Position numbers and translations under genes: made by a program. Shown here one piece after another: positions 1 through 59,881 of a stretch of DNA of 59,881 bases. Below the pieces are notes generated by a model. That model was not told where the DNA came from. It was given only the letters and a program-made list of their open reading frames with translations, and made no database searches. Origin of the DNA: Nodosilinea sp. LEGE 07298 (GTDB lineage: Bacteria > Cyanobacteriota > Cyanobacteriia > Phormidesmidales > Phormidesmidaceae); contig NZ_JADEXE010000007.1 of NCBI RefSeq assembly GCF_015207265.1, positions 1 through 59,881 on the forward strand, written 5' to 3'. How positions within the stretch are numbered: the first letter of the stretch is position 1; each line of letters opens with the position of its first letter.

Positions 1-146
1 CGTGCAGTCGTTCTTCGAAAGGCGACCACTGCTACAGCGCTCATGAACGGGGGTGCTGACCTTCTCTCAGACCCTGCAATCCGCCAATCTAGCTGTCGCG
101 TCACCTCTATGTACTTGACATTTGATACCTTCGGCAGTTACTTAAG

Positions 147-632
147 TTGCTGCCCTGGTTTAGCGTCGGTGGTCTGGTTGGATTCCATCTATTGACAGCA
201 TCTCCTGTCCTAGCTATTGGTTCTGGCTTGGTTATGGCCGTCAGCCTTATCCTCCGTCGGGCTGCCAAGAAAGACAACTTTGCAAATCGCATCTTGGGCA
301 AAATCAAAGGCCCTCGCGCAGTTCGCCTGGTTATTGGCGTTCTCTTCGGCTCGACATTGTGGATGAGACATACCAATCCGCTGTTTGCGCAGTTCTTCCA
401 GGTGGCTGAGGACTTCTTTACAACCACTTTTCCTGACGCAGGGGATGTTGTTCCCCTAGTGTTTGGGGTAATTCGAGCGCTGTTTTTGCTTTATATCGCG
501 GTTTCCCTTGTGCGCGTTATCCAAGCAGCCAGAAATGACGACGATTGGCAGCAGTTGGCCCGTGCTCCCATGATTATTGTCATGGCTGTGGTTATTGGGG
601 ATGTGCTGGCAACCTTGGTAGTTGGAGCCTAG
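147..632 (+). CDS. VirB2/TrbC-like pilin candidate (small membrane protein)
   Basis: A 161-residue hydrophobic protein opening the T4SS operon. The C-terminal ~80 residues have the pilin layout: a polar start (FFQVAEDFF), a membrane helix (LVFGVIRALFLLYIAVSLV), a short charged loop (QAARNDDDWQQ) and a second helix (MIIVMAVVIGDVLATLVV). A hydrophobic stretch ending NPLFAQ just before this could be a long leader with cleavage after LFA, leaving a mature subunit near 79 residues, similar in size to VirB2. The start is TTG at 147; an in-frame stop at 123-125 leaves no ATG upstream, and no good ribosome binding site is visible, so a downstream start is possible. The pilin call rests on size, topology and position before the VirB3- and VirB4-like genes, not on a signature motif. 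Confidence 0.5.
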   Translation: MLPWFSVGGLVGFHLLTASPVLAIGSGLVMAVSLILRRAAKKDNFANRILGKIKGPRAVRLVIGVLFGSTLWMRHTNPLFAQFFQVAEDFFTTTFPDAGDVVPLVFGVIRALFLLYIAVSLVRVIQAARNDDDWQQLARAPMIIVMAVVIGDVLATLVVGA

Positions 633-640
633 TCTCTAGC

Positions 641-687
641 GACCTCATATCTAAATGGTTGTGCAGTAGCCATTTAGATATGAGGTC
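641..687. promoter_or_regulatory. Perfect 18-bp stem-loop between the pilin-like and VirB3-like genes
   Basis: Arm 641-658 (GACCTCATATCTAAATGG) is the exact reverse complement of arm 670-687, with an 11-nt loop. It starts 9 nt after the upstream stop codon and ends 22 nt before the GGAGAG ribosome binding site of the next gene. No T-tract follows, so a classical Rho-independent terminator is unlikely. mRNA stabilisation, processing, or uncoupling of pilin and channel expression are plausible roles (inference). Confidence 0.75.
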
Positions 688-724
688 AAATGACTGTACA
701 ACTTCATTCGGAGAGTAATTCCCA

Positions 725-1159
725 ATGTTGGGACACCCCGACGATTTTGTCCCGGTAAACGGGGCGATCAATATGAAGCCAGGGTTTGGGCCGATTCCGG
801 CAGACCAGCTGGTTCCCTGGTGTGTGATTGCCCTGTTTAACATCGTTATTGTCAATCGAATTTTTGGGGCTGGGTGGATACCGACGATCTTGTGCATCGG
901 CTGGGGGGCCGCAACTTGGTGGGTGCTGACGGGGTCTGATGCATCACGTTTTCTTTCCAAGTTTCATTCACCTCCCAGATGGTGCTACGGCCATCTTGCC
1001 TATTTCACGCCACTCGCGCCGTACCCCGACCTGAATCCGAAACCGAGCAGGGGCAAGAAGACCAAAAAGGCTAAAAAGAATCCCAAAAAGGCAGAGCGAA
1101 GGAAGGCATGCACAACTTCCAGAACTCCCCAGAATCGGCCCAAAGTAGATTATTTCTGA
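725..1159 (+). CDS. VirB3-like T4SS inner-membrane protein
   Basis: 144 residues. A short N-terminal segment is followed by two adjacent hydrophobic stretches (about residues 30-70: PWCVIALFNIVIVNRIFG and GWIPTILCIGWGAATWWVLTG), then a soluble tail ending in a strongly basic Lys/Arg-rich segment (KKTKKAKKNPKKAERRK). Size, twin membrane helices and location directly before the VirB4 gene match VirB3, which anchors VirB4 at the inner membrane. The ATG is preceded by GGAGAG at 710-715, 9 nt upstream, supporting the start. The basic C-terminal tail is longer than in typical VirB3 and could contact VirB4 or DNA. No sequence signature was recognised, so the call is positional and topological. Confidence 0.5.
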   Translation: MLGHPDDFVPVNGAINMKPGFGPIPADQLVPWCVIALFNIVIVNRIFGAGWIPTILCIGWGAATWWVLTGSDASRFLSKFHSPPRWCYGHLAYFTPLAPYPDLNPKPSRGKKTKKAKKNPKKAERRKACTTSRTPQNRPKVDYF

Positions 1160-1193
1160 GCAATGGGTTTAAGACAATTAGAGAGTCAATCGC

Positions 1194-4061
1194 ATGGCAC
1201 GTGGAAAGCTTGGGAAACGAAACACAAAATCTCTTAAGTCAACAAAAGATGGGTCGGCAAAGACGACGCTAAAGGCATTTGAAGATTTTTGCAGCCTTAG
1301 AACCTTTGTCAGATTTAAGATGAAAGGCCGGAGTGTAGGAGCAGCTCTTTTATCCCATAAAAATAGCTATCGACTGGTATTTGGATTTACCTGTCGGGGG
1401 CTACACGACACGTTGCGGTCTGAGCAGATTTTTCCCACGGTTGAGCGGCTAGAGTCTGGGCTTAAGGAACTGCCTCGTAATGGCACGATGACGGTTCAGC
1501 TCAGCAGCTTTGCTACCGATCGAGATCGCCAGACTGAGCTAGATGAGCTAATTGCGTCGGCCCCATCACCAGAAATCAAGCTGATTCTACTCAGCGAGAA
1601 GAAACGTGCCCAAGACCTTGCCAGTCAAGGGGTTCGTAAGGTCAAAACCATGACCATTTACTGTACCTATACCATTGCTGGAGATGATCGCGCCGGGGCC
1701 GAGGCCGACCCGATTGAGAGAGCACTGGCCTCCCTGGTGTCCTTTTGGGAAGGGTTTAAGGGTAAGGGCAAAAACGTCATCTTGAGGCGGTTTGAGGAGA
1801 TGTTTAGCTCTGCCTTTGAAGAGGGCTATATGCGTTGGGAGTCTCTGCTGGCCATCAAGATGGGACTTGAAATTACCCCTATGTCTGCTGACGATCTTTG
1901 GGGAAAGACCTGGGATATTTTCAATACGAATCAGCCCCCGGATGTCCCCAATCCCCTCACGTTTGACGGGCATACTATCACGGAAGAGTCCACCAGCGAA
2001 TACGATCCAAAATCGCTGTTGATCCAGGGCGAGGGCGGTGAGATGACCGTCCCCGATGCGGATCGTGCCTGGGTCAAGGTGAGGGGCAAATACGTTGCCG
2101 TCATGCCCTTTGTGGCAAAGCCTGCGGGGTTCTCCAACATGCGCGCCCAATTGAGGTATCTCTGGGATGTGCTGTGCCGCCATCAGGTGGTGGATACCGA
2201 GATTTTCTGCCAGGTTTCCCCGGCGAATCAGGCTATTGTCAAAACTCAAATGCAGCGGCTGATTAAACAGTCGAACAATGCAGCAACAGCAGCGGCTAGC
2301 TCCAACTCCATTGACGTGGGGGCTGCCCTCAAGGTGCAGAAGTCGGTGGATGCGACCGCACAAATTATCGAAGGTGCCATCCCCGTCAAGATTGCAACGG
2401 TGATGGTGATCCATCGCTCCAGCCGGGCCAGGCTGACGGAAGCCTGTCGGCACATGGCCGAGGGATTCCTATTGCCCGCGAAGGTGGTCAGAGAACCCGA
2501 GGTGGCTTGGCAGCAGTGGCTCCAGTGTCATCCCACGCTGGCGTGGGAGAAGCTGCTGATGTCCCCGTACAACCGGACCCAGACCTACCTCAGCAGTGAG
2601 GCTCCCGGCCTGATTCCGTTCACCATGACTCGCCAGGTCAGCCGTCAGGGCTTTGAGTTGATCGCCGACGAGGGCGGGAGCCCGGTCAAGATCGACTTTA
2701 TTGGCGAGCATCGCAATATAGCTGTATTTGGCACCACCCGGTCGGGCAAATCGGTATGTGTGTCAGGGATGCTGTCGATGTTTCTGGCGAAGGGTTATCC
2801 CATCGTATGCCTGGACTATCCCAAACCGGATGGTACCTCCACCTTTACTGACTACGCTAAATTCTTGGGCGACCATGCCGCCTATTTCGATATTGGGCGA
2901 GAGTCCAACAACCTGCTGGAACTGCCAACGCTCACCGGTCTGAGCCCCGAAGATCGCGATGAACGAATGCAGGACTATGTCTCGTTCTTGGAGTCAGCCC
3001 TGGTCACGATGGTGTTGCCCTCCACCGAGAACCAGCAGCTGCTGGAGCAAACGGTGAGGAGCTTGATTGGCAGAGCTTTGAGTAAATTCTTTGTCGATGC
3101 CGAAATATTGAGTCGATACAGGGCGGCTGAATCGGACGGGTTTGGCAGTGAGGCCTGGAAACGGATGCCCACCCTTGAAGATTTTATTGAGTTCTGCTCC
3201 TTTGAGAAGCTAGAGCTGGAAGAAAGCGGGAGTGATGAAATTGCCAATGCCGCCAGCCACATCAAGCTTCAGCTCAACTACTGGTTAAAATCGCGGATCG
3301 GTAAGGCGATCGGTCGGGCTAGCTCCTTCCGCACTGACGCCCAGCTCCTGGTCTTTGCGCTGAGGAATCTGAGCAACGAAAATGAGGCTGCAATTCTTTC
3401 GCTCTCGGCCTATTCTGCTGCCCTTCGCCGCGCCCTGGGCAGCCCAAAGTCAATCTTCTTTATTGATGAGTCACCTATTCTCTTTGAATACAAAACGATC
3501 TCTCAACTGATTGGCCGCTTATGTGCGAACGGTGCCAAGGCTGGCATTCGCGTGATGCTGTCAGCCCAAGACCCAGACACCATTATGAGGTCAGTGTCTG
3601 GGGCTAAGGTCATGCAGAACATGAGCACCAAGATGATTGGCCGTATCCAGGCCGTAGCGGTGGACTCCTTCGAGACGTTGCTGGGCTACCCCAGGGAGGT
3701 GATCTCAAGGAATGCGACAGAGGCATTTTTCCCGAAAAGAACGGAGCTGTATTCAAATTGGTTGCTCGACATAGACGGGCAGTATCTCTACTGTCGCTTT
3801 TACCCTGGTGCCGTTCAAATTGCAGCAGTTGCCAATAACCCAGACGAACAAGAACTTAGAGATCTGATGCTCAGTCGCCTCCGGTATGAAGGCAAATTTA
3901 AGGCGATGGCCAGATTTGCTGAATGCTACGTCAACGCCATTCGTAATGGCGGAGGAATAGCCGATCTCGTTGAGCAAGAAAAAGCTTTGGTGCAACGCGA
4001 AGTAACCCACGTCTACCCATCAGTGGAACGTCCCTCTCGACCCTTAAGTTCAGTTAATTAG
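1194..4061 (+). CDS. virB4: VirB4/TraC-family T4SS ATPase
   Basis: 955 residues. The conserved ATPase core is visible: Walker A GTTRSGKS at residues 513-520, preceded by the typical phrase EHRNIAVFG; Walker B SIFFIDES with D758-E759; and then ANGAKAGIRVMLSAQDPDTI, the VirB4-type motif after Walker B. The ~500-residue N-terminal part is the divergent substrate/VirB3-contacting region. VirB4 proteins are hexameric ATPases at the cytoplasmic face that power pilus biogenesis and transfer. At 955 residues it is longer than most VirB4s (~800). It lies 34 bp after the VirB3-like gene and 15 bp before the next gene, in one transcription unit. Confidence 0.93.
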   Translation: MARGKLGKRNTKSLKSTKDGSAKTTLKAFEDFCSLRTFVRFKMKGRSVGAALLSHKNSYRLVFGFTCRGLHDTLRSEQIFPTVERLESGLKELPRNGTMTVQLSSFATDRDRQTELDELIASAPSPEIKLILLSEKKRAQDLASQGVRKVKTMTIYCTYTIAGDDRAGAEADPIERALASLVSFWEGFKGKGKNVILRRFEEMFSSAFEEGYMRWESLLAIKMGLEITPMSADDLWGKTWDIFNTNQPPDVPNPLTFDGHTITEESTSEYDPKSLLIQGEGGEMTVPDADRAWVKVRGKYVAVMPFVAKPAGFSNMRAQLRYLWDVLCRHQVVDTEIFCQVSPANQAIVKTQMQRLIKQSNNAATAAASSNSIDVGAALKVQKSVDATAQIIEGAIPVKIATVMVIHRSSRARLTEACRHMAEGFLLPAKVVREPEVAWQQWLQCHPTLAWEKLLMSPYNRTQTYLSSEAPGLIPFTMTRQVSRQGFELIADEGGSPVKIDFIGEHRNIAVFGTTRSGKSVCVSGMLSMFLAKGYPIVCLDYPKPDGTSTFTDYAKFLGDHAAYFDIGRESNNLLELPTLTGLSPEDRDERMQDYVSFLESALVTMVLPSTENQQLLEQTVRSLIGRALSKFFVDAEILSRYRAAESDGFGSEAWKRMPTLEDFIEFCSFEKLELEESGSDEIANAASHIKLQLNYWLKSRIGKAIGRASSFRTDAQLLVFALRNLSNENEAAILSLSAYSAALRRALGSPKSIFFIDESPILFEYKTISQLIGRLCANGAKAGIRVMLSAQDPDTIMRSVSGAKVMQNMSTKMIGRIQAVAVDSFETLLGYPREVISRNATEAFFPKRTELYSNWLLDIDGQYLYCRFYPGAVQIAAVANNPDEQELRDLMLSRLRYEGKFKAMARFAECYVNAIRNGGGIADLVEQEKALVQREVTHVYPSVERPSRPLSSVN

Positions 4062-4076
4062 TTATGAGGCGGACCT

Positions 4077-5375
4077 ATGAATCGGCAACTCTTAAAACCT
4101 GGATTATTCTCATTAACGCTGGTTGGCGCATTCACTATGGCGGTGGCCCAGGGGCAGCCAGTACAAGCTCAGGTCATAAATCAGACTGCCATCCCTGCTG
4201 ACTCGACTGCAACATTCGCCCCGACCTCTACTACTGGCTCTATCCCTGGACTTGACTTGGGGGCGCTTGCCAATGGGGGCTGGGGGAGCGGTACGGGTAG
4301 CATTCTCAATGGCGACCTGAGCAGTATCCTCAACGGGGGAGGCTTAGGAGGCATTCTCAATGGCGACCTGAGCAGCATCCTCAACGGTGGGGGTCTGGGT
4401 AGCATTCTCAACGGCGACCTGGATAGCATCCTCAATGGCGGTGGCTTAGGCGGCATCCTCAATGGCGACCTGGGCAGCATCCTCAATGGCGGTGGCCTAG
4501 GCGGCATTCTCAACGGCGGTGGCCTAGGCGGTATCCTCAACGGCGGCTGGGGCAGCACCCCCACTGGCGGTGGCCTGGGTGGCATTTTGACGGGTGGTGG
4601 TGGGTCTAACAACCCTCTTGGGGACATTCTCAATGCCGGTGGCGGGTTTGGCGGCGGGGCTGTGCTTGGCCCCGGTGGTCTTTTCGGCGGTGGCGCAGGC
4701 GCTGGGCATCAGGCTAATGTCAATATCCGGACTCCAACCCTAGTGCAGGGGGTTGCGGCTCGTTCTCCGCGCGTTGCTACGGCGGCAGGCCGCTTTCTTG
4801 ACAACATTCGAGGCGGCTTTGGAGCACCGCCTGAATTCATCACCGGCAGCTTAGGTGTCCCCGATGTTCTGGCATCACAGCTCGCGCTCACCGAAGCGAT
4901 CGTATCGGGGTCAGAAAATGGTTCGCCTGGTGCCGCCTCGCAGCGGGTAGACCGGTTCAACATGAACCCGATCGCCCTGGCTGACACGGCGAGTAAAGAA
5001 GTCTCCCGTGCGGCGGCGGCAGGCTTCGCCAACTCTCTCCTTAGCGAGGAAGGTCAGGAAGCGATTGTGGCTGAAGTCAAGGCCACAGACGACACCTTGC
5101 AGGAAATCGTGGTTCTGGCTGAAGAGGCTCAGGACCTGGATGTAACGCAGGACATCATGAAAAGCCAGATTGCGGCCCTGGCGCAATCGTCTGCTATCGA
5201 CGTGGCTCAGTACGGTCAAAACATTCAGATGCGGCAGCAACTGGCGGCTGACTCGCTGGTGCAGATTGAAGCCGCCCGAGAGCTATCTGCTCTCAACCGG
5301 GCGCAATCTCGGCAGGGCATGGCCCAGGCCGCTGAGGTGATCAACAGCTCGGCGGGCTTGGTGCTGTTTCAGTAA
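4077..5375 (+). CDS. Secreted Gly/Asn/Leu-repeat protein in the VirB5 position
   Basis: 432 residues. An N-terminal signal peptide (core LFSLTLVGAFTMAVAQG) is followed by about 12 alternating 8- and 9-residue units of the type SILNGDLS and SILNGGGLG (residues ~75-175), a glycine-rich bridge, and an alpha-helical C-terminal domain (~270-432) rich in Ala/Gln/Glu. It sits between VirB4 and VirB6, the slot of VirB5/TrbJ, the minor pilus-tip component. The helical C-terminus (QDIMKSQIAALAQSS, ARELSALNRAQS) is compatible with VirB5/TrbJ, but the repeat domain is not a known part of that family. A periplasmic or surface adhesin-like role for the repeats is inference. The ATG at 4077 follows a purine-rich GAGGCGG stretch. 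Confidence 0.55.
   Translation: MNRQLLKPGLFSLTLVGAFTMAVAQGQPVQAQVINQTAIPADSTATFAPTSTTGSIPGLDLGALANGGWGSGTGSILNGDLSSILNGGGLGGILNGDLSSILNGGGLGSILNGDLDSILNGGGLGGILNGDLGSILNGGGLGGILNGGGLGGILNGGWGSTPTGGGLGGILTGGGGSNNPLGDILNAGGGFGGGAVLGPGGLFGGGAGAGHQANVNIRTPTLVQGVAARSPRVATAAGRFLDNIRGGFGAPPEFITGSLGVPDVLASQLALTEAIVSGSENGSPGAASQRVDRFNMNPIALADTASKEVSRAAAAGFANSLLSEEGQEAIVAEVKATDDTLQEIVVLAEEAQDLDVTQDIMKSQIAALAQSSAIDVAQYGQNIQMRQQLAADSLVQIEAARELSALNRAQSRQGMAQAAEVINSSAGLVLFQ
4299..4610 (+). repeat. In-frame tandem repeat encoding SILNGDL / SILNGGGLG units
   Basis: Alternating 24- and 27-nt units encode 8-residue (ILNGDL core) and 9-residue (ILNGGGLG core) blocks; later units degenerate to GILNGGWGS and GILTGGGGS. 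Synonymous differences between units (ATTCTCAAT, ATCCTCAAC) indicate an old, protein-level repeat rather than a recent slippage product. It does not fit the RTX nonapeptide consensus, since the required Asp positions are absent. Confidence 0.85.
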
Positions 5376-5411
5376 CTCAACCCAGGCAACGGTTCTATTT
5401 GGGGACTGCAG

Positions 5412-6572
5412 ATGAGCGTAATTTTCCCGCAGATTTTAGGAGTGCAAGGTGCTGGCGAGCTGCTTCGCCAGGGCTTTGAGATGAGCCGTGATATTGGCGA
5501 TATCTACAGCCTGTATTGGACGCAGCTATTCACCTCGGAGCTCTATACCCAAATCACTGGCCTGGCGCTGATCTTTGCCGTTGGGGCGCTGGTCTTGTTT
5601 ATGATGCGATTTGCCTATATGGCCGTGCATGAGGATGATTACCGAGAGCCGCTGAGAATGCTGGTGTGGCCGCTGATTGTGGTTGCCCTACTGAGCAATC
5701 AAGGAAACCTTTTGGGCATCTCTACGCGCTCTGTTCGTGACGTCATCAACCGGACGAATGAGCAGGTGCTGCAAGTCTCGATGTTGAACGTCACCCTGGA
5801 AGAAGCCATCCGGGGGGCGATCGCCAAGGGTGTTGTGGTCGCCGAAGTAGATGCCCAGGTGCAGCAATGCCAGTCTCTTTTAGGTGAGGCCCAGATCCAG
5901 TGTCTGGAAATGGCCTATGAGCAGATCGAGGCGACGGTGGGTGATTTCAAGCAGCATTGGCTGGTGACGGCTACGGGCGTTGCTGGCAGCGTTTTTCCTC
6001 AAATTGACATGACCTTGCAGATGGTGCGAGGGGCAATCGACGCCTACAACACTGACGGCAGTGTGGGTGATATTCTGCCGGGTGCATTTGGGGGGCTGAT
6101 TGGTTCCCAGTCCCGTGTGATTATCCATGCCTTTTTGATGGCATTCCAGTGGGCGTTTGTGAATTTGATTCAAATTTCGCTCTTGCTCACGGCGCTGATG
6201 GGGCCGTTCGCGGTGGCGGCCAGTCTGTTGCCCTTTGGCGGCAAACCCATCTTTGCCTGGATAACCGGATTCTTGAGTCTGGGGTTTGCTCAGATGGCCT
6301 ACAACATCATTGTCGGCATGTGTGCCGTCGTGATTATGAATGCCAATACCTTTGATACCAATGGTTTCCTGGTATTAATCGCCCTGCTGGCCCCGGCGCT
6401 GGCGCTGGGGTTAGCCAGTGGAGGTGGCCTGGCAATTTTCAACATCATGTTGGCCGGGTCAACGGGCGCTGCGACGATCCTGCTCAGCCGGATGGCGCTA
6501 TCGACCACCCACGTCAGTACCAATCATTCCTCTCAATCGGCCTATCCAAGACTGCCCCAGGGGGGGCGTTGA
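5412..6572 (+). CDS. VirB6/TrbL-like polytopic T4SS membrane protein
   Basis: 386 residues with a short N-terminal amphipathic part, strong membrane helices near residues 48-78 (LALIFAVGALVLFMMRFAYMA), a helix around 80-95, a large central loop (~100-230), and then a cluster of five or so helices from ~240 to 365. This is the VirB6/TrbL topology: several transmembrane segments surrounding a large periplasmic loop that contacts the transferring substrate. The segment GGKPIFAWITGFLSLGFAQMAYNIIVG resembles the conserved C-terminal helices of the family. It follows the VirB5-slot gene by 36 bp and precedes the VirB8-like gene. VirB6 proteins have little sequence identity, so topology and position carry the call. 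Confidence 0.7.
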   Translation: MSVIFPQILGVQGAGELLRQGFEMSRDIGDIYSLYWTQLFTSELYTQITGLALIFAVGALVLFMMRFAYMAVHEDDYREPLRMLVWPLIVVALLSNQGNLLGISTRSVRDVINRTNEQVLQVSMLNVTLEEAIRGAIAKGVVVAEVDAQVQQCQSLLGEAQIQCLEMAYEQIEATVGDFKQHWLVTATGVAGSVFPQIDMTLQMVRGAIDAYNTDGSVGDILPGAFGGLIGSQSRVIIHAFLMAFQWAFVNLIQISLLLTALMGPFAVAASLLPFGGKPIFAWITGFLSLGFAQMAYNIIVGMCAVVIMNANTFDTNGFLVLIALLAPALALGLASGGGLAIFNIMLAGSTGAATILLSRMALSTTHVSTNHSSQSAYPRLPQGGR

Positions 6573-6633
6573 TTTCTGCCTGGATTGCTGCCGGTTGAGA
6601 TTCCTTTGGCCGTAGACCCTGTAGGTAAATGAG

Positions 6634-7377
6634 ATGACGTTAATCAACCCGAAAAGACAAGGTTTACTCGCAACCGAAAACCTCCTACCCCTCTTTGTGT
6701 TGCTAGCGCTAGTGCTGGGTGGCCTCAATCTGTTGCTGACGGCAGTGCTGGGGATGACGACCAGTCAAATTGCTAGAAAGCCTGTCCCGACGCTGGTGCA
6801 AACCATTGACGGCAATTCGTTTACGGTGAAGCCGATCGACAACCTGGATAGAACACCGGAGTCGATTCGCTTGTTCACTCGGCAGGCGATGACGATGTTG
6901 TTTACCTGGAATGGTGTCAGTCAAGCTCAGGATGCGACTGGGACGATCCAAACGACGACCGATGCAGGCGTCAAGGCGGGAAGTAACACCGTCACGACCA
7001 AGGCGTGGCAAGCAAGTTTTAGTCTTTCTGAAGACTTCCGGGCTTCATTTTTGGAGCAGGTCGGTGCATTGACCCCGAGATCGGTGTTTCAGGGGCAGGC
7101 GCAAAGCGTTTTCAATATTGAATCGCTGTCTGAGCCTCTACTAATTGCGCCTGGGTTTTGGGACGTAACCATGGTCGCGAACCTGATTATTTTTGATGTC
7201 AAAAATCCTGGTGGGATTGCGATTCCGGTCAACAAGGTGATTCGTATTCAGGCCGTTGAGCCCCCCGCTGACCCGATGGAGGCTGAGGCGACGGCAGTGC
7301 AGCGGGCCGTCTATCAGGTGCGTTCGGCAGGACTACAAATTACTGACATTACTGAGATGACGGAGGCGGCGAGATGA
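6634..7377 (+). CDS. VirB8/TraE-like bitopic T4SS assembly protein
   Basis: 247 residues with one N-terminal membrane anchor (LLPLFVLLALVLGGLNLLLTAVLG, about residues 17-40) and a periplasmic domain of mixed alpha/beta character. The pattern of a short cytoplasmic tail, a single helix, then a segment such as FTVKPIDNLDRTPESIRLF, matches VirB8/TraE proteins, which nucleate the inner-membrane part of the channel and bind VirB9/VirB10. It ends with ATGA, overlapping the start of the VirB10 gene by 4 nt, so the two are translationally coupled. The closer match in style is TraE of F-type systems. No diagnostic motif was recognised. Confidence 0.6.
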   Translation: MTLINPKRQGLLATENLLPLFVLLALVLGGLNLLLTAVLGMTTSQIARKPVPTLVQTIDGNSFTVKPIDNLDRTPESIRLFTRQAMTMLFTWNGVSQAQDATGTIQTTTDAGVKAGSNTVTTKAWQASFSLSEDFRASFLEQVGALTPRSVFQGQAQSVFNIESLSEPLLIAPGFWDVTMVANLIIFDVKNPGGIAIPVNKVIRIQAVEPPADPMEAEATAVQRAVYQVRSAGLQITDITEMTEAAR

Positions 7378-9059
7378 CGACTGGAACTGAAAACGGAAAT
7401 GGGGCGGCGATCGCCCCGAACACTGTAGATTTGCTGCTCGATGAAGGCGATCTCGATCGCGATGAGCTCTATGAGCTATCGGTTTTGGTGGGCATAGACC
7501 CAGAGAATGCCCCTTCTTATTCTGCTGCATTGGGTGATGAGTCGTTGGATGGTGTGGCGACCGACCCTGATAGCGAGGATGCAGAGGAGTTGGTTGACCG
7601 CGATGTGTTGGCCGGTCGTGTCCATGCAGACGGCAAGACCCGTACCCCGATCTGGGCTAACCCTCTGGTGAAGGCGGGTTCCGTCGCCCTGATTGGGGGG
7701 CTGTGCATGGCGGTAGTGGGTGGTGTTTTATCGGGTTTTCAAAGTGCCGGGAAGCGAGATTTAACCCCCACGGCGAGGCCAGAGCAAGCGCCGGAACCGC
7801 CTCCAGACCCGACTCAGTTGGCCCTAGAGCGACAGCGGCAGGAGATTGGGCAACTCAAGACGCGCAATGCCCTGGGGAATCAAACTCAGGCGTTGCAGCT
7901 CCACGAAGCTCGAACCAACGGTGAAGGGAATGATCCATCAGCCGCCGAGTTGCTAGCGCTGCGCAACCAGATGGCCCGCGCCCAGGCCGAACAGGAAGGG
8001 GGCGCTCAGCCTGCGCCGAATGCTCAGACTGCCGCTGCTGTCTCTCCCCAGGCCATGCAACCCACTGGGCCAGTGACTCGCCCTGCGCCGACCTATGCCC
8101 CTGCTGCGCCGCGTCCGGCACCAGCGCCTAGACCCAGCGCATCATCGCCGCCGCGACAACCCGTAGTGAATAGGCCTCCCCCGCCTGCCCCCGAAGTTCT
8201 TTGGGCCTCGTTGGCGGCGATGGGCAGCTATGGCACCGGCACGGGAATGGAACCCGCCTTTACTCCAGGCTCACAGGAACCTACGCCAGTAGCCTCGACC
8301 CCTTTGGCGGACTCGCCACAGCAGCCCGCAGCGGCTGGACCTACCGCGCAACTCGTCAGCAATCCACCTCCTGCGTCGTTGCAAATAGAGGAGGCTGCAA
8401 TACTAGGGCGGACTCTGAAGCGAGTGGCTCCCGGCACCACTGCGGCGGCCAAGCTGGTTGCCCCCATTTATTGGGCCGAAGATTTGAGCCGGGAGCAGCA
8501 GAGTCAGCGAACGGCGATCGCCCTCAGTCAGCCACTTCTAGCTGATAACGGTGCTGTGGCGCTGGACGTTGGCACCGTGCTGGTGGCCGAGGTGTCTGTG
8601 TTGGCAGGCTCGGGGATGGTGGAGCTGTCGGTCACCGATGTGGTCACAGGCGAAAATGGGGTGAGCAAGGTGACGCCAGTGCCCCTGAATCACCTGCTGA
8701 TCACGGGTGGCAACGGTAACCCTCTGATCGCCAAGGAGATGCGCAACGGTGGCGAGGTCAGGGCAGCACAGATGCAGCTAGCCGCCCTGGGCGCACTCGG
8801 CCATGTGGGCGAGCTGCTCAATCGTCCCCTGAGCCAGCAGACGATTATCGGCGAGGGAGCCAGTGCTGTCGCTACCGAATACGCCCCGGTCAATATCATT
8901 GCGGGTCTTCTGTCAGGCGCAGCTCAGGCTGTTTTACCCATTGAGCAGCAGCGAGTGACTCAACGCATTGACGACTACGACTCCCGCAACCGGATCTGGT
9001 TTCACGACACTGCGGAGGTGTCTGTGTTTGCCCTGAACGAATTTGTCTTTGAGCCGTAG
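7374..9059 (+). CDS. virB10: VirB10/TrbI-like T4SS outer-membrane-spanning scaffold
   Basis: 561 residues: a ~100-residue acidic cytoplasmic tail, one membrane helix (AGSVALIGGLCMAVVGGVLSG, ~residues 102-122), a short coiled region, a long Pro/Ala-rich periplasmic stretch (~residues 205-330), and a C-terminal beta-domain (~340-561) with features such as APIYWAED, GTVLVAEV and SVTDVVTG. VirB10 spans the envelope and senses ATP use by VirB4/VirD4. The Pro-rich region is the usual envelope-spanning spacer. The start overlaps the upstream stop (ATGA). Family and position together make this one of the firmer channel assignments. Confidence 0.8.
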   Translation: MTTGTENGNGAAIAPNTVDLLLDEGDLDRDELYELSVLVGIDPENAPSYSAALGDESLDGVATDPDSEDAEELVDRDVLAGRVHADGKTRTPIWANPLVKAGSVALIGGLCMAVVGGVLSGFQSAGKRDLTPTARPEQAPEPPPDPTQLALERQRQEIGQLKTRNALGNQTQALQLHEARTNGEGNDPSAAELLALRNQMARAQAEQEGGAQPAPNAQTAAAVSPQAMQPTGPVTRPAPTYAPAAPRPAPAPRPSASSPPRQPVVNRPPPPAPEVLWASLAAMGSYGTGTGMEPAFTPGSQEPTPVASTPLADSPQQPAAAGPTAQLVSNPPPASLQIEEAAILGRTLKRVAPGTTAAAKLVAPIYWAEDLSREQQSQRTAIALSQPLLADNGAVALDVGTVLVAEVSVLAGSGMVELSVTDVVTGENGVSKVTPVPLNHLLITGGNGNPLIAKEMRNGGEVRAAQMQLAALGALGHVGELLNRPLSQQTIIGEGASAVATEYAPVNIIAGLLSGAAQAVLPIEQQRVTQRIDDYDSRNRIWFHDTAEVSVFALNEFVFEP

Positions 9060-9068
9060 GATGCCACG

Positions 9069-9875
9069 ATGAAAGACCGGAACAGACTGCTATGCATAGC
9101 GCTGACGGCTTGTGCCGTGCCCCTCTGGTGGGTGATGTTGGGGGTACCTAGCTTGGCCCAGGGTCGCCCGCTGCGACAAGAGGTGCGGTTAGAAGCGGCT
9201 CAGGCCGGTACGGTACCGATCACGGTCTGGCCGGGGTCTGGGGCCAACCTCGACTTTTCTCGCCTGGGGCTGCGCATTTATCGAGCCTGGTTAGATGACC
9301 CCTCTAAGCTGACCATCGACTTTGACGCGCCCCTCGATGCCGGTGGTGCTCAGGTGGTACACCTCCGGCGCATTAAAGGTGTTTCGTTCCAGGGATTGCC
9401 CTCTGCCCCGGCTACCCTACTCTCTGTGGTGGCGCGGGATGCCTCCGGTACAGCTCACCTTTTCCAGTTTCCGATCGCCTATGGGTCTGGGTCAGCCGAT
9501 TACTCGACGATCGCGGTGGTTCCTGCCCCGGCATCGGTTGGCCCTAGGGCCATGATTCAAGCCTCGACCATCCCTGGCCAGGGCGCTAATCCCTTAACGT
9601 TCTCCCACGGGATTGCGGCTCTGATTGAAGCTGGGACGATCGCCCCCAATGGTCCAATGCACCAAAGCCTGAGGGCATTCTTGGCGTTGATCACTAACGG
9701 CGTGCCGGTGGCAGAGGCATCGGCTCAGACTGGTGTGAGCCTGGAGGTAGTGCAGGCGGTAGTCATGCGAGGGCTAGAGCAGCAGCGCCAATCTATTCTG
9801 AGGCCAGGTGGTGCCCCTGAGGATGCGGATGCAGCACCCTTCGACCCGGCTGAGGCGGCTGGGGGTGACGAATGA
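9069..9875 (+). CDS. TraK/VirB9-like secreted core-complex protein
   Basis: 268 residues with a signal peptide (LLCIALTACAVPLWWVMLGVPSLAQG, cleavage probably after SLA). The mature N-terminus carries the TraK/VirB9-type beta pattern: ITVWPGSGANLDFSRLGLRI, then AWLDDPSKLTIDFDAPL, a hydrophobic strand around VSFQGLPSAPATLLSVV, and FQFPIAYG. TraK/VirB9 proteins form the periplasmic/outer-membrane ring with VirB10. Here the order is B10 then B9-like, swapped relative to Agrobacterium. The C-terminal ~100 residues are a helical region, not the beta-domain expected in a full VirB9, which favours TraK-like or a divergent form. It overlaps the next gene by 4 nt. Confidence 0.55.
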   Translation: MKDRNRLLCIALTACAVPLWWVMLGVPSLAQGRPLRQEVRLEAAQAGTVPITVWPGSGANLDFSRLGLRIYRAWLDDPSKLTIDFDAPLDAGGAQVVHLRRIKGVSFQGLPSAPATLLSVVARDASGTAHLFQFPIAYGSGSADYSTIAVVPAPASVGPRAMIQASTIPGQGANPLTFSHGIAALIEAGTIAPNGPMHQSLRAFLALITNGVPVAEASAQTGVSLEVVQAVVMRGLEQQRQSILRPGGAPEDADAAPFDPAEAAGGDE

Positions 9876-11365
9876 TGGGGCGGGTAACCTGGCTCCCGGC
9901 GTCGATTCTTCTGGGGGCGCTGGGGGTAGTGTCTGGGGCCGGTGCGATTCCCTTTTGGGGAGGCTTCGCCAACGCATCCCCACTCAACCCAGCCCCTGCT
10001 CAGGAGGCGCTGGCCCAGCCCGAGGCCCAGAGAGAGGCTACATCGGAGGCGGGCCTGACTGCCGCTGATTTTAATCTACCGCTGGGGGTGCTGCGGATTG
10101 GCGATCGCCAGGCGGCCATGCCCGACTGGCGGCTGATTGCTTTCTCTGACCTGCCCGTGTTGGCAGAGTATGGAACATGGGGGTCGGTGTCGTGGCAGCG
10201 GGGCAATGCGATCGCCGATGTGCTGACGGTGGGCGATTTGCAAGGTGGGTTTGACGTCCACCTACTGACGATTGCCGCGATCGCCGATCAGCTAGGGGTG
10301 TATGCCAGCACGGGCAGAGATGGAGGGATTAGAGCTATCCCCTTAGACCAGTTTGGGCTGCTGAACTATCAAACGCTCTCGTCCTTGGTGAGAGCTACTC
10401 CGGCCCTCTTGTCTGTCAAGGTGAGTGACTCTCGGTTGGTCAAAGACCTGATTGCCATCGTTGACCCCACGTTCGTCGCGACCGGTGGCACCACCCTGGG
10501 CGAGCTGATCAAGCAGCAGCCAAAGTATGGCGAAATCAGCTTGTCCTATCTCGACTTGGCCAACTACACCATCGGTGAGCTGCCGGGAATTGAGATTGCT
10601 CCGATCCAGAACTTTAGCCAGTGGGAGTCGGCCAAACTGACCGAGGTGCCGCTGCTCGAACACCTCAGCCTATGGACGCTGCCGGGCAAAATCGGCGTGC
10701 AGGGTGAGATCGCGATCGCCACCGTGCAGGAGGCCGACGAGGGTGCCCTCGAAGTAGTCTTTTCGGCCCCAGAGTCAGCTTCAGGGCAGGCAAGAACGCT
10801 GCGCTGGCGGGTCGGACAGCTCCAGATGGGTGGTCTCGGGACGGGCGACCTCCCTACCGTCAATCAGGGGTTAGAGCATCTGGGTGCCGCCATCTACAAC
10901 CCGTCGTTCAAGGTAGTGCCGCATCGGGTGTCCCGCGACGAGATCCAGCTGGTGGCCTACTTCAGAACCTGTCGGCGGTCGGGAGAGAGCACGGCGGCGG
11001 ACTGTTCGCCCTACGGCATTGGCCCAATTCCCTTCATGGTAGTTAAGCCAGGGGATGCCGTCTTTTTGGGCCAGCAGGCCTTTGGCGCTATTCCCTACAG
11101 CCCCACCCCAAAGCCCCAAGCTCTGGCCCCAGAGGAGTCGAGCCCGGTGACCCAAGCAATTGAAGCTCTGGCTGATAATCCAGGGTCAGTTGGACTGGTG
11201 GCATTTTCATCAACCCTCGCCCTGGCGCTGGTCTGGGGGCTGTGGAAGGGCAACCCGGCTCACTTGTTCACCCTGCTGGCTCAGCTAACTCGCGTTCTGC
11301 GGCCTATCCAGAAACATTCATCGACTCGATCTCGACCTAACCCCAAGGGCCAGAAGAAGGCCTAG
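9872..11365 (+). CDS. Exported T4SS-operon protein sharing a ~370-residue module with the wall hydrolase at 20954
   Basis: 497 residues: a signal peptide (WLPASILLGALGVVSGAGA), a long extracytoplasmic region, and a C-terminal membrane helix (VGLVAFSSTLALALVWGLW, ~residues 432-450) followed by a basic tail. I recognise no family. The region from SWQRG...DVLTVGDL through IPLDQFGLLNYQTLSSL, YTIGELPGIE, FKVVPH and PYGIGPIPF aligns in the same order with the N-terminal half of the protein at 20954 (SWQPG...[51 protein letters not shown]). Position between VirB9-like and VirD4 genes, with 4-nt overlap upstream, implies a structural role in the channel; a docking partner for the hydrolase is inference. 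Confidence 0.8.
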   Translation: MMGRVTWLPASILLGALGVVSGAGAIPFWGGFANASPLNPAPAQEALAQPEAQREATSEAGLTAADFNLPLGVLRIGDRQAAMPDWRLIAFSDLPVLAEYGTWGSVSWQRGNAIADVLTVGDLQGGFDVHLLTIAAIADQLGVYASTGRDGGIRAIPLDQFGLLNYQTLSSLVRATPALLSVKVSDSRLVKDLIAIVDPTFVATGGTTLGELIKQQPKYGEISLSYLDLANYTIGELPGIEIAPIQNFSQWESAKLTEVPLLEHLSLWTLPGKIGVQGEIAIATVQEADEGALEVVFSAPESASGQARTLRWRVGQLQMGGLGTGDLPTVNQGLEHLGAAIYNPSFKVVPHRVSRDEIQLVAYFRTCRRSGESTAADCSPYGIGPIPFMVVKPGDAVFLGQQAFGAIPYSPTPKPQALAPEESSPVTQAIEALADNPGSVGLVAFSSTLALALVWGLWKGNPAHLFTLLAQLTRVLRPIQKHSSTRSRPNPKGQKKA

Positions 11366-11375
11366 GTAGCCCAGT

Positions 11376-13253
11376 ATGTTTGCCACCGATCGCTCGCTTA
11401 CAGCACAGGCTCCCCCGGCCCGATCAACGGCCCTAGAGTCAGTGGGGAATTCGATCACCCCGGCGCTCAAACCGCTGATGGGCAGCAATGGCATCATCCT
11501 GGGTGCGATCGCGCTGGTGTTCATGGTCATGCAGATCATGAAGGGCCGAGGAACCAGCGGCAAGATTGCCAGGGGCAGCGTCAGCGGTGGCGCGGAAAAG
11601 GCGCGGGCGAGAAAGCGGGCGATCGCCCAGATCAAGGCCAAGAAACACAATTCCGTGGCCCTCTATATTGGCTCCCTGCGCCGCAACAAACAGGGTAAGC
11701 CCCGCAATGCCAAGGCCCTCTTTCTGCCGGATGTGCAGCGGGGGGTGGCGATCGCGGGTGGCCCTGGCTCGGGTAAGACCTATTCGGCGATTAACCCGCT
11801 GATTCGCGCGGCGCTCGATGAAGGGATGCCTGCCCTGGTCTACGACTTCAAATATCCAGGGCAGGCCGAGTGCCTGGTGGCCTACGCCGCTCGCCGTGGC
11901 TACGACGTGCGCATCTTCGCGCCAGGCTACCCCGAGTCTGAGGTCTGCAACATCCTCGACTTTATGGCCGATGCCGACGATGCCTTGATGGCCCGGCAGA
12001 TCGCGTCGGTGATGAACCGCAACTTTGCCCGCTCTAGCAACAGCTCCGAGGATAAGTTCTTCGCCGATGCCGGTGACCAGCTGACCCAGGCCATTCTCAT
12101 GCTGGCCAAGGGGATGCCCAACCCCGATTTGATGACGGCCAGCGCCGTGCTGGGTCTCGACGCGCTGCCCGCCCGCATTATGGAAGGCAAGCGCTTGGGG
12201 GAACTGGGCAGTCTGCCCCAGGGCTGGCACATTTCCCACTGGGTGTATTACGCCTTTTCTCAGCTCTTGCAGCTGAAGGACTCTGAGAAAACGGTGGCTG
12301 GGGTGATCGGTACCGCCAGCAAGGTGTTTTCTCGGTTCATGGCCCCCGAGCTGATCTCGACCTTTTGCGGTCAGACTACGCTGCCGATTGAGCTGTCCGG
12401 TAAGCAGCTGGTGATTCTGGGGTTAGACAGGCGCAGGCGTGAGGCCGTGGCTCCCCTGGTAGCCACGGTGCTGCACATGATGGTGACGATGAATGTCACG
12501 AAGAAACGCAGCGATCCGCTGCTGCTGGCCATTGATGAATTGCCGACCCTTTACCTGCCCTATTTGACCCAGTGGCTCAACGAAAACCGCTCCGACGGCT
12601 TGTGTACGGTGATTGGCTTTCAGAACATTACTCAGCTAGAGGATGCCTATAAGCGAGAGCAAGCCAGGGCGATTTTGGGCGGTTGTGCCACCAAGGTGTT
12701 GTTTAACCCGCAAGACCCGGATAGCGCCCGGATGTTCTCGGATTACCTGGGTGAAGAGGAAGTGACGATCAAGCAAAAGTCGCGCAGCAGCGGCGGCAAA
12801 GGCGGAGCCTCTCACTCGACTAGCGACCATTTGCAGAAGCGCCCCATTGTCGAGCCTGCCCAGTTCAACCGGCTGCCGGTGGGGCGGTGTGTGCTGATTA
12901 GCCCTGGTTTTTGCCGCAAGGATGAGACATCGATTCCTTTGATTTCTTCGATCAAGGTGCCCAAGGCTGACGTTGTCGATGATGACTGGAGCGTCAAGAC
13001 CTGGCCCAAGGTGAAAGCGAAGCTGGAGGCCCGTACCCCGCAGTCGCTGGGCGATAGCGATCGCGCCCGGCAGGAGATTGCGATTCGCATGGCGATCGCT
13101 GCGGAGCTGTTGCCGCTGCCGGTCGATGGTGAGGGCGCTGAAGCGTCGGGGGGTCGGTTTAACGGTGGGGTGCCCTCCATTTTGCCGACGCCGAAGGCTG
13201 GAGCACGGGTGATCAACGCAGCGGCATTGATGGAATTCACGGAGGCATTCTAA
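11376..13253 (+). CDS. virD4: VirD4/TraG-family type IV coupling protein
   Basis: 625 residues: an N-terminal membrane segment (GSNGIILGAIALVFMVMQIM), a Walker A GGPGSGKT at residues 128-135 in the context VAIAGGPGSGKTYSAINPL, Walker B LLLAIDELP with D387-E388, and the downstream phrases GFQNITQLEDAYKREQARAI and FNPQDPDSA typical of coupling proteins. These hexameric ATPases dock the relaxosome on the channel and pump DNA. It is shorter at the N-terminus than VirD4 of Agrobacterium, with one clear membrane helix rather than two. It starts 11 bp after the previous gene, and its stop TAA overlaps the ATG of the next small gene (TAATG). Confidence 0.9.
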   Translation: MFATDRSLTAQAPPARSTALESVGNSITPALKPLMGSNGIILGAIALVFMVMQIMKGRGTSGKIARGSVSGGAEKARARKRAIAQIKAKKHNSVALYIGSLRRNKQGKPRNAKALFLPDVQRGVAIAGGPGSGKTYSAINPLIRAALDEGMPALVYDFKYPGQAECLVAYAARRGYDVRIFAPGYPESEVCNILDFMADADDALMARQIASVMNRNFARSSNSSEDKFFADAGDQLTQAILMLAKGMPNPDLMTASAVLGLDALPARIMEGKRLGELGSLPQGWHISHWVYYAFSQLLQLKDSEKTVAGVIGTASKVFSRFMAPELISTFCGQTTLPIELSGKQLVILGLDRRRREAVAPLVATVLHMMVTMNVTKKRSDPLLLAIDELPTLYLPYLTQWLNENRSDGLCTVIGFQNITQLEDAYKREQARAILGGCATKVLFNPQDPDSARMFSDYLGEEEVTIKQKSRSSGGKGGASHSTSDHLQKRPIVEPAQFNRLPVGRCVLISPGFCRKDETSIPLISSIKVPKADVVDDDWSVKTWPKVKAKLEARTPQSLGDSDRARQEIAIRMAIAAELLPLPVDGEGAEASGGRFNGGVPSILPTPKAGARVINAAALMEFTEAF

Positions 13254-13459
13254 TGGCAGACCCCAGCTACCCCCTCAATGGCATTGACCCCGAAATGGTG
13301 AAGACGGTGAACCGGATTGTGGCGTACATCACGGGCCAAGCCCCGATGCCCATCATGATGGATGCAGCTCCTACTCAGGCTTCCTCAGATACCCCGGTAC
13401 CACAGGCCAAAGCGCCTCTCCCCGAAACCTCGATTCCAGACCCATGGGAGGACGGTTGA
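13253..13459 (+). CDS. Small acidic/Pro-rich T4SS-operon protein, unknown
   Basis: 68 residues, unrecognised. Its ATG shares an A with the VirD4 stop codon (TAATG), which implies coupled translation and argues that it is a real gene. The N-terminal half could form a helix (DPEMVKTVNRIVAYITG); the C-terminal half is Pro/Ala-rich and ends DPWEDG. No signal peptide or membrane helix. A small accessory protein of the coupling ATPase is a guess from position. Confidence 0.55.
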   Translation: MADPSYPLNGIDPEMVKTVNRIVAYITGQAPMPIMMDAAPTQASSDTPVPQAKAPLPETSIPDPWEDG

Positions 13460-13460
13460 T

Positions 13461-14456
13461 ATGGCTGGACTGGAAGAAACGACGGGGGTGCACGGGCATG
13501 ATGGCGATAAGGCCGAGCACTCTATCCGTGACGTGATGAGTGGAATTTTGGCGGCTATTGCTTTAATTCAGGGGCGACGGGTGGTCGTTCACGATTCTCC
13601 CTCCTCCATCGTAGAGGAGGGGGAGGAGCTACGGCCTCTAGTGTCTGAGATAGCGCTAGAAGGTGCCCCAGAGCGCCTGGGGCTACCAGCGGGGCCGATT
13701 CATGCTGAGCAGGGGAAGGTGCCCAAGGGCCTGAAGCTACATCCCCCGACCGATTTGGTGGCTACCCCTGGACGCTCTCCCAGGGTGCAAGGGATAGTGC
13801 AGATTCAGGTGGGTGACTCGGTGTTGTTGACCACCGAGGGCACTCTGGCTGTAGATCTGATGCAGCACGAACAGGTGAATCCTGGGTTTATTGAGGGGTT
13901 GAAAAGGGCGGCGGAAGATCGCGACCTGCCTGCTGATGCACCAGCGGTTTCGGTGTTTCGGGATGGCAAGCTGGAGTTTTACCGAGATGGTGAGCAGAGG
14001 ATTGCTTCGCCTACCTTTCGGAGGGAGCATGATGCCTCGGTGATGGATGCGGATGTGGTTGAGTCTAAACCAGCTTTAGCTAAAGCTAGTTTAGGGTCGG
14101 TGGGAGGGGAGGCTGATGGTGGCCCTGCTGATGCGGTAGGTGGGCAGCAACTGGGAGTGGGGAGTTTGTTGTCTCGGGTGATGGATACCTGTTTTGACCC
14201 AGGGGGTGGCCCGGCTAAGTTAATTGGGGCTGACTATGAGGTTGAGCGCAGCGCAGATCGCTCGATCTCACTGCGGGCAAAGGTTGGGAGAGGGCAGATT
14301 TTTGCGGCGGATGCGGCGGGTGTGACGACGCAGAATGATTTGACGGGGGCGGATTTTGAGCGGCTGCGGGTGATTGAGCAGATTGCAGTGCGGCGGGGGG
14401 TGAGTGCGATCTCGCCTGCGGTTGCGCCGCCCACGGGGGGGATTGAGTTGGACTAG
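13461..14456 (+). CDS. Hypothetical soluble protein ending the T4SS operon
   Basis: 331 residues from ATG 13461, one base after the previous stop; a longer reading from 13362 would overlap the 68-residue gene in another frame with a basic, Pro-rich sequence and is rejected. No signal peptide or membrane helix. The middle (GIVQIQVGDSVLLTTEGTLA; FRDGKLEFYRDGEQRIA) looks like a compact beta-rich domain, and the C-terminal ~80 residues (LIGADYEVERS...FERLRVIEQI) a second one. I do not recognise the family. It is the last gene before the boundary of the cassette insertion, so any gene originally following it is now separated by ~6 kb. Confidence 0.6.
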   Translation: MAGLEETTGVHGHDGDKAEHSIRDVMSGILAAIALIQGRRVVVHDSPSSIVEEGEELRPLVSEIALEGAPERLGLPAGPIHAEQGKVPKGLKLHPPTDLVATPGRSPRVQGIVQIQVGDSVLLTTEGTLAVDLMQHEQVNPGFIEGLKRAAEDRDLPADAPAVSVFRDGKLEFYRDGEQRIASPTFRREHDASVMDADVVESKPALAKASLGSVGGEADGGPADAVGGQQLGVGSLLSRVMDTCFDPGGGPAKLIGADYEVERSADRSISLRAKVGRGQIFAADAAGVTTQNDLTGADFERLRVIEQIAVRRGVSAISPAVAPPTGGIELD

Positions 14457-14501
14457 CTAGCCATTGTGGTACCACGATAAAGAATTGCTGAAGTCATCTT
14501 G

Positions 14502-14609
14502 ATAACACCCCACTTTTGGGAGTTATGCAGAATTTTTTCAGTCTAACTACCCTTTTCGAGGCGATATTCAACTCAAAATCTGGCTAATCACCCTGATTGG
14601 GGGTGTTAT
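14502..14609. repeat. Inverted repeat ATAACACCCC / GGGGTGTTAT before the cassette array
   Basis: Ten-base arms at 14502-14511 and 14600-14609 are perfect reverse complements about 88 bp apart. The left arm also pairs locally with GGGAGTTAT (14518-14526), giving a short hairpin with TTTTTT 8 nt later, which may terminate the T4SS operon. The stretch lies between the last operon gene and the first cassette core at 14645, where an integron attI site would be expected. Either role is inference. Confidence 0.45.
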
Positions 14610-14644
14610 ACAGAGTACAGAAAGAGAAAGCAGGCTAAACACAA

Positions 14645-14654
14645 GTTATCTCGC
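14645..14654 (+). other. Left core site of the cassette array
   Basis: GTTATCTCGC here is the exact reverse complement of GCGAGATAAC at 15623-15632, the R'' box of the first attC-like site. In an integron cassette the R' box of its attC is split, with its right part lying at the left end of the inserted cassette, so this pairing is what a genuine first cassette boundary should show. Confidence 0.65.
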
Positions 14655-15704
14655 TTAGGTTTCGGGTGGTGGCAGTAGTTGAAAGCGGATCTGTTAACAT
14701 TCAAAGCATCGTTAGACTCAGCACAGTCATGAATAGAAACAAGTTACTGTCCTTGCTCGGTGAAATGCCCACAAAAGCTGAGTTAAATCTCAAAGTACAT
14801 GAGGAAGTCGATTGCGGGTCATTCATTCGTCAGAAAATTAGCTATTCATCGGAAATTGGCGAAATTATTCCTGCATTTCTCTGCATTCCCAAACACACAC
14901 TAACATCCCTTCCTGCCATCTATTGCTTCCATCAACACGCGGGGAACTGGCAACGGGGTAAAAGCGAAGTCGTCGGGCTTGCGGGTTCTCCTGACCAAGC
15001 TTATGCAAAAGAATTGGCAGAACGAGGCTATGTCACGCTTGCTCCTGATGCAATTTGCTTTGAAGAGAGAGCAAAGCTAGACGATCCGATTCGATATCAT
15101 GTTCACCAACTGCATACAAGGTTGATGAGCGAGAAGACCCTACTTGGCAAAGTGTTGTTTGATATTTGTGCAGGCATTGATCTGCTAGAGAATCTACCGG
15201 AAGTAGATGCAACACGAATTGGCTTCATCGGTCACTCCTATGGGGGTAGAACTGCATTGTTCGTCCCAGCATTTGATAAAAGGATCAAGGCATCAGTAAG
15301 CAACTGCGGTTCTACAACGTTCAAAACGATGTTGGTACAAGATACTGGAATTCAATTTGATTACGTTATTCCAGATTTTCTGAAGTGGGGTGATATTGAA
15401 GATGTTGTGCGATTAGTTGAACCATGCAACTTGTTAATTCTAGGTACAGACGACGATCGGTGGAGTCGAAATATAGAAGAGATTTATGAGTATGCAAAAT
15501 CGGCATTTATTCAAGGTGAACTTGAGCGGCAAGTTTATGCTGGAAAGCATTGTTTTTCCGAGGAGATGCGTGAAAGAGCCTATAAATTTTTGGATAAGCA
15601 CCTAAACTGATGTGTGGGGTCAGCGAGATAACAATTCTGTTGGAGCGGCGAGCAATGTCTTCACGCTTCGTTTCGGTTTTATCTACCGCCGCTCAACAGA
15701 CCCG
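14646..15704 (+). mobile_element. Integron-type gene cassette 1 (alpha/beta hydrolase)
   Basis: About 1.06 kb bounded by the core GTTATC at 14645 and the GTTAGC core of the attC-like site ending at 15713. It carries a single same-strand gene that starts soon after the left boundary, the normal cassette layout. Base composition is visibly more AT-rich than the flanking T4SS genes. No integrase gene is in the window. Confidence 0.6.
14729..15610 (+). CDS. Alpha/beta-hydrolase (dienelactone hydrolase/acetyl-xylan-esterase-like)
   Basis: 293 residues from ATG 14729 (a GTG at 14666 would add 21 residues of no clear character). The nucleophile elbow is GHSYGG with Ser170 in the context RIGFIGHSYGGRTALF; a candidate acid is in LLILGTDDDRW and the catalytic His is in GKHCFSEEMRERAYKFLDKH near the C-terminus. 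The N-terminal part has IPAFLCIPK and CFHQHAG, as in hydrolases that act on esters of small acyl groups. No signal peptide, so cytoplasmic. The substrate cannot be told. It is the only gene of its cassette and is followed directly by the attC-like site. Confidence 0.8.
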   Translation: MNRNKLLSLLGEMPTKAELNLKVHEEVDCGSFIRQKISYSSEIGEIIPAFLCIPKHTLTSLPAIYCFHQHAGNWQRGKSEVVGLAGSPDQAYAKELAERGYVTLAPDAICFEERAKLDDPIRYHVHQLHTRLMSEKTLLGKVLFDICAGIDLLENLPEVDATRIGFIGHSYGGRTALFVPAFDKRIKASVSNCGSTTFKTMLVQDTGIQFDYVIPDFLKWGDIEDVVRLVEPCNLLILGTDDDRWSRNIEEIYEYAKSAFIQGELERQVYAGKHCFSEEMRERAYKFLDKHLN

Positions 15705-15713
15705 TTAGCTAGC
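15623..15713 (+). other. attC-like recombination site 1
   Basis: Imperfect palindrome with attC architecture: outer boxes GCGAGATAAC (15623-15632) and GTTAGCTAGC (15704-15713), 4-nt unpaired spacers AATT and ACCC, then an inner stem CTGTTGGAGCGGCG / CGCCGCTCAACAG that pairs fully except for one extra-helical G, and a ~40-nt variable loop. Unpaired spacers plus an extra-helical base are hallmarks of folded single-strand attC sites recognised by IntI. Confidence 0.75.
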
Positions 15714-15726
15714 TAAGTTATCAGTA
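15713..15726 (+). repeat. 14-bp direct repeat, copy 1 (CTAAGTTATCAGTA)
   Basis: CTAAGTTATCAGTA immediately follows the attC-like site 1 core and is repeated exactly at 19766-19779, just after the core of site 2. A related AAGTTATC lies at the left boundary of the array (14643-14650). It may be a conserved leader of cassettes from one source, or part of the recombination site. Confidence 0.7.
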
Positions 15727-15775
15727 GGAACCTGACCGAACAGTTGTCTGTGGGACGCAGCATTAAATTGCTTTT

Positions 15776-16624
15776 ATGAAAAACAAAGCAGCAGAAATAT
15801 CCATTCATGCCTGGGAATCAGATGGCATTTTACTAGAGCGATATGCTTACACATCAGGTTCCGTAGAGCCGCTTCTAAGACATTCCCATGAAGAGTATCA
15901 GTTTGGTTTGAGTTTTAACTGCCAAGGTAAATATCACTATCGCGGTGCATACTATTCCATCCCTCCTGGAAGTTTGAGCGTGATCCATTCAGGCGAGATC
16001 CATGCGCCGAGCGATCGCACTTATCTGGCCGCACCCGCCCATTTTGCAATGATGCATATCAATCCAAAATGGGTACAAAAGGTTGCTGATGAAATGGCTG
16101 AAAAGCCTGTCAGTCTTCCTTTCTTCTCAACAGCATTTCTTACCGATACAAAATTGAATCATTTGTTTTTAGCATTGCAGACAGTGGCAAATCAGAGTAC
16201 TTCTAAATTGGAGCAAGATATAGCCCTTGGGGACTTCCTCTCCTATCTGGTTCAGCATTACGTTTCAAATAGTTCTTTCGTTCACCCTTTGAAGTCAGCC
16301 CATGCATCTGTAATGGTTGCCCGTGAGTATCTTCATGCTCACTACACCGACGATATCTCTCTGGAGTCGTTGGCAGCGATCGCTGAATTAAGCCGCTTTC
16401 ACTTCTGTCGCGTCTTTCGTCAAACGTTAGGCGTATCTCCCAATGTTTATCAAACTCAACTGCGAATTGCTCAGGCGAAAAAGCTATTAATACAGGGAAT
16501 CCCAGTTTCAAAGATCGCTGAAATGACAGGTTTTTATGACCAGAGTCACTTTGGTTGGCACTTTAAACGTCAAGTTGGCGTCACGCCCAGACGGTATGTC
16601 AGCAAAATAGCAATAACTTCCTAG
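15776..16624 (+). CDS. AraC-family transcriptional regulator
   Basis: 282 residues. The N-terminal ~150 residues form a cupin-like sensor (RHSHEEYQFGLSF, PPGSLSVIHSGEIHAPSD), and the C-terminal ~100 residues hold the two helix-turn-helix motifs of AraC/XylS: DISLESLAAIAELSRFHFCRVF and the signature region IAEMTGFYDQSHFGWHFKRQ-GVTPRRY. Such regulators usually activate adjacent catabolic or detoxification genes on binding a small ligand. Here the four following open genes run in the same direction with short gaps, so the SDR/AKR genes are the likely targets. ATG start at 15776; no strong ribosome binding site seen. Confidence 0.9.
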   Translation: MKNKAAEISIHAWESDGILLERYAYTSGSVEPLLRHSHEEYQFGLSFNCQGKYHYRGAYYSIPPGSLSVIHSGEIHAPSDRTYLAAPAHFAMMHINPKWVQKVADEMAEKPVSLPFFSTAFLTDTKLNHLFLALQTVANQSTSKLEQDIALGDFLSYLVQHYVSNSSFVHPLKSAHASVMVAREYLHAHYTDDISLESLAAIAELSRFHFCRVFRQTLGVSPNVYQTQLRIAQAKKLLIQGIPVSKIAEMTGFYDQSHFGWHFKRQVGVTPRRYVSKIAITS

Positions 16625-16690
16625 ACTGATGAAAGGCATTTGCTATACCCTCTTACTGTTTATTGAGTTGTGAGAAAGGGAGAAGGAAGG

Positions 16691-17584
16691 ATGTCAGATG
16701 TCAGTCGCCGTCAAATGCTAACGACTGGAGCGGTTGGGATTGCTGGATTTGCAGCGGCAATTGCAACTCAATCGGCTCAGGCAAATACTCAAGATCCGCC
16801 TGAACCTCAAACCAGCGTGAATCCCAACGGTCGCTTTACAGGTCAAGTGGTGCTGATCACCGGAGCTACATCAGGAATTGGAGAAGCTACTGCACGGGCA
16901 TTTGCTGCCGAGGGTGCTACTGTTCATTTTTGCGGTCGGCGCGAAGTGTTGGGAGAGCAAGTGGCTCAAAGTATTCGGGATGCAGGCGGCAAAGCTATCT
17001 ATCAACGAGCCGACGTCCGAATTGAGGATGATGTAAAAGCGTTTGTCAATAGTTGTGTGGAGCAGCATGGGCGCATCGATATTGCCTTCAATAACGCTGG
17101 CATCTTTATGACTCCTGCTGAAATCCAAGACATTCCATTGGATAACTTCATAGACATCTTGACAACTAACACTGTAGGCGAGTTTCTCTGCCTGAAGTAC
17201 GAAATCCCGCAGATGCGGCGGCAAGGCGGTGGCAACATCATTAACATGGCATCAGTGGCAGGACATGTGGGCTTTCGTACAACGGCTCACTACAATGCCA
17301 GTAAGCATGGAGTTATTGGATTAACAAAAGCGGCTGCCCAAGAAAATGCTGATCATAATATTCGCATCAACTCAATTTCACCCTTAGCAGTCGATACACC
17401 GCAGCTACGGGAGTCCTTTGCCTTTCAGGGAATTACCTACGAACAGGCAGTTCAAGGCTTTGTGACGAAGCGGATTATGACGACCCATGAAATGTCAGAA
17501 GCCGTTATGTTCTTAGCGTCTAATCAAGCAACATCAATGACGGGCATGGATTTAGATGTTACGGGGGGGCAGTTAGCAGGTTAG
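16691..17584 (+). CDS. Short-chain dehydrogenase/reductase with Tat signal (first of two)
   Basis: 297 residues from ATG 16691, which has GGAGAAGGAAGG directly upstream; an earlier GTG at 16670 is less likely. The N-terminus is a twin-arginine signal (SRRQMLTTGAVGIAGFAAAI ending near SAQA). The enzyme has the NAD(P)-binding TGATSGIG from residue 57, NNAG, catalytic Ser in MASVAG and YNASK with Tyr201 and Lys205. Classical SDRs are cytoplasmic oxidoreductases of alcohols or ketones; a Tat leader implies export of the folded, cofactor-loaded enzyme to the periplasm. It is 74 bp before a close paralogue with the same leader style. Confidence 0.88.
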   Translation: MSDVSRRQMLTTGAVGIAGFAAAIATQSAQANTQDPPEPQTSVNPNGRFTGQVVLITGATSGIGEATARAFAAEGATVHFCGRREVLGEQVAQSIRDAGGKAIYQRADVRIEDDVKAFVNSCVEQHGRIDIAFNNAGIFMTPAEIQDIPLDNFIDILTTNTVGEFLCLKYEIPQMRRQGGGNIINMASVAGHVGFRTTAHYNASKHGVIGLTKAAAQENADHNIRINSISPLAVDTPQLRESFAFQGITYEQAVQGFVTKRIMTTHEMSEAVMFLASNQATSMTGMDLDVTGGQLAG

Positions 17585-17657
17585 AACCTTCGCATATTAA
17601 CTCAACCTGGTTAATCGAAAAAAACCACTACAAGCAATTCCACAAGGAGTCATATTC

Positions 17658-18542
17658 ATGTCTAACCTCTCACGTCGTCGTATTCTCACCACAGGCGCAC
17701 TGGGAGCCGCAGGACTGGTCGCAACTGCGGCTTCGCAATCGCAAGCCACCGCACAAACGTCTGCGATTTCTGAGACAGCGATCCCTAACCCAAGTAGCAA
17801 ATTCCAGAATAAGGTTGTGCTGATTACAGGAGCCACCTCTGGGATTGGAGAAGCCACCGCACGGGCATTTGCAGCGGAGGGGGCAAAGGTTTTCTTTTGC
17901 GGGCGACGGGAGAATTTGGGACAAACCGTTGAGCGCGAAATTAGAAGTGCGGGTGGCGAAGCGACTTACGTGCGGGCAGATGTGCGGCATGCAGAGCAAG
18001 TCAAAGCGTTTGTGGATGCGTGTGTCACCCAACATGGTCGTTTGGATATTGCCTTTAATAATGCCGGAACCGATCATCCACCTCACAGAATTGCAGACAC
18101 CCCAATTTCCGAATTTGATGACTTAATGAACACCAACGCTCGTGGCGTATTTTTGGGGATGAAATACGAAATTCCTTATATGCTTGAGGCAGGTGGAGGA
18201 GCCATTGTCAACATGGCAAGTATTGGTGGATATCGTGCCTTTCCCAATATTGTGGGATACGGGGCAAGTAAAGCGGCTGTAATTCACATGACAAAAGCAG
18301 CAGCCCAGGAATATGGAAACTTGCGAATCAATGCGGTGTTGCCTGGAGCGATCGACACCGCCATGCTGGATCGAGTCAAGCGCGATTGGCAAGTGACAGA
18401 AGAACAATTAGTTCAGCCCTACCCCATCCAGCGAGTCGGACAACCTGAAGAAGTTGCAGCAATAGTACTCTGGTTAGCATCGGATGATGCGTCCTATGTG
18501 TCTGGAGGACAATTCAGTGTAGATGGAGGTGGACTTGGGTAA
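17658..18542 (+). CDS. Short-chain dehydrogenase/reductase with Tat signal (second)
   Basis: 294 residues. Twin-arginine signal SRRRILTTGALGAAGLVATA, then TGATSGIGEATARAFAAEGA, NNAG, MASIGG with the catalytic Ser, and YGASK with Tyr201 and Lys205, at the same positions as in the upstream copy. The C-terminal VSGGQFSVDGG is the usual SDR end. The two share long identical stretches around the cofactor site and so arose by duplication. The downstream AKR start lies 47 bp after its stop. Substrate unknown; the paired exported SDRs plus AKR suggest carbonyl or quinone detoxification (inference). Confidence 0.88.
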   Translation: MSNLSRRRILTTGALGAAGLVATAASQSQATAQTSAISETAIPNPSSKFQNKVVLITGATSGIGEATARAFAAEGAKVFFCGRRENLGQTVEREIRSAGGEATYVRADVRHAEQVKAFVDACVTQHGRLDIAFNNAGTDHPPHRIADTPISEFDDLMNTNARGVFLGMKYEIPYMLEAGGGAIVNMASIGGYRAFPNIVGYGASKAAVIHMTKAAAQEYGNLRINAVLPGAIDTAMLDRVKRDWQVTEEQLVQPYPIQRVGQPEEVAAIVLWLASDDASYVSGGQFSVDGGGLG

Positions 18543-18588
18543 GGTTCATAGTAATCGATTGGGCGAATCAGCCAAATTAGGAGAAATC

Positions 18589-19629
18589 ATGCAATACACC
18601 ACCCTTGGGAAAACTGGCTTGGTTGTTTCTCGCCTATCTTTTGGTGCCATGACCTTTGGTGAAGGGCAACTCGTTCCGGGAGTGACCAACAGCATTGACC
18701 AGGCGATGGCGGATCAAATGATCGGTCGCGTTATAGATGCTGGGATCAACCTGTTTGATACAGCCGATGCTTACACCAATGGACAATCGGAAATCATGCT
18801 CGGCAAGGCCCTTGCGAATCGTCGAGATGAGGTCATTATTGCCACAAAATCAGGCTTTCGATCGGGCAATGCCATTACCGATGCAGGGTCGTCTTATCGT
18901 CATATCATGATGGCAGCAGAAGCCAGTCTGAAGCGGTTAAACACGGACTATATCGATCTCTATCAGATTCACATTCCTGATCCGATCACGCCATTAGAAG
19001 AAACCTTACGCGCTTTAGATGATCTGGTGCGACAAGGTAAAGTGCGCTATATCGGCTATTCCAATTTTCCAGCGTGGAAAGCAGCAAAGATGGTGGGCAT
19101 TCAGAAACACTACAACTATGCTCAATTTATCGCAGCCCAAATGTATTATTCGTTGCTGGGACGGGATTTGGAACATGAAGTCGTTCCGTTTGCTGAAGAT
19201 ACAGGCATTGGAGTATTGGTGTGGAGTCCGTTAGCGGGTGGTTTTTTAAGCGGCAAATATACCCGCGAAAACCCAACGCCAGAGGGAGCAAGACTGAACG
19301 AGTTCAAACTGCCACCGATCGATGTGGAGCAGGGCTATGACGTAGTGGATGCGATCAAGTCAATTGCTCAAGCCCATAGTGCATCTCCTGCCCAGATAGC
19401 GATCGCCTGGATTCTCACCAAACCTTTTATTTCTTCAGTTATCGTTGGTGCAAATAAAATGCACCAGCTTGAAGACAACTTGAAAGTTGTGGATCTCACG
19501 CTCTCTGCCTCAGAGATTGATCGACTGGATACTCTCACTGCTCCACCAGCACTTTATCCTGGTTGGATGCAAGCACTGGGATGGGATGCTCAAGTCAAAG
19601 CAGCATTTGATCCAGATTCCAAGAATTAG
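18589..19629 (+). CDS. Aldo/keto reductase
   Basis: 346 residues from ATG 18589, preceded by AGGAGA; an in-frame upstream start would overlap the SDR. All four catalytic residues are visible: Asp57 and Tyr62 in DTADAY, Lys87 in ATKSGF and His128 in YQIHIPD. Further AKR hallmarks are the N-terminal LGKTGLVVSRLSFGAMTFG, IGYSNFPAWKAAKM, VLVWSPLAGGFLSGKY, and the NADPH-binding IVGANKMHQLEDN. AKRs reduce aldehydes and ketones with NADPH in the cytoplasm. It lacks the Tat leader of its two SDR neighbours. It ends 44 bp before the attC-like site 2. Confidence 0.92.
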   Translation: MQYTTLGKTGLVVSRLSFGAMTFGEGQLVPGVTNSIDQAMADQMIGRVIDAGINLFDTADAYTNGQSEIMLGKALANRRDEVIIATKSGFRSGNAITDAGSSYRHIMMAAEASLKRLNTDYIDLYQIHIPDPITPLEETLRALDDLVRQGKVRYIGYSNFPAWKAAKMVGIQKHYNYAQFIAAQMYYSLLGRDLEHEVVPFAEDTGIGVLVWSPLAGGFLSGKYTRENPTPEGARLNEFKLPPIDVEQGYDVVDAIKSIAQAHSASPAQIAIAWILTKPFISSVIVGANKMHQLEDNLKVVDLTLSASEIDRLDTLTAPPALYPGWMQALGWDAQVKAAFDPDSKN

Positions 19630-19672
19630 TGAAAGAGTTGAATTGGCAATAGGAGCGATCGTAAGTGCCGTC

Positions 19673-19761
19673 AGCTAACAACGCCCATGCACGCCGACCG
19701 CCGAAAGGTGATCAGGGATGATGCAGAGGTTATCTGCGGCGGGTGATTGGTACCGTTATGC
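19673..19761 (+). other. attC-like recombination site 2 (weaker)
   Basis: Outer boxes TCAGCTAAC and GTTATGCTGC pair with one bulge, and the left box pairs with the start of cassette 2 (GTTAGCTAGC). The inner stem is limited to CCGCCG / CGGCGG with poor pairing outside it, so the site is less convincing than sites 1 and 3 and may be degenerate. Confidence 0.5.
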
Positions 19762-19765
19762 TGCT

Positions 19766-19779
19766 CTAAGTTATCAGTA
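19766..19779 (+). repeat. 14-bp direct repeat, copy 2 (CTAAGTTATCAGTA)
   Basis: Exact copy of 15713-15726, again just inside the start of a cassette. The related AATTATCAGT near 20865, after the last site, may be a decayed third copy. Confidence 0.7.
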
Positions 19780-19819
19780 AGGCTATTCTTTAAAGCCTAT
19801 TTGTCAAGGAGAAATCTTC

Positions 19820-20671
19820 GTGATCTTCGTAACAGGCGCAACTGGAAGGGTTGGAGGCAAGCTGGTTGAATCACTTTTGCGATCAGGAAAAAGGGTAAAG
19901 GTGTTAGTCAGAAATCCACAGAAAGCAACAATCTACCAAGCCCTGGGAGTATCAGTTTTCCTGGGTGACCTCAACCAATCAGATCGTTTAGAGGAAGCAT
20001 TATGGGGGTGCGATCGCCTTTTTTCAATTCCTCCCAATACGATGAATCAAGCGGAGCAAGAGATTCAACTTTACCAAGCAGCTAAACGTGCTGAAATACG
20101 GCATGTTGTCAAATTATCTACTGTTAAATCTGACCCCGAATCACCCTGCCAGTTTTTTAAGCAACATGCGATTGCAGAGCAATACCTAAAACAATCCGGT
20201 ATCAAATTTACAATTTTGCAGACAAACTCGTTTATGCAAAACTTTCTATGGTTCGCTCATGAGATGAAGACAAAAGGTACATTAGCTTTGCCCATGAGAG
20301 ACGCAAAAACCGTACCAATAGACATTCGTGATGTTGTGCGTGTTGGATCTGCAATTTTGACAGAGGAAGGACATGAGGGGAAAACGTACAATTTAACGGG
20401 TTCAGAGCTACTCTCATTGCAAGAGATTGCTGAAAAGCTCTCTATAGTCGCCAATCAAAAGATTACTTACATTGATGCCTCTCCATTGGATTTTAAGCAA
20501 ACCCTAATTCGATTGGGTGTTCCAGAGTGGTTTGCTGAGGCGGTAACTACATCTTGGCAAATCGCTAGCAAAGGAAGACCAACCCTTACTGACACGGTTA
20601 CTAAAGTTGGAAGAGAGCAACCAATTACTTTTAATGAATTTGCTTGGGATTATAAAGCAATATTTACCTAA
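19820..20671 (+). CDS. NmrA-like NAD(P)-binding protein (atypical SDR)
   Basis: 283 residues from GTG 19820, with AAGGAGAAA upstream. The N-terminal dinucleotide-binding motif is TGATGRVG in MIFVTGATGRVGGKLVESLL, followed by VKVLVRNP (NADP-type basic residue), VFLGDLNQ and DIRDVVRVGSAILTEEGHEG, all typical of the NmrA/NAD(P)H azoreductase-like branch of atypical SDRs. The classical YxxxK catalytic pair is not evident, so a redox-sensing or quinone-reductase role is as likely as dehydrogenase activity. It is the only gene of cassette 3. Confidence 0.85.
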   Translation: MIFVTGATGRVGGKLVESLLRSGKRVKVLVRNPQKATIYQALGVSVFLGDLNQSDRLEEALWGCDRLFSIPPNTMNQAEQEIQLYQAAKRAEIRHVVKLSTVKSDPESPCQFFKQHAIAEQYLKQSGIKFTILQTNSFMQNFLWFAHEMKTKGTLALPMRDAKTVPIDIRDVVRVGSAILTEEGHEGKTYNLTGSELLSLQEIAEKLSIVANQKITYIDASPLDFKQTLIRLGVPEWFAEAVTTSWQIASKGRPTLTDTVTKVGREQPITFNEFAWDYKAIFT

Positions 20672-20681
20672 GAGTAGCTGC

Positions 20682-20771
20682 CAGCAGTCCAACACATCGG
20701 TAGAGCGGACAGTTAAAACTTGTGTGCAAGCCGAGCATGTCTGCTGCCGCTCACCTTTGCCGTTAGTGCAG
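20682..20771 (+). other. attC-like recombination site 3
   Basis: Outer boxes GCAGTCCAAC (20684-20693) and GTTAGTGC (from 20762). The inner stem GGTAGAGCGG / CCGCTCACC pairs with one extra-helical base, then GACAG / CTGCTG after a small mismatch, with a ~30-nt variable loop. The GAGCGG / CCGCTC core recurs in site 1. The left box matches the complement of this cassette's start (GTTATGCTGC) at 7 of 10 positions. Confidence 0.65.
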
Positions 20772-20953
20772 CCTTGAAGGGGATGAGCAAGTGTTTTCCA
20801 CGCTAGCTTCGCCATCATGTCTGCGCATAGAAAAAACGAGCCTGTAACTTTCTAGCGCAAAATTATCAGTTCTTCATCTCCCCCATATCGCACGCCATAT
20901 AGTAGCCATATTGCCCCACTACCGTTCAGGTATCAGCGCTCCGCGTATCCTGA

Positions 20954-23386
20954 ATGCTTGCAAAAATCAGCCTGGCCGCCACCCAAAAAGCCTCGACCCT
21001 CAGATCGCTGCTGCTCGCCCTGCTGGCTGCCCTCGCCCTCGCTGGCCTGCTAGCCGTCGCTCAGCTCACCCCCGCGCTCGCCCAACCCGCAGCCCCTGTT
21101 ACCTACCAAAACTTCCTCACCACCACCTTTCGCGACCTGGGCCTCGCCACCACCCCAGGGCAAATCGCTGGCCTGCCCCCTGAGCTGTCGAGCCAAACCG
21201 GGTTTGATACCGCCCGCAGCTGGCAACCCGGCGCGGCCTTCACCGACATCCTTCGCCTCGGCGACCTGGGCAGCAGCTTTCTACCCCAGGCCCTCACCCT
21301 GGCCGAGATTGCCCAGGCCTCTGGCGTAGACACCGGGGCTGTTTCCCTATCCCAGTTTCACTCTTTATTGCAGCGGCAGACCCTCGGCAGCCTGGCCAAC
21401 CTAGCCGATGTGCAAGACCTCGCCCTGCAAGACGTGCCCGCCTTGCAGAGCGCCTTCAACGCCGCCGTGCGCCCCGAGCTGCTGACGCTAGCCGGGCAAA
21501 CCGGAGACTTGCCTGCCGGGGCCATCAACCCAGAGCAATTTGTTCAGCAGGCCCTCAACCAGTTCGGCGTCACCCCCATCACCGACCTGATTTCCTCCCC
21601 AGATCACCTCCTGGGCGGGGCCAACCTGGGGGAGATTCAATTTGCTGGGCCAGCCCTCGACCAGCTAGAGGGGTTTACCGTCGGCGACATTCCAGGGCTG
21701 GATCAAATTGAGATCGCAGACCTCGACGGCTGGCAAGAGCTAGCGATTAGCGACATTCCAGGGCTTGACCAAGTCCCCTTTGGATCCTTCCCCGGCCTGC
21801 TGTCGGGTCTAGTCAACGGGTTTGGCGGCACCCACGATGTCACCTACGGCGACCAAGAGCACACCCAAACACCCACCCAATTCTCGATCACCGGCTCCGA
21901 CGTAGAAGGGTGGGAGGTGCAATGTGCCCAGGCACGGGGCTGCGCCCACCTGGAGCTAGCTGGGCCAGGCAAAATGCACGGTGCCCAGTGGATCGCCGGG
22001 GGTACCGGGCCGGGCCAGCAGATGGTGCGCGGCGGCAGCGGCATTCTCGCCGCCGTCAATGGCGGCATGGAACCCACCGGGCGCGTCCCCTTTGGGGCCG
22101 TGTTCAAAGTCGTGCTGTCTGCCACCACCGAGTCGGAGGGGACGGGGCGATTTTCGTTATACACCCGCTTTTGTAGTAATTCATTCTTTGCCCCCCTGGG
22201 CTGTACCCCCTACTTTATTGGGCCTATCCCCATCTGGAGCACGACAGAAAAGGGCTTTGTTTTGACCGGCCCCCTGGATGGCAGCGGCGGGGCTTCGGGT
22301 GGCCTAGACGTCCCGCCAGAGCTTCAGCGCTACGTCAGCCAAGACCTGGGTGGTTCCTACTATGGTTCCGGCGGATCTCCCGTGCAGATGGATGAGCCCT
22401 GCCTGGATAGCTTGATTGGTGCCCTGCGCCATTCCAGTGAAGCCGCCGGGGCGAGAGAGCACATTCCCCGCATCATCGCCGCCGCTAACGAGGCTGGCGT
22501 CACCGATAAAGCTCAGCTGGCCTACATCCTCGGCACCGTTTCTACTGAGTTAGAGGGGCGTTGGAGCCCGATTAGTGAGCAGGGGGTAGGTTGTGGCACC
22601 TATGGCAGCGGCTGCTACTACGGTAGGGGCTACGTGCAGCTTACCTGGGAGGCCAACTACCGCAAGATGGGCCAGGTGTTAGGCCTCGACCTGCTCAACA
22701 ACCCTGACCTGGCCAACGACCCCGACACCGCTGCCAAAATTACCGTTATTGGTATGCGCGACGGCCTCTTTACCGGCGTGGGCCTCGGCACCTACATCGG
22801 CAATGGTAAGGCCGACTTCCGCAATGCTCGCCGCATCGTCAACGACGCCGACAAGATGGACTATACCGCCCAGCAGTCCCAGCGTTTCTACGAGGCGCTG
22901 CAATCGTGCTCGACCCTCGAAACCCAGGCGGGCGGTGGCGGCGACCTCAACGCCAAGATCATGGCCGGGGTCAGGGCCGTGCAGGCTGAAAACTTTAGCG
23001 CCTCTCGCATACCGGGAACCAACCAGGGCCGATTGGGCTGCGCAGGTATGGTCAACTACGTGCTGCACAAGGCAGGCATTTCGACCCTGGGCGGTGGCCC
23101 CCCCTACGGCAACCTGGCGGTGCGCGGCGTCGAAAGCGCCATCAAAGGCGGTCGCGGCATTAGTGTCAACGCCAATGAAGCCCAGCCCGGCGACCTCAAT
23201 GTGATTGATATGGGGGGCGGACGACAGCACATCGGCGTCTGTATGAATGTGGGCTGTACCCAGGTGGTATCCAACAGTTCATCCAAGGCAGCCAGGGGCG
23301 AGGCCTCGTTTACCTGGGTGTCCGATGGCTATTTCTCGCCATCCTATGGGGGCGGGCGACGGGCGATCTATCGAGTAACCAATTAG
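20954..23386 (+). CDS. Exported bifunctional wall hydrolase: shared module + GH19 glycosidase + NlpC/P60-CHAP-like peptidase
   Basis: 810 residues. Signal peptide ([18 protein letters not shown]). Residues ~70-440 are the module also found in the T4SS protein at 9872. Residues ~475-655 are a GH19 chitinase/muramidase domain: catalytic Glu532 in [10 protein letters not shown] and the family signature [17 protein letters not shown]. Residues ~665-810 form a cysteine peptidase-like domain with Cys696 in [16 protein letters not shown] and His759 in RQHIGVCMN. It would cut glycan and peptide parts of peptidoglycan, the VirB1-type job of opening the wall for the channel. The module probably tethers it to the machine (inference). 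First gene after the cassette insertion. Confidence 0.85.
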
Positions 23387-23398
23387 TGAGGCTGGCAA

Positions 23399-23842
23399 AT
23401 GTTTGATCGATTTCTACGAAAAGCGCTCAACGTCTTTGAGAGTAGACCCTCTGCTTGGGCGGTCTTTGGCCTGTGTTTGGCCCTGGTGCTGCACACCATC
23501 ATTTTTGTTCTGCCGGTCACGGCCCAAGACAGCCGTGAGATCACCTTCTCGGGGCGCACTCCCCGTGCCGCTGTGCAGGCGCTGCTCGACGACCAGCGCC
23601 CCCCCGAGGTTGATGCCGAGATTGGCACCCTCTCCCAGACCGGCGACTACGGCATTGCCGACTACTGGTATGGCGAAGGCGGCGGCATGACCCTGCTGCG
23701 CCGAGTCCCTGGTGGCTGGGAAACCTTTTGCGGCACAGGGGGTGCCTACCGGGCCAACGACCTGGTTGACCTCTGCGGCCTGGCGATCGCCGATGCCCAG
23801 GCGCTCTGGCAGCAGTACGTTGCCGATGGGGGTGGGCAATGA
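23399..23842 (+). CDS. Small exported protein of the conjugative element, unknown
   Basis: 147 residues. One N-terminal hydrophobic segment (SAWAVFGLCLALVLHTIIFVL, signal peptide or anchor, then PVTAQDS) and a ~110-residue extracytoplasmic domain with three Cys residues in the C-terminal part (FCGTGG, DLCGLA). The fold looks small and beta-rich (YGIADYWYGEGGGMTLLRR). No family recognised. It follows the hydrolase by 12 bp and overlaps the next gene by 4 nt, so it belongs to the transfer operon. An inhibitor or chaperone of the hydrolase is possible but not shown. Confidence 0.65.
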   Translation: MFDRFLRKALNVFESRPSAWAVFGLCLALVLHTIIFVLPVTAQDSREITFSGRTPRAAVQALLDDQRPPEVDAEIGTLSQTGDYGIADYWYGEGGGMTLLRRVPGGWETFCGTGGAYRANDLVDLCGLAIADAQALWQQYVADGGGQ

Positions 23843-24516
23843 AGACACAGCTACTAGGTTTGCTGCTGTGCGCCCTGCTCACACTGCCAGCCTTGGCCGG
23901 ATGTTCGGCGCGGGCACAGAGCGATCGCACCCTGGGGGCCAAGGTAGTGCCGCCGGTCTTTCAGACGGTGGCGGCAGAGGTGGAGGCAGCATCAAACATC
24001 CCGGTGCTGCTGCCGACATCTATCCCCGAAGTGGTGCTGAGGGAGCCTGCCCCTGGCCAGGATGAGCCCTTTTACCCCTCGATCGCCAGAGCTGACCGGG
24101 GCGGCTACGACATCAACCTCGATGCGATCGACCAGTGCTACGGGGCTGGATACTGCAACTTTGGCGTATTGGGGGCCATCCGCCTCACCGCCGATACCCC
24201 CACAGTGGATGAGGAATACTCCTTCTACCTCGACCCCACCTATCAGCCCATGATGCGCAGTGAAGAATCCATCGCTACGGTCACGCTGAGCGGGGGTATT
24301 ACTGGCACCTTTATCCCCTGGGTCTGTGGAGCTAACTGCAACGCGGCCAAAGTCTTTTGGGAGGAACAAGGTATTCGGTACTTCGTCGGCATTCGCTCGG
24401 GTCGAATGCGCGATGTGGTGGCGATCGCCAACGCCATGATTGAAAATCAGCCTGCGTCAGGAGTACCTGACTCCACAAATCCGCAACCTGGTGCCGTTCT
24501 TGAGGACACGAAATGA
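23839..24516 (+). CDS. Putative lipoprotein of the conjugative element
   Basis: 225 residues. The N-terminus is a lipoprotein signal with lipobox LAGC, Cys22 being the lipidated residue. The mature part holds paired cysteines (CYGAGYC; VCGANC) suggestive of disulfides, and a compact domain ending VVAIANAMIENQ. I recognise no family. Coupled to both neighbours by ATGA overlaps. T4SSs contain a lipoprotein (VirB7/TraV) in the outer-membrane core; this is longer than VirB7, and could be a functional analogue, but that is position-based inference. Confidence 0.65.
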   Translation: MKTQLLGLLLCALLTLPALAGCSARAQSDRTLGAKVVPPVFQTVAAEVEAASNIPVLLPTSIPEVVLREPAPGQDEPFYPSIARADRGGYDINLDAIDQCYGAGYCNFGVLGAIRLTADTPTVDEEYSFYLDPTYQPMMRSEESIATVTLSGGITGTFIPWVCGANCNAAKVFWEEQGIRYFVGIRSGRMRDVVAIANAMIENQPASGVPDSTNPQPGAVLEDTK

Positions 24517-24803
24517 GCCATACAGACCCGTTCGGTAGCCCTGGACAACCCGCGCAACTCTCCCCTGAGTGGCTGGATCTTCTCTACTCTGTCTGCCCCA
24601 CCTTACCGGAGGACGACTCTGGGCCAGAGGGCAAACCGGAAACGGGGTTACCGATTCCGGCTGATGACCCGTTCTGGGATCAGGCAGCGGCCTTGGGGTA
24701 TGACCGTCCCGATGCAGAGCCGGTCTTCTATCCCCCCGTCAGCGACGTGCTGATGACTTCGTTTCTAGATTCTGTATTTGGCCCACCTTCTGCCGATCTC
24801 TAG
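24513..24803 (+). CDS. Small acidic protein, unknown
   Basis: 96 residues, Pro/Asp-rich, no signal peptide or membrane helix. Contains SPEWLDLLYSVCPTLP and a C-terminal segment VLMTSFLDSVFGPPSADL that could be short helices. Start overlaps the upstream stop (ATGA) and it ends 2 bp before the giant gene, so it is embedded in the operon. Function unknown. Confidence 0.55.
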   Translation: MSHTDPFGSPGQPAQLSPEWLDLLYSVCPTLPEDDSGPEGKPETGLPIPADDPFWDQAAALGYDRPDAEPVFYPPVSDVLMTSFLDSVFGPPSADL

Positions 24804-24805
24804 CG

Positions 24806-27800
24806 ATGGACGTCAACGATCAAATTGAGCTGACCCGTGCCTACGGCGATCACTTTAGAGCGGGCCATGCCTTCCGCAATATTGTGGAGGCCAGGGCATT
24901 TGCGGCGACGGTTCTGGGGGTGCCCGTCGAGCCCTCGACCATGCTGGCCAAGGAGGTAGATGAGGCGATTGAGTCAGGGTTGGTGCAGGCGGCTCGGCAG
25001 ATAGTAGCGCAATCCGAGGGCGATCACCTCCTGGCCTTTGACGACCTGCTATCGCTCTATGAGGCTCAGCCCAACCTGCTGGTCCGAACCTCCGACAGCA
25101 TGGCTCGGCAGGCCTACTCTACCCCGTTGCCCATGGCCTTTGTAGCAGGGCTGATTGCCCAGGTTCACCCCTCGGTAACCGTCTACGAACCCACGGCGGG
25201 CAATGGCTCCCTGCTGCTGCTGGCCGAACCAGCCCAGGCGATCGCCAACGAGCTCCATCCCCCCCGTGCCGCCCAGCTGCGCACCCAGGGGTTTACAGTC
25301 ACCGAACACGACGCCACCCAGTACCGACCGGATCGCCCCTACGACGTGCTGGTGAGCAACCCTCCCTTTGGGCAGCTGCGCGAGAACGGTACCGGGCCGC
25401 CCCAGCGCTGGCAGCATGGCCCCGTCAGCACCCAGAAGATCGACCATGCGATCGCCCTCCAGGCATTACAGGGGCTTTCCCCAGAGGGTAGGGCGTTACT
25501 CATCATCGGCGGCCACATGGGCAATGCCAGCGCCCGCCAATCCGCCTACCGGGGTCAGGCAGACCGCAGTTTCTACTCATTCCTCTACCAACAGAGCGGC
25601 TGGAAGGTAGACGATCACTTCACCCTGCACGGCTCGACGTACCGACGGCAGGGAGCCGGGTTTCCCATCGACTTCATCTCCATTGCGGGCCAAGGCTCCA
25701 CTGACCTGAGGCTGCCCGGCGCTCAAGCCCCCCGCATCTATGACCGATACGACGATCTCCGAGAGGTAGTCATCCATGCCGCTAGAACCTACGACGCAAA
25801 GTATCTGGAACTCTCCCCTCCCGTTGAGCTACGCCCTGGATCACCCCGACGAGCCGGTTCAGGTCTGGACGCCAACCCGGTGGCCAGCGATGACCCAGGC
25901 CGAGGCCGGAACCTGGTGGACGACGGTGCCGGTACCCCCCAACTCACTGTTGATGACTCTGGAGGATTACCGCGCCCGCTTGCTCTGGCTGTTGGAGGTG
26001 AAGCTGTCCCAATTCCTCATGGACAGGCAGGCGGAGGGGATGACGTCCAGTCAGGCGATCGCCTTGGTCAATCAACTGATCAACGCGGTGCTGCCGGAGG
26101 CCCACTGGATGCCGGGAACCGTGAGTCCGCTGGCCCGCCTGCTGAATTTGGATTACTCACCTCTGCGGGAGCTGTTGTTTCCCCAGGGAGTGGACGAGTT
26201 TCCAGTCCTACCGGAGGCGATGGCGACCGACACTCTGGAGATGATCACCGACAGCTGGAACCTGATCGACTGGCTGAACAACCTGCAAGCCCTGTTGATG
26301 GAGGACTCCCGATGGTAGCTCAAGCGAATACCGAGGAGGATATCCTCCAGCAACCCCAGGATGATGCCGTCACCCTGCCCTACAGGCCGCGATCGCAGGG
26401 CTACTCCCTGGGAGTATTGGCCCCCGCCTCAGCGATTACGGCCTACGGCAACGTGTTCGACCGTATCGAGGCGACTACGGGTCTGGGAGTCGATGCCTAC
26501 GTCCAAGACCGACTGCAAGAACCCGACCTCGACTCCCTCTATAGCCACTACGCAGCAGAGCAGATCGACACCCTGGCCCTGGCCATCTACAACCACGAGT
26601 ACAAGCAGCAGGCGACGGTTGTCGGGCATGATACGGGCATTGGCAAAACCCGGATCGTGGCGGGCCTCTGCCGCTACGCCCAAAACCAGGGGCTAACGCC
26701 TGCGGTGGTGACCGCTGACCCCACCCTCTACAAAGACCTGGTCTACCGAGATGGGCCAGACACCGGCAACCAATTCCGCCCCTTTATTACCGACAATGGC
26801 CTGAACGTGCGGGTCGAAGATAGCCAGGGCGAACTGATTGGGCGGATTGAAACCCCTAAAAAAAATGGGGTCAATGTCCGTCGGTTTACCGAGCTGGGCA
26901 CCATTGGCGACCACAACCTGTTGATGAGTACCTACGGGCAACTCCAGGGGCTAGCCAGCAAAGATCGGCGGGCACTGTTCGAGGCGCTGGCCCCTAACCT
27001 GTTTTTGATTGCCGACGAGTCCCACAAAGCCGGTGGCCCAGCAGGAGAATTTGAGATCAGCAGCTACGAGGAAGCCGCCAGGGCCAAGAAGATGGCCGCA
27101 GGCAAGTTTATCGCCCCGGTGACCGAGTTTTTTCAAGATCTCACCCAGCGAGTGGGCGGGTTTGTCGCTAGCTCCGCAACGGCGATTAAAGAGCCGGTGG
27201 TCGCTGCCCGGCTGTTCTACCACACCACTGACTTCAAAGATGCCGCCGAAGACCAAAAGACCTTTGCCGGGCACCTCCAGTCCGGCGGGGCCGCCATGCA
27301 GCAAATGGCCTTTGGGCTCTGGTCAGAGGCGGGTGGGTGCATTCGCTTTCAAAAAGATTACTCCGGCGTTGACTTCAGCCCAGCCCCAGTGGCCGTCAGC
27401 CTGGATCGCGCCGAGGCCAATATTCAGCTGATGGCGGCCATCAACCGCTTTGATGAGTACAAGCAAGGCCTGCTCGAAGACCTCGACGCCCGGATGGCTG
27501 AGACCGGCGAAGCTCTGTTCCGCCATGACACCCATGTGGGCTATGCCGGAGTTGAATCAACGACTTTTACCTCGGTGGTGCACAACCTGGGAGCCATCTG
27601 CGCGATCGCCCTCAAGGCTGAGGCTACAGCAGATCTGGCGATCGCAGAGCTAGAGGCTGGGCGCAAGCCGGTGATCATGCTTCAACGCACTGGGGAGTCG
27701 GTGCTCAAAGACCTGGTGAAGCTTACCAATGGGAGCATCGAGACCCATAACGCCCTCTTTCCCGATGACCAGCGGTCTATCCTCAAGCCGGGCGATGCCT

Positions 27801-30800
27801 TTGACATTACGGCAGGAGAATACTTCAAGCGATACCTCGACGCGGCTCGAACGATTCGGATTGTCGGTGCCCATGAGGATGAGGGCGGCGGTAAAGTCAT
27901 CCTGCCCCACTACCTGACCGACGCCGAATTGGGCGAGCGGGGGGTCGAAATGTATAACCAGGTGCTGACGGCGATCGAGTCTAGCGACTGGACAGGGCTA
28001 CCTGCCGACCCCATTGCCTACATGGAGGCCCGCATTCGACAGGCGGGCTACAACGCGGTGGAAATGACCGGACGGAGCCAGCGGCTGGAGTACCAACCGA
28101 CTGAAGACGGGCAATTTGTGACGACCTACCAGGCCCGTAAGTCGGGGGCCGCTGCCAAGGTAGCGACGATCGCCGGATTCCAGAACGGCACCGTCGATGC
28201 GGTGATCACCAACCTGACCACCGGCTACTCGCTCCATGCTGCGATCAATGGGGCCACAGACCTCAGGCGTCGCTCCATGCTGATTCTTCAGGCTCACCCC
28301 GATGTCAACCAGTGTGAGCAGTCGATTGGGCGCACCCATCGCAGCGGGCAGCTCGACCCAGAGGTTCACCCCGCTACCGGCACCGACTCTGCGGGTAATC
28401 CCCTGTGGGGTCAGAAGGCCGGTGAGTTTGGCCTGCCCATGTTCAAGCTCGTCTACGGGGAAGGATTGCCCACCGAGGCCAGAGCCATGGCCGTTTTGAT
28501 GAACAAAATGCGGGGGCTCAAGTCCAACACCGCAGGCACGGGCGAAAGCCAGTTTTCGGGGGCCGATGTGCCTGACTTTTTGAACAAGTACGGCGACCAG
28601 GCAGCGGCCAACACCATGGCAGCGATGCCAGAGGTCAATCAAACCCTGGACTACCCCTGTAGCCCCCCTGACAAGGATGGAGATGTCAGCTATGGCGATG
28701 TGCGCAAGCTGACCGGACGGGTGGCTATTCTGTCGAGCGATCAGCTGCCGACCCCAGATGATCCGTACCCATCCCTGGCCCTTCAGGGTGAGGTTTACGA
28801 CCTGTTGATCTCCGAATACAACGGCCTCAAGAATCGGCTAACCGCGATGGGGGCCTGGGATCTCGATGCTCAAAAGATGGATCTAGACGCCAGGCCCCTG
28901 CGCCGCAAGATGCTCCATAACGGCGATGGGGGCAACCCGTTCCGGCAGCCCGTCTACGCCTTGGAGGTGGAGGCCAAGACCGGGGGCAAACCCCAGACTA
29001 CGTTGCAGGTGGTGCAGTCAGTTTGTGATGCCTTGGAACTAGCTAAACCCGACGACCTGGAGGGGGTTGAACTAACGGTTGAGGGTGCGATTCGCCAGGC
29101 CGGGCAGGCTCATGCCCAGGAGACGGTGGCGCGGGTGACCGCAGAGGGCGAAGCCTTCCGGGAGGGCAAAGCTGAGCATTTTACAGAAGCTCTGAACCGG
29201 GCTCGACAGCAGCTTGAAGATGCCAATACGCGTCGCGAGGGGCTGAGGGATGAGCGTGATCAGTTGACCACAGCTCTAGAACAGGTGCTCCCAGAGTACA
29301 CCGCCGCCAGGGAAGCGCTGAACCAGTCGGGAGCGGTGACCCCAGAGCGGGAAGCTGAGCTGGAAGGCCAGTATGAGCAGCGCCGGGTTGATATGCGTAA
29401 CGCCCTCAAAAAAGTTGAAGGGAAGCTAACCAAGCAGGATCAGCGGGTCAAAAACGCTGAGAAGAAGGTCGCCGATGCCGAGAAGGATAAAGCTCAGAGC
29501 GCCATGATTTTAACGGCCCAGCAGAACGGTGTCCTTGGCAAGCTGCGGGAGTTTCCCATCGGCGCTCCGGTACAGTTGGCCTCCCTCGATACCAGCCGGG
29601 CGCTGCCAGGGGTCATCGTCGGAGTCACCCGCCAGCAAAATGCCTCCAACCCAATCAACCCTGGGTCATGGCGATTCAGGATTGCCCTGGCGGACGAGGC
29701 CGGAGAACTGTCGGTCAAATTTAACGAACTTGGCCGAGATGTCTCGCTTAAGCCCCAGGAAAATTCCTTTGTCTTCAAGAATCAGCCGGGGCAGGTGTTG
29801 CAGCAGTACACCGAGGTGCCGACCTACAGCGTCTTTGACGAAAAGCAGATGGCCTCCCGCGAGCATCGCATGATGGTGGTGGGCCAGGTGCTCAAGTCTG
29901 ACCTCGTGGGTCGGTTTGCCCTCATGCAGGACAACGAGGGGGAATACCACCCGGCCTACCTGCTGGCCAAGGGGATCGATGCTGGAGAGATTGATAACCG
30001 TCCGATCTCGATTCAGCAGCCCGATCAGTTGATGGCATTCCTCTCGGCAACATCGAGGGCGGCCAGCTTCACAGATCGCGATGGCGTTCTAGACGCTGAG
30101 TTTAACCTGCGCAACGAGCTGGTCTTGACGGTGCCCACCAGCAGCGCGGGTAAGAAGTTTTACCAAGACCGCGAGCTGCTCGACCTGGCGCAGGGGGAGT
30201 TTGTCTCGGGGACTCGACGAGTGGAAGGCGACAAGCCAGGCCGCACCACCGAAGAGAAGATGATGCAGATCAAAATTGGCGATGCCAAGGCCCAGGACGA
30301 TGTGCTGGCCTACCTCGTTACCCGGCGCGGCATCAAGGCTACATCGCATCTGGAAGAGGCGACCGCTGCGGTGGGTGGAGAAACTGCAGGCTGGGAACCA
30401 GCAACCACCTGGCTCCCCGTGGGTAACGAAGTCACCAGCAGTGACCGGAGTCGGGCCATTCACCCCATTTTGCGGGCCGAACTGGAGCGCAACCCTGGGC
30501 TCATCCCTGAACCTGGCGAGGACTCATCCCCCAGCCGCTGGGAGGTGATGAATGCTGTTTCCGATCGCCTGTATTCCGGCAGCAACCTGGCCGACCTCAA
30601 GGCCGAATTCAACCTCTACGAGCCACCCCCGCCCGCGTTGACCTTTGACACCCTGGTTAAAGGCGGGGTGCTCCAGACTGACGGGCAACCCCTGCACCCA
30701 GAGGCGATCGCCTTCCATGAGTATCTCGGTGACTCGTCTAGCGGTGCGACCCCTGATGTCTTGATGCAGCGGGCCGTAGAGACCCTGGGTGGCGAGATAT

Positions 30801-33364
30801 CCCCGGATAGGGCGATTGAGGCGATAGGACGCACCTACCGTTGTCTGAGCGATCACCTGGAGGCTGGCCTGGATCTGGAGATGGCTAAGTCCGCCATGGA
30901 CAACGAAGACTCTGCCTTCTTGGGACAGTTTGCTGCCGATAGCCCTGAGATGGAGGAACGCATTGCCGAGGCTGTGCGCCAGGTTGTCGCAGAGGCCTTT
31001 GATGAGGCGATCGCTGCCCAGGCCCAGGAGCAACAGGATGAGGCTGTGCAGCAGGCGGGCCGACAGCGGCTGCGCGAGATGTCCCGCGAGGGTGGCCCCC
31101 AGGTGCTGGCACCGTCGCAGCAGACGACCCCGATCGCCCAGGCCGTTACCCGGCTGCTCCAGCAGGGCGGGCTCCAGCAGGCGGTCATGGTCGATGGGGA
31201 CGACGATTTTCATATCAGAGTGCCGAATGAACCCTACATGGATTTAGTGGTTGAGTCGCACCCCAATGGGGTGGGCGGCAGTGATTTGTACCTGACCCAC
31301 TACGCCACCGGCAACGGCGATATGTGGATTGATACTGAGATGAAGATGGGCATTCAGCCCGATGGACATCTTCAGTTCGTTGAGACTGCGGTGCAAGGGT
31401 CTAATGGCGGCGAACTGCGTGCCCCCGATCGCGCCTTTGGCATGATATTTGCTCAGAACTTGCTGGAGCAGGGCTTTGGTGAGGCGATCGCTGATGCTTA
31501 TCTGACCCAGTTGGGTCAGGAGGCGATCGCTGAACCGGGTCTCGAATCTGTTGCCCAGCAGCCTCTCCCGCCAGAGCTTGTGAATCCCCTAGAGGTGCTA
31601 TTCCAGCAGCGCCCCGATCTGTTCCATGGGTTTGATCGGGCTGAATTTGAGGCACTGGCTGCCGACTCGCCTGAAATTCTCTATCAAGACGGTGAGCAGG
31701 GCTTCCTATGGTTGGAGGGCCACAATAATCCCTATGCCTATCAGCAAGATGCGGTGAGAGATGCCTTGGCCGGGGCCTCGATTTCCCCGCCCGAGTTCCT
31801 GGCTGAGGATGCCCCTTCAGAGCCTCACCTAGCATCAGCCCACGACCCGCAGGTTCCCCCGGAGACGGCCCTGGCGGGGGGCATAGGAGCCACAGATATG
31901 CGGCCTGCCCAAGATATTTATGACGATCTGGGGCTGGTGGTGCAACCCTTATACCCTCAATCCTCTCAGGATGCGCCTGTCAGCAGCCCGTTGCCGCAGC
32001 CTGACCCGCCCACCGATGGAGATGAGGCATTGCTTCCCGATCTTGGCCCTGGGCCACACCATCCCCACCTGAAGCGTTTTGCTGAACTCAAGGCCGATTA
32101 CCCAGAGGCTGTTGCTTTTGTCCGGGTGGATCAGGCCTATGAGTCTTATGCCGAGGATGCGCAGATCGCGGCCTATGGTGTAAGGCGACCCACTCAACCG
32201 ATGCAGTGGGGACTTGACCCCGACTGCGAGGGCTTAAGCGTCAATACCGCTGACCTGCAAGAGCAGATTATTCCGACCCTCACCCAGGAGGGCATTACTG
32301 TGGTTGTGGCCGAGCTGCACCCGCAGCTGGGCTTTGAGGCAAATGGGGCTGCGCGCGTCTACGAGGCCGACCTAGAGCGGTTTCACGATGCTGTTGGATT
32401 TGCCCCACCCCCGGCGGTAGAGGTGCCAACGGGGTCTCTTGGGCTTGAGGCGCTCGAACGTGGTGGCGCTGTACTCACCTTTGAGGCTGGGGAGCGGATT
32501 TGGGAACTACAGCTTTCCCAGGATGAGCTGGCCATGGTCAACGCCTCCATGCAAAATGCCAAGGCCGTGGTGCGTGAGAGCGGTACAGAGGTTGGGGCTC
32601 AATGGATGGAGCGAGCAGCCAATACTATCGCCACGAAAGCCTTGGGCGATGAGCACGGCGACCCCGTGACCATCAGTGGTGCTGTTGGTCAGCTGATGGC
32701 CGAGTTTTATACCTCTCTAGATGCAGCGGTCAATCCTGCGAGTCAAAGTGCTACGCCATTCGAGCGGCAGGCCGATCCCGGTGGAGTAGATCCGTCCCCT
32801 ACGATTCCCATCGCTGAGCAACCCTCCGTCGATGCTCCGTCTGAGGTGTCGCCGGTTGCCCTAGCAGAGCCGGTGCAAAGCCAAGCCTTGCTCGAAGATT
32901 TGCGTGAATGGTATTCCCAGGCGCGGGCCTTGGGGCGATCGCCGTCGCACCTGGGTCGCATTGAACAGATCGGCCAAGCGATCAAATCGGGGCATGAGGG
33001 GGAGTACGGCGACGTAGACAGAATGACGCGTCAGCACGACCAAAAGGCCTATCTTCAGCAGGCCGCTAACGTTTTGGCTCAATCTAAATACCTGTTAGCT
33101 CAGTTAGGGCAAGATCAGCCCGATGGTTCAAAAGTCTTTGCAGGTAAGACCTATACCCTTCTCAGTCAGGGAGATGAGATCGCCGTTTCGGCAAGAGAAA
33201 GAGGCGAAATTTTTAACGCCAAGGGCAGCCGAGTTTTGCACAGTCAGGGGCTGAGTGCCGAAGATGCCCACAAGTTTAGTGCCCAAGTATCTCGGGTGCG
33301 ACAGGCCCTAGCGGCACAAACTACCCCTCACCCAGCTGCTATCCCGGCTGTTTATGATCGGTAG
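24806..33364 (+). CDS. Giant polyvalent protein: N6-adenine methyltransferase + Strawberry-notch-type helicase
   Basis: 2852 residues. Methyltransferase domain at ~95-320: SAM motif YEPTAGNGS from residue 127, catalytic NPPF at 185-188. Residues ~324-502 are a Gly/Pro/Asp-rich linker read antiphase to a nested gene. From Met503 follows an SF2 helicase of the Strawberry-notch group: Walker A VGHDTGIGKT 606-615, DESH 737-740, motif VI IGRTHRSGQ 1174-1182. After it come a coiled coil (~1450-1560), an OB/beta-rich C-terminal sbno region, and several poorly defined domains. The last ~85 residues match a module repeated in the next gene. Methylase-helicase giants of phages and conjugative elements (P1 DarB; the polyvalent proteins of Iyer and Aravind) enter the recipient with DNA and block restriction. 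No stop separates the two halves, though a restart at 26312 (ATGGTAG) is possible. Confidence 0.85.
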   Translation: MDVNDQIELTRAYGDHFRAGHAFRNIVEARAFAATVLGVPVEPSTMLAKEVDEAIESGLVQAARQIVAQSEGDHLLAFDDLLSLYEAQPNLLVRTSDSMARQAYSTPLPMAFVAGLIAQVHPSVTVYEPTAGNGSLLLLAEPAQAIANELHPPRAAQLRTQGFTVTEHDATQYRPDRPYDVLVSNPPFGQLRENGTGPPQRWQHGPVSTQKIDHAIALQALQGLSPEGRALLIIGGHMGNASARQSAYRGQADRSFYSFLYQQSGWKVDDHFTLHGSTYRRQGAGFPIDFISIAGQGSTDLRLPGAQAPRIYDRYDDLREVVIHAARTYDAKYLELSPPVELRPGSPRRAGSGLDANPVASDDPGRGRNLVDDGAGTPQLTVDDSGGLPRPLALAVGGEAVPIPHGQAGGGDDVQSGDRLGQSTDQRGAAGGPLDAGNRESAGPPAEFGLLTSAGAVVSPGSGRVSSPTGGDGDRHSGDDHRQLEPDRLAEQPASPVDGGLPMVAQANTEEDILQQPQDDAVTLPYRPRSQGYSLGVLAPASAITAYGNVFDRIEATTGLGVDAYVQDRLQEPDLDSLYSHYAAEQIDTLALAIYNHEYKQQATVVGHDTGIGKTRIVAGLCRYAQNQGLTPAVVTADPTLYKDLVYRDGPDTGNQFRPFITDNGLNVRVEDSQGELIGRIETPKKNGVNVRRFTELGTIGDHNLLMSTYGQLQGLASKDRRALFEALAPNLFLIADESHKAGGPAGEFEISSYEEAARAKKMAAGKFIAPVTEFFQDLTQRVGGFVASSATAIKEPVVAARLFYHTTDFKDAAEDQKTFAGHLQSGGAAMQQMAFGLWSEAGGCIRFQKDYSGVDFSPAPVAVSLDRAEANIQLMAAINRFDEYKQGLLEDLDARMAETGEALFRHDTHVGYAGVESTTFTSVVHNLGAICAIALKAEATADLAIAELEAGRKPVIMLQRTGESVLKDLVKLTNGSIETHNALFPDDQRSILKPGDAFDITAGEYFKRYLDAARTIRIVGAHEDEGGGKVILPHYLTDAELGERGVEMYNQVLTAIESSDWTGLPADPIAYMEARIRQAGYNAVEMTGRSQRLEYQPTEDGQFVTTYQARKSGAAAKVATIAGFQNGTVDAVITNLTTGYSLHAAINGATDLRRRSMLILQAHPDVNQCEQSIGRTHRSGQLDPEVHPATGTDSAGNPLWGQKAGEFGLPMFKLVYGEGLPTEARAMAVLMNKMRGLKSNTAGTGESQFSGADVPDFLNKYGDQAAANTMAAMPEVNQTLDYPCSPPDKDGDVSYGDVRKLTGRVAILSSDQLPTPDDPYPSLALQGEVYDLLISEYNGLKNRLTAMGAWDLDAQKMDLDARPLRRKMLHNGDGGNPFRQPVYALEVEAKTGGKPQTTLQVVQSVCDALELAKPDDLEGVELTVEGAIRQAGQAHAQETVARVTAEGEAFREGKAEHFTEALNRARQQLEDANTRREGLRDERDQLTTALEQVLPEYTAAREALNQSGAVTPEREAELEGQYEQRRVDMRNALKKVEGKLTKQDQRVKNAEKKVADAEKDKAQSAMILTAQQNGVLGKLREFPIGAPVQLASLDTSRALPGVIVGVTRQQNASNPINPGSWRFRIALADEAGELSVKFNELGRDVSLKPQENSFVFKNQPGQVLQQYTEVPTYSVFDEKQMASREHRMMVVGQVLKSDLVGRFALMQDNEGEYHPAYLLAKGIDAGEIDNRPISIQQPDQLMAFLSATSRAASFTDRDGVLDAEFNLRNELVLTVPTSSAGKKFYQDRELLDLAQGEFVSGTRRVEGDKPGRTTEEKMMQIKIGDAKAQDDVLAYLVTRRGIKATSHLEEATAAVGGETAGWEPATTWLPVGNEVTSSDRSRAIHPILRAELERNPGLIPEPGEDSSPSRWEVMNAVSDRLYSGSNLADLKAEFNLYEPPPPALTFDTLVKGGVLQTDGQPLHPEAIAFHEYLGDSSSGATPDVLMQRAVETLGGEISPDRAIEAIGRTYRCLSDHLEAGLDLEMAKSAMDNEDSAFLGQFAADSPEMEERIAEAVRQVVAEAFDEAIAAQAQEQQDEAVQQAGRQRLREMSREGGPQVLAPSQQTTPIAQAVTRLLQQGGLQQAVMVDGDDDFHIRVPNEPYMDLVVESHPNGVGGSDLYLTHYATGNGDMWIDTEMKMGIQPDGHLQFVETAVQGSNGGELRAPDRAFGMIFAQNLLEQGFGEAIADAYLTQLGQEAIAEPGLESVAQQPLPPELVNPLEVLFQQRPDLFHGFDRAEFEALAADSPEILYQDGEQGFLWLEGHNNPYAYQQDAVRDALAGASISPPEFLAEDAPSEPHLASAHDPQVPPETALAGGIGATDMRPAQDIYDDLGLVVQPLYPQSSQDAPVSSPLPQPDPPTDGDEALLPDLGPGPHHPHLKRFAELKADYPEAVAFVRVDQAYESYAEDAQIAAYGVRRPTQPMQWGLDPDCEGLSVNTADLQEQIIPTLTQEGITVVVAELHPQLGFEANGAARVYEADLERFHDAVGFAPPPAVEVPTGSLGLEALERGGAVLTFEAGERIWELQLSQDELAMVNASMQNAKAVVRESGTEVGAQWMERAANTIATKALGDEHGDPVTISGAVGQLMAEFYTSLDAAVNPASQSATPFERQADPGGVDPSPTIPIAEQPSVDAPSEVSPVALAEPVQSQALLEDLREWYSQARALGRSPSHLGRIEQIGQAIKSGHEGEYGDVDRMTRQHDQKAYLQQAANVLAQSKYLLAQLGQDQPDGSKVFAGKTYTLLSQGDEIAVSARERGEIFNAKGSRVLHSQGLSAEDAHKFSAQVSRVRQALAAQTTPHPAAIPAVYDR
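25776..26318 (+). CDS. Nested antiphase gene inside the methyltransferase-helicase linker, unknown
   Basis: 180 residues in a different frame from the giant gene. ATG 25776 has GAGAGG at 25761-25766 and an in-frame TAG at 25767 just before it; the TAG stop at 26316 lies in ATGGTAG, overlapping Met503 of the helicase frame, a coupling junction. The product looks like a real soluble protein: Trp-rich, Leu/helix-rich (DYRARLLWLLEVKLSQFL, SSQAIALVNQLINAVL, WNLIDWLNNLQALLM). Its codons (CTG, GAG, ATC, GCGATCGCC read as Ala-Ile-Ala) match window genes, whereas the giant frame gives low-complexity Gly/Ser/Asp/Pro. No family recognised. Either overprinting or a three-gene operon whose first stop was lost (naturally or by sequence error). 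Confidence 0.65.
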   Translation: MPLEPTTQSIWNSPLPLSYALDHPDEPVQVWTPTRWPAMTQAEAGTWWTTVPVPPNSLLMTLEDYRARLLWLLEVKLSQFLMDRQAEGMTSSQAIALVNQLINAVLPEAHWMPGTVSPLARLLNLDYSPLRELLFPQGVDEFPVLPEAMATDTLEMITDSWNLIDWLNNLQALLMEDSRW

Positions 33365-33378
33365 TACCCATACAGGTT

Positions 33379-33525
33379 TTGTTAGATGGCCCAGCCTTTG
33401 ATGTTGATGGACTGCCCCTGAGTCAAGCACCCCCCCATTGCTCAAGGTTCCCCGATGAACGCATTATCGCCATGGCCAAAGCAGCCATCCGTGCAGGATG
33501 TCGCGAAGTGGTTGTTGAAAAATAA
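33379..33525 (+). CDS. Possible 48-codon ORF between the giant gene and the primase
   Basis: Reading from TTG 33379 to TAA 33523-33525 gives a coherent-looking peptide (LLDGPAFDVDGLPLSQAPP, then DERIIAMAKAAIRAGCREVV) that overlaps the first 70 nt of the primase gene in another frame. No clear ribosome binding site. It may be a small gene, or the remnant C-terminus of a lost gene. Weak. Confidence 0.2.
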   Translation: MLDGPAFDVDGLPLSQAPPHCSRFPDERIIAMAKAAIRAGCREVVVEK

Positions 33526-35260
33526 CCTACCGCCGCTCCCCATTGCGCCAGAGCAGGATGCTTACCGGTATCCCAAGGTAAATCTTGACCGCCCGAACAG
33601 GGGGATTTATTGCCATACCCCCTTGGTTGAAGTCGATGGGAAGCTTTGCCCGATCTCTAGATTTACCGGTAAAAACCCGAGCTACCTGGATGCCGATGGC
33701 CATCCGCACAGTGTCAATCATCGGGACTTTCAGTCTAGGATGCCTAACCCAAGTGAGCTGGACGCCTGGTTTTCCAATCCCCAGAATGGAATTGCCACGC
33801 TGGGCAATGAGCGTACCGTGTTCATTGACTTCGATGTTAAAAACTTTGGTTCACAAGACGTTTGTGATGCCGCTGTTCTAGCGTGGGCTGAGACCCATCC
33901 TCAACTGAAGCAGACCTACGCTGAACAGACCCATCGAGGCGGGTGGCATTTTATGGTGCAACTGGATCACCCCAAAGACTTTACCAACTTTGCCCTAGAG
34001 CCAGGTGGCCAGCATGTGGGTGAGGTGCTTGGAGTCGGCAGGGTCTGTGTACTGGCTCCGACCATTGGCCCCACCGGCAATCCTTACCGGGCTAGGCATC
34101 TCGTGGCGGCCCCAGTGGCCGTCGCAGACCTCTCTGCGATCGGGATATTTAAATCAGGGGTTCAGACTGCAACAAAAAACTCTGAGCATGGTATCCCTAT
34201 TGGCGAGACTATTCCTATCAAGGCTCGGCCACGACGTAAAAAGACGCTGCCAGGGAGTTCGACGGTAGACCTGTCAGATCTGATTTCAGACCGCGCCAGA
34301 GACGTTCTAGCAGGCGGTGGCGGTGGGCATAGCGATCGCTCCTATGCGATCGTGTCGCTGGCCCGAGAGACATTTGGCTGGGAAAACTGGGCCAGAGAGA
34401 ATGGTATCCCTCTGAGCGGGCAGACTGCTGAAGCGCTGACGATTCAAGGGGGATTGGCCCACGGGGCTGACGAGGATCACATTCATAGAATCATGGATGG
34501 AGCGTCATTGGAACTGGCTTGCCCCTCCTGTGAGTATCAAGGGGCTGAGTTCCCCTGGGTACGATTACGAAAAGTTTCTCCGACGATGTTCGAGCAGAAG
34601 GCTCCGCTGGCCATGGGGCTTCCGGTAGATCGAAGTCGGCTAGACGTGAAGCCCAATCAAATAGTTAATGAGCCCGTCGATCTAAATCATGACTTGTTAT
34701 GTGCGGCCAGTCGAGTTTTGCATGAGAGAGGGCAAGTTGGATCTAACGATTTGATGCTTGCCTTTGTGGGCGATCAGTATGCCGTAAATCTTGACAAAGA
34801 AGGGAAGCTTAGTATTTTGAAGGATGGACGAACTATATTCGTCTATGAGAATAAGAAAACTGTCTTCAATCGATCTCAAGCCAGCGATTCAAAATCACTT
34901 CTGGCTGATGCAGAGATTGAACCGGGTTCGCAATCTAACGCAGAGAAACAAGCTACTGACAGGCAGTATCCTTCTAAATCAGTTGAATTGCTAAATCTTG
35001 CTGCCTTGATTTTGTCTCGTGCTGGTCAGCCTAGCGAGCTTGGCGGGTTTAAAGTTGAGGGGCGAAGAAACTCAGTCATCTTGACCGAGGAGGGAGTTTT
35101 GCTAGCGACTCAAGAAGGGAGAACTGTCTTGAAGGCAAAAGGGTCAGCAATAGAATTTAGTCGAGCATCTGAGCCTGTTTTAGAAGACTTTAGGAATGCA
35201 GTCTCTATCTTAAACCAGCAGAATCAGGGACAGACTAAATCCCCGCAGAATCAGATTTAG
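33455..35260 (+). CDS. Primase-polymerase (AEP)-like protein of the conjugative element
   Basis: 601 residues. The N-terminal ~230 residues resemble the bifunctional primase/polymerase N-terminal domain: VAKWLLKNNLPPLPIAP, the metal-binding pair Asp125/Asp127 in FIDFDVKN, and the HRGGWHF motif with His165. A Zn-finger-like pair CPSCEYQG follows near residue 350. The C-terminal third holds two copies of a ~65-residue module (around 408-475 and 510-580) that also ends the giant protein upstream. No helicase domain is fused. Plasmid primases make primers on the incoming strand; here it would act with the giant helicase in the recipient (inference). The 3' end abuts the IS-rich region. Confidence 0.75.
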   Translation: MNALSPWPKQPSVQDVAKWLLKNNLPPLPIAPEQDAYRYPKVNLDRPNRGIYCHTPLVEVDGKLCPISRFTGKNPSYLDADGHPHSVNHRDFQSRMPNPSELDAWFSNPQNGIATLGNERTVFIDFDVKNFGSQDVCDAAVLAWAETHPQLKQTYAEQTHRGGWHFMVQLDHPKDFTNFALEPGGQHVGEVLGVGRVCVLAPTIGPTGNPYRARHLVAAPVAVADLSAIGIFKSGVQTATKNSEHGIPIGETIPIKARPRRKKTLPGSSTVDLSDLISDRARDVLAGGGGGHSDRSYAIVSLARETFGWENWARENGIPLSGQTAEALTIQGGLAHGADEDHIHRIMDGASLELACPSCEYQGAEFPWVRLRKVSPTMFEQKAPLAMGLPVDRSRLDVKPNQIVNEPVDLNHDLLCAASRVLHERGQVGSNDLMLAFVGDQYAVNLDKEGKLSILKDGRTIFVYENKKTVFNRSQASDSKSLLADAEIEPGSQSNAEKQATDRQYPSKSVELLNLAALILSRAGQPSELGGFKVEGRRNSVILTEEGVLLATQEGRTVLKAKGSAIEFSRASEPVLEDFRNAVSILNQQNQGQTKSPQNQI

Positions 35261-35421
35261 TCTATATGACAACCTTTGCCACTTCTTTGAGGCTTCTCCA
35301 ATATTTATTCTTGTCGTTAGCATCGGGGTGCAACACAGAATGATTTTATCAAGCCAGATCATGACCGGATTTTGATAGTTGAGTGAAATGCGGGGAGTCA
35401 CTCCTTCTATATCGCCAGTAA

Positions 35422-35988
35422 ATGAAGGGATTTATTCAACTTGAGGCTGGACTAAGTCTGGAAGGCTTGAACCAAGCCCTGATTGACCAGGTGAGCGCAG
35501 ATGACAGCTCCCAGATCGTGGTGGTAGATTGCACCTTCACGGAGAAAAGTGGTCGCCACACCTACGGGCTGGACTGGTTCTACAACGGCAAAACGCAGCG
35601 GGCCGAGCGAGGGCTGGAATGGTCGGTGGTCGCGGTCGTTGATCTAGCGCAGAAGACGGGCTATGCGCTATCGGCTCAACAAACCGAAGCGGGGCTGGGT
35701 GCTCAGGCCCCCGCTGCAACTGATGCGTCGAAGCCTCCCAAAAGCCGAGTTGACTTCTATCTCGGGCATCTGGCCTATTGCACGGCCTACTTTCCGGCGA
35801 GGATTCGCTACGTGGTCGCCGATGGCTTCTACAGCAAGTACAAGTGGGTCACCGGTGTCGTGCAACTGGGCTTCCACTCTATTGGTCGGCTGCGGAGTGA
35901 CGCCAACCTCAAGTTTCTCTATGAGGGTCCCCAGAAGCGACGGGGCAACCGTCGTCGTTATGACGGCAAGGTGAGTCCACTTTCTTGA
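35422..35988 (+). pseudogene. DDE transposase fragment
   Basis: 188 codons resembling the central part of a DDE transposase: VVVDCTFTEKSGRHTYGLDW with the first Asp, and later RYVVADGFYSKYKWVTGV with the second Asp, then RLRSDANLKFLYEGP. The N-terminal DNA-binding part and the C-terminal Glu region are missing, and the tail GKVSPLS runs into unrelated sequence. Family not assigned with confidence (IS4/IS701-like superfamily). Dead remnant. Confidence 0.75.
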
Positions 35989-36009
35989 GTCAAGATCAGT
36001 GCCAAACAA

Positions 36010-36095
36010 AACACCCCAAGCCGCAGCGATGGCCGGGGGTGTTGACTAGGGTGCATCTTCTTTGGAGTTTCAGGAACTCGCTGCCCGCCTATGGT
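36010..36095. repeat. IS-end-like repeat, copy 1 (hairpin plus GCATCTT...CAGGAACTCGCTGCCC)
   Basis: Hairpin AACACCCC / GGGGTGTT followed by GCATCTTCTTTGGAG and CAGGAACTCGCTGCCC. A homologous arrangement (hairpin, GCATCTTTTTTTAGGAG, CAGGAATTCGCTGCCC) lies at 36651-37757, split by the IS982-type element. Probably ends of related IS copies; the matching transposase cannot be identified. Confidence 0.45.
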
Positions 36096-36348
36096 GCCCT
36101 GGTCGGTGGAGACCGATCGCGGGAGTATAGTGCGTTCGGCCAGGTGGCTTAGTCGTTTTTGCTGCTCATGGCTAAGGCCCACTGGCCTTGGGTTACCACT
36201 GGGTAAATATAATGAATTGATAGCTTGCCGATCATCTAGAGTTCCGTAGAATTAGCCATGTGTCGGGAGAAACAATAAGGGATAATGTAAATCAGCATGG
36301 AAAGCAGGGTCTACCACTTGCTACAAAATCCTTATTATCTTCAAATTA

Positions 36349-36579
36349 ATGCTGTTTTACTTCATACCTGCTAGCATCGTCTTTGCCTTTTGCTCAAGTC
36401 TCCTAATAGCTGATAGCTCAAGTCCTAAGGATTTAGAAAGCTGGTTGTTTATCCTTTTGGCATCTTTGATTTGGCCTATTTGTCTACCCTCTATTCTCAG
36501 GAAGCAGTATTCCAATTTGCGAAAGCTTTTAGGAGAAGCACCCCACAAAAATCAGGGCTTCAGCCCTGACGCACTCTGA
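36349..36579 (+). CDS. Possible small membrane protein
   Basis: 76 residues with two predicted membrane helices (MLFYFIPASIVFAFCSSLLI and SWLFILLASLIWPICLPSIL) and a short basic tail. AT-rich compared with neighbours. The last codons run over a short palindrome (TCAGGGCTTCAGCCCTGA). No recognisable family and no clear ribosome binding site; it sits alone among IS remnants, so it may be a genuine host gene or a stray frame. Confidence 0.35.
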   Translation: MLFYFIPASIVFAFCSSLLIADSSSPKDLESWLFILLASLIWPICLPSILRKQYSNLRKLLGEAPHKNQGFSPDAL

Positions 36580-36650
36580 TCGCCCACTCAGCAGGCCATT
36601 CCCCAGAGTTCATGCTCAGCACCTACGCAACTGGCTTAAGGTGCCCAAAA

Positions 36651-36710
36651 ACACAACCCCTCACCAGTGCAGCGCTGCTGGTGAGGGGTTGTGTCTATGC
36701 ATCTTTTTTT
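36651..36710 (+). terminator. Strong hairpin with T-tract
   Basis: 17-bp perfect arms ACACAACCCCTCACCAG (36651-36667) and its complement (36678-36694), 10-nt loop, then seven Ts ending at 36710. Fits a Rho-independent terminator, although it is also the hairpin of the IS-end-like repeat copy 2. The IS982-type element inserted 4 bp after the T-tract. Confidence 0.6.
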
Positions 36711-36714
36711 AGGA

Positions 36715-37727
36715 ACCTGAGTTCGACAAGGGTGAAGTGCAGAAAGAAAGGCTGAGGGTTACGCTCAAAGTGTTGAATTCTAAGCACCTCAGCCATGTCT
36801 TTGAGTCTAGCGCGCCTCGACCTGACCGAAATCTTCTGCGATGTTGATGACTTCTACCTGGAGTTTGAGCGGTTCTGTGAACGAGCTATCCCTCGGTTAC
36901 CGTGCGATGGCCAGCTGAAAGGCTATCAGTCCCGGTTGAGTATCAGCGAAGTGATGACTATTGTTATCGCGTTCCATGGCTCGGGCTATCGGACATTCAA
37001 GGATTTCTACAAGCAAAAAGTCCTAGCTGACTGGCGGGATGCCTTCCCCCATTTGGTCAGCTACGGACGGTTTGTAGAGCTGATGCCTTGGAGCTTTATG
37101 GCCTTAGTGAGCTTTCTGAACACGTGCTGTTTGGGCGAGGTCACTGGCATTAGTTTCATCGATTCCACCTCGGTAGCCGTCTGTCACATCAAGCGGGCTA
37201 AGGCACACAAGAGGTTCAAGGGCTTGGCGGGTTGGGGAAAGTCGTCGGTGGGGTAGTACTTTGGCTTTAAGTTACACCTCGTCATCAACGACCACGGCGA
37301 GTTGCTGTCCGTCGCCCTAACACCGGGCAATACTGACGACCGTAAGCCGGTTCCCGACATGACTCAAGACCTGGTCGGAAAGCTGTTTGGCGACCGAGGG
37401 TATATTTCGCAGGCGCTCTTTGAGACGCTCTTTGCGCGTGGCCTGGAACTGATTACCAAACGGCGCAAAAATATGAAAAACGCCCTGATGCCGCTGCTCG
37501 AGAAGATTCTGCTGTGCAAGCGACCAATTGTCGAGACGGTGAATGACCAACTCAAAAACCTCTGCTAGATCGAGCATTCGCGGCACCGCAGTCCCTTCAA
37601 CTTCCTCGTCAACCTGGTCTCGGGCCTGATTGCCTGCGCCTACCACCCCGACAAGCCTTCATTGGGTATTCCTGATTATGAGCTTAAAGCCCTGCCACAA
37701 ACCGCTTTTTAACTGTCGAACTCAGGT
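36715..37727 (+). mobile_element. IS982-family insertion sequence
   Basis: 1013 bp with perfect 14-bp terminal inverted repeats (ACCTGAGTTCGACA at the left, its complement at the right) and a 7-bp target duplication TTTAGGA (36708-36714 and 37728-37734). Size, ends and transposase agree with IS982. The intact duplication implies a fairly recent insertion, but the transposase carries two nonsense codons. Confidence 0.88.
36795..37712 (+). pseudogene. IS982-type transposase with two in-frame amber codons
   Basis: The frame from ATG 36795 reads through to TAA 37710-37712 (305 codons) with no shift but is interrupted by TAG at 37254 (context GKSSVG*YFGFKLHLVIND, where Trp is usual) and TAG at 37566 ([12 protein letters not shown], where Gln is usual). 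Both are single transitions (TGG to TAG, CAG to TAG). The DDE residues flank the first stop. Without amber suppression this copy is inactive and could only move with a transposase from elsewhere. Confidence 0.85.
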
Positions 37728-37821
37728 TTTAGGAGCATCAGGAATTCGCTGCCCTCCTATCGCTCTTCAATGTCTCTGGCGGTAGATAATTTAGGGTATA
37801 AGGGCTGAGAACTAGGTAGGC

Positions 37822-38151
37822 GTGATGACAGTGCCTCGCATGGCCAAGTCGACAGTGAGATTTGTAGATGACTATTGCGAGAGGTACCGCGACTTATTTG
37901 CTGAAGTAAGAAGCTTTGAAGCCTTCAAGCATCTGCACGTGGGGATGATCTCCGAGGCGAAGCGAAAATCATTGCCCGCCATTGCGAAGGTCACAGGCTT
38001 ACCCAATGTCCAATCGTTGCAACAGTTCTTGGTCAACTCTCAGTGGCGTGCAGGAGACTTGAGGCAACGAGGAATAGAGTTACTTCTTTCAATCTTGGGC
38101 CGTCGAAAACTGGGTAGAACTCTAGAGGTAATGATGGATTTGTTAGGGTAA
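37822..38151 (+). pseudogene. IS701-family transposase, N-terminal fragment
   Basis: 109 codons matching the start of IS701-type transposases: FVDDYCERYRDLFAEVRSFEAFKHLHVGM, then KRKSLPAIAKVTGLPNVQSLQQFL. The DDE core is missing: the frame ends at TAA 38149 where an IS1-like fragment begins within a few bases, suggesting recombination or a deletion between two IS copies. Confidence 0.75.
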
Positions 38152-38155
38152 TAGG

Positions 38156-38476
38156 GAAGCTAAGCAACGATACTTATGCCGCTCTGCCCAGAGTGCCCTA
38201 CGACTCTGGGAGTCCTTGCCCAAGGTCTATCGACAGTGTGCCGTCAACTATACCGACGCTTGGGAGGCGTACCAGCAGGTGCTACCCTACCAACGAGATC
38301 GAGTTGTCAGTAAGTCGAGCGGCAAAACAAGTTACATCGAGCGGTTTAACAATACCCTCAGGCAGCGGGTTTCACGCTTTGTCAGACGCAGCTTAGCCTT
38401 CTTGAAGAGTCTACGTAATCACATTGGCCTGTTGTGGAATTTTATTCACTACTACAACGCATCATTACCTCTCTAG
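38156..38476 (+). pseudogene. IS1-family transposase, C-terminal fragment
   Basis: About 106 codons of InsB-like sequence: ALRLWESLPKVYRQCAVNYTDAWEAYQQVLP, then the IS1 hallmark SYIERFNNTLRQRVSRFVRRSLAF. The N-terminal zinc-finger/HTH part and first catalytic Asp region are absent. There is no start codon at the true beginning of homology; an internal ATG at 38216 is incidental. Directly joined to the IS701 remnant. Confidence 0.75.
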
Positions 38477-38712
38477 TACTACCGCAATTCAAATCTTCCC
38501 AACTAATCCTCTTTGAAGCGAGCCAGATGGCGTGATACCCAGTACCTAGTTCGGGGCAAGATAAAGTCTGGTGTGTGTCTCGCAGTCCGATTAGCTGTTC
38601 TCGACATAGAGCGGTTAGGGAAGGTGCTGGTTAGCTGACAATGTGTGAGTGGTTTGTGCGTAAAACTTAGTTAATTGCTCAACAAACGGCATCAGCAAAG
38701 AGGAAATTAAGT

Positions 38713-40416
38713 ATGCAACCGACTAGTGAAGCGGGCTCCACTGATTCAGTTTTCCATTGCTTGCTTGAGATTGCGCAGAAGGAGTTGCAGATGGATGCCT
38801 TGTGGATATCCGAATTCGTCGGTGGAAAACAGATCTTTCATGCGGTCAATGGCAACGAAACTTTTCAGGCTCTCAAGGAGATAGGTGCTAGTGCCTACGA
38901 TGGTTCCTACTGCAAGCGTGTGATCGATGGTCGGTTGCCATCGGTGATCCGGGATGCCCATCAGGATGCCCGTACAAACTTGCTGCCAATTACCGACGAG
39001 CTTGGCATCGGCAGCTATGTGGGCGTGCCAATCAAACTTAGCGATGGCAAGATTTTTGGCATGCTGTGCGGCATCAACAGCAGCGAAATGAATGCTGATC
39101 CGCCGATGTATCTGCTCCTAGCACTGGCGATTGCCGCCAGGGAGGCGGCGGAGGCGCGATGGGCAAAACGCGAAGCACTCGATACGAAGCGTGAACGGAT
39201 CGAGCGCACGCTTGCTGAGAAACGTCTGGACGTGGTGTTTCAACCGATTATTCGCCTCTCAACCATGAATGTTGTCGGAGTCGAGGCGCTTTCGCGCTTT
39301 CGCGATGCTCCGGCACGGCCTGATGTCTGGTTTGCAGATGCTGCTGAAGTTGGTCTAGAGGAGGAATTGGAGCTCCTGGCGATTGAATCCGCCCTTAGAC
39401 TCCTACCGATGCTACCCGGCAATATCTACCTGTCGTTGAACGTATCTCCCCAGGTCGCCACCACTGACGCGCTTGCCCGGTCGCTCCTACGGAGCGAGAG
39501 TTCTAGATTGGTATTGGAGATCACAGAGCAGAGTTCGGTCGGGAGCTACGAAGACCTCATGTCTGCGCTCGCGCCGCTGCGTAAGGCTGGTATTCGCCTC
39601 GCGGTGGATGATGCTGGTGCAGGCTACGCCAGCTTTAATCATATCTTGGCACTGTGTCCAGACATCATCAAGCTGGACAAGCACCTGACAAGAAACCTCG
39701 ATCAGGACCCGGTACGCCTGTCGCTCGCTGAAGCGCTTTCGTCGTTTGCGACCAGAATAGGGGCACAGCTGGTGGCGGAAGGTGTCGAAACACAGTCTGA
39801 ACTCAATGCGCTGCTACATATCGATGCTTATGCGGTACAGGGCTATCTGACCGGACGCCCTGGCGATCTTCCTTTAGAGGAGACTAACGTGCGGCCAAGG
39901 GCGGCTACCGACCTCAATGCGCGCCCGAATCTGACGCTAACAAACGGTATTACCTTTGACGATGACGTTAGACGCATTTTGCGAGCGGTGATCGAGGAAA
40001 CCAGCCTGGACGTTGCCTACATGACGGTGCTACATGCCGAAGACGAAAGCCTGGAACATCGTTACGTCTATCCGGAGGGAGTTCCTGACCTATGCGCCGG
40101 TTTGATAATTCCATGGCGCGATTCGCTCTGCAAGCGGTGCCGAGACGCCGAAGTTGTGTGGACCGCAGATATCAGCAAAGCGCTAGCCCCGGGTTCCTAT
40201 GCTGATGGTAAAGGCGTGCAGACCTACCTCTCAATGCCGATCCGGACACCTGCGAATCACGCCACATTCGGCACCTTGTGCGCTGCGAGCTTTAAACACC
40301 GGTATCTCAGCGAGCGCGTTGTATCGCGGGTTGAAATGCTGGCGCGCATGATTGGAGATCGGATCGTACGCGACGGCGTTCAGCAGTTCATGAAAGCGTC
40401 TGTAACGCAGGACTAA
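38713..40416 (+). CDS. GAF-EAL-GAF protein, probable c-di-GMP phosphodiesterase
   Basis: 567 residues: GAF ~1-140 (AYDGSYCKRVIDGRLP, GIGSYVGVPI), a short coiled linker, EAL domain ~170-395 and a second GAF ~410-555. EAL motif is E191-A-L in VVGVEALSRF; other metal and substrate residues appear present (LSLNVSP, LEITE, VDDAGAG, IKLDK, AEGVET), so it should hydrolyse c-di-GMP, though DDFGTG is changed to DDAGAG. The GAF domains would sense a small ligand. Codon use and Arg-rich composition differ from the adjacent cyanobacterial kinases, and the gene stands alone between IS remnants, so horizontal gain is plausible. GAGGAAA ribosome binding site upstream. Confidence 0.88.
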   Translation: MQPTSEAGSTDSVFHCLLEIAQKELQMDALWISEFVGGKQIFHAVNGNETFQALKEIGASAYDGSYCKRVIDGRLPSVIRDAHQDARTNLLPITDELGIGSYVGVPIKLSDGKIFGMLCGINSSEMNADPPMYLLLALAIAAREAAEARWAKREALDTKRERIERTLAEKRLDVVFQPIIRLSTMNVVGVEALSRFRDAPARPDVWFADAAEVGLEEELELLAIESALRLLPMLPGNIYLSLNVSPQVATTDALARSLLRSESSRLVLEITEQSSVGSYEDLMSALAPLRKAGIRLAVDDAGAGYASFNHILALCPDIIKLDKHLTRNLDQDPVRLSLAEALSSFATRIGAQLVAEGVETQSELNALLHIDAYAVQGYLTGRPGDLPLEETNVRPRAATDLNARPNLTLTNGITFDDDVRRILRAVIEETSLDVAYMTVLHAEDESLEHRYVYPEGVPDLCAGLIIPWRDSLCKRCRDAEVVWTADISKALAPGSYADGKGVQTYLSMPIRTPANHATFGTLCAASFKHRYLSERVVSRVEMLARMIGDRIVRDGVQQFMKASVTQD

Positions 40417-40546
40417 GCCGATTCTTAGGTGGACTTTTGATATGGACAGCTTGGCATTGCTGATCTAAGCTCGACTTTACCCATTTGTGCCCAAAAGGAA
40501 AATAGCAAGCAGAATTCAGGTGAGGGTCTGATACCAAATCCGACTT

Positions 40547-40861
40547 GTGTACCGCCGAAATGGTGTAGAGGTTCAAGATGCAGGGTCTAGGCATCTTGAA
40601 CCTCATTTTTCAGTCGATGAGCTCAAAGCGCGCTATCGCGCCAGCGGTGACCCGGTTGAATCTCGACGCTGGCATCTGCTGTGGCTCGTACACACGCAAA
40701 CGATCCTGACGGATGCCGCAAAAGCCGTGGGCTTGAATTACGACTATGCCCGAGCTGTCGTGAGAGACTATAAACGTGACGGCGCTGCTGGCCTGCGCAA
40801 TCAGATGTTTGGGCGGGCCAACTTGGAGTTGTTAGAGAAGCGGTTCATTTTGACCAGCTAA
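40547..40861 (+). pseudogene. IS630-type helix-turn-helix fragment
   Basis: The part from about 40610 (ELKARYRASGDPVESRRWHLLWLVH, then DAAKAVGLNYDYARAVVRDY) matches the N-terminal HTH domain of IS630-like transposases. The frame stops at 40859 before any DDE domain. The nominal start upstream runs through a palindrome and is probably not used. Confidence 0.6.
40568..40604. repeat. Perfect 14-bp inverted repeat with T-run
   Basis: GAGGTTCAAGATGC (40568-40581) and its exact complement (40591-40604) with a 9-nt loop, followed by ATTTTT. Could terminate transcription of the EAL gene 150 bp upstream, or be the terminal structure of the adjoining IS630-like remnant. Confidence 0.6.
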
Positions 40862-40954
40862 ACGGCTGTAATTTGAGAACCGCAAAAGATGCCAGTTTTG
40901 CACATCACCAAAAGTGGCCAAGAGCCCAAAGTAATTGACATTTGATACGCACCG

Positions 40955-41294
40955 GCTCAAATCTTGCTCTGGTTTCGCCAACGCTGGCAAATCGAGGTCA
41001 CCTTCCAGGAAGTGCGGACCCATTTGGGGGTTGAATCAGCGGCAGTGGTCTGACTTAGCGATCCGACGTACCAGGCCTGCCCTGTTGGCCCTGTTCTCCC
41101 TCGTTGTGCTCCCCACCCAGCGCTTGCTCCCGAAATTTCTGTTCTCCCTGCCTCATACTGCCTGGTACGCGAAGCAACACCCAACCTTCGCTGATGCCGT
41201 TGCCTTTGTCTGGCGCTATTTGTGGGCCTCCCGACTTTTCCCTCCATACACCAGAAATGAGCATAGCTCTCATTACTTCTTTAGTACTAAGTAG
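40955..41294 (+). pseudogene. DDE transposase C-terminal fragment with frameshift
   Basis: Reading AQILLWFRQRWQIEVTFQEV then THLGVES in one frame, the match continues after a one-base shift near 41038 as QRQWSDLAIRRTRPALLALF and FADAVAFVWRYLWASRLF. This is the typical C-terminus, with the catalytic Glu context, of a DDE transposase. Truncated at the left and frameshifted, so dead. Confidence 0.7.
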
Positions 41295-41566
41295 CAAGGC
41301 TCAATCATTTACAAGATGGCTCGGCTTCTTCGCAATCGCTGAAAGCTTTGACTGACAAAGGTTACAGGCACCTAACCTATTTGACATTTAATTCGTCCCA
41401 CCTACTTGCCGCAGTATGAACTTGTGGAATTCTAGATGAGTCCTCAACGCGTTTAGCCTTTGCTTCACACCCCGAATTAGCAACGCCTAGAACATTACCC
41501 AATTTGGGAATACTTTTCATTCAGAGCCTTGTGCCACAGGATTGTCATCTAGGGGGAAGTACAATC

Positions 41567-45625
<4,059 letters not shown>

Positions 45626-45637
45626 GAAGGTCTAAAG

Positions 45638-46681
45638 ATGCAAAATGACACCAAAAGCCCACTAATTCTGGTGATTGATGATGATCCCTACACGCGGCTG
45701 AAGCTGCGTCAGATGGTCCAGCAGGAAGGCTACCGAATAGAAGCGGTCAACGACGGAGAACAAGGGCTGGAGGCTTATGAGCGTCTGCAGCCCGATCTAG
45801 TGCTGGTGGATGCGATGATGCCAGTGATGGACGGCTTTACCTTCTGCCAGCAATTGCAAACCCTGCCCGGGAGTGAAAGGACACCCGTTTTGATGATTAC
45901 AGGTTTAGACGATCAAGCCTCAGTGGATCAAGCCTTTGAAGTAGGAGCCGTTGACTTTGTCACTAAACCTATTCACTGGCCAATTCTGCGGCAGCGGATG
46001 CAACGGGTGCTGCGGGAAGCTCAGCTCTCCCAAGACCTGGTAGAGGCAAACCATAATTTACAGCGAGCCAACCAGGAATTCTATCGCTTAGCGATTGTTG
46101 ATGATCTGACGCAAGTGGCTAATCGTCGCCGGTTTAATGAGTACCTCCAGCAGGAATGGCAACGCATGAGTCGTGAACAGTCTCCTCTGTCCTTGATTTT
46201 AGGTGATGTGGATTCTTTCAAAGCCTACAACGACGCTTACGGCCATCCAGCTGGCGATCGCTGTTTGCAGTCTGTTGCCAAAGCCTTTAGATTGTCCGCT
46301 ACCCGTCCAGCAGATTTAGTAGCCCGCTATGGCGGAGAGGAGTTCGTTGTCATTTTACCGAATACCGTGGCGGCAGGAGCCATGTGTGTTGCCAAACAGA
46401 TTCAGGACACCCTCAGCGCCTTCAAGCTCCCCCATGCTCAATCCCTGGTCAGTGACTGTGTGACAATAAGTCTGGGGGTTGCCAGCCTCATTTCTGCCAC
46501 CGATACCACACCTGAAGCCCTGATTTTAGCTGCAGACAAGGCGCTCTATCAGGCTAAGACCGATGGGCGAAATCGAGTGGTCATTGCTTGCTCTGGGGGG
46601 CTTTGTTGCATGAATGGGTCAAGCGACACCGGGTTCCCTCATGACAACACTTCGGACAGATTTAGGAGGCTGTGGTCCTAG
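45638..46681 (+). CDS. REC-GGDEF response regulator, diguanylate cyclase
   Basis: 347 residues: receiver (VIDDDPYTRLKLRQM, phospho-Asp in LVDAMMPVMDG, Lys in VTKPI), a short coiled linker, and a GGDEF domain with active-site GGEEF near residue 232 and an inhibitory RxxD (RPAD) five residues before it. It should make c-di-GMP when phosphorylated, and be product-inhibited. It directly follows the MHYT kinase, so it is the likely phosphorelay target. The last ~30 residues (from CSGGLCC to RFRRLWS) are unlike a GGDEF end and coincide with IS-derived sequence, so the native C-terminus appears replaced. Confidence 0.92.
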   Translation: MQNDTKSPLILVIDDDPYTRLKLRQMVQQEGYRIEAVNDGEQGLEAYERLQPDLVLVDAMMPVMDGFTFCQQLQTLPGSERTPVLMITGLDDQASVDQAFEVGAVDFVTKPIHWPILRQRMQRVLREAQLSQDLVEANHNLQRANQEFYRLAIVDDLTQVANRRRFNEYLQQEWQRMSREQSPLSLILGDVDSFKAYNDAYGHPAGDRCLQSVAKAFRLSATRPADLVARYGGEEFVVILPNTVAAGAMCVAKQIQDTLSAFKLPHAQSLVSDCVTISLGVASLISATDTTPEALILAADKALYQAKTDGRNRVVIACSGGLCCMNGSSDTGFPHDNTSDRFRRLWS

Positions 46682-46682
46682 T

Positions 46683-46946
46683 CTAGGCGGCTATAACCCT
46701 GTAGTTTAGGAGCGCCTGGTAGTTGGGATGGAATTTAATCAAAGTCGGCTCGAGAGCAAACATGGCTATAAATAGGTCGAGAAGATGAGCGTTAAGAGCC
46801 TGTCGTTTGAAGGAGGCGATGGAGAAACTGAGCGGTTCAGCGGGCTCGGGCACAGGGTGAGACGATTGCAGGGCAGCTTTGGCCAAATTGAGGGCCATCA
46901 CACTGGCGTTGACATGGGCATCGAGTGCAGCGGCATGAACGACTAC
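46683..46946 (-). pseudogene. Transposase C-terminal remnant (minus strand)
   Basis: On the minus strand, about 88 codons read DAHVNASVMALNLAKAALQ, FSIASFKRQALNAHLLDLFI and LEPTLIKFHPNYQALLNY, a pattern found at the C-terminus of IS4-superfamily transposases. The rest of the gene is absent. Together with IS-end-like sequence at 46644-46670 it marks a decayed insertion at the 3' end of the REC-GGDEF gene. Confidence 0.55.
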
Positions 46947-47322
46947 CTATAGCTCTGGAATTGAGCAAAGTTCGCAGAGTTACTTGCCTGCATAGCTAGC
47001 TGGGTTCCCCTCCCTAAAAGCTAGATGAAGGGCACGCTGGCCTTGAGTTGCTATGCTCATCCCATTACTGCCGATTGAGGGCAGAGCAAAACAACCTTAC
47101 CTACAGTCTCCTTGTCTTGCCTTACCTTAAGTATGACTATCATTGATTCTATTGGGCTGATTCTTGAGCTTCCCTAAACCAGCGCTGTAGATGTGGTAGT
47201 TTGCCTAGATCTGTTTATTCGGCTTCGTAACTCTGGGCTACCCCTTAGCCTGCCCCAGTGTCGGCAGCAGATTTTTAGCTTGGTTGGCTACTGTCAGCGC
47301 CCAATTCTTTAAACCTTGAGCT
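46947..47322. other. Non-coding stretch upstream of the NarL-type kinase
   Basis: About 375 bp without a credible reading frame. No clear -35/-10 pair, riboswitch or terminator was recognised; it presumably holds the promoter of the kinase gene that follows. Confidence 0.5.
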
Positions 47323-49893
47323 ATGTGCGATCATCCTGCGGCAAACCTTAATGACTGTAACGACGACGATTCTCTCTGTGAATCGGAGGATTCGCTGCTC
47401 ATAGCTAACCCTCTAGAACCCGTGGCGTTTCAGCAGCACACCCTAGGGAATCCTGAGTCGTCAGACCTCTGCGCCGCGATTGAAGGCATAAACCATGGCA
47501 TTGTCTTATGTGATCGTCATCGAACTATCACCGTCTTAAACCGGGCCGCACGCCAACTGCTAGGACTAGAGACTAGCGCCCCGACCGCTGACTATCTGAC
47601 CGCGTCGGTTGATATCTATGTTCCAGGCGATCGCACTCCGCTACCCTCCGATCGAGTTCCTCTGTGGCGGGCTCTGGCAGGGGAAAGAGTGAACGACGTA
47701 GAGCTAGCCGTTGTGCATGCCAATGGTGAGCGCTACCTAGTGCTGGCCCATGGTCAGCCTATTTTTTCTGACGACCAGAGCATCTGTGGGGCGGTGATGG
47801 GCCTGCACGATATCAGCGATCGCTACCGAAGCGAAGTGGCTCTGCGGGCCAGCAACCGAGGCCTGCGCACCCAAGCCCAACAGCGGCTTGAAGACCTCCA
47901 GGCAATCAACCAACAGCTCCAGGACGAGGTTGTCCAGCGGCAGAAAGCAGAGGTAACCCTGCGCCTGTTCTACGATTTGCCATTTTTGGGTATGGCTATT
48001 ATCGCCGCTGATACAACTACTTGGCTGCGGTTTAATGATCGCCTTTGCGAAATTCTGGGCTACAGCCGTGATGAGCTTAGTCGAGTTTCCTGGGCTGAGC
48101 TGATTCACTCCGAAGAGCAGGCCCAAGCCCAGGATCAGTTCGCGCACATGGCGACCGGCACAGTTCAAAGCTGCATTCTGGAGACTCGCCTAATTCGCAA
48201 AGACAGCCTGCTAGTTTACACCTCCATAGATATTAAAGGGGTGGTCGGGTCTGATGGTAGCCCCGATTTTTATGTCATTACCGTTAAAGACATTACCGAG
48301 CGCAAGCTGGCCGAAGCTGCCCTAATAGAAAGCGAAACTCGCTTTCGCGCCACCTTTGAACAGGCCGCGATTGGCATTGCCCACCTCGATCCAGACGGGG
48401 TACTGCTGTGGCTAAACCCAGTGCTGGGAGACATTTTGGGCACGCCTTACTCCGAACTGCTAGGAGAATCTCTCAGTGAGATGATTCACCCTGATGATCG
48501 AGCGGAGGATCGGACGTATTGCGAGGCTCTGCTGCGAGGTGATCGCCAGAGCTATAACCGCCAGCAGCGCTACATCTGCCTGGACGGTCGTCTGATCTGG
48601 GCAAATTTGACAGTGTCGCTAGTCTACGATGCAGATCAGCAGCCTCGATATCTTATTGCGGTGCTCCAAGACATCACCGTTGCCAAGGAGGATGAAGCCA
48701 CTCTCCAACAGTACGCCCACCGGCTGCAGGGGCTTCACGCCATGGATCAGGCTATTCTCACCAATTTTAAGTCTCAGGACATTGCTCAGTCGGCCTTGCT
48801 GCTGCTAGGGCAAATTTTGCGCTGCCCCCAGGGGCTGGTAGCGCTGTTTGATCGCAAGGCCGCTAGGAGCAATGTGCTGGCAACTATTGGAAACCCTTTC
48901 CCCAGCGTTGGAGAACCCGAGACAGCCTGGCCTCTAGCCGATTTTATGCTGGATCAAGAGGCAAACCCCTTTGAGGCAGTGCGGGTGCTCGATTCATTGG
49001 GGCAAGAGCAAGCATTACCAAACACACAGCAATGGGCAACCGTTGAGGGCTCTGCGATGACAGTGCCCTTGGTCAGCAGCGGCGAACTAATGGGCGAAAT
49101 TGTACTATTGTCACCCGATAAAGACCACTTTACCGATGACCATCGGGAAGTCGCCCACCAAGTGACTAACCACCTGGCGATCGCCCTTCAAAATGCACAA
49201 CTGTTTGAGCAGGTAAAACGCGATCGCACCCGCCTACAAACCCTCTCTAGTCAGCTACTCGAAGCCCAGGAAACCGAGCGGCGGTTTTTGGCCCACGAGC
49301 TCCACGACGAAATAGGTCAGGCTCTTACCGCTGTCAAGCTCAACCTGCACCGCCTTGATCGGCTAATCGCCCCCCAGCTTGACGCTCCCCTGCAAGACTG
49401 TTTAGCCATCGTCGATGGGGCGCTCCAGCAGGTGCGCAATCTCTCCCTCGATTTACGCCCCTCTATGCTCGACGATCTGGGTTTGGTGCCGGCCCTGCGC
49501 TGGTACATAAACCGCCACGCCGACCGCTCCGGTCTACAAGAAACCCTAGTCTGTGGAACCATACCCCATGGGCTACCGACGTCCGCTGAGACTGCTTGCT
49601 TTCGAATTGTGCAGGAGGCCTTGACCAATATCGCTCGCTACGCCCACGCCACCGCCGTCACCATCACCGTTGAGCAGGTCGATCAAACCCTGCATTTAAC
49701 CATTGAAGATAATGGACTTGGTTTTGACGTTGCTACCGTGGGTCGAGCTAAAAGCGAGGGCACCAGCCTAGGGTTGCTGGGCATGGAAGAACGGGGCAAA
49801 CTGATCGGCGGACATCTGACTATTTCCTCATCTCCTGGACAGGGGACCTGCATTCATCTTCAGGTACCTCTGGCAGAATTGCCCATAGACTAA
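47323..49893 (+). CDS. PAS-PAS-PAS-GAF sensor histidine kinase, NarL/HisKA_3 type
   Basis: 856 residues, no membrane segments: three PAS domains (~45-170, ~205-335, ~340-465; the second and third with PAC ends such as VKDITERKLAEAAL), a GAF (~480-630), then a HisKA_3 dimerisation domain with the phospho-His in LAHELHDEIGQALTAVKLNL (~660) and a short HATPase (NIARYAHATAVTI, IEDNGLGFD, GLLGMEERG). A soluble redox or ligand sensor is likely. It lies 97 bp upstream of a NarL/FixJ regulator on the same strand, the typical cognate arrangement. Confidence 0.93.
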   Translation: MCDHPAANLNDCNDDDSLCESEDSLLIANPLEPVAFQQHTLGNPESSDLCAAIEGINHGIVLCDRHRTITVLNRAARQLLGLETSAPTADYLTASVDIYVPGDRTPLPSDRVPLWRALAGERVNDVELAVVHANGERYLVLAHGQPIFSDDQSICGAVMGLHDISDRYRSEVALRASNRGLRTQAQQRLEDLQAINQQLQDEVVQRQKAEVTLRLFYDLPFLGMAIIAADTTTWLRFNDRLCEILGYSRDELSRVSWAELIHSEEQAQAQDQFAHMATGTVQSCILETRLIRKDSLLVYTSIDIKGVVGSDGSPDFYVITVKDITERKLAEAALIESETRFRATFEQAAIGIAHLDPDGVLLWLNPVLGDILGTPYSELLGESLSEMIHPDDRAEDRTYCEALLRGDRQSYNRQQRYICLDGRLIWANLTVSLVYDADQQPRYLIAVLQDITVAKEDEATLQQYAHRLQGLHAMDQAILTNFKSQDIAQSALLLLGQILRCPQGLVALFDRKAARSNVLATIGNPFPSVGEPETAWPLADFMLDQEANPFEAVRVLDSLGQEQALPNTQQWATVEGSAMTVPLVSSGELMGEIVLLSPDKDHFTDDHREVAHQVTNHLAIALQNAQLFEQVKRDRTRLQTLSSQLLEAQETERRFLAHELHDEIGQALTAVKLNLHRLDRLIAPQLDAPLQDCLAIVDGALQQVRNLSLDLRPSMLDDLGLVPALRWYINRHADRSGLQETLVCGTIPHGLPTSAETACFRIVQEALTNIARYAHATAVTITVEQVDQTLHLTIEDNGLGFDVATVGRAKSEGTSLGLLGMEERGKLIGGHLTISSSPGQGTCIHLQVPLAELPID

Positions 49894-49990
49894 TTTGACC
49901 AGGAGAACCGCTTAACCTTCACGGAATGTCACTGCGTGGGAAAACACTCACAATGCTCAACGTACCGTCTTACAACCCCAAAGGCTCTGT

Positions 49991-50641
49991 ATGTCACCCA
50001 TTCAGCTCGTGATTGCCGATAACCATACCCTTGTCCGAGCGGGGTTTCGATCGCTTGTCGAAGACCTCGACGGGGTCGAGGTGTTGGGCGAGGCCGAAAA
50101 CGGCCGCGAAGCGCTACAGCTGGTGGAAACCCTCAAACCCCAGATTGTGCTAATGGATATTGCCATGCCCGAGATGAACGGGCTGGAGGCCACTGCCCGC
50201 ATTGCCCGCGAGTTCCCTAAGGTACGGGTGCTAATTCTCTCGATGCACGCCAACGAAGAGTACGTCTATCAGGCGCTGCGATCGGGGGCCAGCGGTTACC
50301 TACTTAAAGACAGCGGCACCGAAGAACTAGATCTGGCCCTGCGGGCGATCGCTCGGGGAGAAACCTATCTCTGCCCCGCTGTCTCTAAGTATGTTATTAG
50401 CGACTACGTGCGCCGCCTGGGCCAAGACCAAAACCCCCTCGACCAGATCACCCCCCGCCAGCGCGAAATTCTTCAGCTGATCGCCGAGGGCAAAAGCACC
50501 AAAGATATTGCCGACATGCTCTACATCAGCACCAAAACCGTCGAAACCCACCGCACCCAGCTAATGGATCGCCTAGATATTCACGATATTGCCGGGCTGG
50601 TGCGCTACGCCATTCGCACGGGGCTGGTGGTGTTGGAGTAG
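49991..50641 (+). CDS. NarL/FixJ-family response regulator
   Basis: 216 residues: receiver (QLVIADNHTLVRAGFRSL, phospho-Asp about residue 55 in LMDIAMPEMNG, Thr/Ser region LILSMHANEEY, Lys in LLKDSG) and a LuxR-type HTH (ITPRQREILQLIAEGKSTKDIADML then KTVETHRTQLMDRLDI). Transcription factor activated by the upstream HisKA_3 kinase. Targets are not evident from the window. Confidence 0.95.
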   Translation: MSPIQLVIADNHTLVRAGFRSLVEDLDGVEVLGEAENGREALQLVETLKPQIVLMDIAMPEMNGLEATARIAREFPKVRVLILSMHANEEYVYQALRSGASGYLLKDSGTEELDLALRAIARGETYLCPAVSKYVISDYVRRLGQDQNPLDQITPRQREILQLIAEGKSTKDIADMLYISTKTVETHRTQLMDRLDIHDIAGLVRYAIRTGLVVLE

Positions 50642-50771
50642 GCAAAACTCAGGCGGCAAAAACCTTAAACTCAGGGATTTGCTGATGGGGCAATGGGGCT
50701 GCGATCGCTACGGTTGAATCAGCTGTTAGATGCCCCGATGCGTCTGAAGTGTTGTTCCCTGAGGACTGACG

Positions 50772-51245
50772 ATGAAACTCAGCAATTCTGCCCCAAACAG
50801 CAGCGACAACCTGCTGTCTCGCATGGCCCCAGAGATAGCCGTGACCTTTAGCCCTGCGCAGGTTCAGGCGTTGCAGGTAGCGCTAACGCCGCGCCGCCAC
50901 CCGGTCAATATTCGGCTATCGCTGCCCCTGGGCATTACTCGGGTCTACCTGGTGGTGCTGGCTGGCACCGAACTGCGATCGCCCGATCGCCTTCGTCAGT
51001 CAGCGGTGCAGCATCCTCTGTGGACGCCGATGAATCTGCTGGTGATGGCGGGCACCACAGGGTTGGGCATTTTGGCGCTGCTGGCGATGATGCAGATCAC
51101 CAATACCGACTTGTCTCAGGTGTTTAACCCCAGGGCGGCCCCAGCGGGCATTCCCTTTAAAGCCGACCGCAGCAGTTGCGAAGAGAGTGGTCGCACCTGG
51201 CGAGAGGGCAGCTGCCTCGATTTTGGCCACGACCCCACCTTTTAA
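50772..51245 (+). CDS. Hypothetical single-helix membrane protein
   Basis: 157 residues, not recognised. N-terminal ~80 residues form a soluble domain (FSPAQVQALQVALTPRRHPV, LSLPLGITRVYLVVLAG), followed by a membrane helix (LLVMAGTTGLGILALLAMMQI, ~94-114) and a short tail with two cysteines (SCEESGRTW, SCLDF). It resembles small proteins found next to signalling genes in cyanobacteria, but I cannot name a family. ATG with GAGGACTGACG upstream. Confidence 0.65.
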   Translation: MKLSNSAPNSSDNLLSRMAPEIAVTFSPAQVQALQVALTPRRHPVNIRLSLPLGITRVYLVVLAGTELRSPDRLRQSAVQHPLWTPMNLLVMAGTTGLGILALLAMMQITNTDLSQVFNPRAAPAGIPFKADRSSCEESGRTWREGSCLDFGHDPTF

Positions 51246-51402
51246 GGGGAGCACCCAGCAGCAGAGGCACCAAATGGGTAAATTGACGGCAAAATCAGAC
51301 TTTTCTCAATGCGGAACCAGGGTTTAATTACGTACCGTAGATCCATAAATTGGCATCAAAAATGGCCAACTGTCAGGAGCATAGAGAGGTTAAGAAGCAG
51401 CT

Positions 51403-53208
51403 ATGAACCATACCTGCGCTGATGACGTTGAACCGTGCGCCGCCTATCTAGAATCGGCCTTTGAACCACGCTGCCCGCTGTCGGCATCGAAGGTGAGCCA
51501 GCTGGGGCTAGAGGAAAACAGCGATCGCAACCCCCTGGCAGCGGCCTTTAGCTCGCTGCAGCGCATTCATCAGTCTTTAGATCTAGACGTGGTGCTGCCA
51601 ACAACGGTCTCTGAAGTGCGGCAGCTATTGCAGGTAGAGCGGGTGTTTTTGTTTCGCTTTGAGCCCGACTGGAGCGGAGTAGTAGTGGTCGAAGACTGTG
51701 CCCCCGGCTGTCTGCCGCTGCAAGGTCAACGGGTCTACGACGAGTGCTTCGCCGAGAAGTGGGTTAGCGCCTACGCTCAGGGCCGAGTTCAGGCGGTGGG
51801 CGATGTGGATCAGGCGGAGTTGACGCCCTGCCACCGAGATTTGCTCAGAGGTCTGGGGGTGCGGGCCAATTTAGTGATGCCGCTACTGACCCAGGGTCGC
51901 CTCTGGGGTCTGCTGGTGGCCCAGCACTGTTCTGCCCCGCGCCCCTGGCAGCTGACGGAGGTGCAGATGATGCAGCAGCTGGCGGTGCAGGTAGGCCTGG
52001 CCATTCAGCAGTCAGAGCTGTACCAACAGATGCAGGCTAAGCTGACCACCCACCAGCAGACGGAGGCCCATCTGTTGCAGCAGGCCCAGCGATCGCGCGA
52101 TCGCCACCTGGAGAGTATAGGCACCCTGGCCGGGGGCATGGCCCACGAGCTCAGCGACATTCTCACCCCAATTATGCTGGCGGAGGAAATGCTCAGGCAG
52201 CCCGCCCTCGACAGTGAGCAGCAGCAGCAGTGGCTCAACCGCATTCACACCAGCGCTCACCGGGGCGTCAGCCTAGTTGATCAGGTGCTCTCCTTTGCCA
52301 AGGGGATGAGCGGTCAGCGGGGCGAAATTCAGCTAGCCTACCTGCTGGGGGAGATGGTGCAAACCCTGCAAGAGATTCGCCCCGAGGGCATTGCGGTGAC
52401 CTCACGGCTGCGACAGCCTCATCTCTGGACGGTGGATGCCAACGCGCCTCAACTGCACCAGGTGTTTATGAACCTCTGCCTCAATGGCTTTGAGTCTATG
52501 GCTCCGGGCGGTACCCTGCACATTGAGGCGCGCAATGTCTGGTGGCGGGGGGCGCTCGACCATCCCCAAACAACGTCAGGCCCCTACGTGGTGGTGACGG
52601 TTACCGACACAGGTACGGGCATGACAGCAGCGGTGTGCGATCGCAGCTGCGACCCGTTTTTTACCTCCCGCGCCACAGCGGGCCATACCGGGTTGGGGCT
52701 TTCCACCGCCCAGGGATTGGTGAAGGGCCACGGCGGCTGGCTCAAAACTGATAGCAAGCCCGGCAACGGCACCACCGTTGAGGTCTATCTACCGGCGATC
52801 GTTGAGTCCGCAGCGTTGATCTTAGGTCTGGTGTCAGTGCCCACCGGGCTAGAAGGCGGCAACGCCCTGGTACTCCTAGTGATGGCCGATGATCCTACCC
52901 GCGAGCTGCACCGCACCCTGCTAGAGGGCTACGGCTACCGGGTGCTGGTGGCAGAGGAGGGGGCCGATGCGATCGCCTTATTTATTCAGCATCAGGCTGA
53001 GCTGAGGGCGGTGGTCTTAGACCTGGCCCTGCCCACCTTTAACGGTATGGCCATGCTGCTCCGTATGCACTACATTTTACCAACGCTACCCCTGATAGCC
53101 TTAGGCCATAGCGACCTCACAGAAGTTGCAGTAACTACCCTAGACTCACCTGATGGCGCGGCTTTGCTGGATACCTTGGCCCAAGTAGGCTCCTTGCCTC
53201 GGACTTAA
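51403..53208 (+). CDS. GAF sensor histidine kinase with C-terminal receiver
   Basis: 601 residues: GAF (~50-205; phytochrome-style RVFLFRFEPDWSGVVVVED), a coiled segment, a HisKA-like helix pair with His in LAGGMAHELSDILTPIMLAEEM, a HATPase (MNLCLNGFESM, VTDTGTGM, GHTGLGLSTAQGLVKGHGG) and a C-terminal receiver with Asp in VVLDLALPTFNG. The receiver is degenerate at the N-terminal acidic pair (LLVMADDP) and lacks an obvious conserved Lys, so its phosphorylation is uncertain. The H-box style is that of soluble hybrid kinases (NtrB-like). No cognate regulator is adjacent. Confidence 0.88.
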   Translation: MNHTCADDVEPCAAYLESAFEPRCPLSASKVSQLGLEENSDRNPLAAAFSSLQRIHQSLDLDVVLPTTVSEVRQLLQVERVFLFRFEPDWSGVVVVEDCAPGCLPLQGQRVYDECFAEKWVSAYAQGRVQAVGDVDQAELTPCHRDLLRGLGVRANLVMPLLTQGRLWGLLVAQHCSAPRPWQLTEVQMMQQLAVQVGLAIQQSELYQQMQAKLTTHQQTEAHLLQQAQRSRDRHLESIGTLAGGMAHELSDILTPIMLAEEMLRQPALDSEQQQQWLNRIHTSAHRGVSLVDQVLSFAKGMSGQRGEIQLAYLLGEMVQTLQEIRPEGIAVTSRLRQPHLWTVDANAPQLHQVFMNLCLNGFESMAPGGTLHIEARNVWWRGALDHPQTTSGPYVVVTVTDTGTGMTAAVCDRSCDPFFTSRATAGHTGLGLSTAQGLVKGHGGWLKTDSKPGNGTTVEVYLPAIVESAALILGLVSVPTGLEGGNALVLLVMADDPTRELHRTLLEGYGYRVLVAEEGADAIALFIQHQAELRAVVLDLALPTFNGMAMLLRMHYILPTLPLIALGHSDLTEVAVTTLDSPDGAALLDTLAQVGSLPRT

Positions 53209-53415
53209 CTCAGCAATAATCTGCCCCAGACTCAGGCTTTTCCTGATGAGTAAAGCCACCTTTCCTAACTAATCTAGAACTGTTTAAGAGGTGTGTTGCC
53301 GGGGTAAGCCAAGGCTGGGTTCACCAATAGGCTGTATCTTGCTCTGTTTTTTTCCGCCCTTGCTTCACCGGGTTGCAGACATCATTCCCCCCGTACACCT
53401 AATTTTTTTAAGACA

Positions 53416-55398
53416 ATGGCACAGTCTCTCACCACTGCCTATCAGCACATCCCCGTCGTGCCCCCAACTGAGTCCACGACGGCTCAGCTCACCATGATCA
53501 CCACTCCTAGCCAGTCCCTACGCCAGTGTGTCGCCGAGTTCAGTGTCTACCTTCAGCGCTGCTCAACCCTGTCTGACCTTTTGCAAACCGCAATGACCAA
53601 AATTTGTGAGGCAATCGCCGCCGATGTGGTGGCGGTGAGCCACCGGTGGTCTAATGATGATAATTGCCTGCTAGCTATAGCCTATAGCCAAGGCCCTACT
53701 CCTGAGATATGTCCTCGCTATTTTCGCTGGGCGGGCCTGACTGGCCTAGAGCACTCCCAGTGTCTCAACGCTACCGCCTTACAGCAGATGCCTACTGCTC
53801 TGGAGCAGAGTTTACAGCTTCAGCACATGGACAATGGGTGGATCGTTCCCTTGTGGTACAACGAGCAGCTCTGGGGGCACTTGATGGGGTTTTGGCAATC
53901 GCGCTTTGCCCCCAGGCCGGTAGACATCATGGCTCATCTAGAACAGATGGCGGCTCAGCTGATGGTGGGCGTCAAATTCATGAATCTCCAGCGTCAGATT
54001 AACTACAGCCAAGGCCAGCAGCGGCGGCTAGAGCAGTTGCTCCATCACCTTCAGCTGCACGACCCGCTGACCGGGCTGCCCAACCGCAGGCACCTTTTGC
54101 AAGAGCTCACCCAGGCGCTGTCCGCCGAGTCAACTTCCCAATTGACCGGGGTTGTGCTGGTGAATGTCGATCGGTTTCAGGCGATTAACGACAGCTTGGG
54201 TCACGAGGCCGGCGATCAGCTGCTGCTAGAGATTAGCTTCCGGTTAGCCCAGGCCCTAAAACCTATCCACGCTTTGGCTCACTGGGGCGAAGACACCTTT
54301 GCCATTGTGCTGCGGCAGCTGCCTGACTCAGATAGTTTGGCGGCGATCGCCGCCAAACTACGCCACCAAATTGAACGTCCTTACGACTGCAACCATACCG
54401 AGGTCTTTCTCACTTGCTGCATGGGTATTTCCCTAAGTCACTCTGCCCACACCACCCCTGAAGCGCTGCTGCAAGAAGCTGACACTGCGCTGCACCAGGC
54501 TAAGAGCCAGGGACAGGGGCGAATTTTGAGCTTTCAGCCCGATATGCACGATCAGGTGGTGGCCCGGCTTCAGCTCGAAATCGATCTGCGCAAAGCCATC
54601 CAGCGCCAGGAGTTTTTGCTTTACTACCAGCCCATTGTGACCCTGAGAGACAAGACGCTGGTGGGCTTTGAGGCCCTGGTGCGTTGGCAACACCCCACCC
54701 TGGGACTAATTTCTCCAGCAGAGTTTATCCCCTTGGCTGAAGAAACTGGGCTGATTGTAGCCATCGATCAATGGTGTCTGCAAACAGCCTGCGAGCAGAT
54801 GCGCCAGTGGCAGCAGCGGTGGCCCAACTTACCGCCTCTGACGATTAGCGTCAATCTCTCCAGCCATAACTTTTCTCAGCCCAATTTGGTCAAGCATATC
54901 CAGACTTGTCTAGAGACGGCTGAGGTTGCTCCCGATCGCCTCAAGCTCGAAATTACCGAAAGCGTTTTAATTGTTGACACCGGCTTGACCACCGCTATTT
55001 TGACTGAGCTTCAGCAGCTCGGCCTTCAAGTCAGCATGGATGACTTTGGCACGGGCTACTCATCGCTCAACTATTTGCACCAATTCAAGTTCAACACCCT
55101 CAAGGTCGATCAGTCGTTTATTGCTCTGCTAGAAGCCGGTACCGAAAAAACGGCGATCGTTCAGGCGATTATTACCCTGGCCCATGCCCTGGGTATGGAT
55201 GTAGTGGCCGAAGGGGTAGAAACCTCAGCACAACACGATTTATTGGTAGCTATGTATTGCGAGTATGGCCAGGGCTATTTATTTGACAGGCCGCTAACTT
55301 CAGACGACGCCACCAGCACAATTGAGCAGCAAATTTTCGGCTCTGCGGGATTCACTATGCTGGGAAGCCACTCAAATTCACCAAAGCCCTTGCCCTGA
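53416..55398 (+). CDS. GAF-GGDEF-EAL protein, probable c-di-GMP phosphodiesterase
   Basis: 660 residues: GAF (~35-195), GGDEF (~220-375) and EAL (~385-645). The GGDEF active site is degenerate (WGEDTF at 290-295), so cyclase activity is unlikely; a GTP-binding regulatory role is common in such domains. The EAL domain looks active: E419 in VGFEALVRW, SVNLSSHNF, LEITES, MDDFGTGYSSLNYL, LKVDQSF, VAEGVET and GQGYLFDRPL. It would lower c-di-GMP. Start ATG 53416; N-terminal ~30 residues are poorly conserved in type, so the exact start is open. Confidence 0.92.
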   Translation: MAQSLTTAYQHIPVVPPTESTTAQLTMITTPSQSLRQCVAEFSVYLQRCSTLSDLLQTAMTKICEAIAADVVAVSHRWSNDDNCLLAIAYSQGPTPEICPRYFRWAGLTGLEHSQCLNATALQQMPTALEQSLQLQHMDNGWIVPLWYNEQLWGHLMGFWQSRFAPRPVDIMAHLEQMAAQLMVGVKFMNLQRQINYSQGQQRRLEQLLHHLQLHDPLTGLPNRRHLLQELTQALSAESTSQLTGVVLVNVDRFQAINDSLGHEAGDQLLLEISFRLAQALKPIHALAHWGEDTFAIVLRQLPDSDSLAAIAAKLRHQIERPYDCNHTEVFLTCCMGISLSHSAHTTPEALLQEADTALHQAKSQGQGRILSFQPDMHDQVVARLQLEIDLRKAIQRQEFLLYYQPIVTLRDKTLVGFEALVRWQHPTLGLISPAEFIPLAEETGLIVAIDQWCLQTACEQMRQWQQRWPNLPPLTISVNLSSHNFSQPNLVKHIQTCLETAEVAPDRLKLEITESVLIVDTGLTTAILTELQQLGLQVSMDDFGTGYSSLNYLHQFKFNTLKVDQSFIALLEAGTEKTAIVQAIITLAHALGMDVVAEGVETSAQHDLLVAMYCEYGQGYLFDRPLTSDDATSTIEQQIFGSAGFTMLGSHSNSPKPLP

Positions 55399-55697
55399 AA
55401 GGCTTTCAGGTATTTATGAGCAAGGGCTAGCATACTAGATCCGGTAGAGCCAAATTTTCTAGGACAAACCTCAGAAACAACACTCCGGACAGTTTTTGGG
55501 AGCCAACGGCAGAATGGGAGTTTCAGCCCTCTTCCACAGTGGTCTAGTCAACGAGAGATCAGGGGTTTCAGCGCTTGCCCAGACAAATGTCCGGACTATT
55601 GCAGAAAGTTAATTTAATTAAGAATAAGCGGTCATTCCTCATTCCTGTCTGAGTTTGTGCGTAAGACATGAATTATTTCGCTAAGTAGGCCGTCTTA
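55399..55697. other. Non-coding stretch with IS-end-like fragments
   Basis: No credible gene. ACAACACTCCGGACAG...GGGAGCC at 55477-55504 resembles 46644-46670, and TGTCCGGACTATTGC near 55590 may be an opposite end. GTTTGTGCGTAA near 55653 recurs near 38656. These look like decayed IS ends flanking the intact IS5-family insertion. Confidence 0.4.
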
Positions 55698-56608
55698 GAG
55701 GGTGTTTGAAAAGTCCGATGGGGTCAAAAATCATGCTAATCGCTTGACCATAATACGGATCATGGCGAGGTAGATTAGAGTTTCTGAGGTTTCCGGTAGC
55801 CGTTCGTAATCTCGTGCCAACCGTCGGCACCCCATCAACCAGCCAAACGTGCGCTCGACCACCCAGCGTTTCTTCAGCAGGACAAACCCTTTCGTCTGCT
55901 GCGGTCGTAAGACGACCTCAACGATCCAGCGGCAGGTATCCATCACCCACATCATGAAGTCAGGGCCGTCAAAGCCACCATCGGCCCAAATCAGAGTGAG
56001 CCAGGCGATGGACACTCCCATTTCCTTTACCCGAGCGAGCACCTGCTTGCCACCTTTCCGTTCGGGCACACTGGCCGCGGTGCCCAGCACTCGCAACACC
56101 AGTCCCAGCGTATCGACGGTCATGAACCGTTTGCGGCCTTTAATTTTTTTGCCCGCATCGTAGCCCACGGCCTCATGCACGAATGCTGCGCTTTTCACGC
56201 TTTGGCTATCGATGACCGCCTCTGACGGCTGGGCACGACGGTCTTGCTCGATGCGCACCCATTCCCGGAGATGGTCATGAATGACAATCCAAGTGCCATC
56301 TTTACGCCAATTGCGGAAATAGGTGTAGACCGTTGACCACGGCGGTAGGTCGCCTGGTAACGCCCGCCATTGCACTCCCTCGACCAGTAAATACATGATG
56401 GCGTTGAGAATCTCCCACAAATCAACGCTCCGAGGTCGTCCTCCCGGCTTGGCGGCAGGCAGTAAATCACTCAGCAGTTCGTACTGGTCTCGGGTTAAGT
56501 TGCTGGGGTAGTCTTTACTCATAGTCTCACTCCGGCGTTGCTGACATCTATCTGCAACCTATACGGAGTGAGCTTTTTTACTCAAGCCCTAACTTTTCAA
56601 ACACCCTC
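55698..56608 (-). mobile_element. IS5-family insertion sequence, intact
   Basis: 911 bp with perfect 17-bp terminal inverted repeats (GAGGGTGTTTGAAAAGT at 55698-55714 and its complement at 56592-56608) and a 3-bp target duplication TTA (55695-55697, 56609-56611). One uninterrupted transposase gene on the minus strand. The intact ends, duplication and gene suggest a recent, potentially active copy. Confidence 0.92.
55731..56522 (-). CDS. IS5-family transposase
   Basis: 263 residues, full length. N-terminal DNA-binding region of the IS5 group (LTRDQYELLSDLLPAAKPGGRPRSVDL, MYLLVEGVQWRALP) followed by the DDE catalytic core: SEAVIDSQSVKSA with the first Asp, IWADGGFDG with the second, and the C-terminal KRWVVERTFGWLMGCRRLARDYE with the catalytic Glu in VVERTFGW. 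No stop codons or shifts. Single-frame form, unlike IS5 subgroups that need a frameshift. Confidence 0.95.
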   Translation of the reverse strand: MSKDYPSNLTRDQYELLSDLLPAAKPGGRPRSVDLWEILNAIMYLLVEGVQWRALPGDLPPWSTVYTYFRNWRKDGTWIVIHDHLREWVRIEQDRRAQPSEAVIDSQSVKSAAFVHEAVGYDAGKKIKGRKRFMTVDTLGLVLRVLGTAASVPERKGGKQVLARVKEMGVSIAWLTLIWADGGFDGPDFMMWVMDTCRWIVEVVLRPQQTKGFVLLKKRWVVERTFGWLMGCRRLARDYERLPETSETLIYLAMIRIMVKRLA

Positions 56609-56611
56609 TTA

Positions 56612-57464
56612 AATCAACGATGCCGTAGGTTATGCTGTAGCACCAGCCCAGCGCACCATAAGCTTTGGACTGATGCATCATTGCGCGGCGTGATGCGTGT
56701 TTTTTCAGGTGAGCAGAGCGTTAGGCATTTTGCTGTTAGGAAGCCTTTTGGTGCGGGGACTTGCTTCAGCAGGTGTCCTAATCAACTGGACATCTGCAAC
56801 ACGTATGAATTGCGAGACGGCGATGGCGCTGAAAATTGGGGGCATGATGCTCAAAGAGCGAAACAAAAACTATAAATAATCAGTATTTGACAATCCAGAA
56901 AGATTCAATCTCTTCGTAAAAACTTGATTTAATATTCATTAAACACGCTTTTCGCAAATCCGGGAAGTTTCTAAAATTGTTAACATAAAGATAAAGTGCT
57001 TTGGACTTTTTGATCCTTTTTTGGATATATTTTCTATTAAAACTAAGTGGATTTTATGATCTATTTTATACCTATATATCTCTCAGCATAATTACGTAAA
57101 ATAATCTGTTTCTGAAAATATAGCTAGCAAAACTTAAGTGCAATTAGCATGGGTTAACTTGGTCAGACCCACTAAATTAGTAAGCATGAAGAGAGGAGAA
57201 AAAACCTGATTGTAAGCAAGCGGTTCACCCATCTGCTACTCGAAGAGCGAAACGACTAGCACTTTCGCTACGGCCTCAATCGGCCATCTCACTACTTCAG
57301 TGCAAGCTACCGAAATTCTGGTTAGGGAAGAGGTTATTCCTTCAGTTACAAAGGGGAATGTATTTCTAAACCTAACCCAGACTGCAAGCCGCAGGGGGCG
57401 TTACATAATACCCTGCGAACAAACTCACTTCAGGCAAAACATTGCCACTTCAGGAGACCCCATC
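56612..57464. other. Long AT-rich leader/promoter region upstream of the fibre-subunit genes
   Basis: About 850 bp with no convincing gene; two overlapping ~60-codon frames near 56690 look accidental. 56880-57200 is strikingly AT-rich relative to the window. A purine-rich AGAGAGGAGAAAAAA occurs near 57190 without a following good gene. The region probably contains the promoter and a long 5' untranslated leader. No known riboswitch was recognised. Confidence 0.45.
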
Positions 57465-57965
57465 ATGTTTGCTAAAACCTTCCGCAATACCCTAATCGCA
57501 TCCACTCTAGTTGTAGCTGGAGCCGCGCTGGCTACTCCCGCGAAGGCAGATCCTGTTAACCTCGGCGGCACAGTCGCCGATACTAGCGCCGTTACCTCCA
57601 CCGCCACCGCTGCGGCTAGTACCCTCAACCTCTATGGAGCGGGTACAGCGCAAACTAATGTGGTAGTCAAAGTAGCCGATATGGCTCTGATCACCAACAA
57701 CACCACTGGTGTTACCCTGACGGCCACTGGTGATGCTGGTTTAACCAATGGCACATCTACCTTGCCCTATCAGGTGCTAATTGTGGCCGATGCGGCAGCG
57801 GCACCTGCCGACACTGCTTTTTCAAGTACTATTGACAGCAAATCTGTCACAGATTTTAGTGCTGGTGCTGCAGCCCGTGATCTCTACATTGAGTACGATG
57901 CCCCGGCTCTGCTAGATCCAGGTGCTTACACCGGCGTCATTACAGTCTCTGTTGCTGCCCTCTAA
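57465..57965 (+). CDS. Secreted fibre-subunit-like protein (chaperone-usher locus)
   Basis: 166 residues from ATG 57465, which has AGGAG at 57452-57456; the longer frame upstream has no such site. Signal peptide NTLIASTLVVAGAALATPAKA. The mature part is a beta-rich single domain with Ala/Thr/Val strands and the ending LLDPGAYTGVITVSV, the style of the last strand in spore-coat-U/Csu-type pilins. A close-type paralogue lies downstream, with a PapD-like chaperone after it. No cysteines are present, unlike many classical pilins. Confidence 0.65.
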   Translation: MFAKTFRNTLIASTLVVAGAALATPAKADPVNLGGTVADTSAVTSTATAAASTLNLYGAGTAQTNVVVKVADMALITNNTTGVTLTATGDAGLTNGTSTLPYQVLIVADAAAAPADTAFSSTIDSKSVTDFSAGAAARDLYIEYDAPALLDPGAYTGVITVSVAAL

Positions 57966-58020
57966 GCTACTTAAGCAACTGCTCTGGTAAAACTCCTAGT
58001 TGACGGTTGAGTGTACATTT

Positions 58021-58075
58021 AAGGGTCTCTTGCAGCGAGCTGTTTTACCCTCGGCTGAAGGAGACCCTTTTCTCT
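58021..58075 (+). terminator. Rho-independent-type terminator after the first subunit gene
   Basis: Arms AAGGGTCTC (58021-58029) and GAGACCCTT (58061-58069), with ~31-nt apical region, followed by TTTCTCTC. Lies 56 bp after the first subunit stop codon, so this gene may be expressed separately, and perhaps more strongly, than the downstream subunit and chaperone genes. Confidence 0.6.
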
Positions 58076-58217
58076 CTAAAAATACTCCACGAAAGCGAAT
58101 TTCTAGGCTTAGGGGCTCGGTTCAACTCATCAGATTAGTTTTATCTGTGCCCCGATAAAATTTTTTTCTTAAAGACATGTTTGACACGATAAAACTGTTT
58201 ATTCATGACCTCTAGTT

Positions 58218-58673
58218 ATGCGCTACTTACTGCCGCTGTTAGGGCTCTGTCTGGGGACTGTAGTCAGCATTGCTCAGCCTGCGATCGGGCTGCCTTCTCT
58301 TTCCACCAGCACTACTGCCATCAGCACATCCCTAGACCTTGATGGCGAAGGCAGTGCCTCTATGCACATTGTCAAGATAGCAGATATTTCAATCTCTACC
58401 GACTACAGCAGTGGCCTCACCCTGATGCTGACGTCAGGCAGCCTTACTAAGGTGGATGGTAGTGACATTTTGTTTAAGATTACTACAGTCGCTAACGATG
58501 AAAGCGCACCCTCCAGCAGCGCTTTCGACGTGCCTTCTGGTGATACTTATACCTATTCCACCCAGGCGGCTGGCTCTGAGAACCGTGATGTCTATATTCT
58601 CTACACCCCCAGTGCGCTACAAGACCCTGGCAGCTATGGCGCGACCATCAATATCTCTGTCTTTGACAACTAG
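58218..58673 (+). CDS. Second secreted fibre-subunit-like protein
   Basis: 151 residues: signal peptide (LLPLLGLCLGTVVSIAQPAIG) and one beta-rich domain with the same layout as the upstream gene: HIVKIADISISTDYSSGLTL against VVKVADMALITNNTTGVTL, and ENRDVYILYTPSALQDPGSYGATINISV against ARDLYIEYDAPALLDPGAYTGVITVSV. The two are diverged paralogues, possibly major and minor subunits. Start at ATG 58218; the ribosome binding site is weak. The chaperone gene follows after 171 bp. Confidence 0.65.
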   Translation: MRYLLPLLGLCLGTVVSIAQPAIGLPSLSTSTTAISTSLDLDGEGSASMHIVKIADISISTDYSSGLTLMLTSGSLTKVDGSDILFKITTVANDESAPSSSAFDVPSGDTYTYSTQAAGSENRDVYILYTPSALQDPGSYGATINISVFDN

Positions 58674-58844
58674 CTTTTAGCTATCAGAAAGAAATTCTTA
58701 ATTCTTAACTTCAAATAAACCTCCATCCAAGTTCAGAATTGGAGTTCTGTCTGTGGGAAAACTACAGATATCGAGATGGACTTGCTATGGCTAATTAAGC
58801 TTTAATCTCTGACCCGTTTTTAATCTCCTCAACCGGTATTTGGC

Positions 58845-59600
58845 ATGAAACGCCCCTTAAAACTGCTGCTGACTGTTCTTTTTTTGGTTTTAGTGCGGGT
58901 CAACCCAGCTATGGCCTTTCAGTTTAGGCCGATGTCTCAGGTGTTTGCCCCGTCGGGTGCTGACGCTACCCGCTCCTACGAAGTTGTTAACGATGAAGAC
59001 GATCGCATTGCCGTAGAGGTTAGCGTGGTTGAACGCCACATGAATTTAGACGGCACAGAAACCTATCAACCGGCTGAAGATGACTTTCTAATTTATCCGG
59101 CTCAAATTATTTTGGAGCCCGGTGCTACTCAGGTGGTGCGGGTAAGCTGGCTGGGCGATCCTGAGCCAGCGCAAGAGCTGGCGTTTCGGCTGGTGGCCGA
59201 GCAACTGCCCATCAGCCTGGTTGACCCCAGCCAACCCGCTCCAGAGCGACCCGTGGGGCAAGTGCAGATTCTGTTGCGCTACATGGGGTCTCTGTTTGTG
59301 CGCCCTGCGGGAGTACAGGCCGATGTTCACATTGAGTCGGTAATGCCCCAGAACAATGCCCAGGGAGCTACCGATTTGGCCGTTACCTTTGCCAATACGG
59401 GCAGTGCTAGCGCCAGTCTGCGAGACTTGAGCCTCAGCCTTACTGCCCAGGGGCAGTCGGTCACGCTCTCCTCAGACCAGATCAAAGACATTACTGGAAC
59501 CACGGTGTTGCCAGGGCAAAGCCGCCGCTACCTTTTGCCCTGGCCAGCAAACTTGCCCCAGGGATCGGTTACTGCCGCCTTTGATTATCGCCACAATTAG
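58845..59600 (+). CDS. PapD-like periplasmic fimbrial chaperone
   Basis: 251 residues with a signal peptide (LLLTVLFLVLVRVNPAMA). Two immunoglobulin-like domains: the N-terminal one has FQFRPMSQVFAPSGADATRSYEVVNDEDDRIAVEVSV and the strand LIYPAQIILEPGATQVVRVSWLGD, matching the G1-strand and the P-x-x-L-pattern of chaperones that donate a strand to pilin subunits; the C-terminal one ends with LPWPANLPQGSVTAAFDYRH. It would fold and deliver the two upstream subunits to an outer-membrane usher. The gene order subunit, subunit, chaperone fits archaic chaperone-usher systems. Confidence 0.8.
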   Translation: MKRPLKLLLTVLFLVLVRVNPAMAFQFRPMSQVFAPSGADATRSYEVVNDEDDRIAVEVSVVERHMNLDGTETYQPAEDDFLIYPAQIILEPGATQVVRVSWLGDPEPAQELAFRLVAEQLPISLVDPSQPAPERPVGQVQILLRYMGSLFVRPAGVQADVHIESVMPQNNAQGATDLAVTFANTGSASASLRDLSLSLTAQGQSVTLSSDQIKDITGTTVLPGQSRRYLLPWPANLPQGSVTAAFDYRHN

Positions 59601-59605
59601 CCACT

Positions 59606-59881
59606 ATGCTGGCTACCTTGGGCCAGATGGGCGAGCCCGCAACCCAACCTACCCCGCCCCCAGATACTCTTCCACCAGTTGCCGCCGATGTGCAAAGGGT
59701 GGCCGCTGCCCCCGCGCCCCAGCCCGCTGGACCGTCTGAGCCAGGGATAGCGGAACAATGGCCAGTTTTCTCTGCGAAACCGTCGCCTGTGCCACTGTTC
59801 TCGCCAAAGGGGATGACGACGGTGCCGACGGTGATCGCTGAATCTGTTGCGACTCCGGCAGAGCCAGCATTGCCGCTAACC
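59606..59881 (+). CDS. 5' part of the next gene (possible usher), truncated by the window end
   Basis: 92 codons open from ATG 59606, five bases after the chaperone stop, to the window edge. The visible part is Pro/Ala-rich (QPTPPPDTLPPVAA, APAPQPAGPSEP) with no signal peptide at the first Met. In chaperone-usher operons the usher normally follows the chaperone; the Pro-rich N-terminal extension is not typical, so this is positional inference only. Confidence 0.45.
   Translation, partial: MLATLGQMGEPATQPTPPPDTLPPVAADVQRVAAAPAPQPAGPSEPGIAEQWPVFSAKPSPVPLFSPKGMTTVPTVIAESVATPAEPALPLT

Follow-up and report, generated by a model that had tools for sequence, protein, structure and literature searches.

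The window analysed here, a stretch of 59,881 nucleotides from Nodosilinea sp. LEGE 07298, carries on its forward strand a giant open reading frame (24806-33364) of 2852 residues without an internal stop. The predicted protein combines an N6 DNA methyltransferase, a low-complexity linker, a strawberry-notch-type helicase, a DUF6908 domain and a MutS_I domain, with Pfam matches to PF02384 (N6_Mtase, E 2.7e-6), PF13871 (Helicase_C_4, E 1.5e-7), PF21849 (DUF6908, E 6.4e-16) and PF01624 (MutS_I, E 1.1e-4). The methyltransferase part, which includes the motif SNPPFG, occupies 24806-25795 (end approximate), the 172-residue interdomain linker 25796-26311, and the helicase part, with a ResIII/AAA_34-like motor and Helicase_C_4, 26312-28400 (end approximate). 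A phmmer search of the PDB with the helicase part returned weak SRP54 matches only. Two conjugation-type genes are present in the window, encoding a T4SS coupling protein (11376-13253) and a primase-polymerase (Prim-Pol, 33455-35260). Between conjugation genes and the giant, positions 14001-20000 have a GC content of 0.47-0.48, compared with 0.54-0.63 in the preceding 6 kb and the following 12 kb; the genes of this block appear by eye to be reductase-, regulator- and dehydrogenase-like, and the block is perhaps a cargo insertion.

A second gene of 180 codons (25776-26318, forward strand) is nested within the giant. Its start lies 970 nt 3' of the giant start, which places it in the +1 frame. 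The first-pass annotation had pointed to this antiphase frame inside an uninterrupted giant, and the frame and the signals claimed for it could all be located in the sequence: a Shine-Dalgarno (SD)-like GAGAGG inside the methyltransferase codons (25761-25766), a TAG stop in the nested frame 6 nt 5' of the nested ATG (25767-25769), and an ATGGTAG overlap at the end of the gene, formed by the nested stop TAG (26316-26318) and a giant-frame ATG (26312-26314). This ATG is a possible independent start of the helicase, and the GGAGG before it (26300-26304) a possible SD site for a free helicase. The description of the giant frame as low in complexity over the nested gene was also borne out, with Gly, Ser and Pro making up 37.6% of the giant-frame reading versus 18.3% of the nested product encoded by the same DNA. 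Five more copies of the nested family occur in the same genome (contigs C171, C315, C373, C489 and C565), each inside a methyltransferase-helicase giant.

Of 96 genomes searched, five contained the nested protein, one of them the window's own genome; it also matched three named records at 85-93% identity, two of them being, by length, the same contigs; a tblastn search of plasmids with the window's protein gave no useful match. A query comprising methyltransferase and linker (residues 1-502) had matches at E <= 0.001 in 50 of 291 cyanobacterial genomes, counting weak ones, and a helicase query (26375-28000) matched 41 of 291. Of the methyltransferase-query matches 18 were left out, 17 weak ones (E 6e-24 to 4e-4) and one at a contig end (G043:C2); G167:C7 was left out as well. 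Relatives with a methyltransferase only 41-48% identical again have a linker with an open +1 frame, of 142-192 codons and with a similar product. Distinct cyanobacterial loci with the order methyltransferase-nested gene-helicase were gathered through methyltransferase, nested-protein or helicase matches, not through the fusion, and in 53 of 53 a single stop-free giant frame runs over a homologous +1 gene, with linkers of 144-243 aa. Excluded from this set were the permuted loci L089, L090 and L101, where the nested gene is not overlapped, L017, whose contig stops before the helicase, two loci with the helicase only (L087, L088), two methyltransferase fragments (L091, L092), the stand-alone copies and five duplicates. 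Relatives of the giant occur on plasmids.

A recent loss of the methyltransferase stop had been put forward as an alternative to overprinting. As a local event this can be ruled out, since relatives whose nested proteins share only 15-23% identity with that of the window still have the open giant frame; a lost stop or sequencing error confined to this locus was likewise rejected on the ground that the same arrangement recurs in 53 of 53 loci. Three loci are decayed or broken copies, one with stops in methyltransferase and helicase (L045), one with two methyltransferase pieces ~2 kb apart (L084) and one with the methyltransferase divided over two frames (L086); linker and nested frame are still open in all three. 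In L081 (1838-2539, reverse-complement coordinates) a longer linker gives two nested-profile matches in the +1 frame, maybe by partial duplication.

The probability of an open giant frame was estimated with three synonymous nulls, in which each nested protein was kept and its codons were re-drawn. At the window locus it was 0.006 with the codon usage of the locus, 0.023 with the gene's own usage and 0.034 with codon shuffling, and none of 452 same-length coding windows elsewhere in the locus was open in that relative frame. Among 33 cyanobacterial loci the giant frame is open in all 33, against 0.08, 0.51 and 0.98 expected under the same three nulls; products of the single-locus probabilities take no account of shared ancestry and were not relied on.

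Long same-strand overlaps in bacteria are readily dismissed, and annotation pipelines tend to retain one frame. Among nine annotated records with the overlap (PCC 7002, 7117, 7003, CCNUC1, NIES-3755, NIES-970, Gloeobacter, Thalassospira and a Bacteroides phage; the PLSDB gene tables are incomplete), the nested gene is annotated only in Gloeobacter (ISF26_RS23850). On Gloeobacter morelensis pGMOR1 (L268, 3008-4399) the NCBI annotation calls the nested gene together with a separate helicase and has no entry for the methyltransferase; here the overlap confuses the annotation pipeline. Plasmid pAQ6 of the laboratory cyanobacterium Picosynechococcus PCC 7002 is one carrier of the overlapping arrangement, and spectra from this strain have been subjected to a six-frame search that included the plasmids, according to the available part of the VESPA paper (PMC3364912).

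Start signals of the nested gene recur across the family. AAGGAG lies 5' of the nested ATG, within the C-terminal codons of the methyltransferase, in 17 of 33 cyanobacterial loci, and in 21 of 33 the ATG follows a nested-frame stop at a distance of 0-6 nt; the cyanobacterial starts were chosen with the SD in the score. Both features count against programmed +1 frameshifting out of the methyltransferase, which would give a methyltransferase-nested fusion and no separate protein. That reading draws support from the nested frame being +1 in all 53 cyanobacterial loci, and from four loci (L028, L030, L034, L035) in which the nested frame is open for 267-306 nt upstream of the chosen start. Without a systematic search for slippery sites, we regard frameshifting as very unlikely.

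The arrangement also recurs in uncultivated viral contigs. IMG/VR was scanned twice with alignments of methyltransferase and helicase, yielding 319 and 276 relatives, from each of which the best 80 were taken; 15 of these 160 loci had a single domain and were left out, and the remaining 145 represented 104 distinct loci. In these best-ranked sets both domains lie in one ORF in 101 of the 104 distinct two-domain loci, and a +1 ORF of at least 60 codons is present in 99. The +1 open stretch exceeds the +2 stretch in 98 of the 101 fused loci (exceptions L175, L214 and L216). For the 99 loci the expected numbers were 3.4 or 13.5 for an open giant frame and 22.1 or 19.5 for an open nested frame, and same-length windows elsewhere in the viral giants were open in +1 in 1948 of 231677 cases. 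Some of the counted +1 frames (L131 and the automatic pick for L165) look like chance. L214 and L216 have linkers of 132 and 123 nt and no nested gene, L213, L217 and L219 have two ORFs and no nested gene, and these five loci group together as a single clade in the helicase tree (support 0.998). In L213 (2403-3997) methyltransferase and helicase are in different frames, with ~1.6 kb of extra sequence between them.

With viral nested starts placed by profile distance, 32 of 50 have an SD core, compared with 647 of 6764 background ATGs. The starts of 16 viral seed members were picked with the SD in the score; without them the count is 17 of 34. A cruder measure based on the first ATG gave 45 of 97 versus 1764 of 14559.

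Cyanobacterial and viral nested proteins are related by profile comparison. Alignment of the two profiles with hhalign covered 124 columns (Prob 97.4, E 9e-12; in a repeat, Prob 97.6, E 3.2e-12), whereas the giant-frame reading of that DNA, run as a control, gave Prob 0.5 and E 0.11. The viral seed profile matches 52 of 99 viral +1 fragments at E < 1e-3, 16 of these being seed members, and 10 of 33 cyanobacterial nested proteins; the cyanobacterial profile matches 29 of the 99 viral fragments. Some of these E-values were computed against databases of only 99 or 132 sequences. For Bacteroides-phage-like groups (e.g. L102-L115, L199-L222) the profiles did not show homology to the nested family, and viral groups without a profile match may be unrelated or too divergent. 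The corresponding linkers of a Thalassospira plasmid and a Bacteroides phage also contain +1 ORFs; homology to the nested family is weak for the former (i-E 0.024) and was not shown by profile comparison for the latter. In tblastn, two viral nested proteins searched against phages, and one of them also against plasmids, gave no useful match.

The nested product was matched to no known family in the four members scanned (window, L011, L022 and L052), none of which reached threshold in Pfam, NCBIfam or PHROGs; the best E-value was 0.0075 (NCBIfam), under the curated cut-offs, and PHROGs returned nothing for the four. The first-pass annotation had called the product folded-looking, a description that the model of the window copy did not uphold (pLDDT 54.6, 17 alignment rows). 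The viral copy L148 was modelled with confidence from a 44-row alignment (pLDDT 91.0, pTM 0.81) as a helical core with short strands around it. Comparison of this model with the PDB and BFVD gave no significant match (Foldseek best E 8.1; VIA-align best Z 2.6 over 67 residues, 66 chains aligned), which does not prove a new fold, and a sequence search of the PDB with the viral nested profile gave 0 matches.

Substitution patterns were compared within groups of related loci. In the close group of the window (10 pairs), 11-26% of nested third positions in the linker region are changed, compared with 1-19% of positions 1 and 2, and it is in this form, as third-position-biased substitution, that the earlier claim of real-gene codon bias holds. 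Giant-frame four-fold sites are changed at 0-9% in the linker versus 17-29% elsewhere in the giant. At nested four-fold sites the divergence (0.13-0.27) hardly falls below that of the methyltransferase (0.22-0.29), if at all, so amino-acid-level constraint on the linker is weak or absent in this group. Judged from these patterns, the nested protein is the constrained product here and the linker is mainly kept open.

The viral comparisons comprised nine hand-chosen groups with 31 loci and 43 pairs, which are not independent. In every one of the 43 pairs, nested position 3 changes fastest and identity is higher for the nested protein than for the linker. The reverse pattern, homologues that keep the linker and not the nested frame, had been named as grounds for refutation; the opposite was found, the nested frame being the better conserved. 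At the same time, the ratio of linker to nested conservation is better than that of an off-frame methyltransferase reading to its own frame in 42 of 43 pairs. Change at nested position 3 lags behind that at methyltransferase position 3 in 36 of 43, and nested four-fold sites are slower than those of the methyltransferase in 40 of 43. Pooled four-fold divergence is 0.349 for nested genes (531/1522) versus 0.530 for methyltransferases (2312/4365). The substitution data thus point to selection on both frames, the giant-frame signal coming mainly from the viral pairs.

Relatives outside the overlapping arrangement provide a further view of the family. Stand-alone nested homologues (L052, L053, L054, L062 and L093) have no methyltransferase or helicase match within ~1.5 kb. 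A permuted order, nested gene-helicase-methyltransferase, is found in L089, L090 and Leptolyngbya boryana NIES-2135, where the nested gene is annotated as the hypothetical NIES2135_62090. In the permuted giants L089, L090 and L101 the nested gene is separate and upstream, the helicase comes first and the methyltransferase lies far downstream. Fused proteins of plasmids from P. putida (L097), Acinetobacter sp. Z1, Shinella and Xanthobacter gave no nested-profile match. Fused relatives lacking the nested gene have either a short linker (L214, L216 and P. putida L097) or a long one (Acinetobacter sp. Z1, Shinella and Xanthobacter). On the plasmid of Methylotuvimicrobium alcaliphilum 20Z (L265, ~3160-3500) the Gly/Ser-rich linker of a related giant holds a different +1 ORF of ~115 aa (MIVSTYNEASINQ...), which did not match the nested profiles and is possibly a second, independent nested gene.

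An open +1 frame can occur without the nested family, as in the linkers of Xanthobacter L266 (200 codons) and P. putida L097 (116 codons), counted over the part that was translated. Neither these stretches nor that of P1 darB matched the nested profiles (best E 0.46), and they look like ordinary off-frame translations, open by composition. An open +1 frame alone is therefore no proof of a nested gene. Such cases lend some weight to the view that only the giant is made and that the +1 ORF is a by-product of biased codons in a linker rich in Gly, Ser, Pro and Arg, as does the linker codon composition itself, which favours an open +1 frame (19.5-22.1 of 99 expected given the giant sequence). A by-product would not be expected to be better conserved than the linker in 43 of 43 pairs or to show distant homology in the nested frame only, and SD enrichment, the confident fold of one member and the stand-alone and permuted copies also contradict this view, which we find scarcely credible.

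The helicase could in principle be made from its own start. A giant-frame ATG lies close to the nested stop in 32 of 33 cyanobacterial loci, 15 of them with an SD core, and a free helicase may therefore be an additional product in cyanobacteria. In viral loci such an ATG is present in only 19 of 99, with an SD core in 5 and overlapping the stop in none; GTG and TTG were not counted. A helicase made from its own nearby ATG was accordingly rejected for most viral loci, and with so few such ATGs the viral helicase would mostly be reachable only through the linker. A free helicase is thus possible in cyanobacteria and does not seem general in viral loci, its production being inferred in either case.

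The same counts bear on a reading in which the locus yields three separate proteins, a methyltransferase with an out-of-frame tail, the nested protein and a free helicase, and the continuous giant frame is not functionally used. The cyanobacterial ATGs suit this reading, as do the nested gene and separate helicase in the NCBI annotation of Gloeobacter pGMOR1 and the separate methyltransferase and helicase genes of Persicobacter, where no nested gene is present. On the Persicobacter plasmid pPP10 (L267, 2381-5717) these two genes overlap by 4 nt, and no nested-profile match was found. A giant frame without a use would hardly remain stop-free in all 53 cyanobacterial loci and in 101 of the 104 viral ones, against expectations of <1 of 33 and 3.4-13.5 of 99, and most viral helicases lack a nearby ATG of their own; we consider three separate proteins highly improbable. 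The giant frame appears to be used too, to judge from the slower divergence of nested four-fold sites and the scarcity of ATGs close to viral helicases.

The explanation that we favour, with a probability of roughly 0.88, is that the locus is truly dual-coding and that this state is old, the DNA encoding a giant and a separate small protein. It rests on both frames being open beyond chance, on selection in the nested frame and constraint on the viral giant frame, on enriched start signals, on nested homology between cyanobacteria and part of the viral contigs, and on the stand-alone and permuted copies; production of both proteins is inferred, as there are no expression data. True overprinting, as first suggested for this single locus, is strongly supported and extends much wider, to 53 of 53 cyanobacterial and 99 of 104 viral two-domain loci, with homology for part of them. 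Ribosomes starting at 24806 would read one frame through to give the methyltransferase-helicase giant, whose linker would be the out-of-frame reading of the nested gene, stop-free and otherwise little constrained in the window group. Ribosomes starting internally at the SD-ATG of 25776 would give the separate 180-residue protein.

The methylase-helicase dyad has been proposed, in the available part of PMC5512222, to modify injected DNA and so protect it against restriction. By inference from that proposal, the giant most likely modifies or protects the DNA of its element during transfer. The leading candidate role for the nested product is that of an accessory subunit or regulator of the methyltransferase-helicase, since it would share a message with the giant and its gene remains the neighbour of the helicase in permuted loci as well. 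This assignment of function is tentative, and we place it somewhat below even odds. The position next to the helicase in permuted loci hints that the helicase part is the partner, and two products of one message would always be inherited and dosed together.

The origin of the nested gene is more conjectural. It is possible, if doubtful, that overprinting in the disordered linker of a methylase-helicase on a mobile element gave rise to the gene de novo, at a time when the cyanobacterial and viral lineages had not yet split, that it became a folded, conserved partner, and that it later escaped more than once into non-overlapping chromosomal and permuted-plasmid copies. In the tree of nested proteins (midpoint root, without support values) the stand-alone copies L052-L054 and L062 are interspersed with overlapped ones. 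The opposite course, in which an existing gene was inserted out of frame and the giant came to read through it, remains possible.

Searches of the open-access literature listed no earlier description of this nested gene. Its recurrence in many cyanobacterial plasmid-like loci and uncultivated phage-like contigs makes the product look less like a local accident than like an old partner protein that has been overlooked. The case is fully nested and distantly conserved, with a statistical signal in both frames and a confident, so far unmatched predicted fold in one member, and it comes with natural controls in the stand-alone copies, the permuted loci and the relatives without a nested gene. It suggests an overlooked protein partner for an anti-restriction-like enzyme of plasmids and phages, and opens an old question to testing, whether the disordered linkers found in giant proteins can act as nurseries or carriers for second genes.

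Among known systems the giant is closest in plan to the polyvalent dyad of PMC5512222, described in the available text as an adenine methyltransferase fused to a SWI2/SNF2-clade helicase, with a Strawberry-notch version named, carrying extra polyvalent domains such as MutS-I and occurring in phages and conjugative elements. Leaving aside the N-terminal LPD36 domain that also belongs to this type, the window protein has each of these features: a methyltransferase match above cutoff (PF02384, 27.4 bits vs 20.4) with SNPPFG corresponding to NPP(Y/F), a C-terminally fused Strawberry-notch helicase (PF13871, 31.9 vs 30.5 bits; AAA_34 under its cutoff), a further polyvalent domain (MutS_I, 22.8 vs 20.6 bits), and a mobile-element setting, given the T4SS coupling protein and Prim-Pol in the window and the relatives on plasmids. 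The same source, as far as it was available, calls polyvalent proteins scarce in cyanobacteria; it describes no second gene in the linker, and the word 'overlapping' is absent from its main text.

P1 DarB is likewise a giant methylase-helicase, with an antirestriction role according to the available part of PMC5512222. It differs in that its methylase matches the profile only weakly (i-E 2.8e-7), and orthology was rejected because the helicase profiles are not significant against it (A3 i-E 0.7, hes none). Ahead of its helicase a +1 frame is open for 177 codons, without a match to the nested profiles (best E 0.46). The stand-alone cyanobacterial homologues and NIES2135_62090 present the converse, belonging to the nested family yet having no methyltransferase-helicase frame over them. 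Overprinted genes of bacteria and viruses (PMC4683798, PMC2268670, PMC8227390) share with the present pair the principle of two proteins from one DNA stretch in different frames, and both frames here show two marks of such a pair, being open beyond chance and apparently under selection, the giant frame mainly in the viral pairs. The cases in those papers are, in the parts available, single recent bacterial orphan genes or viral overlaps; unlike them, the present case is a same-strand +1 gene that lies wholly within an interdomain linker and has been retained across distant lineages.
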